DNA of 33,528 nt, from the NCBI GenBank assembly GCA_039801905.1, contig JBDRVQ010000019.1, forward strand, positions 1 to 33,528, read 5' to 3'. The translations under genes and the position numbers were made by a program. Origin of the DNA: a candidate division WOR-3 bacterium (lineage in GTDB: Bacteria; Hydrothermota; Tepidihabitantia; Tepidihabitantales; JBDRVQ01). This document shows, one piece after another, positions 1 through 33,528 of this stretch; the stretch's first letter is position 1, and every line of letters starts with the position of its first letter. The notes beneath the pieces were generated by a model. It saw only the letters and a list, made by a program, of their open reading frames with translations. It was not told where the DNA came from and ran no database searches.

Positions 1-64
1 AATTAGAGGGTAGGTTAAAAAATAAAATGTTGCATTTAGGCAAATTTTGTTGTAAAAAGGCAAA

Positions 65-826
65 TTAAAATTTAACTTTTCTTAAAAATAATCCTTGAGG
101 AGGGGCGGTGAGAAATGGCCGGTGGGGTTTGCCTTCTAAGGCGTTTATAATATCTTCCTTTGTAATCTTTCCCCGGGCATAATCAACTAATGCCCCAACA
201 ATCCTCCGCACCATCTTATAAAGAAACCTGTCCCCTTCAATTTTTATTATTAACTCCTTTCCTCTTTTCTTTATCTCTATCTCTTTCAATTCGCAAATCC
301 CTTTTCCTTCTCTTTTAACAAAAGGGGCAAAATCCCTTTTTCCCAAAAATAGATTTAGAGCCTCTCTCATTTTTTCTTCGTCAATTTTGTATTCTAACTC
401 CCAGACTCTCTCCCTTTTTAATGGGGAACGACCAAAGAAGATATGATATTCGTAGACTTTACTCTTCGCTGCCCGGCGCGCAGAAAAATCATCTCCTTTT
501 ATTCCAATCTTTTTCACATAGATATCCTGGGGCAAAAGGGAGTTTAATGCCTTCTTTAATCTCGCCAGGGGTAAAGCCTTCGGACATTGGAAGTTAACGA
601 AGAAAGAAAGGGCACTAACTCCCCGGTCCAATCGGCTAACACCGGTCGTTTTAATCTTTTTTTGAAAGATTATTGCTAAGACCTTTTCTAATTCTCCTTG
701 GACGGTTCTTTTCTTTGGTTGTTTCTGCCAGCCAAAAAACTCTTGGCCATCAAACTCTAATTCTAAAAGGAGATTAAAATGGTTGGCTATTTTTCGCCCT
801 GCTTCGCTTCCAAAGTCTTCTGGCAT
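65..826 (-). CDS. truA: tRNA pseudouridine synthase A (TruA)
   Basis: Predicted to isomerise uridines 38-40 in the tRNA anticodon stem to pseudouridine in the cytoplasm. The 253-residue length suits TruA. Visible family features are the N-terminal LELEFDGQEFFGWQ strand, the catalytic-Asp motif SRLDRGVSALSFFVNF (Asp near residue 67), KVYEYHIFF, FLYKMVRRIVGAL, and the C-terminal GLFLRKVKF. The usual motif is R-T-D-x-G-V-H-A; here it reads R-L-D-R-G-V-S-A, so Thr and His are replaced while the Asp remains. It is the last gene of the minus-strand lipoprotein-ileS-traR-truA run and its 5' end overlaps the end of the traR-like gene by about 40 nt. The first ~17 residues look non-conserved, so a later non-ATG start is possible. 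No clear Shine-Dalgarno (SD) is seen. Confidence 0.93.
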   Translation of the reverse strand: MPEDFGSEAGRKIANHFNLLLELEFDGQEFFGWQKQPKKRTVQGELEKVLAIIFQKKIKTTGVSRLDRGVSALSFFVNFQCPKALPLARLKKALNSLLPQDIYVKKIGIKGDDFSARRAAKSKVYEYHIFFGRSPLKRERVWELEYKIDEEKMREALNLFLGKRDFAPFVKREGKGICELKEIEIKKRGKELIIKIEGDRFLYKMVRRIVGALVDYARGKITKEDIINALEGKPHRPFLTAPPQGLFLRKVKF

Positions 827-1167
827 TTAATACAGTAGCGGCAGTAAGGGAGCGCCTCTAACCTCTCCTCAGCAATCGGTTTCCCACACCTTTCGCAGAT
901 TCCGTATCTCCCTTCCTTTATTTTCCTTAATGCCTCTTCAATTTTAAATAAAATTTCCCTCTCTTGGGTAGTAAGTTGGGAAGCGATTTCCTTTTGGTAG
1001 GTCTCAGAGGACAAATCAGCGATATGGGTGCGGAAGGTAGAAAGTTCCCCGGTAGAATCTTTATCCCCCCTTTCTACAATATTTTCTAACATCTTCTTCT
1101 CTTTGATGATCTTCTCTTTTTCTTTAAGGAGTTTCTCTTCGTAATGGCGCAATTTCTTCTTATCCAT
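787..1167 (-). CDS. TraR/DksA-family C4 zinc-finger protein
   Basis: A small protein of about 126 residues with a charged N-terminal helical hairpin (KLRHYEEKLLKEKEKIIKEK) and a C-terminal four-cysteine zinc finger, CERC ... CIKC. This is the TraR/DksA architecture. Members bind the RNA polymerase secondary channel or act as general stress regulators; the exact role here is unknown. I place the start at the ATG ending at 1167 (protein MDKKKLRHYEE), which overlaps the ileS stop by a few bases in a translation-coupling arrangement. An in-frame TTG at 1191 would add eight unlikely residues. It lies between ileS and truA on the same strand. Confidence 0.85.
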   Translation of the reverse strand: MDKKKLRHYEEKLLKEKEKIIKEKKMLENIVERGDKDSTGELSTFRTHIADLSSETYQKEIASQLTTQEREILFKIEEALRKIKEGRYGICERCGKPIAEERLEALPYCRYCIKCQKTLEAKQGEK

Positions 1168-4111
1168 CTTTTCGGGAAAGGGTAATCTCAACCTTCATTC
1201 CCTTGATGGTCATCTCCTTGCTGATACCCCCCTTCTTCCCTTCCTCTACTTTTACCGCCAGTGTCTCTTGGGCGATATATTGGGAATGTTTCTCAATCGC
1301 CTCCTTCAATTTCCCTTCGGTAGAAAAGTAGAGGAAAATCCGGTCGGTTACCTGAAACCCGGCTTCTTTGCGCAGTGCCTGAATCCGCCGAATCAGTTCT
1401 CGGGCTAACCCTTCCAATTCCAATTCCGGAGGCACTTCTTTTGGTAAATAGACCGCCAAATCTTCATCAGCCATTATCTGCTCCTTAGGATAAGACGATA
1501 AATATCTCTCCTTGGATAAGAACTGAGAACTTTTGAGGTTTAACTCCTCTTTTAATAGTTCTTCGTAATTCTTTAGCGCTGGAATTTTATCTTCAGGCAG
1601 GAAGAAGATACCCTCGGAGAGAGGCATCCTTACCTTCAACTTGAATTTTTCCCTCAAGGCACGTCCCAAAGAGACAAGGTTCCTAACAATTGCCATCTCC
1701 TCCTCCAATTTTTCGTCCCGGAGCGCTTCTTGGTATTCGGGGAAGTCATTTAGGTGAATGCTCTCCGGAGCATCGGGTAACACATCCCGCACCAATCTCT
1801 GGTATAACTCCTCTGCCAAAAAGGGCATTATCGGAGCGATGATCTTTGTCAGGTTCAATAGGCAGGTATAGAGGGTCTGGTAGGCGGAAATTTTGTCTTG
1901 GTCGTTTTCCGATTTCCAGAAGCGCCGCCTTGACCTTCGGATATACCAAAGGGATAAATCATCAACAAATCTTTCAATCTCTCTTGGTACTGGTGCCGGG
2001 TCGTAGTCATCCAGATGCTCAGTCACCTCTTTTACTAAAGCCATAAGCCGGGAGAGGATCCAACGGTCAAGTAAGGGACGCTCTTTAAGGGGAATCTCTT
2101 CTCCTTGGGGTGAGAATTTATCAATGGTGGCATAGGTGAAGAAGAAGGAGTAGACATTCCATAAGGTTAAAAGACGCTTCTTGGTCTCTTCCCCTAATCG
2201 CCAACCAAAGAGGAGGTTTTCGGTTGGGTTATGAGAAACAAATATCCAGCGCAAAACATCTGCGGAAATTTTCTCTACCGCCTCGTCAAACCAAATGACA
2301 TTTCCTTTACTCTTATGCATATCCTCCCCTTTTTCGTCTTTGAGGAGGGCATAACCCAAAATCGTCTTCACCGGGGCTCGGTTCTCTAACACCGTTGACA
2401 TCGCCAAAATGGCATAAAACCAGTTACGGAATTGGCCGGGAAAACTCTCGGTGATGAAATCAAAGGGAAACCATTCCTGCCAATATTTTCGGTCTTTTAA
2501 GTAATTGAGGGTGGAGAAGGGGACAATTCCCGCATCAAGCCAAGGATTACCCACATCCGGAATTCGGGAAACCACATCCCCGCATTTCTCACATCTTATC
2601 TTTACATAGTCAACCCAGGGGCGATGGGGGGAATGACCTTCAAATCTCTCCCAGCCCAAAACCGCCCTTTCTTTCAGTTCTTCCTTACCACCAATCACGG
2701 TGAAAGAGCCACAAGAACATTCCCAGATGGGTAAGGCAAGTCCCCAGTAGCGCTTCTTAGAGATTAACCAATCCTCCATATTCTTGAGCCAATCCAGTTC
2801 CCTTTCTAACCCGTATTCCGGAATCCAGCGCACCTCTTTTGCTACCGCCATAATCTTCTCCCGCAACTCCGCCATCGCTATATACCACTCCGGCACCAAC
2901 CGGAAAAGAAGTTCGGTTCCGCAACGCCAGCAGACCGGATAACGGTGGGTATAAGGCTCCACTTTATAGAGAAATCCCTTCTCGCGGAGGGAGTTTATAA
3001 TTTCCTCTTCCACCGCTTGGGCATTTTTCCCAGAAAGGAAGGAGTAATCGGAAAGGAAGTTCCCTTCCTCATCAATTGGGGCAATCACGGGTAAAGAGAA
3101 CTCTTTTCCTAAGAGGTAGTCTTCTTTTCCGCAACCGGGGGCAATATGGACAATCCCGGTCCCTTCGGTCGCTGAGACCTCCTCCCAGGGAATTACCTTG
3201 TGAATGATTCCCTTTTGGGGGGGTAGTTCATCAAATGGCCCCAAATAGAGCCGGCCAACCAATCTCTCCCCTTTTACCCTTTCCAAGACTGCTGATTCGG
3301 GAATGTTGAGCGCGGAAAGTCTCTCTTCTAATAGATAATAATATTTTCCATCATCCCCTAACTTAACTTTGACATAATTGAGTTCCGGATGAACAGCGCA
3401 AGCGACATTACTCGTTAAAGTCCAAGGGGTAGTGGTCCAGACCAAAAGGAAAGTCCCCTCTTCCCCTCTTAAGGGAAAGGTTAAAAATAAACTTTTGTGG
3501 GTTAACTCCTGATAACCTTCCGTAACAATCTCATGTTGGGAGATCGCAGTTCCACACCTGGGGCACCAGGGAACAACATCCTCCCCCTTATAAATCCAAC
3601 CTCTTTTATGACACTCTTTTAGGAAAAACCAGATGTGGTAATTATTCTCATCCGACATCGTATAATAAGAATTTTCCCAATCCATCCACTGCCCCAACCT
3701 TATTGACTGTTGGGTTTGAATTGCCGAATACTTTTTTACCCTCTCCTTACATTTCTCTACGAACCGTTCAATCCCATATCTCTCAATATCTCTCTTTGAC
3801 TTAAAACCCAACTCTTTCTCCACTTCCACCTCCACCCACAGCCCCTGGCAATCAAACCCGTTCTGGTATCTCTGGTCAAAACCCTTCATCGCCTTATAAC
3901 GCAAGAATAAGTCTTTATAGGTTCTACCCCAGGCATGGTGGACACCCATCGGATTATTGGCAGTAATTGGACCATCAAGAAAAGAGAACTTCTTCTTCCC
4001 TCTATTCTTCGCCATCAATTTCTTAAAGATTTTCCTCTCCTCCCAGAAACTCAAAATCCTTTTTTCAATTCCCACCCAATCGGGTAATGATGGTAAAGGT
4101 TGGTAAGGCAT
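1160..4111 (-). CDS. ileS: isoleucyl-tRNA synthetase
   Basis: Class Ia aminoacyl-tRNA synthetase that charges tRNA-Ile. The protein has 983 residues. The HIGH-equivalent is in PMGVHHAWGR (about residues 54-63), the connective-peptide editing domain has the Thr-rich WTTTPWTLTSN (about 225-235), zinc-type CPRCG and CWRCG pairs follow, and the KMSKS-equivalent is MHKSKGN (about 598-604). WLDAGIVPFSTL and ITESFPGQFRNWFY are typical of the family. The G-V-H-H / H-K-S-K-G-N combination resembles the divergent (eukaryote-like) IleRS group rather than the Escherichia coli form; that group is sometimes linked to mupirocin tolerance, which cannot be shown here. The ATG follows the lipoprotein stop by about 2 nt and a weak purine stretch (AGAAAGG) could serve as SD. 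Its stop overlaps the traR-like gene. Confidence 0.95.
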   Translation of the reverse strand: MPYQPLPSLPDWVGIEKRILSFWEERKIFKKLMAKNRGKKKFSFLDGPITANNPMGVHHAWGRTYKDLFLRYKAMKGFDQRYQNGFDCQGLWVEVEVEKELGFKSKRDIERYGIERFVEKCKERVKKYSAIQTQQSIRLGQWMDWENSYYTMSDENNYHIWFFLKECHKRGWIYKGEDVVPWCPRCGTAISQHEIVTEGYQELTHKSLFLTFPLRGEEGTFLLVWTTTPWTLTSNVACAVHPELNYVKVKLGDDGKYYYLLEERLSALNIPESAVLERVKGERLVGRLYLGPFDELPPQKGIIHKVIPWEEVSATEGTGIVHIAPGCGKEDYLLGKEFSLPVIAPIDEEGNFLSDYSFLSGKNAQAVEEEIINSLREKGFLYKVEPYTHRYPVCWRCGTELLFRLVPEWYIAMAELREKIMAVAKEVRWIPEYGLERELDWLKNMEDWLISKKRYWGLALPIWECSCGSFTVIGGKEELKERAVLGWERFEGHSPHRPWVDYVKIRCEKCGDVVSRIPDVGNPWLDAGIVPFSTLNYLKDRKYWQEWFPFDFITESFPGQFRNWFYAILAMSTVLENRAPVKTILGYALLKDEKGEDMHKSKGNVIWFDEAVEKISADVLRWIFVSHNPTENLLFGWRLGEETKKRLLTLWNVYSFFFTYATIDKFSPQGEEIPLKERPLLDRWILSRLMALVKEVTEHLDDYDPAPVPREIERFVDDLSLWYIRRSRRRFWKSENDQDKISAYQTLYTCLLNLTKIIAPIMPFLAEELYQRLVRDVLPDAPESIHLNDFPEYQEALRDEKLEEEMAIVRNLVSLGRALREKFKLKVRMPLSEGIFFLPEDKIPALKNYEELLKEELNLKSSQFLSKERYLSSYPKEQIMADEDLAVYLPKEVPPELELEGLARELIRRIQALRKEAGFQVTDRIFLYFSTEGKLKEAIEKHSQYIAQETLAVKVEEGKKGGISKEMTIKGMKVEITLSRKDG

Positions 4112-4113
4112 AA

Positions 4114-5514
4114 TTAACCTTTCTTTCCTGTGCGCCGCAAATTTCCTCTAAACATTGGCCAGCCATTAAAAGCCGGCCTCCCTCTTGCCACCACCGCCAC
4201 CACTCCCCCTTCTTCCCCTAAATAAATTATCCCATCCGGAGAGAGGGTAGGGGAAGAGACAAGGTCTTCACTTGCCACTTTCACCGGTGTTGCCCAGAGC
4301 CTTTCCCCCTTACTTAAAGATAGGGCAAAGAGTGAATCCTCTCCCTGTCTCTTTCCGTAGTCCACCGCCAGATAAACAATCCCCCCATCAGAGATGAGGG
4401 GGGTGGAAGGTAAGCCACCGGTGGCAAAAGGTTGGGGCCAGGAGTCACTACCAGTTCTGGTAAAGCCGTGGATATAACCTTCCTCGTCCCCAGCGATTAT
4501 CAGGTTACCCAAGATCACTGGGGAAGAGGAAACCGGACCGTAGAGATACCTAATTACCGTGGAATCCTTATAGATCGCTCCATTATCACAGCCAAAATAG
4601 ATATTTTCTCCCTCGTCAATTGCGGGAGAAGATCTTGCTTCCTCCGGTAAAATTACCTCCCATTTTGCCGGACCTAAATCTGGTGGGTAAGCGGAGAAAA
4701 CTTCTCCCCCCACAAAAACCGTGCCGTTCAAATCAATGCTCGGGGAAGAAATTCCTTCCCCACCCTTCCGACCTTTCATCTGAAGCACTTGCCCCAAGGA
4801 ACTGATCAAAAATATGGTATCCGAAGTTGCCAGATAAATACTACCATCCGCACCCAAACCGGGAGAAGATAAGATTTCCTCTCCCAGGTTGAGAGACCAT
4901 AAGAGGTTGCCCTGAGGAGAAAGGCAATAGACCTCTCCCTCCTCTGTGCCGAAGATTATATTCCGGTTGTCGGTAATTAAAGGTGAAGCGGAAATGGGCG
5001 CTTCCCCAACAAAGCGCCACTTCTCCTTCCCGTCTGGTTTTAGAGCGTGGAGATGGCCCATATCGCAAGGAAAATAAATTGTGCCGTCAACGGTGTCAAG
5101 AGCACCGGAGGCGACGAAATCACCATCTTCATCGCAGAAAAAGCGCCAGAGGACTCTTCCCGGATTGAGGGGGATTACAGAAAACTCCTTTGTCTGCCAA
5201 CCCGATTCCTTACCGCCTTTATCCTTCGCCTTCACCCGGACATAAAATTTGAAGGTGTCGGAGAAGCGATGGGAATCGGTATAAAAGGAATCAGAAGGTA
5301 AAAATGGCGACCAAGCACTCTGATTGCCGTCTCCCCAATCAAATTTATAAGAAATCTCATCCCCCTCCGGATCAATCGCCTTCACTTTAAAGATAACGAG
5401 AGAATCTTTATAACCAAAGGGTGGACACAGGATGACAAAATCCTTTGGTGCTTGATTTTTCTTACAGGCAAAAAAGATTATTATTAAAGATAAACTGATG
5501 ATAAATTTTTTCAT
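4114..5514 (-). CDS. Lipoprotein with PKD/Fn3-like domain and PQQ-type beta-propeller
   Basis: A 466-residue surface or periplasmic lipoprotein of unknown function. The N-terminus MKKFIISLSLIIIFFACKK is a lipoprotein signal peptide with the lipidated Cys at 17. Residues ~25-115 look like an Ig/PKD-type beta domain (IDPEGDEISYKFDWGDGNQS). The rest is a beta-propeller made of repeats such as DGSIYLATSD, NGTVFVGG, ENIYFGCDNGAIY and DGIIYLGEEGG, ending in the WPMFRGNLRRTG signature common to PQQ-like propellers. It heads the minus-strand unit that includes ileS, traR and truA. Its promoter puts the transcription start almost at the ATG and no SD precedes it, so translation is probably leaderless. 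Why a lipoprotein leads a housekeeping unit is unclear. Confidence 0.82.
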   Translation of the reverse strand: MKKFIISLSLIIIFFACKKNQAPKDFVILCPPFGYKDSLVIFKVKAIDPEGDEISYKFDWGDGNQSAWSPFLPSDSFYTDSHRFSDTFKFYVRVKAKDKGGKESGWQTKEFSVIPLNPGRVLWRFFCDEDGDFVASGALDTVDGTIYFPCDMGHLHALKPDGKEKWRFVGEAPISASPLITDNRNIIFGTEEGEVYCLSPQGNLLWSLNLGEEILSSPGLGADGSIYLATSDTIFLISSLGQVLQMKGRKGGEGISSPSIDLNGTVFVGGEVFSAYPPDLGPAKWEVILPEEARSSPAIDEGENIYFGCDNGAIYKDSTVIRYLYGPVSSSPVILGNLIIAGDEEGYIHGFTRTGSDSWPQPFATGGLPSTPLISDGGIVYLAVDYGKRQGEDSLFALSLSKGERLWATPVKVASEDLVSSPTLSPDGIIYLGEEGGVVAVVARGRPAFNGWPMFRGNLRRTGKKG

Positions 5515-5521
5515 AAGTGGG

Positions 5522-5549
5522 ATTATAAAGAGAAACCGAAAGATGTCAA
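5522..5549 (-). promoter_or_regulatory. Sigma-70-type promoter of the lipoprotein-ileS unit
   Basis: On the minus strand a perfect -35 TTGACA (5544-5549), a 16-nt spacer and a perfect -10 TATAAT (5522-5527). Only 7 nt separate the -10 box from the ATG at 5512-5514, so the predicted transcription start is at or within a few bases of the start codon. Confidence 0.85.
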
Positions 5550-5624
5550 CCCTTAATTTTTAGCGGAATAGTATTTATGACCACTTTCCAAAAGAGAGTT
5601 AAAATTTAACTTGTCAAAATAGAT

Positions 5625-5659
5625 AAAAAATGAGAGCGCCGGGCTTCTCCGGCGCTCTT
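5625..5659 (-). terminator. Rho-independent terminator after hsp20
   Basis: Perfect GC-rich inverted repeat: GAGCGCCGG (5634-5642) and CCGGCGCTC (5649-5657) with a 6-nt loop. Read on the minus strand it is followed by a T-rich run (CATTTTTTATC). It lies just past the hsp20 stop and separates the alr-smc-hsp20 unit from the lipoprotein-ileS unit. Confidence 0.9.
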
Positions 5660-5671
5660 CCCTTCCGAAGT

Positions 5672-6112
5672 TTACTCAATCTTGATCTCGGTCTTTATTT
5701 CCTTCTCCGTTTTCTTCTTCGGCAACGTCAGGGTGAGAACGCCGTTCCGGTAGGTCGCCTTCGCCTTCTGGGCATCAACCTCTACGGGGAGCGGCAGCGT
5801 CCGGGAGAAGGCACCGTAGACCCTTTCCCTCCGGTAATAATCTTTCTCCTTCACCTCCTCATCCCGCTTCACCTCACCCTTAATCGTCACCGTATCCTCG
5901 CCCACCGAAACCGAAAGGTCTTCCTTCTCCACACCCGGAATATCCGCTTTGATAATTAGATCCTCACCCTTCTCATACATCTCTACCGCCGGCTCAAATT
6001 CACCCACCAGACGAGGAAAGCGTCGGCTCCGGCCGAAGAATTCGTCTAAGGTCTCCCTAATCTCTTCCTCTAACTCTCGGAAGGGACGCCATGGTTCCAA
6101 CCATCTTTTCAT
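5672..6112 (-). CDS. Small heat-shock protein, Hsp20/alpha-crystallin family
   Basis: ATP-independent holdase chaperone that binds unfolding proteins in the cytoplasm. It has 146 residues, typical for bacterial Hsp20. The N-terminal arm carries the common WRPFRELEEEIRETLDEFF motif, followed by an alpha-crystallin domain (about residues 40-135) with DIPGVEKEDLSVSV and the RNGVLTLTLPKK signature, and a short tail with an I-x-I motif (EIKIE) used in oligomer assembly. The start is the ATG at 6110-6112 because AAGGAGGTG lies just upstream at 6116-6124; an earlier in-frame ATG would include this SD in the coding region. It lies about 70 nt downstream of smc. No CIRCE-type operator or convincing promoter is visible in that gap, so readthrough from alr-smc is possible. 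Confidence 0.95.
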   Translation of the reverse strand: MKRWLEPWRPFRELEEEIRETLDEFFGRSRRFPRLVGEFEPAVEMYEKGEDLIIKADIPGVEKEDLSVSVGEDTVTIKGEVKRDEEVKEKDYYRRERVYGAFSRTLPLPVEVDAQKAKATYRNGVLTLTLPKKKTEKEIKTEIKIE

Positions 6113-6115
6113 AGG

Positions 6116-6124
6116 CACCTCCTT
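6116..6124 (-). promoter_or_regulatory. Strong Shine-Dalgarno of hsp20
   Basis: AAGGAGGTG on the minus strand, 3 nt before the ATG ending at 6112. It fixes the start codon. It also shows that this genome uses strong SD sites for genes that are not first in a transcript, in contrast to the leaderless first genes. Confidence 0.8.
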
Positions 6125-6183
6125 CATTATTTTATTTTCTCCTACATTTTTAGATTCTAAGTCTTCTTTTAGAGATTCGGAAA

Positions 6184-9060
6184 TTAGATGAATTCGGGGG
6201 GCAGTTGGTCTTTCAATTTCATCGTCACAATCTTGGAAACCCCCGGTTCTTCAGAGGTGACACCCAGAAGGACATCCACCTTTTCCAAGGTGAGCCGGTT
6301 ATGGGTGATAATCACCACCTGCGTATTTTTACTCATCTCCCTCAAAAAAGTGACGAACCGCTCCACATTGGCATCGTCCAAGGGAGCATCAATTTCGTCC
6401 ATAAAAGAGAAGGGAGCCGGTTTCACCTTATAAAAGGCGAAAAGTAAGGAGAGGGAAAGAAGGGCTTTCTCCCCATCCGATAACTGTTCCAATCTCTTCG
6501 GATTCTTCCCCTGCGGTTTGGCAATGATTATGATATCCGAAGCGATCGGGTCTTCGGGTTTCTCTAAGATTAAATCCCCTTCCCCTTCAATGAATAATCG
6601 GGCGAAGACCTGCCGGAATTCTTCCCGCACCTTCTCAAAGGTCTCTAAGAAATTTTCCTTCACCTTCTGGTCAATCTCTCTAATTATACTCTTCAGGTCA
6701 GCGCTCGCCTTCTGACAATCCATCTCTTCTCTTAAAAGTTTATCCAGTTCTTCTTTCTCCCTTTCGTATTCCTCTTTGGCTAAGGGATTCACCTTGCCCA
6801 GATTGAGAAGTTTCCGATTGATCTCTGCCAAACGCTCCTCTTCCCCACTTAAGATCAGCATCTCTTCCTCTTTTACCTCCCCGCCAATCTCCGCGGCGAG
6901 TTGGCTAATCTCTTTTGCCATCTCTTCAATCTCCCTTGCCAAAAGGGCCTCGGCCAAACTCTTCTCCTCCCTCTCCTTTCGCAAATTCTCAATCGCGGTG
7001 CGCTTTTGTGCCATCTCTTTTTCCAATCGCTCCTGTTCAATGCCCCCTTTCTCCTCCTCTTTCTCTTTTAATTCCTTCTCTAATTCCGCTACCATCCTTT
7101 TTAACGCTTCGTAATTTTCATTTGCCTTCTTCATCTCTTCTTCTATCTCCGCCATCTCCTTCGCTAACGCTTCCCCTTTCAATTTCGCCTTCAGTTTCTC
7201 CTCATCAATAAGTTGCCACTCCCTTTCCAAAACCTTCCGCTCCTCCCTAATCTTCCCCAAACGCAAAAGGATCTCCGAAGATTTTTGTAATCTCTCCCTA
7301 CTCACTTGCTTCAAAGACCTAATCTCCTTTTCCAATTTTCGGATCTCTTCTTCTTTGAGTCGGCTTAACTTTTCCCATTCCGCAATCTCCTTCTCCTTCT
7401 GCACAATCTCCTCCCGTAGTTGGGCAACGGCCAATCCCTGGGTTTTATCCGAACCCGCGATGATGACCACCCCTCCCGGTCGGAAGCAGATCCCTTCTTT
7501 GGTGACGAAGGCATAATTGGGGAATTGGAAAAAGAGATGCGCCGCCTCCCGGTCGTCTTGACAGATGAAAGTTTGCCGAAGGAGGGAAAGTATTAACTGG
7601 GGACAATCTTCTTTTATCCGGCAAACATCCGCCAGGCAGGGAAGGTTGAGGTCCCTTTTCTCTTCTCCTTTTTCCTTTTGCCCATCGGCTAAAAGGAAAC
7701 CGATCTCTTTCGGAAAGAGGTAACTTTTAATCCGGAAATCCTTTATTAGGTAGAAAGAGTAATAGGGGAAAAGGGCAGCAGCAATCGCCCGTTCGTATTC
7801 CTTAGGCCAAACGAAGAAGTCAATCGCCTTTCCCAGAATCTTCTCCTGATCAATAATCTCTTCCAAATTGGAAATCTCCTTTTCGGCGAGGAGGGACCTC
7901 TTAGCGGAAAGTTCACTACTTGATCTTATCATCCCGTCAAAGATTTCTGCCCTTATCGCCTCCTGTTTCTCCTTCTCCCTTTCTTTTAAGGAAATCTCTT
8001 CTTCAATTCTCTTTATCTCTTCCCGCAGAGCCGCTAAATCCTTCTCCAACTCATCTTCCGTTGCCTTGAGGGTAAGGATCTCTTCTGGTTTTTTCTCTTT
8101 GCCGAGACTAACCCGAATCTCTTCTTCTTCTCTAACTAATCGGTTCTGGGATTCCCGGAGGAAGGAGAGTCTGCTCTCCCATTTTACCAATTCCTGAATG
8201 CAAGAGGTGAGTTTTGCCCTCATCTGGGAAAGTTCCCTTTCGTAATTCTTTATCCTTTCCTTCCCTTCCTGCCATTCCTTTTCCATTCTCTCCATCTCCT
8301 GTTTTAGGGAAGATAAGCGCCGCGCCGTTTCTTCTAACTCTTGACTTAATGCCTCCCTTTCTTCTTCCTTCATCTTCTTCTTCTTTAAGATTTGAGAGAG
8401 GAGGAGTTTTTTCTCTTCCCGGCGCAGTGCCTCATAAATCTCCCACCGCCGCTTCTGCCTTCTCAGGCTCAGGACGATCCTTTTCCGTTCCCGGATAATG
8501 TCCGCCAGGCGCAGTAAATCCCTTTCCGTCAGTTCCAATTTCTGTAAGACCTCCTTCTTACTCTCCTGGTATTTCTTCAAATTTGCCGCCTCGTCAAAAA
8601 ATCGTCGCACCTCCCCCGAGATGATCCGCCGGATGTCGGAGAGGGAAAAGAGGGAATAAGCCTTAGAACCGGTGGCAAAGAAGAGTTCTTCAATATCCTT
8701 GAGGCGGCAGGGGTGGCGGTTGAGGAAGTATTCCATCTCGCCGCTTCGGAAATAACGCCGTTTGATTTCAATCTCGCTACCGTAAGGCAAATTGGGATCA
8801 TCGCTCTCTAAGATGAGTTTCACCTCACAAAAGTTTAAGGGGGGACGGTTTTTTGTCCCGGCGAAGATTAGTTCCTCATTCCGGGTGCAGCGAATTAAGG
8901 AGAGGTTCTGTTCCCCTAAGACCCAGCGGAGAGCATCAAGGATATTGGTTTTGCCGCAACCGTTCGGTCCCAAGATGGCGGTGATGCCATCGGAAAATTT
9001 TATCACTGTCTTTTCCGGGAAAGACTTAAAACCGAAGAGGTGGAGTTCTTTCAGGCGCAT
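6184..9060 (-). CDS. smc: Chromosome segregation protein SMC (short form)
   Basis: Structural maintenance of chromosomes ATPase, the core of bacterial condensin, which organises and segregates DNA. The N-terminal head has Walker A GPNGCGKTN (about residues 31-39) followed by WVLGEQ. Two long coiled coils rich in Glu, Lys and Arg flank a hinge around residues 395-520. The C-terminal head has the signature LSDGEKALLSLSLLFAF (from about 860), Walker B FSFMDEIDAPLDDANV and the switch His in VVIITHN. At about 958 residues it is some 200 shorter than typical bacterial SMC, implying shorter arms. The ABC signature reads LSDGE instead of LSGGE. I choose the ATG at 9060; an in-frame TTG is two codons upstream. 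It follows alr by about 10 nt, so the two are probably cotranscribed. scpA and scpB are not in the window. Confidence 0.93.
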   Translation of the reverse strand: MRLKELHLFGFKSFPEKTVIKFSDGITAILGPNGCGKTNILDALRWVLGEQNLSLIRCTRNEELIFAGTKNRPPLNFCEVKLILESDDPNLPYGSEIEIKRRYFRSGEMEYFLNRHPCRLKDIEELFFATGSKAYSLFSLSDIRRIISGEVRRFFDEAANLKKYQESKKEVLQKLELTERDLLRLADIIRERKRIVLSLRRQKRRWEIYEALRREEKKLLLSQILKKKKMKEEEREALSQELEETARRLSSLKQEMERMEKEWQEGKERIKNYERELSQMRAKLTSCIQELVKWESRLSFLRESQNRLVREEEEIRVSLGKEKKPEEILTLKATEDELEKDLAALREEIKRIEEEISLKEREKEKQEAIRAEIFDGMIRSSSELSAKRSLLAEKEISNLEEIIDQEKILGKAIDFFVWPKEYERAIAAALFPYYSFYLIKDFRIKSYLFPKEIGFLLADGQKEKGEEKRDLNLPCLADVCRIKEDCPQLILSLLRQTFICQDDREAAHLFFQFPNYAFVTKEGICFRPGGVVIIAGSDKTQGLAVAQLREEIVQKEKEIAEWEKLSRLKEEEIRKLEKEIRSLKQVSRERLQKSSEILLRLGKIREERKVLEREWQLIDEEKLKAKLKGEALAKEMAEIEEEMKKANENYEALKRMVAELEKELKEKEEEKGGIEQERLEKEMAQKRTAIENLRKEREEKSLAEALLAREIEEMAKEISQLAAEIGGEVKEEEMLILSGEEERLAEINRKLLNLGKVNPLAKEEYEREKEELDKLLREEMDCQKASADLKSIIREIDQKVKENFLETFEKVREEFRQVFARLFIEGEGDLILEKPEDPIASDIIIIAKPQGKNPKRLEQLSDGEKALLSLSLLFAFYKVKPAPFSFMDEIDAPLDDANVERFVTFLREMSKNTQVVIITHNRLTLEKVDVLLGVTSEEPGVSKIVTMKLKDQLPPEFI

Positions 9061-9069
9061 CGGCAAAGG

Positions 9070-10230
9070 TCATCTCATCTCCAAAATCTTATCACCATCT
9101 TTAAATATCCGGCGCACCCGGGGGCTAATGCGGCAGGTGATCTCATAAGGAATGGTATTCGCCCAAAAGGCGATTTCAGAAACTGTGATCTTCTCTTTAC
9201 CATCTTCCCCGATGATCGTGACGCGCTCGCCGATCTCAACTTTGGGGATGTGAGAACAATCAACCATAAATAGATCCATACAAACTGCCCCCACAATCGG
9301 CGCCCGCTCTCCCCGGATTAAGACCTCTCCCCGATTCGTGAGGGCATAGGGGATACCATCACCATAACCCGCCGCGACCACGGCGATTAGAGCATCCCGC
9401 GGTAGGATAAACCGCCGTCCGTAACTGATACTTGTCCCTTTCGGTAATCTTCGCAAATTGACCACCCGGGAATAGAGGGAAAGTACCGGTTTGATCCGGG
9501 AAAAGAAAGCCCCCTTTCCCTTCACTTCTGGTTTGATCCCATAAGCCAATAGCCCAGGCCGCACCAGATGGTAATGGGCGGTCGGGAAATTTAAGAGGCC
9601 GGCGGAGTTGGCTAAGGAGAGGAGACATCTTCTCTTTTTGGGGAGGTGAGAGATAAAATCCCGAAAGGAAGCGATTTGCCTTCTTGTGAAGAAAGGATCA
9701 GAGTCAGCCGCGGGAAAATGGCTGAAGATTCCTAATAACTTAAGATAGGGGTGGGTTAAAATTTGGGGGATAACTTTTAATGCCTCTTCGAGTAGGAAGC
9801 CGGTCCTCCCCATTCCGGTATCCACTTCTAAATAGACCGGGATCTTTTTCTTCTTCCGCTCCGCCACCTCTTTTAGAATTTTTAAGAAGGTAGTTTCGGT
9901 CACCGTGGGGATGAGATGATATTGAAGAAGTTGGGGGATCTTCTCATAGGGGACAGGACTTAAAACCAAAACCTTTGCCTCCCTTGTGCTGTTTTCTCGC
10001 AGGGCAATCCCTTCTTCCACACTGGCGACACCAAAATAGTCAACTTCCCCTTTTAGATAGCGAGCGATCTCCTTTGCTCCGTGACCGTAGGCATCCGCTT
10101 TTACCGCCAAAAGAATCTTCCTTCCCCTGACAAACTTCTTAATCAGACGTAAATTTTCCTTGAGTTGGCGGACATCAATCTCCGCCCAGATTCTTTCCCC
10201 AGTAATGGTGGAAGAAAGTAAGGGAACCAT
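9070..10230 (-). CDS. alr: Alanine racemase
   Basis: PLP-dependent enzyme interconverting L- and D-alanine for peptidoglycan. Of 386 residues, the N-terminal TIM barrel carries the PLP lysine in LLAVKADAYGHG (about K44). Also present are YLEVDTGMGRTGF, HFPAADS, NSAGLL, VRPGLLAYGI, ISYGRRF, the AAGYGDGIPYAL segment of the C-terminal beta domain, AVCMDLFMVD and NTIPYEITCRI. The start is the ATG at 10228-10230, because the promoter -10 lies 8 nt upstream of it; the longer frame would begin inside the promoter. First gene of the alr-smc(-hsp20) unit, divergent from the THEP1 gene. Confidence 0.95.
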   Translation of the reverse strand: MVPLLSSTITGERIWAEIDVRQLKENLRLIKKFVRGRKILLAVKADAYGHGAKEIARYLKGEVDYFGVASVEEGIALRENSTREAKVLVLSPVPYEKIPQLLQYHLIPTVTETTFLKILKEVAERKKKKIPVYLEVDTGMGRTGFLLEEALKVIPQILTHPYLKLLGIFSHFPAADSDPFFTRRQIASFRDFISHLPKKRRCLLSLANSAGLLNFPTAHYHLVRPGLLAYGIKPEVKGKGAFFSRIKPVLSLYSRVVNLRRLPKGTSISYGRRFILPRDALIAVVAAGYGDGIPYALTNRGEVLIRGERAPIVGAVCMDLFMVDCSHIPKVEIGERVTIIGEDGKEKITVSEIAFWANTIPYEITCRISPRVRRIFKDGDKILEMR

Positions 10231-10238
10231 ACCCCTAA

Positions 10239-10266
10239 ATGATAAAGAGGAATTCCTTTTTGTCAA
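10239..10266 (-). promoter_or_regulatory. Sigma-70-type promoter of alr
   Basis: Minus-strand -35 TTGACA (10261-10266), 16-nt spacer, -10 TATCAT (10239-10244). The ATG begins 8 nt after the -10 box, so the mRNA is predicted to be leaderless. It abuts the divergent THEP1 promoter. Confidence 0.78.
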
Positions 10267-10294
10267 TTTACTATTTAAGATTTGGTGTTATAAT
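10267..10294 (+). promoter_or_regulatory. Sigma-70-type promoter of the THEP1 NTPase gene
   Basis: Perfect -10 TATAAT (10289-10294) with a weaker -35 TTTACT (10267-10272) at 16-nt spacing. The ATG at 10300 starts 5 nt after the -10, so the mRNA should be leaderless. Back to back with the alr promoter. Confidence 0.7.
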
Positions 10295-10299
10295 TGGTG

Positions 10300-10821
10300 A
10301 TGGCGAAGATATTGATTAAGGGAAGACCGGGAATTGGGAAGACCACCCTGATTAAAAAAGTGGTAGAAAATTTTAAAGAGAGAGGGAAGAAGGTTTTCGG
10401 ATTTTATACCGAGGAGATAAGGGAAAAGGGGATGAGGGTTGGTTTTAAGGTAGTGGGTTTAACCGAAGGGGAAGAGGTGATGGCTCATATCAACTTTTTT
10501 ACCCCCTATCAGATTTCCAAATACAAAGTGGATTTAAAAAGATTTGAGAAGATTGCCCTTCCTGAGTTAGAAAGGGGTTTAAGAAAGAGGGGGGTGATAG
10601 TGATTGATGAGATTGGTAAGATGGAACTCTTCTCTGAGAAGTTTCGCGCCTTAGTTTCGGAACTATTCAAAGAGAAGCGGGCAATTATTGCCACCATCCC
10701 GATTGCCCAAATTCCTTTTCTTTCCGAACTTTTGAGAATTCCTGATGTGCAAGTGATAGAGATTACCTTAGCCAATCGGGAGGGGTTAAAAAAGGAATTA
10801 CCCTTTATTTCCGAAGAGTGA
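10300..10821 (+). CDS. THEP1-family nucleoside-triphosphatase
   Basis: P-loop NTPase of the THEP1 family, found in archaea and thermophilic bacteria such as Aquifex. Members hydrolyse several NTPs slowly and the cellular role is not settled. The 173-residue size matches the family. Walker A is GRPGIGKTTL near residues 7-16, followed by GFYTEEIREKGMRVGFKVV, and Walker B is VIVIDEIGKMELFS around residue 100. I use the ATG at 10300 although TTG and GTG codons lie directly upstream in frame, because the promoter places the transcript start there. Single-gene unit between alr and pgsB. Confidence 0.88.
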   Translation: MAKILIKGRPGIGKTTLIKKVVENFKERGKKVFGFYTEEIREKGMRVGFKVVGLTEGEEVMAHINFFTPYQISKYKVDLKRFEKIALPELERGLRKRGVIVIDEIGKMELFSEKFRALVSELFKEKRAIIATIPIAQIPFLSELLRIPDVQVIEITLANREGLKKELPFISEE

Positions 10822-10833
10822 GAGGAGTTTTTC

Positions 10834-10861
10834 TTGACAGAGTAAATTTTTTTTATAAAAT
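10834..10861 (+). promoter_or_regulatory. Sigma-70-type promoter of pgsB
   Basis: -35 TTGACA (10834-10839), 16-nt spacer, -10 TAAAAT (10856-10861), then CCACTT and the ATG at 10868. The -10-to-start layout nearly repeats that of the 5514 lipoprotein promoter (CCCACTT then ATG). Predicted leaderless mRNA. Confidence 0.78.
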
Positions 10862-10867
10862 CCACTT

Positions 10868-12052
10868 ATGCTACTTCTCCTTCTTAGCCTTTTAGTTTTT
10901 ATTCTATTTGGCATATTGGAATATGTTCACCATAAGAAAAATCAGGAAGTGATTCCTATCCGAATTCAGGTTAACGGCACCAGAGGAAAATCTTCGGTTA
11001 CTCGACTCATCGCCGCCGGTTTGCGGGGTGGCGGTCTAAAAGTCATCTCTAAGACTACCGGCACCACCCCCCGCTTCCAGATTGATAATAAGACCGAATT
11101 CCCCATCCGACGCTTGGGTAAGGCAAACATTATTGAAGAGGTAAGAATTGTGCGCGAGGCGGCAAAGAGAAGACCGGATGCCTTAGTGATTGAATGTATG
11201 GCATTAGTCCCCCAATACCAGAAGATAGAGCGAGAGAAACTAATTAATCCCACAATCGGGGTGATTACCAATGTCCGGGCCGACCATTTGGATGTGATGG
11301 GACCAACGGTGTTAGATGTCGCCACATCCCTTGCCAATACCTGCCCCAAACAGGGAATTCTCTTCACTGCGGAGAGAGAGTTCTTTTTTGTATTTAAGAA
11401 TAGGGCAAAGGAATTAAAAAGTACGGCGGTCTTAATAAACGAAGATTTGGTGAGTGATGAAGAGATGGAAGGATTTTCCTATTGGGAGCATAAAGAAAAT
11501 GTGGCGTTGGCGTTAGCGGTTTGCGAATATCTCGGGATAAAAAGGGAAGATGCCCTCCGGGGGATGAAAAACTCCCTACCTGACCCCGGGGTTTTAAGGG
11601 TCTATCGGATAAAAGAACGGGGTAAAGAAATTAGTTTTTTTAATGCCTTGGCGGCTAATGACCCGGATTCTACGAAAATGATTGCGGAAAAGGTCTTTCT
11701 TAAGGCGCCGGGCTTAAAAATCCTTTTGGTCAATTTGCGAGCGGACCGCCAGGACCGATCCCGGCAATTGGGAGAGATGGTAAAGGAGATTAATTTTGAC
11801 TATATCCTTCTCACTGGGAAAAAGCCCCTCCCCTTTCTCAAAGCGGCAAAAAGAGTTGGCGTTAAAGAAGAGAAGATTCTAAACCTCACCGATTCTTCTC
11901 CGGCTTTCGTGTATGAGCAAATCTTTTCACTAATTAATTTGCCGGAGGCGGAAAGGGTGGTTATTTTAGCGGTAGGTAATATCGTGGGCTATGGTCAGGA
12001 GTTGGTGGATTTCTTCGCTCAAAAGTCCGTCCTTGTCGGAAAGTCCGCCTGA
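10868..12052 (+). CDS. pgsB: Poly-gamma-glutamate synthase ligase subunit PgsB/CapB
   Basis: Mur-ligase-like amide ligase that polymerises glutamate through gamma-carboxyl bonds at the inner membrane, together with PgsC. Its 394 residues match PgsB/CapB (about 393). An N-terminal membrane segment (residues 1-20) is followed by the ATP-binding loop VNGTRGKSSVTR (about 35-46), the TTGTTPRF segment, ECMALVPQYQ, VITNVRADHLDVMGPT and the C-terminal DPDST segment typical of the family. Predicted leaderless from its own promoter. The stop codon TGA lies at the centre of a TCCGCC-TGA-GGCGGA palindrome (12044-12058), so the last residues may be shaped by that element. pgsC follows 35 nt downstream. 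Substrate (D- or L-glutamate, or another amino acid) cannot be read from sequence. Confidence 0.93.
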   Translation: MLLLLLSLLVFILFGILEYVHHKKNQEVIPIRIQVNGTRGKSSVTRLIAAGLRGGGLKVISKTTGTTPRFQIDNKTEFPIRRLGKANIIEEVRIVREAAKRRPDALVIECMALVPQYQKIEREKLINPTIGVITNVRADHLDVMGPTVLDVATSLANTCPKQGILFTAEREFFFVFKNRAKELKSTAVLINEDLVSDEEMEGFSYWEHKENVALALAVCEYLGIKREDALRGMKNSLPDPGVLRVYRIKERGKEISFFNALAANDPDSTKMIAEKVFLKAPGLKILLVNLRADRQDRSRQLGEMVKEINFDYILLTGKKPLPFLKAAKRVGVKEEKILNLTDSSPAFVYEQIFSLINLPEAERVVILAVGNIVGYGQELVDFFAQKSVLVGKSA

Positions 12053-12058
12053 GGCGGA
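12044..12058. repeat. Palindromic element TCCGCC-TGA-GGCGGA
   Basis: Perfect 6+6 palindrome with a 3-nt centre. The central TGA is the stop codon of pgsB, and its right edge directly abuts the -24 element of the sigma-54-like site at 12059. Same family as the copies at 13552, 14868, 17314, 20045, 22494 and 31966. Confidence 0.9.
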
Positions 12059-12074
12059 TTGGCACGATTTTTGC
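12059..12074 (+). promoter_or_regulatory. Sigma-54 (RpoN)-type promoter before pgsC
   Basis: TTGGCACG-N4-TTGC, a full match to the -24/-12 consensus, with GG at 12061-12062 and GC at 12073-12074 exactly 10 nt apart. The predicted transcription start (about 12086) is 2 nt before the pgsC ATG. If used, the ten-gene operon from pgsC onward would have control separate from pgsB. No activator-binding palindrome was recognised in the preceding ~150 nt. Confidence 0.65.
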
Positions 12075-12087
12075 TTCTTCTCTTTCT

Positions 12088-12537
12088 ATGCTGATTGAAG
12101 GTGTTGGCTTAGGGATGTTTTTCAGTTTCCTCCTTTCTGAGACATTAGGTTTAGCGGCGGGTGGGATTGTTGTTCCGGGTTATTTTGCCTTAACTCTATC
12201 TGAGCCTTTCCGGGTCTTTTCTACTATTCTCTTAGGGATAGTTTGTGCCCTTATCGCCCAGATTGTCAGTTCTTTTATCATCCTTTACGGCCGGCGCCTA
12301 TTTCTCTTCTGCGTGGTCTTGGGTTATCTCTTGGGCTATCTGACAAAGATTTTCCCCGCCCTTCCCTTAAAGAGCGAAGTGGTATCCATTGAGACGATTG
12401 GTTATGTAATTCCCGGCCTTTTAGCCTATTGGATTAACCGCCAGGGTATTATTGAAACTCTATCAAGTCTAACCGTAGTGGCGATTTTGGTCCGATTCCT
12501 CTTGATTATCCTCTCTCAGGGAAGATTACCTTTATGA
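12088..12537 (+). CDS. pgsC: Poly-gamma-glutamate synthase membrane subunit PgsC/CapC
   Basis: Small polytopic inner-membrane protein, 149 residues as in PgsC/CapC. It partners PgsB in polymer synthesis and transfer across the membrane. It is almost wholly hydrophobic, with about four or five membrane segments and the family's N-terminal GLGMFFSFLLSETLGLAAGGIVVPGYFAL, here given by its key pieces: ESLGL-like SETLGLAAGG and VVPGY. The C-terminal YVIPGLLAYWINRQG is also characteristic. No SD is seen; a sigma-54-type start lies 2 nt upstream of the ATG. The stop overlaps the pgsW start (ATGA). Confidence 0.9.
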   Translation: MLIEGVGLGMFFSFLLSETLGLAAGGIVVPGYFALTLSEPFRVFSTILLGIVCALIAQIVSSFIILYGRRLFLFCVVLGYLLGYLTKIFPALPLKSEVVSIETIGYVIPGLLAYWINRQGIIETLSSLTVVAILVRFLLIILSQGRLPL

Positions 12538-13517
12538 AACGGAGATACGGCAAGGTTGGAAAAACTACTCTTTTAGCCTTTGCCCTTTTCTCAATTATTC
12601 TTTTACTCTTGGAGATGGAGACGAAGAAGGTGGTGAAGGCGAAGGATTATTCGGAGATGTTAGAAGCGGCGCGTTTGGCAGAGAGCGCCTTCTCCCTTAT
12701 CAAGGAAGAGAGGCTAAAGAGGGGAATTGAGTTGGATTCCATAAATGACCCATACCTCTCCGGTCTTATTGGCCGGCCTTCCTCTCCCATCACAATTGGT
12801 CATAAAAGTCTTGATGAAGTTCTTTTGACGACCTCCCCCAATTTTGCCGGAATTATCCTCTCCCTCCTAAAAAGAGAGGGTGTTAGAAAAGGGGATACCG
12901 TGTTAGTTGCCCTTGATGGCTCTTTCCCTGGTCTTTACTTCTCGTTTTTGGCAGCGGTTAAAATTTTAGGCTTAAACCCTTTTATTTTAGGCTCTTTAAC
13001 CTCTGCCCCTTGGGGTGCCAACCATCCCAGTTTTACCTATTTAGATATGGAAGGGATATTAAACTCTTCTCACCTCCTTCCTTTCCGAACCCAATATGTC
13101 CTATTAGGCGGATTCGGTCTTTCACCCTTTGCTCGGGAACTACTCTCCCAAGCGGCGGAGAGAAATGGCATTCCCCTTTTCACAGAAGAGAAGATCCCCC
13201 TTTATCCGAAAGGGAAAATTTTCTGTCTGATCGGCGATTTGCCGAATACCCCCTTAGAAAAAGAGATGAGAAAAGGAAAAGTTAAGGTCTTAGGCCTTTC
13301 CCAACCAAGTTCCCTATTAAAAAGGCTATCAATAAAGAGGGAAGACCTTTTCCAACCCCCAGGGAAAGGGAAAATCTACGAAGAAGAGGTCTATTCCCTT
13401 TTTTTTGCTTACCTCTTTGCGCTTTTAATTTTAATTGCCCTTTTTATTATCATCCGTTATGATATAGAATATTACCTCTTACCAAAGAGGGAGAAAATTG
13501 AGGAGGAGGCGATATGA
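12534..13517 (+). CDS. pgsW: Poly-gamma-glutamate system protein PgsW-like
   Basis: A 327-residue membrane-anchored protein with one N-terminal membrane segment (about residues 13-26), a ~250-residue domain facing out of the cytoplasm, and a C-terminal membrane segment (LFFAYLFALLILIALFIII, about 290-308). The middle segment, with SPNFAGIILSLLKREGVRKG, VALDGSFPGLYFS and TYLDMEGIL, matches my recollection of the family that accompanies PgsB and PgsC in some bacteria. Its biochemical role is not established. Position directly after pgsC, with overlapping stop and start codons, supports the call. It could replace PgsA/CapA, which is missing here; that is inference. Confidence 0.75.
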   Translation: MKRRYGKVGKTTLLAFALFSIILLLLEMETKKVVKAKDYSEMLEAARLAESAFSLIKEERLKRGIELDSINDPYLSGLIGRPSSPITIGHKSLDEVLLTTSPNFAGIILSLLKREGVRKGDTVLVALDGSFPGLYFSFLAAVKILGLNPFILGSLTSAPWGANHPSFTYLDMEGILNSSHLLPFRTQYVLLGGFGLSPFARELLSQAAERNGIPLFTEEKIPLYPKGKIFCLIGDLPNTPLEKEMRKGKVKVLGLSQPSSLLKRLSIKREDLFQPPGKGKIYEEEVYSLFFAYLFALLILIALFIIIRYDIEYYLLPKREKIEEEAI

Positions 13518-14287
13518 GCCGCGTGATCTGCCTTGCCTTTCTTATCTTCTTTCCGCCTGCGGCGGACTTTGGCGCTTCTGGGGAGATGGTGAAGTTAAGG
13601 AAGTTGAAGGTGGTGGAGGAAGAGTATAGAATTCTCACTAAGAAAAACCCGATTGAGATTACGGCTTTTGGACCGGCAAACTTAAAAATCAATACCCACA
13701 TCCTATACCCTGAGAATTTGGCAGAAGCGAAATACATATTAGTCTTGGAAACCGAGGAGGGGGAGAAGTTTTATTCCTTTAAGACGCCTGCCTCCCGGAC
13801 TAAAGACGAAAAGGGAAGGAGGTATGGTAAGTTGCGGGTGATTAATTTCCCCATCCCTTCGGGAACCCATCACCTCCGTCTCCACCTCCTTTCTTCTGAA
13901 AAAGAGACCTGCGCCGTGAAGATTATCTTGGAAAAGGTGAAATGGGAAGAAGTAAAACCAACACTTTATAAATCCTTGGTCACTCTCAAAAAGAATGGCA
14001 ATATTTTTTATTACGAAACCCCAATCCGGATCAACTTAAAAGGGGGAGAGTATAAGTTTTTGGCTCGGCTCTTCCAAGAAAAAGGTGAAGAGACAATGCG
14101 GGTTTTTATTAAGAAAGAGGGCGGAGAGATAATAGAGAAGGAGTTTTTAGTCGGTTTGAGTCCCATAGTTTCATCTTCTAAGGAAAATGTCTCCCGGCCC
14201 AAAGGTTTTTATCTTGAGTTACCATCCGGAGAGTACTCAATTGAAGTAAAAACCCGGGGGATGGTGAAGGTTTATGAGAAAAGGTAG
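13514..14287 (+). CDS. Secreted beta-rich protein of the pgs locus, unknown function
   Basis: 257 residues with no family I recognise. An N-terminal hydrophobic stretch (ICLAFLIFF) looks like a signal peptide. The rest is beta-strand rich and charged, and probably periplasmic: it holds two similar-looking beta-sandwich halves, the first with ILYPENLAEAKYILVLETEE and the second with ETPIRINLKGGEYKFLARLF and LPSGEYSIEVKTRG. The palindromic element 13552-13566 lies in frame right after the signal peptide and encodes Pro-Pro-Ala-Ala-Asp, so the cleavage region itself is built from repeat DNA. The start overlaps the pgsW stop (ATGA) and the end overlaps the barrel gene. Context suggests an export or tethering partner of the Pgs proteins; this is inference. 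Confidence 0.7.
   Translation: MSRVICLAFLIFFPPAADFGASGEMVKLRKLKVVEEEYRILTKKNPIEITAFGPANLKINTHILYPENLAEAKYILVLETEEGEKFYSFKTPASRTKDEKGRRYGKLRVINFPIPSGTHHLRLHLLSSEKETCAVKIILEKVKWEEVKPTLYKSLVTLKKNGNIFYYETPIRINLKGGEYKFLARLFQEKGEETMRVFIKKEGGEIIEKEFLVGLSPIVSSSKENVSRPKGFYLELPSGEYSIEVKTRGMVKVYEKR
13552..13566. repeat. Palindromic element TCCGCC-TGC-GGCGGA
   Basis: Perfect 6+6 palindrome in frame at the end of the signal-peptide region of the 13514 gene. It is followed by CTTT, so the flank GGCGGACTTT is the complement of the AAAGTCCGCC seen at 20042, i.e. this copy is in the opposite orientation. Confidence 0.88.
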
Positions 14288-15203
14288 TTTAGTGGGCTTT
14301 TTGGTCTTCTTCCTATTCGACTTTTACCTTTTCGGAGAAAAGATCTCCTTCTCCTTCCGTTACGACACCAACCCCTTCCTCCTCTCCGATTCCCAAAGAG
14401 ATGATTTCCTCTCTGGTAAAGAGATGGGGATTAAGACTTATGATGATTTACTAACCCGGATCTCTTTTCAACCCTTCTCTTGGGCAATTAAAGAGTATCG
14501 CTTCTCATTCACTTTCACGGGTAATTTTTACTACCAAAATCCGATTAAGAGTTATACCCAATTCCGAACTCAAGGTAAAAGGTTCTTTGGCAGAGTGAAC
14601 CGGTTCGGAGTTATAGAATACGAATTTTGCCCGTATTATCTAATCCGCCCCTTAAAAAATGGGAATCTAACTTACACTTCCCATTCCTGGGAAGGAGAAT
14701 TAACATCCAAGAAGACTTCTCTTCTCTTTTCCTTTTCCCTTAGGGATTATCCTGCCCTTTATAATGCGTACGATTCTAAGATTTATTCCTTAGGGCTAAG
14801 ATCCGCCTTTGGCGAGATAAGATCCGCCTTTGGCGAGATAAGAGGGGAATTTAAATTAAATTTCCTTTCCGCCGATGGCGGACTTTCCACCTCAGGCGAA
14901 AAACCGGATATCTCCTATCGGGGGATAATGGGAAAATTAGGTTATCGGAGCCGGATTGGTCTCGGCATTTCTTTAAGTTTAGAGAAGAGGGACTTTACGA
15001 CGAAAATTGACCCGACGCATAGGGGAAGAAAGGACCTCATCGGAGAAATGGAATTTTCTTTCTCCTTTCCCCTTAAAAAGAAGAGTTATCTCTCTTTTGG
15101 CTATCTCTATAAAAAGAGGAAGAGTAACTCCGAGAGCGAAGAGATTAGTGAGGAGAAGTCTTATGAGAAAAGCATCTTCTCGCTGGGGGTGAGATATGAA
15201 TAA
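14274..15203 (+). CDS. Predicted outer-membrane beta-barrel protein
   Basis: 309 residues with a hydrophobic N-terminal signal peptide (LVGFLVFFLFDFYLFG) followed by many amphipathic strands with alternating aromatic residues, such as KISFSFRYDTNPFLL, YRFSFTFTGNFYYQNP, VIEYEFCPYYLIRPL, KTSLLFSFSLRDY and SYLSFGYLYKK. The RYDTNPF segment after the signal peptide is common in outer-membrane barrels, and the last strand (SIFSLGVRYE) has a near-terminal aromatic as in Bam-inserted proteins. It lies in the pgs operon with both ends overlapping neighbours, so it is a candidate outer-membrane pore or anchor for the polymer. A 21-nt tandem duplication (14800-14841) encodes two copies of RSAFGEI, and a palindromic element lies at 14868. 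Specific family not recognised. Confidence 0.72.
   Translation: MRKGSLVGFLVFFLFDFYLFGEKISFSFRYDTNPFLLSDSQRDDFLSGKEMGIKTYDDLLTRISFQPFSWAIKEYRFSFTFTGNFYYQNPIKSYTQFRTQGKRFFGRVNRFGVIEYEFCPYYLIRPLKNGNLTYTSHSWEGELTSKKTSLLFSFSLRDYPALYNAYDSKIYSLGLRSAFGEIRSAFGEIRGEFKLNFLSADGGLSTSGEKPDISYRGIMGKLGYRSRIGLGISLSLEKRDFTTKIDPTHRGRKDLIGEMEFSFSFPLKKKSYLSFGYLYKKRKSNSESEEISEEKSYEKSIFSLGVRYE
14800..14841. repeat. Perfect 21-nt tandem duplication
   Basis: GATCCGCCTTTGGCGAGATAA occurs at 14800-14820 and again, without gap, at 14821-14841. It keeps frame and adds seven residues to the barrel protein. Each unit holds a degenerate copy of the palindrome (TCCGCC-TTT-GGCGAG). Confidence 0.95.
14868..14882. repeat. Palindromic element TCCGCC-GAT-GGCGGA
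   Basis: Perfect 6+6 palindrome in frame in the barrel gene (encodes Ser-Ala-Asp-Gly-Gly), followed by CTTT as at 13552 and by a decayed copy, CCACCTCAGGCGA, at about 14887-14899. It probably lies in a surface loop or turn. Confidence 0.85.
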
Positions 15204-16140
15204 AATTTTACTTCTTGGACTCTCCTTCCTTCTCTTCTGTGGCTATCCGAAACCAAAAGAAGAGATTTTAGTTAAAGTCTCAGAAGTGCGTTTAAGGGGT
15301 TATCCGAACGGGATGGCATTCCTACCCAATTCCGATTATCTCTTTGTCGCTTCTGGTCAAGGTGGCTTAGAGGTGATTGACTTAAAGGAGGAGAGGAAGG
15401 TGTTAGAGTATCTTGATTTTGAGAATACCTCTTGGGATGTGAAAATTTCTGACTCTTTCGCTTTTTTGGCTTACGGCAAGAAGGAGTTATTAATTCTTAA
15501 ATTCTCTTTACCGGATACCATCTATCCGATTGGGGTTAATGAGTATTCGGTCGCCTACGGTTATAGTTTGGCTTACGACTCTCTGAGGAAAAAGGTCTAT
15601 TGTGCGGCAAGGGAACAGTTTATCACCTTTGATGTCTCTGACCCCAATTACCCAATTGATATAAAGAAGGAGAACTTTCCCAGTGTCCGGGGGATCTTCT
15701 TTGACGGGGAGTATATCTATTTAGCATGTGAACAACTGGGGGTTATGATTTATTTGGCGACCGATTCCTTTCCGGTGAGAGTTAGTAGTTTTGACTCTTC
15801 TCTTAATGCAAGAGACTTGTGGGTGAAAGATACTTTTCTCTTTATCGCCGACGGCCGGGCAATAACCATTGCTTCAATTGCTGATAAGAAGAGGCCGCGG
15901 TTTTTAACTTCCATCCCGATCTCTGGTTATGCCCAGAAGATTACCGGATTTAATAATTATCTATTTTTAGCGGCAAATGAAGGAGGGTTATATCTTTATG
16001 ACCTATCTTCTTTTCCACCCGAAGAGAAGGCACATCTTAAAGAAGGCTATGTCCGGTGTGTCCTCTATCACCCGGAAAAAGAAATTTTATTAGTTGGGGA
16101 AAGGGATAAGGGGGTGATAATTTATGAGATTAAAGATTAA
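15196..16140 (+). CDS. Lipoprotein with LVIVD-type beta-propeller
   Basis: 314 residues with a lipoprotein signal peptide (MNKILLLGLSFLLFCGYP, Cys at 15). The mature part is a beta-propeller of LVIVD-like repeats: LFVASGQGGLEVIDLKEE, AFLAYGKKELLILKF, YIYLACEQLGVMIYLA, LFIADGRAITIASIAD, LFLAANEGGLYLYDLSS and LLVGERDKGVIIYEIKD. Such propellers are usually extracellular or periplasmic binding scaffolds; ligand unknown. It overlaps the barrel gene upstream by 8 nt and the C25-like gene downstream by 17 nt, so it is firmly inside the operon. No T9SS-type C-terminal domain is present; lipidation is the likely anchor. Confidence 0.8.
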   Translation: MNKILLLGLSFLLFCGYPKPKEEILVKVSEVRLRGYPNGMAFLPNSDYLFVASGQGGLEVIDLKEERKVLEYLDFENTSWDVKISDSFAFLAYGKKELLILKFSLPDTIYPIGVNEYSVAYGYSLAYDSLRKKVYCAAREQFITFDVSDPNYPIDIKKENFPSVRGIFFDGEYIYLACEQLGVMIYLATDSFPVRVSSFDSSLNARDLWVKDTFLFIADGRAITIASIADKKRPRFLTSIPISGYAQKITGFNNYLFLAANEGGLYLYDLSSFPPEEKAHLKEGYVRCVLYHPEKEILLVGERDKGVIIYEIKD

Positions 16141-19048
16141 ATCTCTTATAATAACTTTCATCTTCCAGATTCTTTCCGCCCAATTACTAGTGATCACTCC
16201 TGATGATTTCTATAATAATATCCAGCCCTTAGTCCAATGGAAAAAGGAGAAGGGTTATAATCTCTTTTTAAGAAAGATCTCCGAGATTGGCTCCACCGCT
16301 CCCCAAATTAAATCATATATCCAACACCTTGCCGATTCTACCAATCTCAGATATACCTTATTGGTTGGTGCCATAAATAAGATTCCTTCTTTTGACCTGC
16401 CCGGACCACCAACCGGAGTTACGGATTACTATTACGGCTGTCTCACTGATGAGTTAGTGGCAGATGTCCTGGTCGGTCGGCTCCCGGCGAGTAATACCAG
16501 TGAGTTGGATGTGATGGTGGCAAAGATTTTATCCTATGAGAAAAATCCTCCTACGGCGGATACTCTCTATTTTAAGCGTGCCTTAATGGTCGCGACCAGT
16601 TATGTTGGGGGAAGTGGCACACCCGCGGTTACCGCTTTGGAGACGAAACGTCTTTTAAGAAGGAATCTTCTGGCGAGTGGCTTTTTAATGGTGGATACCG
16701 TGTTCCATCCACCTTCTACTACTGGCGAATCAATCTCCTCGGCGGTGAATCGGGGGGTTTTGTATGTAAACGGTCGGGGCTGGGGAAATTCTGATGGCTG
16801 GGAATATCCGAGATTTGACCGGAATGATGTCGGAAACTTAAATAATGGCTTCAAACTGCCAGTGGTGACAAGTTTCTATTGCGCCACCGGTAATTTTGCT
16901 CGGAATCCTTGCTTCGGTGAAGTCTGGCTGAGGGCAGGCACACCTACTCAACCAAAAGGGGGAGTCCTTTTCTTTGGTCCTTCTTATACGACAACCTCTA
17001 CCCGCTGGAATAATTTCTTAGACTGTGCGGTATACGACGCCATATTCAATAAAGGCATCACCACCGCCGGGGAAGTCTTCCTCTATGCGAAGAAAGAACT
17101 TATAAGAAACTTTCCCCTGCCTTCTGATTCTTTAGATTTGAGAATCCATATCCAGTCTTATAATATCTTAGGAGACCCAACCCTCTCCCTCTGGCGGGGA
17201 GTTCCCAAAACCCTTTATCCAAATCATCCGCAAAATTTAGCGGTTGGCACCCAGAGGGTGAGGGTGAGTACTAACTTAGAATCCTGCCTTGTCTCCTTTT
17301 ATTCTACCGAAGGTCCGCCTCAGGCGGATTGGACCAATCGGGAAGGGGAAATTTACTTGGACTTAAATCTACCGCAACCGGGTTCTATCACCCTAACGAT
17401 TACAAAAAGGGACTACTTACCCTATCAGGTGAGCCTACCGGTGGAATTGAGAGAGTTTCATTGCGGGTTCTTTTCTTATGAGATAAGTTCCCCTTCTCCG
17501 GGAATACAGGAAATTTATTTAACGGTAAAAAATTATGGTACTAATCCCTTAAATGATGTCTCGGGTATTTTAAGAAGTGATGGGACAAAGGCGCAAGTCT
17601 TAGATTCTCTTCTCTCCTTTGGTGACATCCCACCCCAGGCCACTTCCCGTTTCGGTCCTTTAAGGGTCTTAATTAAAGAGACCGCAAAAGATAAAGAGAG
17701 TCTATCTTTCTCCCTTCTCTTAAATAGTGGAGGGAGATCTTTTAGTACTGGTTTTAAGATTGAGGTTCACTCAACTGCCTTTACTTTCTTATCGGCAAGG
17801 GTTAGTGATGGGAATAACCAGATTTTAGAACCCGGAGAGGATGTGAGTCTCTATCTCAAGATTAAGAATACCGGTCGGGAAGGGGGAGAAGTTTCCGGTG
17901 TTTTAAGGGCTTTAACCGATGCCGGTTTTTTTAGTGATTCCATTGCTAACTTTGGTTACTTCTCGCCGAATGAAGAGAAGGAAAATCTTGACCCCTTCAA
18001 TTTCTATCTCTCCACCGATTTCACCGGCAACCGGAAATTAAAATTCCGGCTCTTTCTCTATGTCAATAATAACTTAAAAGAGAGTTTAGATTTTCTCTTA
18101 TCTACCGGTCCTTATGAAGAGAGGAAACCTTACGGTCCTTCCCTCTATGGCTATTATGCCTATGAGAATAATGATAATCATCCCCAGAGGCCGAACTACT
18201 TTTGGCGGGAGATTGACCCGAATTATGGCGGCTCTGGTGAGAGATTAAATCTAACCGATGATGGAATAGTTACTCTCTCTCTCCCTTTCCCATTTCGCTA
18301 CTTCGGGATAGAGTTTAATCAAATCTCTGTGAGTGCCAATGGCTATTGTGTTCTCGGCGCATCCGAGTTTAAGAGTCCTTATAACTTTAACCTGCCTTCA
18401 CCCTATTCCCCAACAAACCTCTTGGCAATCTTCTGGGACGATTTCCGACCCGATACCCTTAATGCTTCCGGTGTTTATCACTACTACGATAGCGAAAATC
18501 ATATCTATATTATTGAATGGTCAAGGGTGCATCACATCCATGGTTTTCGGAATCGGATACTCGGGGAATTACAGACCTTTGAGATTTGCCTCTTTGACCC
18601 GCAATTTTATCCGACCCGCACCGGTGACGGCGAGATTATTTACCAGTATCTCTACTGCCAGAACGACGATTCATTTCCTGGTGATTGTCACAACTACGCG
18701 ACGGTGGGGATTCTCTCGCCCTCAGGAAGCGATTATCTCTTAGTCACCTTTGCCAACCAGTACCCGATTGGCATTTCTCCCTTAGGACCGGAAAGGGCGA
18801 TAAAATTTACCACCAACCCACCGGATACTTTCAGTCTCCTTAGGGAAAGAGAGCGGGAAGAGAAAAGGGTATTCCCAACAATTACGAAGATGAGAGACTT
18901 TCTTGATAAATACGGAAAAACGGAGAAGGAGATAAAAATTTACAATGCCTTGGGCAAAAGGGTCTTCCTTGAAGGGAAAAAGAGAATAGGTCCGGGGATT
19001 TATTACTTGATTATGGAGAAAAGGAGGATTAAAATAATTGTGCCTTAG
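16124..19048 (+). CDS. Secreted C25 (gingipain-like) protein with T9SS-type C-terminal domain
   Basis: 974 residues. Signal peptide ~1-19 (cleavage near LSA-Q). Residues ~20-370 are a C25-peptidase-like domain: LLVITPDDFYNNIQPLVQWK, DYYYGCL, VLVGRLPAS, the nucleophile region SFYCATGNF (C253) and NPCFGEVWLRAG. The catalytic-His position of the usual GHG motif reads G-R-G (R218 in NGRGWGNSDGW), so peptidase activity is doubtful. Then come an Ig-like segment (~375-450), a CARDB-like domain with SDGNNQILEPGEDV (~560), a beta domain with LPFPFRYFGIEF and ISVSANGYCVLG (~671-896), and a C-terminal sorting-like domain (IYNALGKRVF ... GPGIYYLIM ... KIIVP, ~938-974). Probably secreted through T9SS and attached at the surface. 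A palindromic element in frame at 17314 encodes Pro-Pro-Gln-Ala-Asp. Confidence 0.85.
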   Translation: MRLKIKSLIITFIFQILSAQLLVITPDDFYNNIQPLVQWKKEKGYNLFLRKISEIGSTAPQIKSYIQHLADSTNLRYTLLVGAINKIPSFDLPGPPTGVTDYYYGCLTDELVADVLVGRLPASNTSELDVMVAKILSYEKNPPTADTLYFKRALMVATSYVGGSGTPAVTALETKRLLRRNLLASGFLMVDTVFHPPSTTGESISSAVNRGVLYVNGRGWGNSDGWEYPRFDRNDVGNLNNGFKLPVVTSFYCATGNFARNPCFGEVWLRAGTPTQPKGGVLFFGPSYTTTSTRWNNFLDCAVYDAIFNKGITTAGEVFLYAKKELIRNFPLPSDSLDLRIHIQSYNILGDPTLSLWRGVPKTLYPNHPQNLAVGTQRVRVSTNLESCLVSFYSTEGPPQADWTNREGEIYLDLNLPQPGSITLTITKRDYLPYQVSLPVELREFHCGFFSYEISSPSPGIQEIYLTVKNYGTNPLNDVSGILRSDGTKAQVLDSLLSFGDIPPQATSRFGPLRVLIKETAKDKESLSFSLLLNSGGRSFSTGFKIEVHSTAFTFLSARVSDGNNQILEPGEDVSLYLKIKNTGREGGEVSGVLRALTDAGFFSDSIANFGYFSPNEEKENLDPFNFYLSTDFTGNRKLKFRLFLYVNNNLKESLDFLLSTGPYEERKPYGPSLYGYYAYENNDNHPQRPNYFWREIDPNYGGSGERLNLTDDGIVTLSLPFPFRYFGIEFNQISVSANGYCVLGASEFKSPYNFNLPSPYSPTNLLAIFWDDFRPDTLNASGVYHYYDSENHIYIIEWSRVHHIHGFRNRILGELQTFEICLFDPQFYPTRTGDGEIIYQYLYCQNDDSFPGDCHNYATVGILSPSGSDYLLVTFANQYPIGISPLGPERAIKFTTNPPDTFSLLREREREEKRVFPTITKMRDFLDKYGKTEKEIKIYNALGKRVFLEGKKRIGPGIYYLIMEKRRIKIIVP
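17314..17328. repeat. Palindromic element TCCGCC-TCA-GGCGGA
   Basis: Perfect 15-nt copy, identical to the one at 22494 but read in a different codon phase: here it gives G-P-P-Q-A-D, there S-A-S-G-G. It lies between strands of the Ig-like segment of the C25-like protein. Confidence 0.9.
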
Positions 19049-19056
19049 GAGGTTTT

Positions 19057-20205
19057 ATGAAATTAAAGATTTCTTTCGTCTTTTTACTTTTTGCCTTTAA
19101 CCTCTTATTCTCAGAGACGGTGTATCACGGTTGCGCCATTACCCCTTCTGGTTATTTCTACCTCGTGGAGAAGGAGTCAAGTAAGGTCTATGCCTCTTGG
19201 GATACCGGTCGGACCTGGCAGGATTTGGGCAGACCGAATATGACCGAGCGTTGGCTCTATGATATATTCTTCTTAAATGATACATTAGGGTGGATTGCCG
19301 CGGAAGGGGGCTTTATCTTTCATACGAGGGATGGCGGTTTTTCCTGGCGGCCTCAAAACCAGGGGGGAACAAAATTTGCCCAGAGGGTATTTATGTTAAA
19401 TGAAAGGTTTGGCTGGGTTGCTTCGGGTGAGGCAATCATCTTACGCACGACCAATGGTGGTGAAGAGTGGGAGCAAGTGATTCTACCCAATCCCCCATTT
19501 CCCGGGGATACGGTTGACTTTTATGGGGTCTATTTTATTGACTCTTTAACCGGCTGGGCAGTTGCCGGAAGATATCCGGTTGGCGATACCTTTATTAAGG
19601 GTCAGGGTTATATCGCAAAGACAATAGATGGTGGTCTTAACTGGTCCTTACTGAGAAAGGATACCATCTATGACTTCTTTGACTGCTATTTCGCAAACGA
19701 AAACGAAGGGTGGGTGGTTGGTGGTAATGACCGGACCCTTGAACCCTGTATCCTCCATACCACTGATGGTGGAGAAAATTGGGAAATCCAAAACCCTCCC
19801 ACTGGTTATTATCTCCGGGCGGTCCATTTTATTGGCCGGGAAGGTTGGGCGAGTGGGATGTTTGGTACAATCCTATATACTCCAAACGGCAGGAATTGGA
19901 CAAGTCAAGTAACTGGGGTTCCGGGGACGATTTTTGATATTGAGTTTCTGAATAGTGAGATTGGCATAGCGAGTGGCACAGATTTTGCTTTATGGACAAT
20001 AGATGGCGGTAGAAATTGGCATATGACCAATGTAGGAATAAAAGTCCGCCAAAAGGCGGATTCAAAGATAAGGGATTGGGGAGTTAGTGGTGATATTATT
20101 TATGATGCCAGCGGTCGGAAGGTGAAAGAGATGAGAAAGAAAGGGATATATTTTATCCGCCCCAGGCGAATTGACAAGTCAATAAAAAAAGTTATCTTAG
20201 AATAG
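19057..20205 (+). CDS. Secreted YCF48/BNR-type beta-propeller with T9SS-type C-terminal domain
   Basis: 382 residues with signal peptide MKLKISFVFLLFAFNLLFS. The mature part is a propeller of YCF48/sialidase-type repeats, each with an x-x-DGG-x-x-W Asp-box: HTRDGGFSW, RTTNGGEEW, KTIDGGLNW, HTTDGGENW, YTPNGRNW and WTIDGGRNW. Strands such as GWIAAEGGFIF, GWVASGEAI and GWVVGG lie between them. The C-terminus (DIIYDASGRKVKEM ... KKGIYFI ... KKVILE, ~346-382) fits the T9SS type-A sorting-domain pattern. A good SD (AGGAGG) sits 5 nt before the ATG. A palindromic element (20045) encodes the linker between propeller and sorting domain and a decayed copy (20156) lies inside the sorting domain. Role unknown; likely a surface binding scaffold. 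Confidence 0.85.
   Translation: MKLKISFVFLLFAFNLLFSETVYHGCAITPSGYFYLVEKESSKVYASWDTGRTWQDLGRPNMTERWLYDIFFLNDTLGWIAAEGGFIFHTRDGGFSWRPQNQGGTKFAQRVFMLNERFGWVASGEAIILRTTNGGEEWEQVILPNPPFPGDTVDFYGVYFIDSLTGWAVAGRYPVGDTFIKGQGYIAKTIDGGLNWSLLRKDTIYDFFDCYFANENEGWVVGGNDRTLEPCILHTTDGGENWEIQNPPTGYYLRAVHFIGREGWASGMFGTILYTPNGRNWTSQVTGVPGTIFDIEFLNSEIGIASGTDFALWTIDGGRNWHMTNVGIKVRQKADSKIRDWGVSGDIIYDASGRKVKEMRKKGIYFIRPRRIDKSIKKVILE
20045..20060. repeat. Palindromic element TCCGCC-AAAA-GGCGGA
   Basis: Perfect 6+6 palindrome with a 4-nt centre, in frame (V-R-Q-K-A-D) in the linker before the T9SS-type domain of the YCF48-like protein. The same 16-nt sequence recurs at 31966 inside holA. A decayed copy, TCCGCCCCAGGCGA, lies at 20156-20169. 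Confidence 0.9.
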
Positions 20206-20214
20206 GGAGTAGAT

Positions 20215-21693
20215 ATGCGTCTTCTCATAATCTTTTTAATCTCCTCAATTACCTTCGCCCAGGAAGGAGCCAGGTATTTAATCATCACCCATGACAACTT
20301 CTATAATGTTGTGCAAGATCTTGCCCAATGGAAAAACCAGAAAGGGATGAAGTGTAAAGTTGTTAGATTATCTGAGATTGGAAATAGTGCGAGTGCCATA
20401 AGAAACTATGTGATTAATGCCTATAACAACTGGGATCCGAAACCTGAATATCTACTTTTGGTTGGTGCACCGAGCCTTTTGACGAGTTATAGTTTTGGTC
20501 AGGGACCGCAAAGGCTTTATACCGATAGTTATTATGGTGATGTCTCGGGTGATTATCGGGCGGAGATTTGTTATGGGAGATTACCCTGTAAGACCGCGGC
20601 TCAGTGTAGTGTGATGGTGAAAAAGATTTTGACCTATGAGAAGACACCAACTTTGGTTGACTCCCTCTGGATAGTGAAAGGGGTTGGGATTGTGAATGAA
20701 GATGGTTCGGAAGATGATACGATATACTGGAATAATGTCCGGTTCGCCTGTCAACTGATGGGAAATGCGGGATTTGTTCAGGTTGATACCTTCTCCCGAT
20801 ATCGGGGGCATAATGCTAATGATGTGATCAATGCGGTAAATCAAGGCCGGGGAATTGTCTTATACCGGGGAAATGCCACCGGCAATTGGTATACACCATT
20901 TAATGTTAATGTCCAGTTAACCAATAATGTTAATATGTTACCAATCATCGCTTCTATCACCTGCCAGACTTTAACCTTATCACCTTACAATGAGTCAATG
21001 GTTGGCGAAGCCTGGTTAAAGGTCGGGACAACTACTTCTTTGAAGGGGGCAGTTGCCTTTTTTGGCAATACCCATTCCGGAACCAATCTGGCACCAATTA
21101 GGGGGGTTTGCACCCGGGGATTTTTCAGGAAGTTATTCTCTGATGAATACCAACTGGGTAAGGCGGTCTTAGCGGCAAAAGAGAGTATCTATGCCCGTTT
21201 CTATAACCAGTATGAGTATTACGGCTTCAATCTCCTTGGGGATCCGGAATTAAATGTCTTAACCGGTATCCCAAAGAAAATCTATGCTTCTTATCCGGAG
21301 ACGATTCCCTTAGGAAATCAGAATTTGACAATTAGGGTGGAGCGGGAAGGAAGAAGCCTTCCCAGTGCCTTAGTCTGCCTTTGGAAAGGGGAAGAGGTCT
21401 ATAAATATGGTTATACCAATTCTTCTGGTGAGATAACATTTAATATCAATCCGACAACCGAAGGGGAGATGCTCTTAACGGTAACCGGCAGAAACTCCAT
21501 CCCCTTTGAAGGAAGAGTCTTTTGTCTTAATCCTACAGGAATCCGAGAGATGGTCTCTTCTCCTTTTGTCAAGAAACCTTCCGGAAAAACCTTTTATGAC
21601 TTTTTGGGTCGGAAGAAAAATCCACCGCTTGCTCCGGGGATTTATTTTCTTAAAGACGGGACCCAATTTAAGAAGATAATCCTGACGGAATGA
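20215..21693 (+). CDS. Secreted C25-like protein, short paralogue, with T9SS-type C-terminal domain
   Basis: 492 residues. Signal peptide to about residue 15 (ITFA-QEG). Residues ~18-375 are C25-peptidase-like: RYLIITHDNFYNVVQDLAQW, YLLLVGAPSLL, EICYGRLPCK, ASITCQTLTL (C250 at the nucleophile position) and FFGNTHSGT. The position of the catalytic His reads Y-R-G-N-A (N220), so it is probably not an active peptidase of the usual kind. An Ig-like C-terminal part (~375-430) is followed by a T9SS-type sorting domain (FYDFLGRKKN ... LAPGIYFLKD ... KKIILTE). The N-terminal ~380 residues are nearly identical to those of the next gene, so the pair is a recent tandem duplication. A GGGAG SD precedes the ATG, and the stop overlaps the next start (ATGA). 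Confidence 0.85.
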   Translation: MRLLIIFLISSITFAQEGARYLIITHDNFYNVVQDLAQWKNQKGMKCKVVRLSEIGNSASAIRNYVINAYNNWDPKPEYLLLVGAPSLLTSYSFGQGPQRLYTDSYYGDVSGDYRAEICYGRLPCKTAAQCSVMVKKILTYEKTPTLVDSLWIVKGVGIVNEDGSEDDTIYWNNVRFACQLMGNAGFVQVDTFSRYRGHNANDVINAVNQGRGIVLYRGNATGNWYTPFNVNVQLTNNVNMLPIIASITCQTLTLSPYNESMVGEAWLKVGTTTSLKGAVAFFGNTHSGTNLAPIRGVCTRGFFRKLFSDEYQLGKAVLAAKESIYARFYNQYEYYGFNLLGDPELNVLTGIPKKIYASYPETIPLGNQNLTIRVEREGRSLPSALVCLWKGEEVYKYGYTNSSGEITFNINPTTEGEMLLTVTGRNSIPFEGRVFCLNPTGIREMVSSPFVKKPSGKTFYDFLGRKKNPPLAPGIYFLKDGTQFKKIILTE

Positions 21694-24600
21694 GAAAGGA
21701 AGGGCTTCTTCTCCTCTTCTCAATTCTCTTCGCCCAGGAAGGAGCCAGGTATTTAATCATTACCCATGACAACTTCTATAATATTGTGCAAGATCTTGCC
21801 CAATGGAAAAACCAGAAAGGGATGAAGTGTAAAGTTATTAGACTATCCGAGATTGGTTCTAATCCGGATTCAATCAGAAATTTTGTCATCTATGCCTATA
21901 ATAACTATAATCCCAGACCGGAATATCTACTTTTAGTTGGCGCACCAAGTCTCTTACCCAGTTATTACAATTCTACTTTAAGAATCTATACCGATAACTA
22001 CTATGCCAATGTCTCAGGAGACTACCGGGCGGAACTTTGTTATGGTCGCTTACCGGCGAAGACCGCTTCCCAGTGTAGCGTAATGGTGAAGAAGATTTTA
22101 TTCTATGAGAAGATACCGACATTGGCTGATTCTTTTTGGCTAGTGAAAGGGGTTGGGATTGTTAATGAAGATGGCTCTTCTGATGATACAATCTATTGGA
22201 ATAATGTCCGGTTTGCCTGTCAATTGATGGGCAGCGCGGGATTTGTTCAGGTTGATACCTTCTCCCGATTAAGGGGAGATTCAGCCGGTGATGTTATCAA
22301 TGCCGTAAATCAAGGTCGGGGAATTGTCTTATACCGGGGAAATGCCACCAATAACTGGTATACGCCATTTAATGTTAATGTCCAATTGACTAATAATGTT
22401 AATATGTTACCAATCATCGCCTCTATCACCTGCCAGACTTTAACCTTATCACCAAATGAGTCAATGGTTGGTGAAGCCTGGTTAAAGGTCGGGTCCGCCT
22501 CAGGCGGATTGAAAGGGGCGGTCGCCTTTTTCGGCAATACCCATTCCGGAACCAATCTGGCACCAATTAGGGGTGTTTGCACAAGGGGATTTTTTAGAAC
22601 TTTCTTCTCCGAAAATTACCAATTGGGTAAGGCGGTCTTAGCGGCAAAAGAGAGTATCTATGCCCGATTTTTTAATCAGGCAGAATACGAAGGATTTAAT
22701 CTTCTTGGTGACCCGGAATTAAATGTCTTAACTGGTATCCCAAAACCTTTAATTGTTGAATATCCCCAATCAATTCGGATTGGTGGTCAAAATATCACAA
22801 TCCGGGTGAGAAGGGAAAATTTACCTTTGGCTAATGCCCTAATCTGTTTAGTTAAATCTTCAGAAGTTTATGCCTATGGTTATACCAATTCCTCCGGCGA
22901 GATTACCCTTAACATCTCTCCCCAGACCCCAGGGGAGATGACCTTAACTTGTACGGGACGCAACTCCTTACCCTTTTTGGGCACAATCTGGGTCTTACCC
23001 CCTTCTGGTTCTCCTTATCCGGTCTATTATGATTTAAGACTTTATGACTTTCCACCAAACGGTAATAATAACGGCAAACCGAATCCCGGAGAAGAGATTT
23101 CCTTAAAAATCTTATTAAAAAATATCGGCGATGTACCAGCATATTATCTCCGGGGAACTTTAAGGACCAATGACCCAAACTGCCAAATTTTTGATTCAAG
23201 CGCGACCTATGGCATAATCCCACCGGACTCAATAAGGGAAAATGAAGGTTATTATCGCTTCCGACTTTCTCCGGATTTGCCTGATGGTTATACTCTACCA
23301 TTTTCCCTTTTCCTTACCGATACCTTAGGGAATAACTGGCAAACTAATTTCTCCATTTTCATCCAAAGGGGTATCCTCACTTTTACCAACTATTCAGTTC
23401 GGGACAGTGCACCGGGTGGTAATGGCAATGGCTTATTTGAACCGGGAGAATCCGGAAAACTTCTCTTCGGTTTAAGAAATACTGGCTCGGATGTTATCTC
23501 GGGTGCTTTTGGTCTCTTACGCTCTAAAACTCCGAAGGTGCGGGTGATTGATTCCTTAGCCTTCTTCGGTAACCTTTTGCCCGGAGAAGAGAAGTTTAAT
23601 AACCTTACCCCATTCTCTCTAACCTTTTCGCCGAGCCTTTTTGGAGGGCAAAATATCTATTTAGATTTTATCTACTTCGGCGATGGTTTTTCTCCCTATC
23701 GGGACTCGGTTGGGATTCTTTTAGTCTTAGGAGGGAGTTCTCCTTCCCAACCGATTGGACCTGACCCTTATGGCTATTACTCTTATGACAATACCGACCT
23801 CTCTTCGGGCCGGGCACCAAATTATAATTGGGTTGACATCCGTTCTTCTGGTCAACTTGTCCCCGGGGCAACCGAAGCGAATGATACCATCGTCTCTTTA
23901 AGACTACCCTTCACCTTCAAATACTACGGTCGGGAATATGATACCGTCTCAATTTCTTCCAATGGCTTTTTTGTTATGGGCCGTTCCACCTATTATTCCG
24001 GAAACAATCGCTCTATCCCCTCTCCTTCGGCGCCGGTGCGGGGGGTATTTCCCTTTTGGGATGACTTGGATACGAGGAGGCAGCAACAGATGGTGAACGG
24101 CGAAGTCTACCATTATTACGACCAGGCAAATAATAGATACATCATTATGTTCTGGGATTGCCCCCATTACCAGCGAAGGGATGTCCGGGAGACATTTGAG
24201 GCAATTTTATTTGACCCCCGGTATTATCAAACCCCAACCGGGGATGGTGAGATAATCTTCCAATATGCCGTAGTCTCCGATGCCCTCTCCTGCACGGTTG
24301 GTTGTCAAGACCACACAGAAACCCGAGGGATCTGCTATCTCTATAATAATACCTACCACCCGAATGCTGCTTCTTTGGTCTCTGGTCGGGCAATTAGATT
24401 AACCACCCTCCCACCGGTTGAGCAGAATACCCCTTGGCTCACCTTAGAGAGGGTTATCTTTGATGATACCCAAGGGGGCAATGGCAACGGGATATTAGAA
24501 CCAGGGGAGAGTGTTCTTCTCACTATCTTTTTAAGAAATCGGGGGCAGGCAAGTGTCAATAACCTGATTGGTAAGTTACGCCGGCAAGAAGAAGACTTTA

Positions 24601-25001
24601 TAGTTCTTGACTCAACCTGCAATTTTGGCACCGTAGGACCAAACCAGGAAGTGAATAACTCATCTTCTCCTTATCGCTTCCGTATTAGTTCTTTCCCTTC
24701 CGATACCGTACTCTCCTTCTTACTTCATCTTACCGGGACAAACTATCAAAACTCCCTCTCCTTCACCTTAGGGATGGGAAGTTTTACAGGAATTTCCCGG
24801 GATAAGGTCTTGAAGGCCTCAAGAAAGTTGAAGACCTTCTGGCGGGAGATCTCAGAAATTAAGAATGGGCTCCGCCGAGAGAAGTTGGCAATCTATAACT
24901 TCTCTGGTCAGAAGGTAGAAAAGATAGAAAGGGCGGGAATTTACTTCCTAAAAATTGGTGGCAAAACCGAAAAGATAATCTTCCTTCCTCCAGGGAGATG
25001 A
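21690..25001 (+). CDS. Secreted C25-like protein, long paralogue, multi-domain with T9SS-type C-terminal domain
   Basis: 1103 residues. Signal peptide ~1-15. A C25-like domain (~18-375) is close to that of the preceding gene, with C248 at the nucleophile position and N218 in place of the catalytic His. After an Ig-like segment come CARDB-like domains, each opening with an Asn/Gly-rich, possibly Ca-binding stretch: NGNNNGKPNPGEE (~457), GGNGNGLFEPGES (~575) and GGNGNGILEPGES (~929). Between the last two lies a beta domain with LPFTFKYYGREYDTVSISSN and TGDGEIIFQYAVV (~690-900), shared with the 16124 protein. The end (LAIYNFSGQKVEK ... AGIYFLKIGG ... EKIIFL) is T9SS-like. A palindromic element at 22494 is in frame. 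Likely a surface structural or adhesive protein. Confidence 0.85.
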   Translation: MRKEGLLLLFSILFAQEGARYLIITHDNFYNIVQDLAQWKNQKGMKCKVIRLSEIGSNPDSIRNFVIYAYNNYNPRPEYLLLVGAPSLLPSYYNSTLRIYTDNYYANVSGDYRAELCYGRLPAKTASQCSVMVKKILFYEKIPTLADSFWLVKGVGIVNEDGSSDDTIYWNNVRFACQLMGSAGFVQVDTFSRLRGDSAGDVINAVNQGRGIVLYRGNATNNWYTPFNVNVQLTNNVNMLPIIASITCQTLTLSPNESMVGEAWLKVGSASGGLKGAVAFFGNTHSGTNLAPIRGVCTRGFFRTFFSENYQLGKAVLAAKESIYARFFNQAEYEGFNLLGDPELNVLTGIPKPLIVEYPQSIRIGGQNITIRVRRENLPLANALICLVKSSEVYAYGYTNSSGEITLNISPQTPGEMTLTCTGRNSLPFLGTIWVLPPSGSPYPVYYDLRLYDFPPNGNNNGKPNPGEEISLKILLKNIGDVPAYYLRGTLRTNDPNCQIFDSSATYGIIPPDSIRENEGYYRFRLSPDLPDGYTLPFSLFLTDTLGNNWQTNFSIFIQRGILTFTNYSVRDSAPGGNGNGLFEPGESGKLLFGLRNTGSDVISGAFGLLRSKTPKVRVIDSLAFFGNLLPGEEKFNNLTPFSLTFSPSLFGGQNIYLDFIYFGDGFSPYRDSVGILLVLGGSSPSQPIGPDPYGYYSYDNTDLSSGRAPNYNWVDIRSSGQLVPGATEANDTIVSLRLPFTFKYYGREYDTVSISSNGFFVMGRSTYYSGNNRSIPSPSAPVRGVFPFWDDLDTRRQQQMVNGEVYHYYDQANNRYIIMFWDCPHYQRRDVRETFEAILFDPRYYQTPTGDGEIIFQYAVVSDALSCTVGCQDHTETRGICYLYNNTYHPNAASLVSGRAIRLTTLPPVEQNTPWLTLERVIFDDTQGGNGNGILEPGESVLLTIFLRNRGQASVNNLIGKLRRQEEDFIVLDSTCNFGTVGPNQEVNNSSSPYRFRISSFPSDTVLSFLLHLTGTNYQNSLSFTLGMGSFTGISRDKVLKASRKLKTFWREISEIKNGLRREKLAIYNFSGQKVEKIERAGIYFLKIGGKTEKIIFLPPGR
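22494..22508. repeat. Palindromic element TCCGCC-TCA-GGCGGA
   Basis: Perfect copy encoding S-A-S-G-G inside the C25 domain. The tandem paralogue has ACAACTACTTCT at the matching place (about 21030), 3 nt shorter, so this copy replaced or inserted into a variable turn after or around the duplication. Confidence 0.92.
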
Positions 25002-25543
25002 AATTCCTCTTTGCCAATTTAGAAATTGAATGCCAAGAGGGGGATATTACTAAGCAGCCGGATATGACGGCGATTGTCAACGCCGCCAATGCCTGGCTCC
25101 GGTCGGGCGGCGGCGTAGCCGGAGCGATCCATCGGGTAGCAGGACCAGAATTGGCAGAAGAGTGTAGAAAATTTGCTCCGCTAAAGACCGGAGAGGCGGT
25201 CCTCACCAAGGGTTATAAACTACCGAATCGTTATGTGATTCATTGCCTTGGTCCGGTCTACGGCCGGGATAAGCCGGAGGATAAACTTCTGGCCGCTTGT
25301 TACGAAAACGCCCTGAGATTAGCGGAAGAATATAAAATTGACTCTCTTGCCTTTCCTGCTATCGCCACAGGTTATTTTGGCTATCCGATAGAAGAGGCAG
25401 CAGAGGTGGCGATTAAGACCATCTTAAAAATGGCACCCCAATTAAAATCCGTTAAGAAAATCCGTTTCGTCCTCTTCACCAAAAAAGACTTAGAAGTTTA
25501 CCAAAAGGTCTTAAATAATTTACTTAATCCAAAACGATATTGA
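24998..25543 (+). CDS. Macro-domain protein (ADP-ribose-binding / possible ADP-ribosyl hydrolase)
   Basis: 181-residue single macro domain. Visible motifs are AIVNAANAWLRSGGGVAGAIHRVAGPEL (key pieces NAAN and GGGVAGAIH), YVIHCLGPVYG and the diphosphate-loop motif FPAIATGYFGYP. Members bind ADP-ribose and many remove ADP-ribose from proteins, nucleic acids or O-acetyl-ADP-ribose. MacroD-type hydrolases usually have Asp in GGGVDGAIH; here it is Ala, so the mechanism may differ or the protein may be mainly a binder. It starts inside the stop of the long C25-like gene (ATGA), making it the last gene of the operon, and its end overlaps the leuS end by 20 nt in convergent orientation. A cytoplasmic protein in a secretion operon is unexpected. 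No toxin-like ADP-ribosyltransferase is seen nearby. Confidence 0.9.
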   Translation: MKFLFANLEIECQEGDITKQPDMTAIVNAANAWLRSGGGVAGAIHRVAGPELAEECRKFAPLKTGEAVLTKGYKLPNRYVIHCLGPVYGRDKPEDKLLAACYENALRLAEEYKIDSLAFPAIATGYFGYPIEEAAEVAIKTILKMAPQLKSVKKIRFVLFTKKDLEVYQKVLNNLLNPKRY

Positions 25544-27986
25544 GCAACTTATCTTTAATATAGATAATCTTCTTTATCTCCTTTCCCGCAATATAATTTT
25601 TAATCTTGCTCTCTTCCAATGCCAATCGCTTAACCTCCGCTTCTTCACTTCCTAAGGGGACAACAATTTTGGAACGGAGTTTGCCGTTAATTTGAATTGG
25701 AATCTCCACCTCCGGAAATTTTATAGCGGAAGAGTCATAATTCGGGAAAGGTAAGGAGGAGATAAATCCCTTTCCTTTTGCCCTCTCCCAGAGCTCTTCG
25801 GCGAGGTGGGGAGCGAAAGGGGAGAGGAGGATGAGGAAATTATAAAGGGAAAAGCGAAAGACTTCGCTCTCTTTATCGGGGAAGGAGGTTAAGTCATTTA
25901 GGAATTCCATTAAGGCGGCGATCGCGGTATTGAACTGAAACTTTTCGTTATCCTCCTTAACCTTCTTAATAGTTTGATTCAAACGGATATAAAGTTTCTT
26001 CTCAGAAGGGGAGAGGGGTTCTCTTTTCATCTCCAATCTTATCTGGTAATTATTCTCTGCAAAGAGGCGATAGATCCGGTTTAAGAAACGTTTCGCCCCG
26101 GTGATTAACTCATCCTTCCAATCCAGATCCTTTTCCGGAGGCGCAGCAAAGAGGATACCTAAACGGGCGACATCCGCGCCGTGTTCTTCTAAGAAAGGAC
26201 CAACCCAAACCCCATGCTTCCGGGAAGAAGACATCACCTTGCCGTCTAAAAGGACCATCCCTTGGGTAAAAAGGGAAAGGCAGGGTTCGTCATAGGCGCA
26301 GAGGCCCATATCGTATAAAACCTTAGTGAAAAAGCGGAAGAAGATTAAATGCCCACAGGCATGCTCAATCCCTCCAATATACTTATCAATTGGCAACCAT
26401 TCCTTTGTCGCCTCATAGGTGAAGGGGAGTTTCTCATTTCTGGGGTCTAAATACCTTAAAAAATACCAAGAGGAATCAACAAAGGTATCCATCGTATCCG
26501 GATCCCGTTTTGCCTTACCCCGACACTTCGGACAGGTCGTGTTAATAAAGTCTGCCACTCCGGCTAAAACCGACTTCCCCTTTGGGAGATAGTCTTCAAC
26601 CTTTTCCGGAAGAAGGACCGGTAGATCCTCTTCGGGAACTGGCACAATACCACACCTTTCACAATGAATCATCGGGATTGGTGTCCCCCAGTACCTCTGC
26701 CGAGAGATTAACCAATCCCTCAAACGATAATTGACCTTTCTCTTTCCGATACCCCTCTCTACCAGATAGTCGGTTATCAACTTAATCCCTTCTGGGGAAG
26801 ACTTTCCGGAGAAAGGACCGGAATTTACCATTATCCCCTCACCAGTATATGCCTCACCCATCTCCCCTTCTTTCAAATCACAACCGAATGGTTTAATTAC
26901 CACCCTTATTGGTAAGTTATATTTCTTAGCGAATTCAAAATCCCTCTGGTCGTGGGCGGGAACCGCCATTATGCAACCAGTCCCATAGGAGGCTAAAACG
27001 TAATCGGCGATAAAGATTGGAATTTTCTCTTTACTTAATGGGTTTTCGCAATACCGGCCAATGAAAATACCTTCCTTCTCCCGACCGATTGCCTGCCTTT
27101 CAATCTCTGACTTCTTCAAGATTCTTTCTATAAACTTCCTGATTTTTTCTTCTTCCTCTGTTCCCCTTATCAGTTCTTCGGTAATCTCCGCATCGGGGGC
27201 GATTGCCATAAAGGTCACACCGTAAAGGGTATCGGGTCGGGTGGTGAAGATATTTAAGGAATAATTAGTCCCCAAGACCGGAAAAGATACCTCAACCCCT
27301 TCACTGCGGCCAATCCAATTCCTTTGCATTATCTTCACATTTTCCGGCCAACCTTCTAATTGGTCAATCCCTTCCCAGAGCCTCTCCGCATAGGCGGTAA
27401 TCTTAAAAAACCATTGTTCCAACTTCCTCTTCTCCACAATTGCGTTACAAGTTCCCCGATAACACCTGCCTTCAACTACCTGTTCGTTGGCTAAGACCGT
27501 TTGACAGCCCGGACACCAGTTCACCCATCCCCCTTTCCGGTAGGCTAAACCGCGTTCGTAAAATTTTAAAAAGAAGTATTGATTCCATTTATAATAGTTT
27601 GGATCAAAAGACCAGATTTCTCTCTCCCAATCGTAACTTATTCCCAAGCGGATTAAGTGTTCCTTAGAAATCCTTATATTCTCCTTTGTCCAAACTTCGG
27701 GGTGGACCTTATGGATAATGGCGGCGTTTTCGGCGGGTAAACCAAAGGCATCCCAGCCGAAGGGATGGAGGACATCCTTCCCTTCTTGCCGTTTAGTCCG
27801 AGCGACCACATCACCGATCACATAGTTTTTGATGTGACCCATATGTAAATCGCCAGAAGGGTAGGCATACATCACTAAGCAATAGTACTTATTCTTAGGA
27901 TGGGTTGGGGTACGGAAAATACCTGCCTCTTCCCATCTCTTCTGCCACTTCTTCTCTATCTCCGGAAAATTATATTCCAACTTCAT
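25524..27986 (-). CDS. leuS: Leucyl-tRNA synthetase
   Basis: Class Ia synthetase that charges tRNA-Leu, 820 residues, normal for bacterial LeuRS. HIGH is HMGH (residues 48-51) in YPSGDLHMGHIKNYVIGD. The zinc region CPGCQ, editing domain with FTTRPDTLYGVTFMA and DYVLASYGTGCIMAVPAHD, WLISRQRYWGTPIPMIHC, MDTFVDSSWYFLRYLDP and the C-terminal anticodon-binding part are all present. The KMSKS loop reads V584-M-S-S-S588-R-K-H-G, lacking the normally essential second lysine, though R589 and K590 follow at once. Single-gene unit, convergent with the macro gene. Its promoter puts the start codon 8 nt after the -10 box, so the mRNA should be leaderless. Confidence 0.95.
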   Translation of the reverse strand: MKLEYNFPEIEKKWQKRWEEAGIFRTPTHPKNKYYCLVMYAYPSGDLHMGHIKNYVIGDVVARTKRQEGKDVLHPFGWDAFGLPAENAAIIHKVHPEVWTKENIRISKEHLIRLGISYDWEREIWSFDPNYYKWNQYFFLKFYERGLAYRKGGWVNWCPGCQTVLANEQVVEGRCYRGTCNAIVEKRKLEQWFFKITAYAERLWEGIDQLEGWPENVKIMQRNWIGRSEGVEVSFPVLGTNYSLNIFTTRPDTLYGVTFMAIAPDAEITEELIRGTEEEEKIRKFIERILKKSEIERQAIGREKEGIFIGRYCENPLSKEKIPIFIADYVLASYGTGCIMAVPAHDQRDFEFAKKYNLPIRVVIKPFGCDLKEGEMGEAYTGEGIMVNSGPFSGKSSPEGIKLITDYLVERGIGKRKVNYRLRDWLISRQRYWGTPIPMIHCERCGIVPVPEEDLPVLLPEKVEDYLPKGKSVLAGVADFINTTCPKCRGKAKRDPDTMDTFVDSSWYFLRYLDPRNEKLPFTYEATKEWLPIDKYIGGIEHACGHLIFFRFFTKVLYDMGLCAYDEPCLSLFTQGMVLLDGKVMSSSRKHGVWVGPFLEEHGADVARLGILFAAPPEKDLDWKDELITGAKRFLNRIYRLFAENNYQIRLEMKREPLSPSEKKLYIRLNQTIKKVKEDNEKFQFNTAIAALMEFLNDLTSFPDKESEVFRFSLYNFLILLSPFAPHLAEELWERAKGKGFISSLPFPNYDSSAIKFPEVEIPIQINGKLRSKIVVPLGSEEAEVKRLALEESKIKNYIAGKEIKKIIYIKDKLLNIVLD

Positions 27987-27994
27987 AGATTTTA

Positions 27995-28023
27995 ATTATA
28001 AAAGAAAAATAAAAAGTTGTAAA
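27995..28023 (-). promoter_or_regulatory. Sigma-70-type promoter of leuS
   Basis: Minus-strand -35 TTTACA (28018-28023), 17-nt spacer, perfect -10 TATAAT (27995-28000), then 8 nt to the ATG ending at 27986. No T-box or other leader fits, since no 5' UTR is left. Confidence 0.8.
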
Positions 28024-28109
28024 GATAAGACACTTCCAAAAGGAAATACCTACTCCAATCCTTTCCCCCAAATTTGTGACAAAAATGGAAGATTTCTCAT
28101 CCAAAAAAA

Positions 28110-28125
28110 TTGGCATTTCTGCCAA
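28110..28125. promoter_or_regulatory. Inverted repeat TTGGCA-N4-TGCCAA, possible activator site
   Basis: Perfect 6-bp inverted repeat with a 4-nt centre, centred about 93 nt upstream of the -24 element at 28209. That is a usual distance for a sigma-54 enhancer-binding protein. A further half-site, TTGGCA, is at 28131-28136. On the minus strand it also resembles a small terminator (GAAA loop, then seven T), but no minus-strand gene ends here. Confidence 0.45.
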
Positions 28126-28208
28126 AAAATTTGGCAGGGGGATAGAAAAATAGACTTTCTTTATAAGATAAGTTACCAAATTTTCAATTACTTAATGGCA
28201 ATTCATTT

Positions 28209-28224
28209 TTGGCACATTCTTTGC
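28209..28224 (+). promoter_or_regulatory. Sigma-54 (RpoN)-type promoter before the 28325 gene
   Basis: TTGGCAC-N5-TTGC with GG (28211-28212) and GC (28223-28224) exactly 10 nt apart, matching the -24/-12 consensus. The predicted start, about 28236, coincides with the left base of the 28238-28329 hairpin. No good sigma-70 pair is seen for this gene. Confidence 0.65.
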
Positions 28225-28237
28225 TTATTTATTTTGA

Positions 28238-28329
28238 GCTATCCGCCATCTATTAAGCCGCCAACCGCTGTGGCGGAAGTTAGGAGATTTACTAAATGGG
28301 GGCGGAAGAAGGGATAGATGGCGGATGGC
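28238..28329 (+). repeat. Long hairpin with palindrome-family arms, in the 5' leader
   Basis: ATCCGCCATCTAT (28241-28253) pairs perfectly with ATAGATGGCGGAT (28314-28326); allowing G-U pairs the stem reaches 28238-28253 with 28314-28329. An inner hairpin pairs CCGCCA (28258-28263) with TGGCGG (28271-28276). The arms contain the same TCCGCC and GGCGGA halves as the short palindromes. The right arm covers the ATG at 28325, so folding could restrict translation. It could be a structured leader, a small mobile element, or both. Confidence 0.7.
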
Positions 28330-29185
28330 ATTTAATATGTTAGGAAAAAGAAATTGGTTCTTATTGATCTTTATCTTTCTTATTATTCTCTTTGCCTTTG
28401 CCCTTCTTCCTTTTTTTTATCTTAAAAGAAATTATCCGGATAAGGAGAGTTGGACCCTCTTCCAATCCGCAGAGCGGCTAAAAAGTCTTTTGAAAAAGAA
28501 GAATGTAAAAGGGATCTATAACCTCTTCAATCCCACTTTCCAAAGGGAAATCTCCGAAGAGAGATTTACCACCACCCTGGCGGAATGGCTGAAAGGGAAA
28601 AAAATGAGGAAGGTGGAGACAAAGTTTACGAATATCACCGGATTTACTGGCCAAGTGTCCACTTGGGTTTGGGAGGATAAAAAGGATTACCTCTATCTCT
28701 TCTCTAGTTGGATTAAGACCGATAGCGGTTGGCGCCTCTTATGGTTGACCCCGATCTTAAGTCAAGATTTTGAATACGGAAGGGGTGAGGTGTCAGAGCG
28801 GAGAAGACTATTGGGTTTAGCGATAAAGGAGGCATTCTCTAAGGAAGGTTTTGGTGACCTTTTCTTAAAACTAAATCTCCCTCGGCAACTGGTCTTTATA
28901 AAAAAGGGGCGTCCCGAAGAGAAACCACTTTTAGATAAATCCCCCTTACCGATCCTCTGGCTAACCTTAGATGAGATAAAGAAAAAATCTCAATACCTCC
29001 CAATCCCTTTCTATTTTGACTTTGGGGCGATAAGGATAATTGACAACTTAGCCACTGTCTATTTGGATATCATCCCCATCAAAAATGGAGAAAACCAGTC
29101 ATTACGTCAGCCCCGCGGTCTCCAATTTCAATTCCGGCGCAAAGAAGGGGATTGGGAATTTGCAGGCTACGGTTCCCGCTGGTAA
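28325..29185 (+). CDS. Membrane-anchored protein of unknown function
   Basis: 286 residues, no family recognised. One N-terminal membrane segment (WFLLIFIFLIILFAFALLPF, about residues 11-30) precedes a soluble, probably extracytoplasmic part. Residues ~40-130 (SAERLKSLLKKKNVKGIYNLF, NPTFQREISEERF and SSWIKTDSGWRLLW) recall NTF2-like or lumazine-type folds found in anchored proteins, but this is a weak guess. A second start, ATG at 28337 (MLGKRN), is as likely, because the first ATG lies within the hairpin stem and neither has a clear SD. It stands alone, is convergent with the cation ATPase (8-nt gap), and has a sigma-54-type promoter upstream. Confidence 0.65.
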   Translation: MAFNMLGKRNWFLLIFIFLIILFAFALLPFFYLKRNYPDKESWTLFQSAERLKSLLKKKNVKGIYNLFNPTFQREISEERFTTTLAEWLKGKKMRKVETKFTNITGFTGQVSTWVWEDKKDYLYLFSSWIKTDSGWRLLWLTPILSQDFEYGRGEVSERRRLLGLAIKEAFSKEGFGDLFLKLNLPRQLVFIKKGRPEEKPLLDKSPLPILWLTLDEIKKKSQYLPIPFYFDFGAIRIIDNLATVYLDIIPIKNGENQSLRQPRGLQFQFRRKEGDWEFAGYGSRW

Positions 29186-29193
29186 GGAAAAAA

Positions 29194-31830
29194 TTACCAT
29201 TTTAACCTTTTTAATAACTCCCCCAAAAGGAGAGTGGTGGCGCTGAGGGGAATAATTATTAACCACCGGCTAAAGGGGAAAGGGGCGATTTCAAAAAGTT
29301 TAGCCAGAGGAGGAAAATAGAGGATCGCCAATAAGGAAAGGAAAGTTAGGCTTTGGGCGAAGAGTAATTGGGGATTAGAAAAGAGACCAATCTTAAAGAG
29401 AGAGAATCTTTCCGAGCGCCAATTGCCGCAATTAAACATTGCCGAGATGGTAAGGAGAGAGAGAACCAAAGTCCTCGCCTGATTGATATCCGAGCGGTGA
29501 TTAAAGAAAATAAATAAAGCCTGAATGGTGAGCAAAATCGCTAAAATTAAACTGAATCCCACATTGCGCTTAGTGAAAAATAATTCTTTTCTTCCTCGGG
29601 GTGGTTGGCGCATAAGGTCCGGTTCGGGCGCTTCCAGACTTAAAGCGAGGGGGGGCAGACCATCGGTTACTAAATTGAGGAAGAGAATCTGGACCGCGGT
29701 GAGAGGAAGGGGTAAGCCAAAAAGGAGGGTGAAGAGGATAATGAGTATCTCGGCTAAGTGTAAGGTGAGACCGTAACTTAAAAAGTTCTTTGTGTTCTTA
29801 AATATATTCCTCCCCTCTTCCACCGACTGGACAATTGTGGCAAAGTTGTCATCCAGAATAACCAAATCGGAAACTTCCTTTGCCACTTGGGTTCCGGTTA
29901 TTCCCATCGCTATCCCGATATCCGCCTTTTTTAAGGCTGGCGCATCATTCACCCCATCTCCGGTCATCGCCACCACATAACCTTTACTCTGAAATGCGGA
30001 AACGATCCGTAATTTGTGGAAGGGCGAGACCCGGGCGATAAGGTCAATTTTTTCAACCTTTTCGGTCAATTCCTCATCACTCATCCGGTCTAAGTCGGCA
30101 CCCGTTAAAGAAATTCCATCCCTTTGAGCGATGCCAATCTCCTTCGCTACCGCTTGGGCGGTGAGGAGATGGTCACCAGTAATCATCACCGGTTTTATTC
30201 CGGCGTCACGGCACTTATCTACCGCGGGTTTCACCTCGGGCCTCGGTAAGTCCATCATCCCCACAAAACCTAAAAAGGTGAGGTCTTCCTCTATCCCTTC
30301 ATCGGATAAGATCTCTCCTTCCTTAAACGCCAAACCCAAAACCCTAAGTCCCCTCTCCGCCATCTCCTTTAAGATAGAAAGGTATTGCTGGCGGACCCCC
30401 TCTTCCAATCGGCATCTCTCCAAAACCACTTCGCCCGCTCCCTTACTGGCAATAAAAGAGAGGTCCCCCTTTTTATGAACGGTGGTCATCAACTTCCTCT
30501 CCGGAGTGAAAGGAATCTCGTCAACCCGCGGCCATTCCCTTAAAAGATCTTCCCTTTTTAAGCCTCTCTTTTCCGCAAGAACCAAAAGGGCGCCTTCGGT
30601 TGGATCGCCATCAACTACCCATTTCTCCCCTTCCCTTCTTAAAGAGGCATCATTACATAAAAATCCAACGCGAAGTAAACTATCCAGAGCCTCTTCTAAG
30701 TTCGGGTGAGAGCCCGCTTTAAGAAAAAACTCTCCTTTTGGCTCGTAGCCAACACCACTAACCTCAACAAGGACATTTGGGGGAAGGAAAATCTCCTTTA
30801 CCGCCATCTCCCCTTTAGTTAAGGTTCCGGTCTTATCCGAACAGATGACATTCACTGCCCCTAAAGTCTCAACACTCGCTAACTTCTGAACCAACCCCTT
30901 CCTTTCTGCCATCCGCTTCACCCCTAAGGAAAGAGAGACCGTGATCACCGCCGGTAGGGCTTCCGGCACAACCGCCACCGCCAGGGCAATTGCCCAAAGA
31001 AACATCTTCGTTAAACTCTCTCCGCGGTAAAAACCGATTAAGAAAATTAACCCGGAAATCAATAGAGTTAATATCCCAAACCATCTCCCCAATTTATCCA
31101 GAGAGATCTGTAAGGGGGTCTTTTTCTCCTCAATCTTTTCTAAGACTTGGGCAATCTTTCCGAATTCGGTATCCATTCCGGTGGCAAAGACGACCGCCTT
31201 ACCCTTGCCGTAGACAACCGAAGTGCCGGAAAAGAGGATATTCCTCCGGGCAAAGGAGGGGGTCTCGGGAGGTAGGATACAAACATCCTTTTCCACAGGA
31301 ATTGACTCCCCAGTTAAAATTGATTCATCAACCTTTAAGGTATTTTCTGATAAAAGATAACAGTCGGCGGGTATTTTATCCCCGGCGCTTAAAAGGATAA
31401 TATCCCCCGGTACTATTTCCTCCGCGGAGATCACCTTTTCCTTACCTTCTCTCATCACTCGGGTATAAGGAGAAAGGAGGCTTTTCAACTCGCGCACTGC
31501 CCTTTCTGCCTGGTAGTTTTGGACTCCCCCCAAAAGGGCGGAAAGGAAGACAATCGCTAAAATGACAAAACCTTCGGTCCAGTCCCCAGTCAGGATGGCA
31601 ATTAAAGTGGCAAAGAGCAGAATGAGAATGAGAAAGTTCTTAAACTGCTCCAGGAAAAAGAAGAGGAGATTTCTCCTTCTTAATTCCCTTAACCGGTTCG
31701 GACCAAATCTCTTTAACCTCTCTTTAGCCGCCTCCTCCGAAAGCCCTTCGGCTTGGGTTTTTAATTCTTCTAAGACCTCCTTGGGGGATTTGGTATGCCA
31801 GGTTTCTTCTCTCTCGCTTTTTAAAATCAT
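29194..31830 (-). CDS. P2-type cation-transporting ATPase (probably Ca2+)
   Basis: 878-residue P-type ATPase with an N-terminal cation-ATPase domain, actuator motif LTGESIPVEK (about residues 172-181), TM4 motif VVPEALPAVI (~287-296), phosphorylation motif CSDKTGTLT (Asp near 332), nucleotide-domain SKGAGE, and hinge TGDGVNDAP (~623-631). The TM6 motif NLVTDGLPPLALS carries the Asn, Thr and Asp that bind Ca2+ in SERCA-type pumps. It probably exports Ca2+ across the inner membrane; Na+ or Mn2+ cannot be excluded. I take the ATG at 31828-31830, which overlaps the holA stop as ATGA; a longer frame starts nine codons earlier inside holA. Second gene of the holA unit. Confidence 0.93.
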   Translation of the reverse strand: MILKSEREETWHTKSPKEVLEELKTQAEGLSEEAAKERLKRFGPNRLRELRRRNLLFFFLEQFKNFLILILLFATLIAILTGDWTEGFVILAIVFLSALLGGVQNYQAERAVRELKSLLSPYTRVMREGKEKVISAEEIVPGDIILLSAGDKIPADCYLLSENTLKVDESILTGESIPVEKDVCILPPETPSFARRNILFSGTSVVYGKGKAVVFATGMDTEFGKIAQVLEKIEEKKTPLQISLDKLGRWFGILTLLISGLIFLIGFYRGESLTKMFLWAIALAVAVVPEALPAVITVSLSLGVKRMAERKGLVQKLASVETLGAVNVICSDKTGTLTKGEMAVKEIFLPPNVLVEVSGVGYEPKGEFFLKAGSHPNLEEALDSLLRVGFLCNDASLRREGEKWVVDGDPTEGALLVLAEKRGLKREDLLREWPRVDEIPFTPERKLMTTVHKKGDLSFIASKGAGEVVLERCRLEEGVRQQYLSILKEMAERGLRVLGLAFKEGEILSDEGIEEDLTFLGFVGMMDLPRPEVKPAVDKCRDAGIKPVMITGDHLLTAQAVAKEIGIAQRDGISLTGADLDRMSDEELTEKVEKIDLIARVSPFHKLRIVSAFQSKGYVVAMTGDGVNDAPALKKADIGIAMGITGTQVAKEVSDLVILDDNFATIVQSVEEGRNIFKNTKNFLSYGLTLHLAEILIILFTLLFGLPLPLTAVQILFLNLVTDGLPPLALSLEAPEPDLMRQPPRGRKELFFTKRNVGFSLILAILLTIQALFIFFNHRSDINQARTLVLSLLTISAMFNCGNWRSERFSLFKIGLFSNPQLLFAQSLTFLSLLAILYFPPLAKLFEIAPFPFSRWLIIIPLSATTLLLGELLKRLKW

Positions 31831-32708
31831 TTTAATAAACTGACAAGCCATTGACAAAGCAAGGTCTCGCCGTCACAACTGGTCGTCTTAATCCTCTTGT
31901 CAATTTTTACCAATTCCTTCAATCCCCAAATGACCTCCCTCTTCTCCCAAAGGGGATTTTTCTCTTCCGCCAAAAGGCGGAAGAGAATAGCGGCCAAATA
32001 GCCGATAATCACCTCCAATTTCCCCGCATAGAGATAGAGGTTATGGAGGGCTAAAAGGGCTCTTTTCCGATCTCTATTCCGGAAAGCATTGCCTAACTCT
32101 TGAATGGGAAAACGCCTACTCGGAGAGATCACCTCCTCCAACTCCTTCCGGGTAATCCTTTGCGTCTTAGCATAGAGTTTAACCTTTTCGTATTCCTGAT
32201 AGACTTGCGTATAATCTTCCCCCGCATATTCCAAAATTAGAGATAAACAATCTTCATCAATGATATACCCTTCCCTTCTTGCCCTCTCTCGGAGTTCCCT
32301 TTTGATTGCCCACGGTTGCCCCCGGTAGAGATTGATCGTATAATTAGCCAAACCTTCCTTTTTCAGAGAAGACTCTATCTCCTTTGACCAAATGACCTTA
32401 GCCACCACTAAAACCGGACTTTTCTTAGTAGTAGCAATCTTTTTTAATATGGGAAGTATTTTTTCCAATAGGGACTTTTCGGAAAAGAGAGAAGAAGAAT
32501 TTTTTAAGATGAGGAGTTTCTTCTCAACAAAAAGGGGATTAGTTAACAACCTCTCCGCGAGGGTGGGGATATCAATTTCTTCGCAATCAAGTATCTCCGA
32601 CTCATAAGAGACCCCTTTCTCTTCCAACTCTCTTTTAAGATGGGAAAGAAATTCCTCCGCTCGGATATCATCCTCACCCAAAAGGATATAAAGAGAATTT
32701 TCTCTCAC
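31827..32708 (-). CDS. holA: DNA polymerase III delta subunit (clamp loader)
   Basis: Delta subunit opens the sliding clamp in the clamp-loader complex. It shows the HolA pattern: an N-terminal SLYILLGEDDIRAEEFLSHL, then LLTNPLFVEKKLLILKNSS, PVLVVAKVIWSKE, and the C-terminal part FPIQELGNAFRNRDRKRALLALHNLYLYAGKLEVIIGYL, cited here by its pieces FPIQELGNAF and RALLALHNLY. I place the start at the GTG ending at 32708 (protein of 293 residues, VRENSLYILLGEDD). The TTG that would extend it lies in the -35 box of the promoter, and the -10 box lies 5 nt before the GTG. A 10-bp perfect hairpin made of palindrome-family DNA (31962-31985) lies in frame near the C-terminus. Cotranscribed with the cation ATPase. 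Confidence 0.85.
   Translation of the reverse strand: MRENSLYILLGEDDIRAEEFLSHLKRELEEKGVSYESEILDCEEIDIPTLAERLLTNPLFVEKKLLILKNSSSLFSEKSLLEKILPILKKIATTKKSPVLVVAKVIWSKEIESSLKKEGLANYTINLYRGQPWAIKRELRERARREGYIIDEDCLSLILEYAGEDYTQVYQEYEKVKLYAKTQRITRKELEEVISPSRRFPIQELGNAFRNRDRKRALLALHNLYLYAGKLEVIIGYLAAILFRLLAEEKNPLWEKREVIWGLKELVKIDKRIKTTSCDGETLLCQWLVSLLK
31962..31985. repeat. Hairpin containing palindromic element TCCGCC-AAAA-GGCGGA
   Basis: CTCTTCCGCC (31962-31971) and GGCGGAAGAG (31976-31985) form a perfect 10-bp stem with an AAAA loop. The core 31966-31981 is identical to the copy at 20045-20060. It lies in frame in holA, the only perfect copy outside the pgs/T9SS block. Confidence 0.9.
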
Positions 32709-32713
32709 TTGAA

Positions 32714-32741
32714 ATTTTATTAGGAAAAAAGGGAAAATCAA
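32714..32741 (-). promoter_or_regulatory. Sigma-70-type promoter of holA
   Basis: Minus-strand -35 TTGATT (32736-32741), 16-nt spacer, -10 TAAAAT (32714-32719), then 5 nt to the GTG start ending at 32708. Leaderless layout as for the other first genes. Confidence 0.65.
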
Positions 32742-32766
32742 GAGGTACCTTAAAGGGGAAAATTTA

Positions 32767-32794
32767 TTGACTTCTTAAATCCGCTACCTATAAT
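32767..32794 (+). promoter_or_regulatory. Sigma-70-type promoter of the SLC13-type transporter gene
   Basis: -35 TTGACT (32767-32772), 16-nt spacer, perfect -10 TATAAT (32789-32794), then GGGCA and the ATG at 32800. Predicted leaderless mRNA. Divergent from the holA promoter. Confidence 0.82.
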
Positions 32795-32799
32795 GGGCA

Positions 32800-33528
32800 A
32801 TGAAAAAAAGATATTTCAAGAAATTTCTCCTTCTCGGCGTCTTCCTTTTTTTAGGATTTTTAATCTCCCGCCTCCCCTTTCCGGATATGAAAGAACCAGC
32901 CCGCATCACCTTAGGGATTCTTTCCATCGCCATCTTCCTTTGGATTACAGAGATTGTCCCTTTATACATCACTTCCTTCGTCATCCTCTTTTTAGAAGTC
33001 TTATTTCTCACAAAATTTGTTGGCGATTTTAAGGTCTTCCTCTTTCCCTTTTTTGACTCGGTAATCGTCTTATTTTTGGGGGGATTGGTTTTAGCCTATA
33101 CCTTAAAGAAATTTAACTTAGACGAATGGTTTCTCTTCTTAATCTTAAAACGCGTCGGGAACTCTCCTTCCCGCATCTTATTCGGTTTGATGGTGGTGAC
33201 GGGCTTTCTTTCTATGTGGATGTCCAATACCGCAGCGACCGCCTTAGTGATCGGTTTGGTCTTGGTCTTAATCAATCAAATCCCAGCGGATGACCCTTTG
33301 GTTAAGGCATTGGCTTTGGGTATTCCTTTTGCCGCAAATATCGGGGGCATCGCCACCCCGATCGGCACCCCGCCCAATGCCTTGGCGATTGGTATCCTCC
33401 GGGAAAAGGGGATTAGTATCTCCTTTTGCCAATGGCTCTTCTTTGGTTTACCGATTACTGCCATCCTCTTTTTTCTCATTTATTTTATTTTAAGGCTTCT
33501 TTTTCGCTCTAAATTGTCAAGGGTGCCA
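32800..33528 (+). CDS. SLC13/DASS-family anion (dicarboxylate) transporter, 3' end outside the window
   Basis: Open for 243 codons from the ATG at 32800 to the window end with no stop, so the gene is cut by the window edge. The protein begins MKKRYFKKFLLLGVFLFLG and has several membrane segments (ITLGILSIAIFLWITEIVPL; SVIVLFLGGLVLAYTL; ILFGLMVVTGFLSMWMSN). The two DASS substrate- and sodium-site signatures are clear: MSNTAATALVIGL, and GGIATPIGTPPNALAIGIL in the second. Such carriers import di- or tricarboxylates or sulfate with Na+. The exact substrate is unknown. Confidence 0.9.
   Translation, partial: MKKRYFKKFLLLGVFLFLGFLISRLPFPDMKEPARITLGILSIAIFLWITEIVPLYITSFVILFLEVLFLTKFVGDFKVFLFPFFDSVIVLFLGGLVLAYTLKKFNLDEWFLFLILKRVGNSPSRILFGLMVVTGFLSMWMSNTAATALVIGLVLVLINQIPADDPLVKALALGIPFAANIGGIATPIGTPPNALAIGILREKGISISFCQWLFFGLPITAILFFLIYFILRLLFRSKLSRVP

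Follow-up and report, generated by a model that had tools for sequence, protein, structure and literature searches.

The short spacer between pgsB and pgsC of a candidate division WOR-3 bacterium holds what is probably a functional sigma-54 promoter, from which pgsC would be transcribed as a near-leaderless mRNA. The element, TGGCACGATTTTTGCT at positions 12060-12075 of the forward strand, is an exact match to TGGCACG-N4-TTGCW, the consensus of the sigma-54 -24/-12 promoters, and just 12 nt separate its end from the pgsC ATG. Positions are those of the window, the whole 33,528-nucleotide stretch that was analyzed, which is contig C19 of a genome of 1,695,716 bases (58 contigs, 96.6% complete). 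Sequence comparison makes it probable that the promoter is specific to the lineage and has come to stand ahead of a conserved surface-polymer operon. The best named relatives of the PgsB protein are from candidate division WOR-3 bacteria, with identity of up to 55%. The first 246 bases examined of the start of contig C10 (L020) match window positions 246-1 at 99%, and by this match C10 and C19 probably overlap or adjoin at window 1-246.

pgsB (10868-12052, forward strand; TIGR04012 PgsB, E 8.9e-128; aligned with nine relatives) is preceded by a sigma-70 type promoter of the leaderless type, TTGACA-16-TAAAAT at 10834-10861 on the same strand, ending 6 nt before its ATG. pgsC (12088-12537, forward strand; TIGR04011 PgsC, E 6.1e-35) would be the first gene of the putative sigma-54 transcript; in an alignment with nine relatives its ATG at 12088 matches their N-termini, M standing at that position in eight of them. 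Nine further tightly packed genes (12534-25543, forward strand), delimited by the ORF list and profile matches and conserved in order in relatives, bring the co-directional, tightly packed ORFs from 12088 to 25543 to ten. After pgsC come a PgsW-type gene (TIGR04332), three uncharacterized ORFs of 257, 309 and 314 aa, a C25 peptidase gene, a YCF48-type gene, a further C25 peptidase gene, a gene for a C25-type protein of 1103 aa and a macro domain gene. The original prediction had the element split pgsB, with its sigma-70 promoter, from a ten-gene operon; the pgsB promoter and the ten ORFs are present, and the arrangement suggests that the two parts may be separately transcribed. No terminator was found between pgsB and pgsC, the predicted RNA fold of 12010-12100 was no better than that of shuffled sequences (z -0.70), and Rfam gave no match in the window and two loci. 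The 1.7-Mb genome G000 has 16 Peptidase_C25 matches, among which two are weak and one falls short of the cut-off.

From left to right the junction consists of a palindrome, TCCGCCTGAGGCGGA (12044-12058), a T at 12059, the TGGCACGATTTTTGCT element, then TCTTCTCTTTCT and the ATG at 12088, so that the 35-nt spacer holds the whole element. Ten bases lie between the GG at 12061-12062 and the GC at 12073-12074, and counting the C of the GC as -12 places the predicted +1 at 12086, 2 nt 5′ of the pgsC ATG. Both the invariant GG-N10-GC spacing and the start 2 nt before pgsC had been claimed from the sequence, and the counts confirm them. A sigma-54 promoter matrix, that of Barrios et al. 1999, is among the sources cited in PMC5243855.

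The 12060-12075 site is the only match without mismatch to TGGCACGNNNNTTGCW in the window, where five matches with at most two mismatches compare with 1.59 expected. Genome-wide there are seven exact matches and none to the reversed motif, where a first-order Markov model trained on 397,224 genomic bases predicts 0.064. A co-directional gene starts within about 70 nt of five of the seven, the exceptions being on contigs C26 and C29. Those on C26 and C27 sit on copies of a dispersed repeat, so the number of independent exact sites is nearer five to six than seven; with two of seven facing no co-directional gene and two of seven repeat-borne, an exact match is no guarantee of a promoter. Thirteen further sites in the genome have one mismatch, seven of them intergenic and six inside ORFs. 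A one-mismatch sigma-54-like site in the window, TGGCACATTCTTTGCT at 28210-28225, is intergenic and precedes a 286-aa ORF at 28325. Over 27 other genomes of the order the excess of the exact motif is less clear, 32 occurrences against 14 of the reversed motif in a hand tally.

The dispersed repeat consists of 12-base units, degenerate in sequence, and its end, ..CGGAAATACCCCCCAATTTCTGACACTAAATTTTTAG, is conserved; it has copies in L109 near 9125, L110 (13323), L111 (2455), L112 (15494), L113 (2747) and at five more places. Of the ten copies counted in 397 kb, five are accompanied by a sigma-54-like site, 25-28 nt past the conserved end, and the motif can thus travel in the genome. The pgsC site was considered as a remnant of such a repeat and this was rejected, as the site gave no hit to the repeat.

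The palindrome next to the site, for which no strand is assigned and a promoter role is only putative, is one copy of a repeat scattered in the operon, and the pgsB stop codon lies inside it. That a palindrome directly abuts the left side of the motif, as the original prediction had it, is correct as to adjacency; a specific link did not stand, since small GC-rich palindromes of its family recur at scattered places in the operon, and the palindrome probably has no specific connection with the promoter. Palindromes of the form CCGCC-N-GGCGG occur in the window at 12045, 13553, 14869, 17315, 20046, 22495, 28258 and 31967, that is eight in the 33.5-kb contig versus seven in 364 kb of the sampled rest. 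Strict copies number five genome-wide, with four at 12042-20060, and six palindromes are distributed one per gene, in different frames, across the run from pgsB to the C25 genes. A role as operator or upstream activator site was rejected because perfect or near-perfect copies occur at several other points of the gene run, in all frames (worked out by hand from ORF coordinates) and mostly inside coding sequence, and because of its position: an enhancer site is not expected directly against the -24 box.

The sigma-54 machinery for which the original prediction had said to look is encoded in the genome. A profile search finds RpoN (E 4.7e-47; region C13:38675-39127), whose RpoN-box region reads CARRTVVKYREELNIP and includes an intact stretch, CARRTVVKYRE, of the type that we take to be the RpoN box. 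Seven proteins match PF00158; five are enhancer-binding proteins of the Sigma54_activat family (E<1e-49) and two, with weak matches, were read as Clp-type ATPases. The GAFTGA loop reads GAFTGA in the activators on C11 and C1 (the latter protein being divergent), GSFTGA in that on C13, GAFTDA in that on C10 and GTATGV in that on C12, so that the C12 protein may make no ordinary contact with sigma-54. A search of 61 genomes, the window genome among them, gave rpoN in 57; it was not matched in G010 and G012, of one genus and one of them 95% complete, a possible loss of the sigma-54 system. With the exact consensus, the sigma factor, the activators, and an orientation and placement that fit driving pgsC and the genes downstream, the claim of a sigma-54-type promoter is supported as a prediction.

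Where an activator would bind is less readily seen. The exact sites of C11, C15 and C29 (L111, L115, L116) each have a palindrome, AAGTYATTG-N-AATAACTTA, at exactly 14 nt upstream; it was rejected as the activator site of the group, as it is also present at many places with no sigma-54 site and is absent at pgsC. Neither the search for a palindrome shared with the other exact sites nor that for inverted repeats recognized an upstream activator site at pgsC, the lone candidate inverted repeat, at 11870-11900, being weak and by estimate at about chance level.

The comparison drew on 60 relatives, none of the same genus or family, those with pgsC being order- and class-level relatives. PF14102 is present in 41 of the 61 genomes, the window genome included, and the junction was read in all 40 others. 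The pgsB stop codon overlaps or touches the pgsC start in 33 of the 40, a gap of 1-25 nt parts them in five, and two have larger gaps (88 nt in G051 and 261 nt in G004). A Shine-Dalgarno-like sequence precedes pgsC in 36 of the 40 (32 by stricter patterns), whereas none of the patterns is found in the sequence upstream of pgsC in the window, TTTGCTTCTTCTCTT. As a 35-nt gap lacking a Shine-Dalgarno sequence replaces the overlap and Shine-Dalgarno sequence that are usual in relatives, the lineage of the window genome appears to have lost the pgsB-pgsC coupling.

No sigma-54 site was found within 60 nt before pgsC in any of the 40 order- and class-level relatives, the best candidates having four to seven mismatches. 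G004 alone has a two-mismatch site, 118 nt upstream of pgsC, a weak case for independent occurrence given 186 sites with at most two mismatches in that genome against 77 for reversed controls; the comparison with relatives, also proposed originally, thus gave no comparable site in 39 of the 40 genomes. Function is favored despite this non-conservation because the sigma-54 site with its adjacent ATG is the sole recognizable start signal left for pgsC. Downstream, the order PgsB-C-W-...-C25a-YCF48-C25c is conserved in six relatives (G002, G005, G007, G008, G010 and G011) and partial in G013 and G004, whose stretches end early; C25 genes beside the pgs genes were not seen in the stretches of G003 (a short one), G006, G009 and G020. 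In G007 another C25 peptidase gene has an exact sigma-54 site (L225, C37:25143-25158) 93 nt upstream, with a TTGACA-type promoter between, and so there may be an independent link of sigma-54 with C25 peptidases in one relative.

Leaderless starts seem to be ordinary in this genome. The gene list for 397,224 bases gives 137 genes with 50 nt or more of free upstream DNA, 96 with no Shine-Dalgarno-like sequence and 41 with one. A TATAAT-like hexamer starting at -14 to -9 from the ATG accompanies 38 of the 96 versus none of the 41, and most of the hexamer-bearing genes have TTGACA further upstream. Examples of the sigma-70 leaderless type in the window are the genes at 10868 and 10300, and in such examples the hexamer ends 3-8 nt before the ATG. 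The gene lists used for this count, for the Markov expectation and for the N-terminus test below have crude starts, the first ATG within 90 nt. Judged by these upstream sequences, leaderless messages from sigma-70 promoters are one of the principal modes of this genome, and the pgsB promoter fits the pattern. The original prediction had regarded a near-leaderless start at a chance match as a strange coincidence. It was right in that the motif is very unlikely to be there by chance; the start itself is not strange, because this genome has many sigma-70 leaderless genes, and sigma-54 sites with an ATG 12-15 nt downstream are met repeatedly in it and in relatives, above all at the 'CPFLEE' gene described below.

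At three of the seven exact sites the motif is followed after 12, 13 or 14 nt by an ATG, and the ORFs that begin there are 149, 361 and 370 aa long. The 'CPFLEE' gene of C11 (C11:6891-7220; L009/L282) encodes a Cys-rich protein that begins MKKRCPFLEE and has homologs in 15 of the 61 genomes, the window genome included. Immediately before the gene, 13 of the 15 genomes have a sigma-54 site with zero to three mismatches, the best in G029 and G020 having four to five. The distance from motif to ATG is 12-15 nt in seven of the 13 (G000, G001, G014, G051, G060 with three mismatches, G035 and G033), and 16-26 nt with a Shine-Dalgarno-like sequence before the start in G050, G053, G055, G052, G043 and G057, so the spacing is of the leaderless kind in some families and leaves room for a Shine-Dalgarno leader in others. 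The Kelch gene of C13 and its homolog in G007 (35% identity) both have 14 nt.

An exact site followed at 12-15 nt by ATG occurs 34 times in 65 genomes, against zero for the reversed control; 13 of 30 such loci examined open an ORF of at least 60 aa or run off the locus, and 17 open no long ORF. At class level exact sites more commonly have their ATG 20-26 nt further on, behind a Shine-Dalgarno leader, and by these distances the near-leaderless sigma-54 geometry is not general across the class. An enrichment for surface proteins among putative sigma-54 targets was also considered: hydrophobic N-termini are present in seven of 11 targets versus 127 of 308, which is not significant (p 0.12) by a rough hydrophobicity criterion, one that overlooks two evident signal peptides; the gene list for this test lacks pgsC.

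Several other readings of the site were weighed. A chance match in the 35-nt spacer would be in keeping with the shortness of the motif, its restriction to one lineage and the two exact sites of seven that face no co-directional gene, and yet seven exact sites where 0.064 are expected, with none for the reversed control, make it very unlikely. The motif could instead be non-functional, having come, palindrome and motif together, with the short insertion or rearrangement that parted pgsB from pgsC or being the relic of a dispersed element, with pgsC translated from the pgsB transcript. The lineage-specificity of the site, the repeated palindrome abutting it, the failure to find an activator site upstream and the mobility of sigma-54-like sites with five of ten copies of the dispersed repeat all point that way. 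Against it, the core of that repeat is absent at pgsC, a pgsC on a pgsB transcript would have no Shine-Dalgarno sequence, and the site is intact with leaderless-type spacing like that of the conserved C11 site; we consider it unlikely, though the most serious of the alternatives.

Sigma-54 holoenzyme could also bind the site mainly so as to block read-through from pgsB, or be poised there and rarely opened. pgsB having its own promoter, and no enhancer site being recognized, would suit this, but an ATG 12 nt downstream with no Shine-Dalgarno sequence fits the production of RNA, which goes beyond binding alone, and little weight is given to the idea. A functional promoter is the preferred reading. 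The motif, its spacing, the sigma factor gene, the activator genes, the missing Shine-Dalgarno sequence and the recurrence of the geometry elsewhere can be read from the DNA; transcription, the choice of activator and its binding place, an mRNA covering the whole run and the physiological role are what we infer. Sigma-54 RNA polymerase would bind 12060-12075 as a closed complex, which one of the enhancer-binding proteins of the cell would open by ATP hydrolysis. RNA would begin at about 12086-12088, leaving the pgsC AUG 0-2 nt from the 5′ end and its translation leaderless or nearly so. The supply of pgsC and of the nine genes that follow would then be gated by an activator, while pgsB would keep its own sigma-70 leaderless promoter.

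The site resembles other sigma-54 promoters in its exact consensus, its GG-N10-GC spacing, the presence of rpoN and activators, and its location ahead of a co-directional surface-polymer gene. Unlike typical ones it has a predicted leader of 2 nt with no Shine-Dalgarno sequence, no recognized activator site, and a position inside a gene run that relatives conserve without it. Leaderless genes are described in Deinococcus-Thermus, with a -10 element next to the start codon (PMC12340547), and in Leptospira, with start sites 0-10 nt from the start codon (PMC5243855). The pgsC promoter likewise ends a few nt before the ATG in the absence of a Shine-Dalgarno sequence; it differs in being of the sigma-54 type, and its leaderless message would therefore be activator-gated. 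Sigma-54 has been presented as a controller of the bacterial exterior, a tendency across genomes (Francke et al. 2011, PMC3162934), and the genes after the pgsC site, for a surface polymer and predicted surface peptidases, suit that picture, though unlike that tendency the enrichment in the small set here is not significant. Titles and abstract openings of the literature searched gave no sigma-54-driven leaderless messages, of which survey supplements may hold cases, nothing on leaderless genes in WOR-3, and nothing relevant joining poly-gamma-glutamate and sigma54. Each of the two, sigma-54 promoter and leaderless start, is familiar by itself; what deserves pursuit is that they occur together, and do so repeatedly in WOR-3.

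Because a sigma-54 promoter needs an activator in order to fire, one from which a leaderless mRNA starts would make expression all-or-none, and no regulatory RNA leader would stand between the switch and the protein. The strictest bacterial control of transcription would thereby be coupled to translation that dispenses with a Shine-Dalgarno sequence. If the start is mapped as predicted, it would show how a short spacer can break up and rewire, in a single lineage, an operon that is conserved throughout an order, and it would open a way into the gene control of a bacterial group for which we know of no cultivated genetics. A tentative proposal, plausible but short of likely, is that start-codon-adjacent sigma-54 promoters of WOR-3 form a regular class of activator-gated leaderless mRNAs, of which CPFLEE (seven of 13 at 12-15 nt) and Kelch (two genomes, 14 nt) would be established members and pgsC a recent recruit after the operon lost its pgsB coupling. 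Since the CPFLEE site is conserved, the question can be put to the test in many genomes.

Follow-up and report, generated by a model that had tools for sequence, protein, structure and literature searches.

The upstream region of a membrane-anchored protein gene in the window (the whole 33,528-nt stretch of DNA that was analysed, contig C19) reads, on solid sequence grounds, as a classical enhancer-dependent sigma-54 promoter that is more elaborate than first described, and we think it probable, though by no wide measure, that this control acts together with a leader hairpin that limits ribosome access to the mRNA. Because phased tandem activator sites, an IHF-type block and a -24/-12 element are combined in one region, the arrangement corresponds to a standard enhancer-dependent promoter (Table 1). 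The genome is a draft of 1.70 Mb in 58 contigs with a completeness of 96.6%, and is probably a metagenome assembly. The sequence and genome-wide statistics show the promoter anatomy, and within the model we infer the identity of the activator, the transcription start and the effect of the hairpin.

Table 1. Features of the control region and gene, in window coordinates
Feature	Position	Strand	Sequence	Basis or remark
Distal activator site (UAS), degenerate copy	28099-28115	+	ATCCAAAAAAATTGGCA	2 mismatches to TGCCAAAAAAATTGGCA; 21 bp from proximal copy
Inverted repeat TTGGCA-N4-TGCCAA	28110-28125	+	TTGGCATTTCTGCCAA	Facing half-sites of two tandem UASs
Proximal activator site (UAS), palindrome	28120-28136	+	TGCCAAAAAATTTGGCA	1 mismatch to motif TGCCAAAAAAATTGGCA
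IHF-like DNA-bending block	28183-28194	+	TTCAATTACTTA	Candidate, by sequence; between UAS and promoter
Sigma-54 -24/-12 promoter	28210-28225	+	TGGCACATTCTTTGCT	Perfect consensus match to TGGCACRNNNNTTGCW
Predicted transcription start	28236	+		From promoter geometry, ~12 nt past the -12 GC
Leader hairpin, 5' arm	28238-28254	+		Fold prediction
AGGAG Shine-Dalgarno-like sequence	28282-28286	+	AGGAG	Sequence; apical part of hairpin
Possible 15-codon leader ORF	28296-28343	+	MGAEEGIDGGWHLIC	Sequence alone; stop overlaps ATG 28337
Leader hairpin, 3' arm	28313-28329	+		Fold prediction; over ATG 28325-28327
Membrane-anchored protein gene	28325-29185	+		286 aa from ATG 28325, 282 aa from ATG 28337

The sigma-54 promoter and its genomic setting

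The initial annotation had placed a -24/-12 site at 28209-28224, and a perfect match is indeed present, shifted by one nucleotide (Table 1). With TGGCAC-N5-TTGCW as the search criterion, in which GG and GC were held invariant, 14 perfect sites were found genome-wide, compared with 1 for a reversed-pattern control. Moreover, the genome encodes RpoN (PF04552, E 4.7e-47) and five strong sigma-54 activator proteins (PF00158, AAA+), all of which read through to Fis-type C-termini. Thus the sigma factor, its activators and the 14 sites against 1 control indicate that this promoter class is real in the organism. None of the five activator genes adjoins the membrane-protein gene at 28325. A literature search on WOR-3 together with sigma-54 found no paper, and the present set amounts to a concrete regulon of sigma-54 in an uncultured lineage, complete with activator motif and target list.

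A perfect sigma-54 site also lies at 12060-12075 of the window, directly after a GGCGGA palindrome and a short way ahead of the ORF at 12088, and the mRNA predicted from it would be nearly leaderless; the ORFs at 10868 and 12088 read, from sequence alone, as PgsB- and PgsC-like. Three of the 14 sites (L044, L046 and L047, on C20, C26 and C27, respectively) sit in copies of one repeat, ACGGAAATACCCCC..GACACTAA, and this repeat, with its sigma-54-like site, is present upstream of tRNA-Asp (L064) as well.

Tandem activator sites and a candidate regulon

When the 300-bp regions preceding the 14 sigma-54 sites were compared, a 17-bp palindrome emerged, TGCCAAAAAAATTGGCA, whose general form is TGCCAA-N5-TTGGCA (of the TGCCAA-A5-TTGGCA type at the present gene). 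The inverted repeat reported by the initial annotation is present, with 0 occurrences expected in shuffles, but its reading as a single site did not hold, since it consists of two half-sites that face each other, one from each of two tandem 17-bp palindromes. The tandem pair measures 17+4+17 bp, or 21 bp from centre to centre, and occurs with this same spacing at exactly three loci of the genome (28099-28136 of the window, C29:7978-8015 and C15:37618-37655), each time 60–110 bp upstream of a sigma-54 site. For the remaining genome matches with at most 3 mismatches, none near a sigma-54 site was seen among those checked, with loci read in + orientation, and a two-mismatch match on C11 has, as read by eye, no tandem partner. 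Matches within 2 mismatches were also found in relatives, none of them near a sigma-54 site among those checked, with loci in + orientation.

The candidate DNA-bending block between the activator sites and the promoter belongs to a word, TTCAAN4TTA, that is present in exact form in the upstream regions of 5 of the 14 sigma-54 sites versus 4% of AT-rich background stretches, and two HU/IHF-family genes are found in the genome. Tight sigma-54 control, as originally suggested, is well supported by RpoN, the five activators, the tandem sites common to three promoters, the IHF-like block and the two HU/IHF-family proteins. In our model an NtrC-type activator would bind the two tandem palindromes at 28099-28136, an HU/IHF-type protein would bend the DNA around 28183-28194, and RpoN-RNA polymerase, positioned at 28210-28225, would initiate at ~28236; the same activator would induce at least two further transcripts, for a secreted protein and a small RNA.

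As judged from these sites, the tandem UAS defines a putative small regulon composed of the membrane-protein gene, a secreted protein and an apparent small RNA. The secreted protein is the C15 target, and its tail reads as FlgD/T9SS-like. The sigma-54 promoter on C29 is located at L048 1501-1612 (C29:8087-8198), and its tandem UAS has one perfect copy and one copy with a single mismatch. No ORF of at least 80 aa was found on the transcribed strand of the C29 target. The apparent transcript measures ~86 nt and finishes, ahead of a convergent gene, with a strong hairpin plus a T-run; because of this lack of an ORF and the terminator-like end, the C29 product is most likely a small RNA. The small RNA gave no Rfam match, and the search for homologues in relatives returned terminator-like matches alone. 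Pairing between the C29 small RNA and the leader at 28238-28329 was at chance level, with 287 of 300 shuffles as good or better, and was discarded.

The closest described architecture is the CbrB system, with tandem phased sites, IHF between them and the promoter, and both RNA and protein targets (PMC6296734). In P. putida, CbrB activates the sigma-54 promoters of crcZ, crcY and PP2810-13, which comprise small RNAs and protein genes, and the subsites are 20–25 bp apart from centre to centre on one helix face, with an IHF site before the -24/-12 element (PMC6296734). CbrB promoters carry three non-palindromic TGTTAC subsites, whereas two 17-bp palindromes TGCCAA-N5-TTGGCA are found here, and a start-covering hairpin is not described for CbrB promoters in the passages of that study considered here (PMC6296734). 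By its sequence the present region would work like the CbrB/CrcZ type and is not a member of it, since its UAS is of the TGCCAA-N5-TTGGCA form. The C29 transcript can further be compared with the Vibrio LuxO/qrr system, in which sigma-54 and an NtrC-type activator drive a terminator-ended small RNA (PMC10162802). Unlike the qrr RNAs, the C29 RNA is without an Rfam match and its homologues in relatives are terminator-like only. The activator site of LuxO differs from the UAS found here.

A stable hairpin in the mRNA leader

The folded mRNA leader proposed by the initial annotation is supported in silico. The hairpin comprises 92 nt with a 17-pair stem (15 Watson-Crick and 2 G-U pairs), and its predicted fold of -46 kcal/mol has a z near -6 (-6.3, with 0 of 200 shuffles as good) and ranks this stretch second in stability among 2674 sampled 105-nt stretches of the window. 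Stems of 17 pairs are not rare by length, as the window holds 2 and 30 shuffles hold 13 in all (~0.4 per shuffle); the unusual feature is the position of the hairpin, which is predicted to run from +2/+3 to the start codon. Of the 14 starts of sigma-54 transcripts, only two show strong folding, namely the leader at 28236 (z -5.9) and the C29 small RNA (z -4.2). BLASTN found no other copy of the ~92-nt element in the genome, so that it is not a scattered repeat, and a dispersed repeat or mobile element was rejected on this ground. A tRNA or other known RNA was likewise rejected, as ARAGORN finds no tRNA in the window and there was no Rfam match at the gathering threshold.

The hairpin could instead be a chance by-product of the GGCGGA palindromes of the contig, with hardly any role other than protecting the 5' end from decay and with regulation left to the promoter alone, a reading that we regard as possible but rather unlikely. 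TCCGCC/GGCGGA words are threefold enriched in the window (TCCGCC 47 times versus 16 expected), 7 of the 22 exact TCCGCC-N-GGCGGA palindromes of the genome are on contig C19, which makes up 2% of it, and GGCGG/CCGCC words occur in both hairpin arms and in three inner stretches. Given this enrichment and these palindromes, the hairpin may have grown from GGCGGA-word material of the contig, and the stems of comparable length in shuffled windows also speak for a chance origin. However, the stem has 17 bp with arms that are unlike the 15–16-bp palindromes and has no second BLASTN copy, it begins 2 nt past the predicted start and reaches the start codon, and a comparable fold is absent from every other sigma-54 leader of a protein-coding gene.

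The seven exact TCCGCC-N3/4-GGCGGA palindromes are located at window positions 12044, 13552, 14868, 17314, 20045, 22494 and 31966, most of them inside genes. The window also contains two adjacent, partly duplicated ORFs at 20215-21693 and 21690-25001, with blocks 70–86% identical at a spacing of ~1470 nt; by eye, both resemble gingipain-type secreted peptidases.

Start codon choice and translation

The initial annotation held that the 3' arm of the hairpin hides the start codon. This is true of ATG 28325, which lies in the stem with a pairing probability >0.9 up to 80°C in silico, but not of the in-frame ATG 28337, which is 7 nt past the stem, outside it at every temperature computed and predicted unpaired. 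The latter is at least as likely to be the start as ATG 28325, because it fits at least as well with the starts of homologues and with where the membrane segment falls in the alignment; a good Shine-Dalgarno sequence is not found before it. Since ATG 28337 is predicted to be unpaired, the start codon may be exposed. Even so, with the end of the stem 7 nt upstream the ribosome would have little room, and our best guess is that the hairpin gates translation. The first part of the mRNA would be the 17-bp, 92-nt hairpin, with 7 nt between its end and the likely start ATG 28337; the hairpin would most likely seal the 5' end and restrict ribosome access, and the protein would be made only on strong transcriptional induction or after opening or cleavage of the stem.

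Heat- or ligand-sensitive control had also been suggested. RNA thermometers of the ROSE and FourU types are weak, imperfect leader hairpins that melt within the growth range. The present hairpin resembles them in that it is able to cover a start codon, whereas its stem is long and predicted to be stable to ~80°C; because of this predicted stability of the outer stem, switching by heat is unlikely in the absence of other factors. The inclusion of ATG 28325 in the stem would fit an RNA thermometer or riboswitch that controls the start codon, but the outer stem is predicted to be formed to ~80°C, ATG 28337 is never within it, the leader has no Rfam match at the gathering threshold, which also leaves the ligand proposal without backing, and the 16S G+C of 57% does not indicate an extreme thermophile, and we hold such a switch to be very improbable. 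Estimates of the growth temperature conflict, with ~79°C from the amino-acid composition of the window (a rule of thumb, pointing to a thermophile) versus the 57% G+C of 16S.

The stem might also be opened from within, if ribosomes translating the 15-codon leader ORF unfold the 3' arm and then start anew at ATG 28337 in the manner of a leader-peptide switch. AGGAG at 28282 is separated from ATG 28296 by a 9-nt spacer (the 3' end of 16S carries CCTCC), the stop codon TAG 28341-28343 overlaps the region of ATG 28337, and pairing of the Shine-Dalgarno sequence is predicted to drop with temperature while the outer stem persists. However, such short ORFs are frequent by chance and this one has no regulatory peptide signature, so that we consider the switch improbable.

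Gene family and linkage to tRNA-Asp

The gene had been described as encoding an orphan membrane protein, which does not stand, as homologues were found in 24 of the 27 other genomes of the order that were searched (E 1e-51 to 1e-17). Among the homologue loci (L011-L034), tRNA-Asp lies directly before the gene in 22 of 22 relatives with readable upstream sequence, a tRNA-ORF linkage conserved throughout the order; the other two loci stop short at a contig end, which in one of them falls within a sequence that reads as tRNA-Asp. The distance from the tRNA end to the start codon in relatives is between 0 and ~49 nt, and in several it is <10 nt. No consensus sigma-54 site was found upstream of the gene in relatives, and none of them carries either the hairpin or a sigma-54 promoter at this gene. 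Protein genes linked to a tRNA can be expressed from the tRNA promoter, for example, thrU-tufB in E. coli. A similar arrangement (tRNA-Asp, then the ORF) would apply to the relatives, whereas the window copy is unlinked and has its own sigma-54 promoter.

The tRNA-Asp of this genome is located elsewhere, on C9, 48 nt before a folC-like gene, and the window gene adjoins leuS. Because no leuS, ATPase or folC homologues are present in the relatives' loci (~1.5 kb either side), the gene appears, from its sequence context, to have acquired new neighbours along with a new promoter; the direction of change, from tRNA-linked to unlinked, is taken from the greater frequency of the tRNA-linked state. 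The gene beside leuS would be under conditional control, compared with its place behind tRNA-Asp elsewhere in the order. A protein scan found no closer relatives in GTDB 220, and the best matches in a leuS scan, at 58% and 57% identity, were WOR-3 assemblies, which supports the lineage and gives no close relative.

The hairpin sits where tRNA-Asp lies in the relatives, and it might replace the tRNA as a processing signal, with cleavage at the stem foot (e.g. by RNase III) giving a nearly leaderless mRNA. A structured RNA followed by 6–8 nt and AUG would then be kept, as the 7 nt from the hairpin end to ATG 28337 compare with gaps of 6, 7, 7 and 8 nt after the tRNA in four closer homologues (L011, L012, L013 and L016), and the poor Shine-Dalgarno context of ATG 28337 would also fit. 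This role seems doubtful to us, however, since the hairpin has no sequence kinship to tRNA (ARAGORN finds none in the window) and the gaps of other relatives cover the whole range given above. We likewise offer with considerable doubt the broader proposal that a tRNA-Asp-linked gene was moved and re-wired to a small-RNA-making sigma-54/activator regulon, and that the hairpin replaced the tRNA as the folded RNA before the start codon, for processing or ribosome gating. Here a gene that adjoins a tRNA gene in its relatives would have come under conditional control by an enhancer, which makes the locus a clean example; should the hairpin prove functional, it would show how a structured RNA beside the start codon is kept or re-invented after loss of the tRNA.

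The alignment of the homologues has 12 invariant columns. A Pfam search of the window protein gave no family above the cut-off, with a weak DUF3887/NTF2-like signal, and a single-sequence fold model (pLDDT 53) gave a hint of an NTF2-like first domain.
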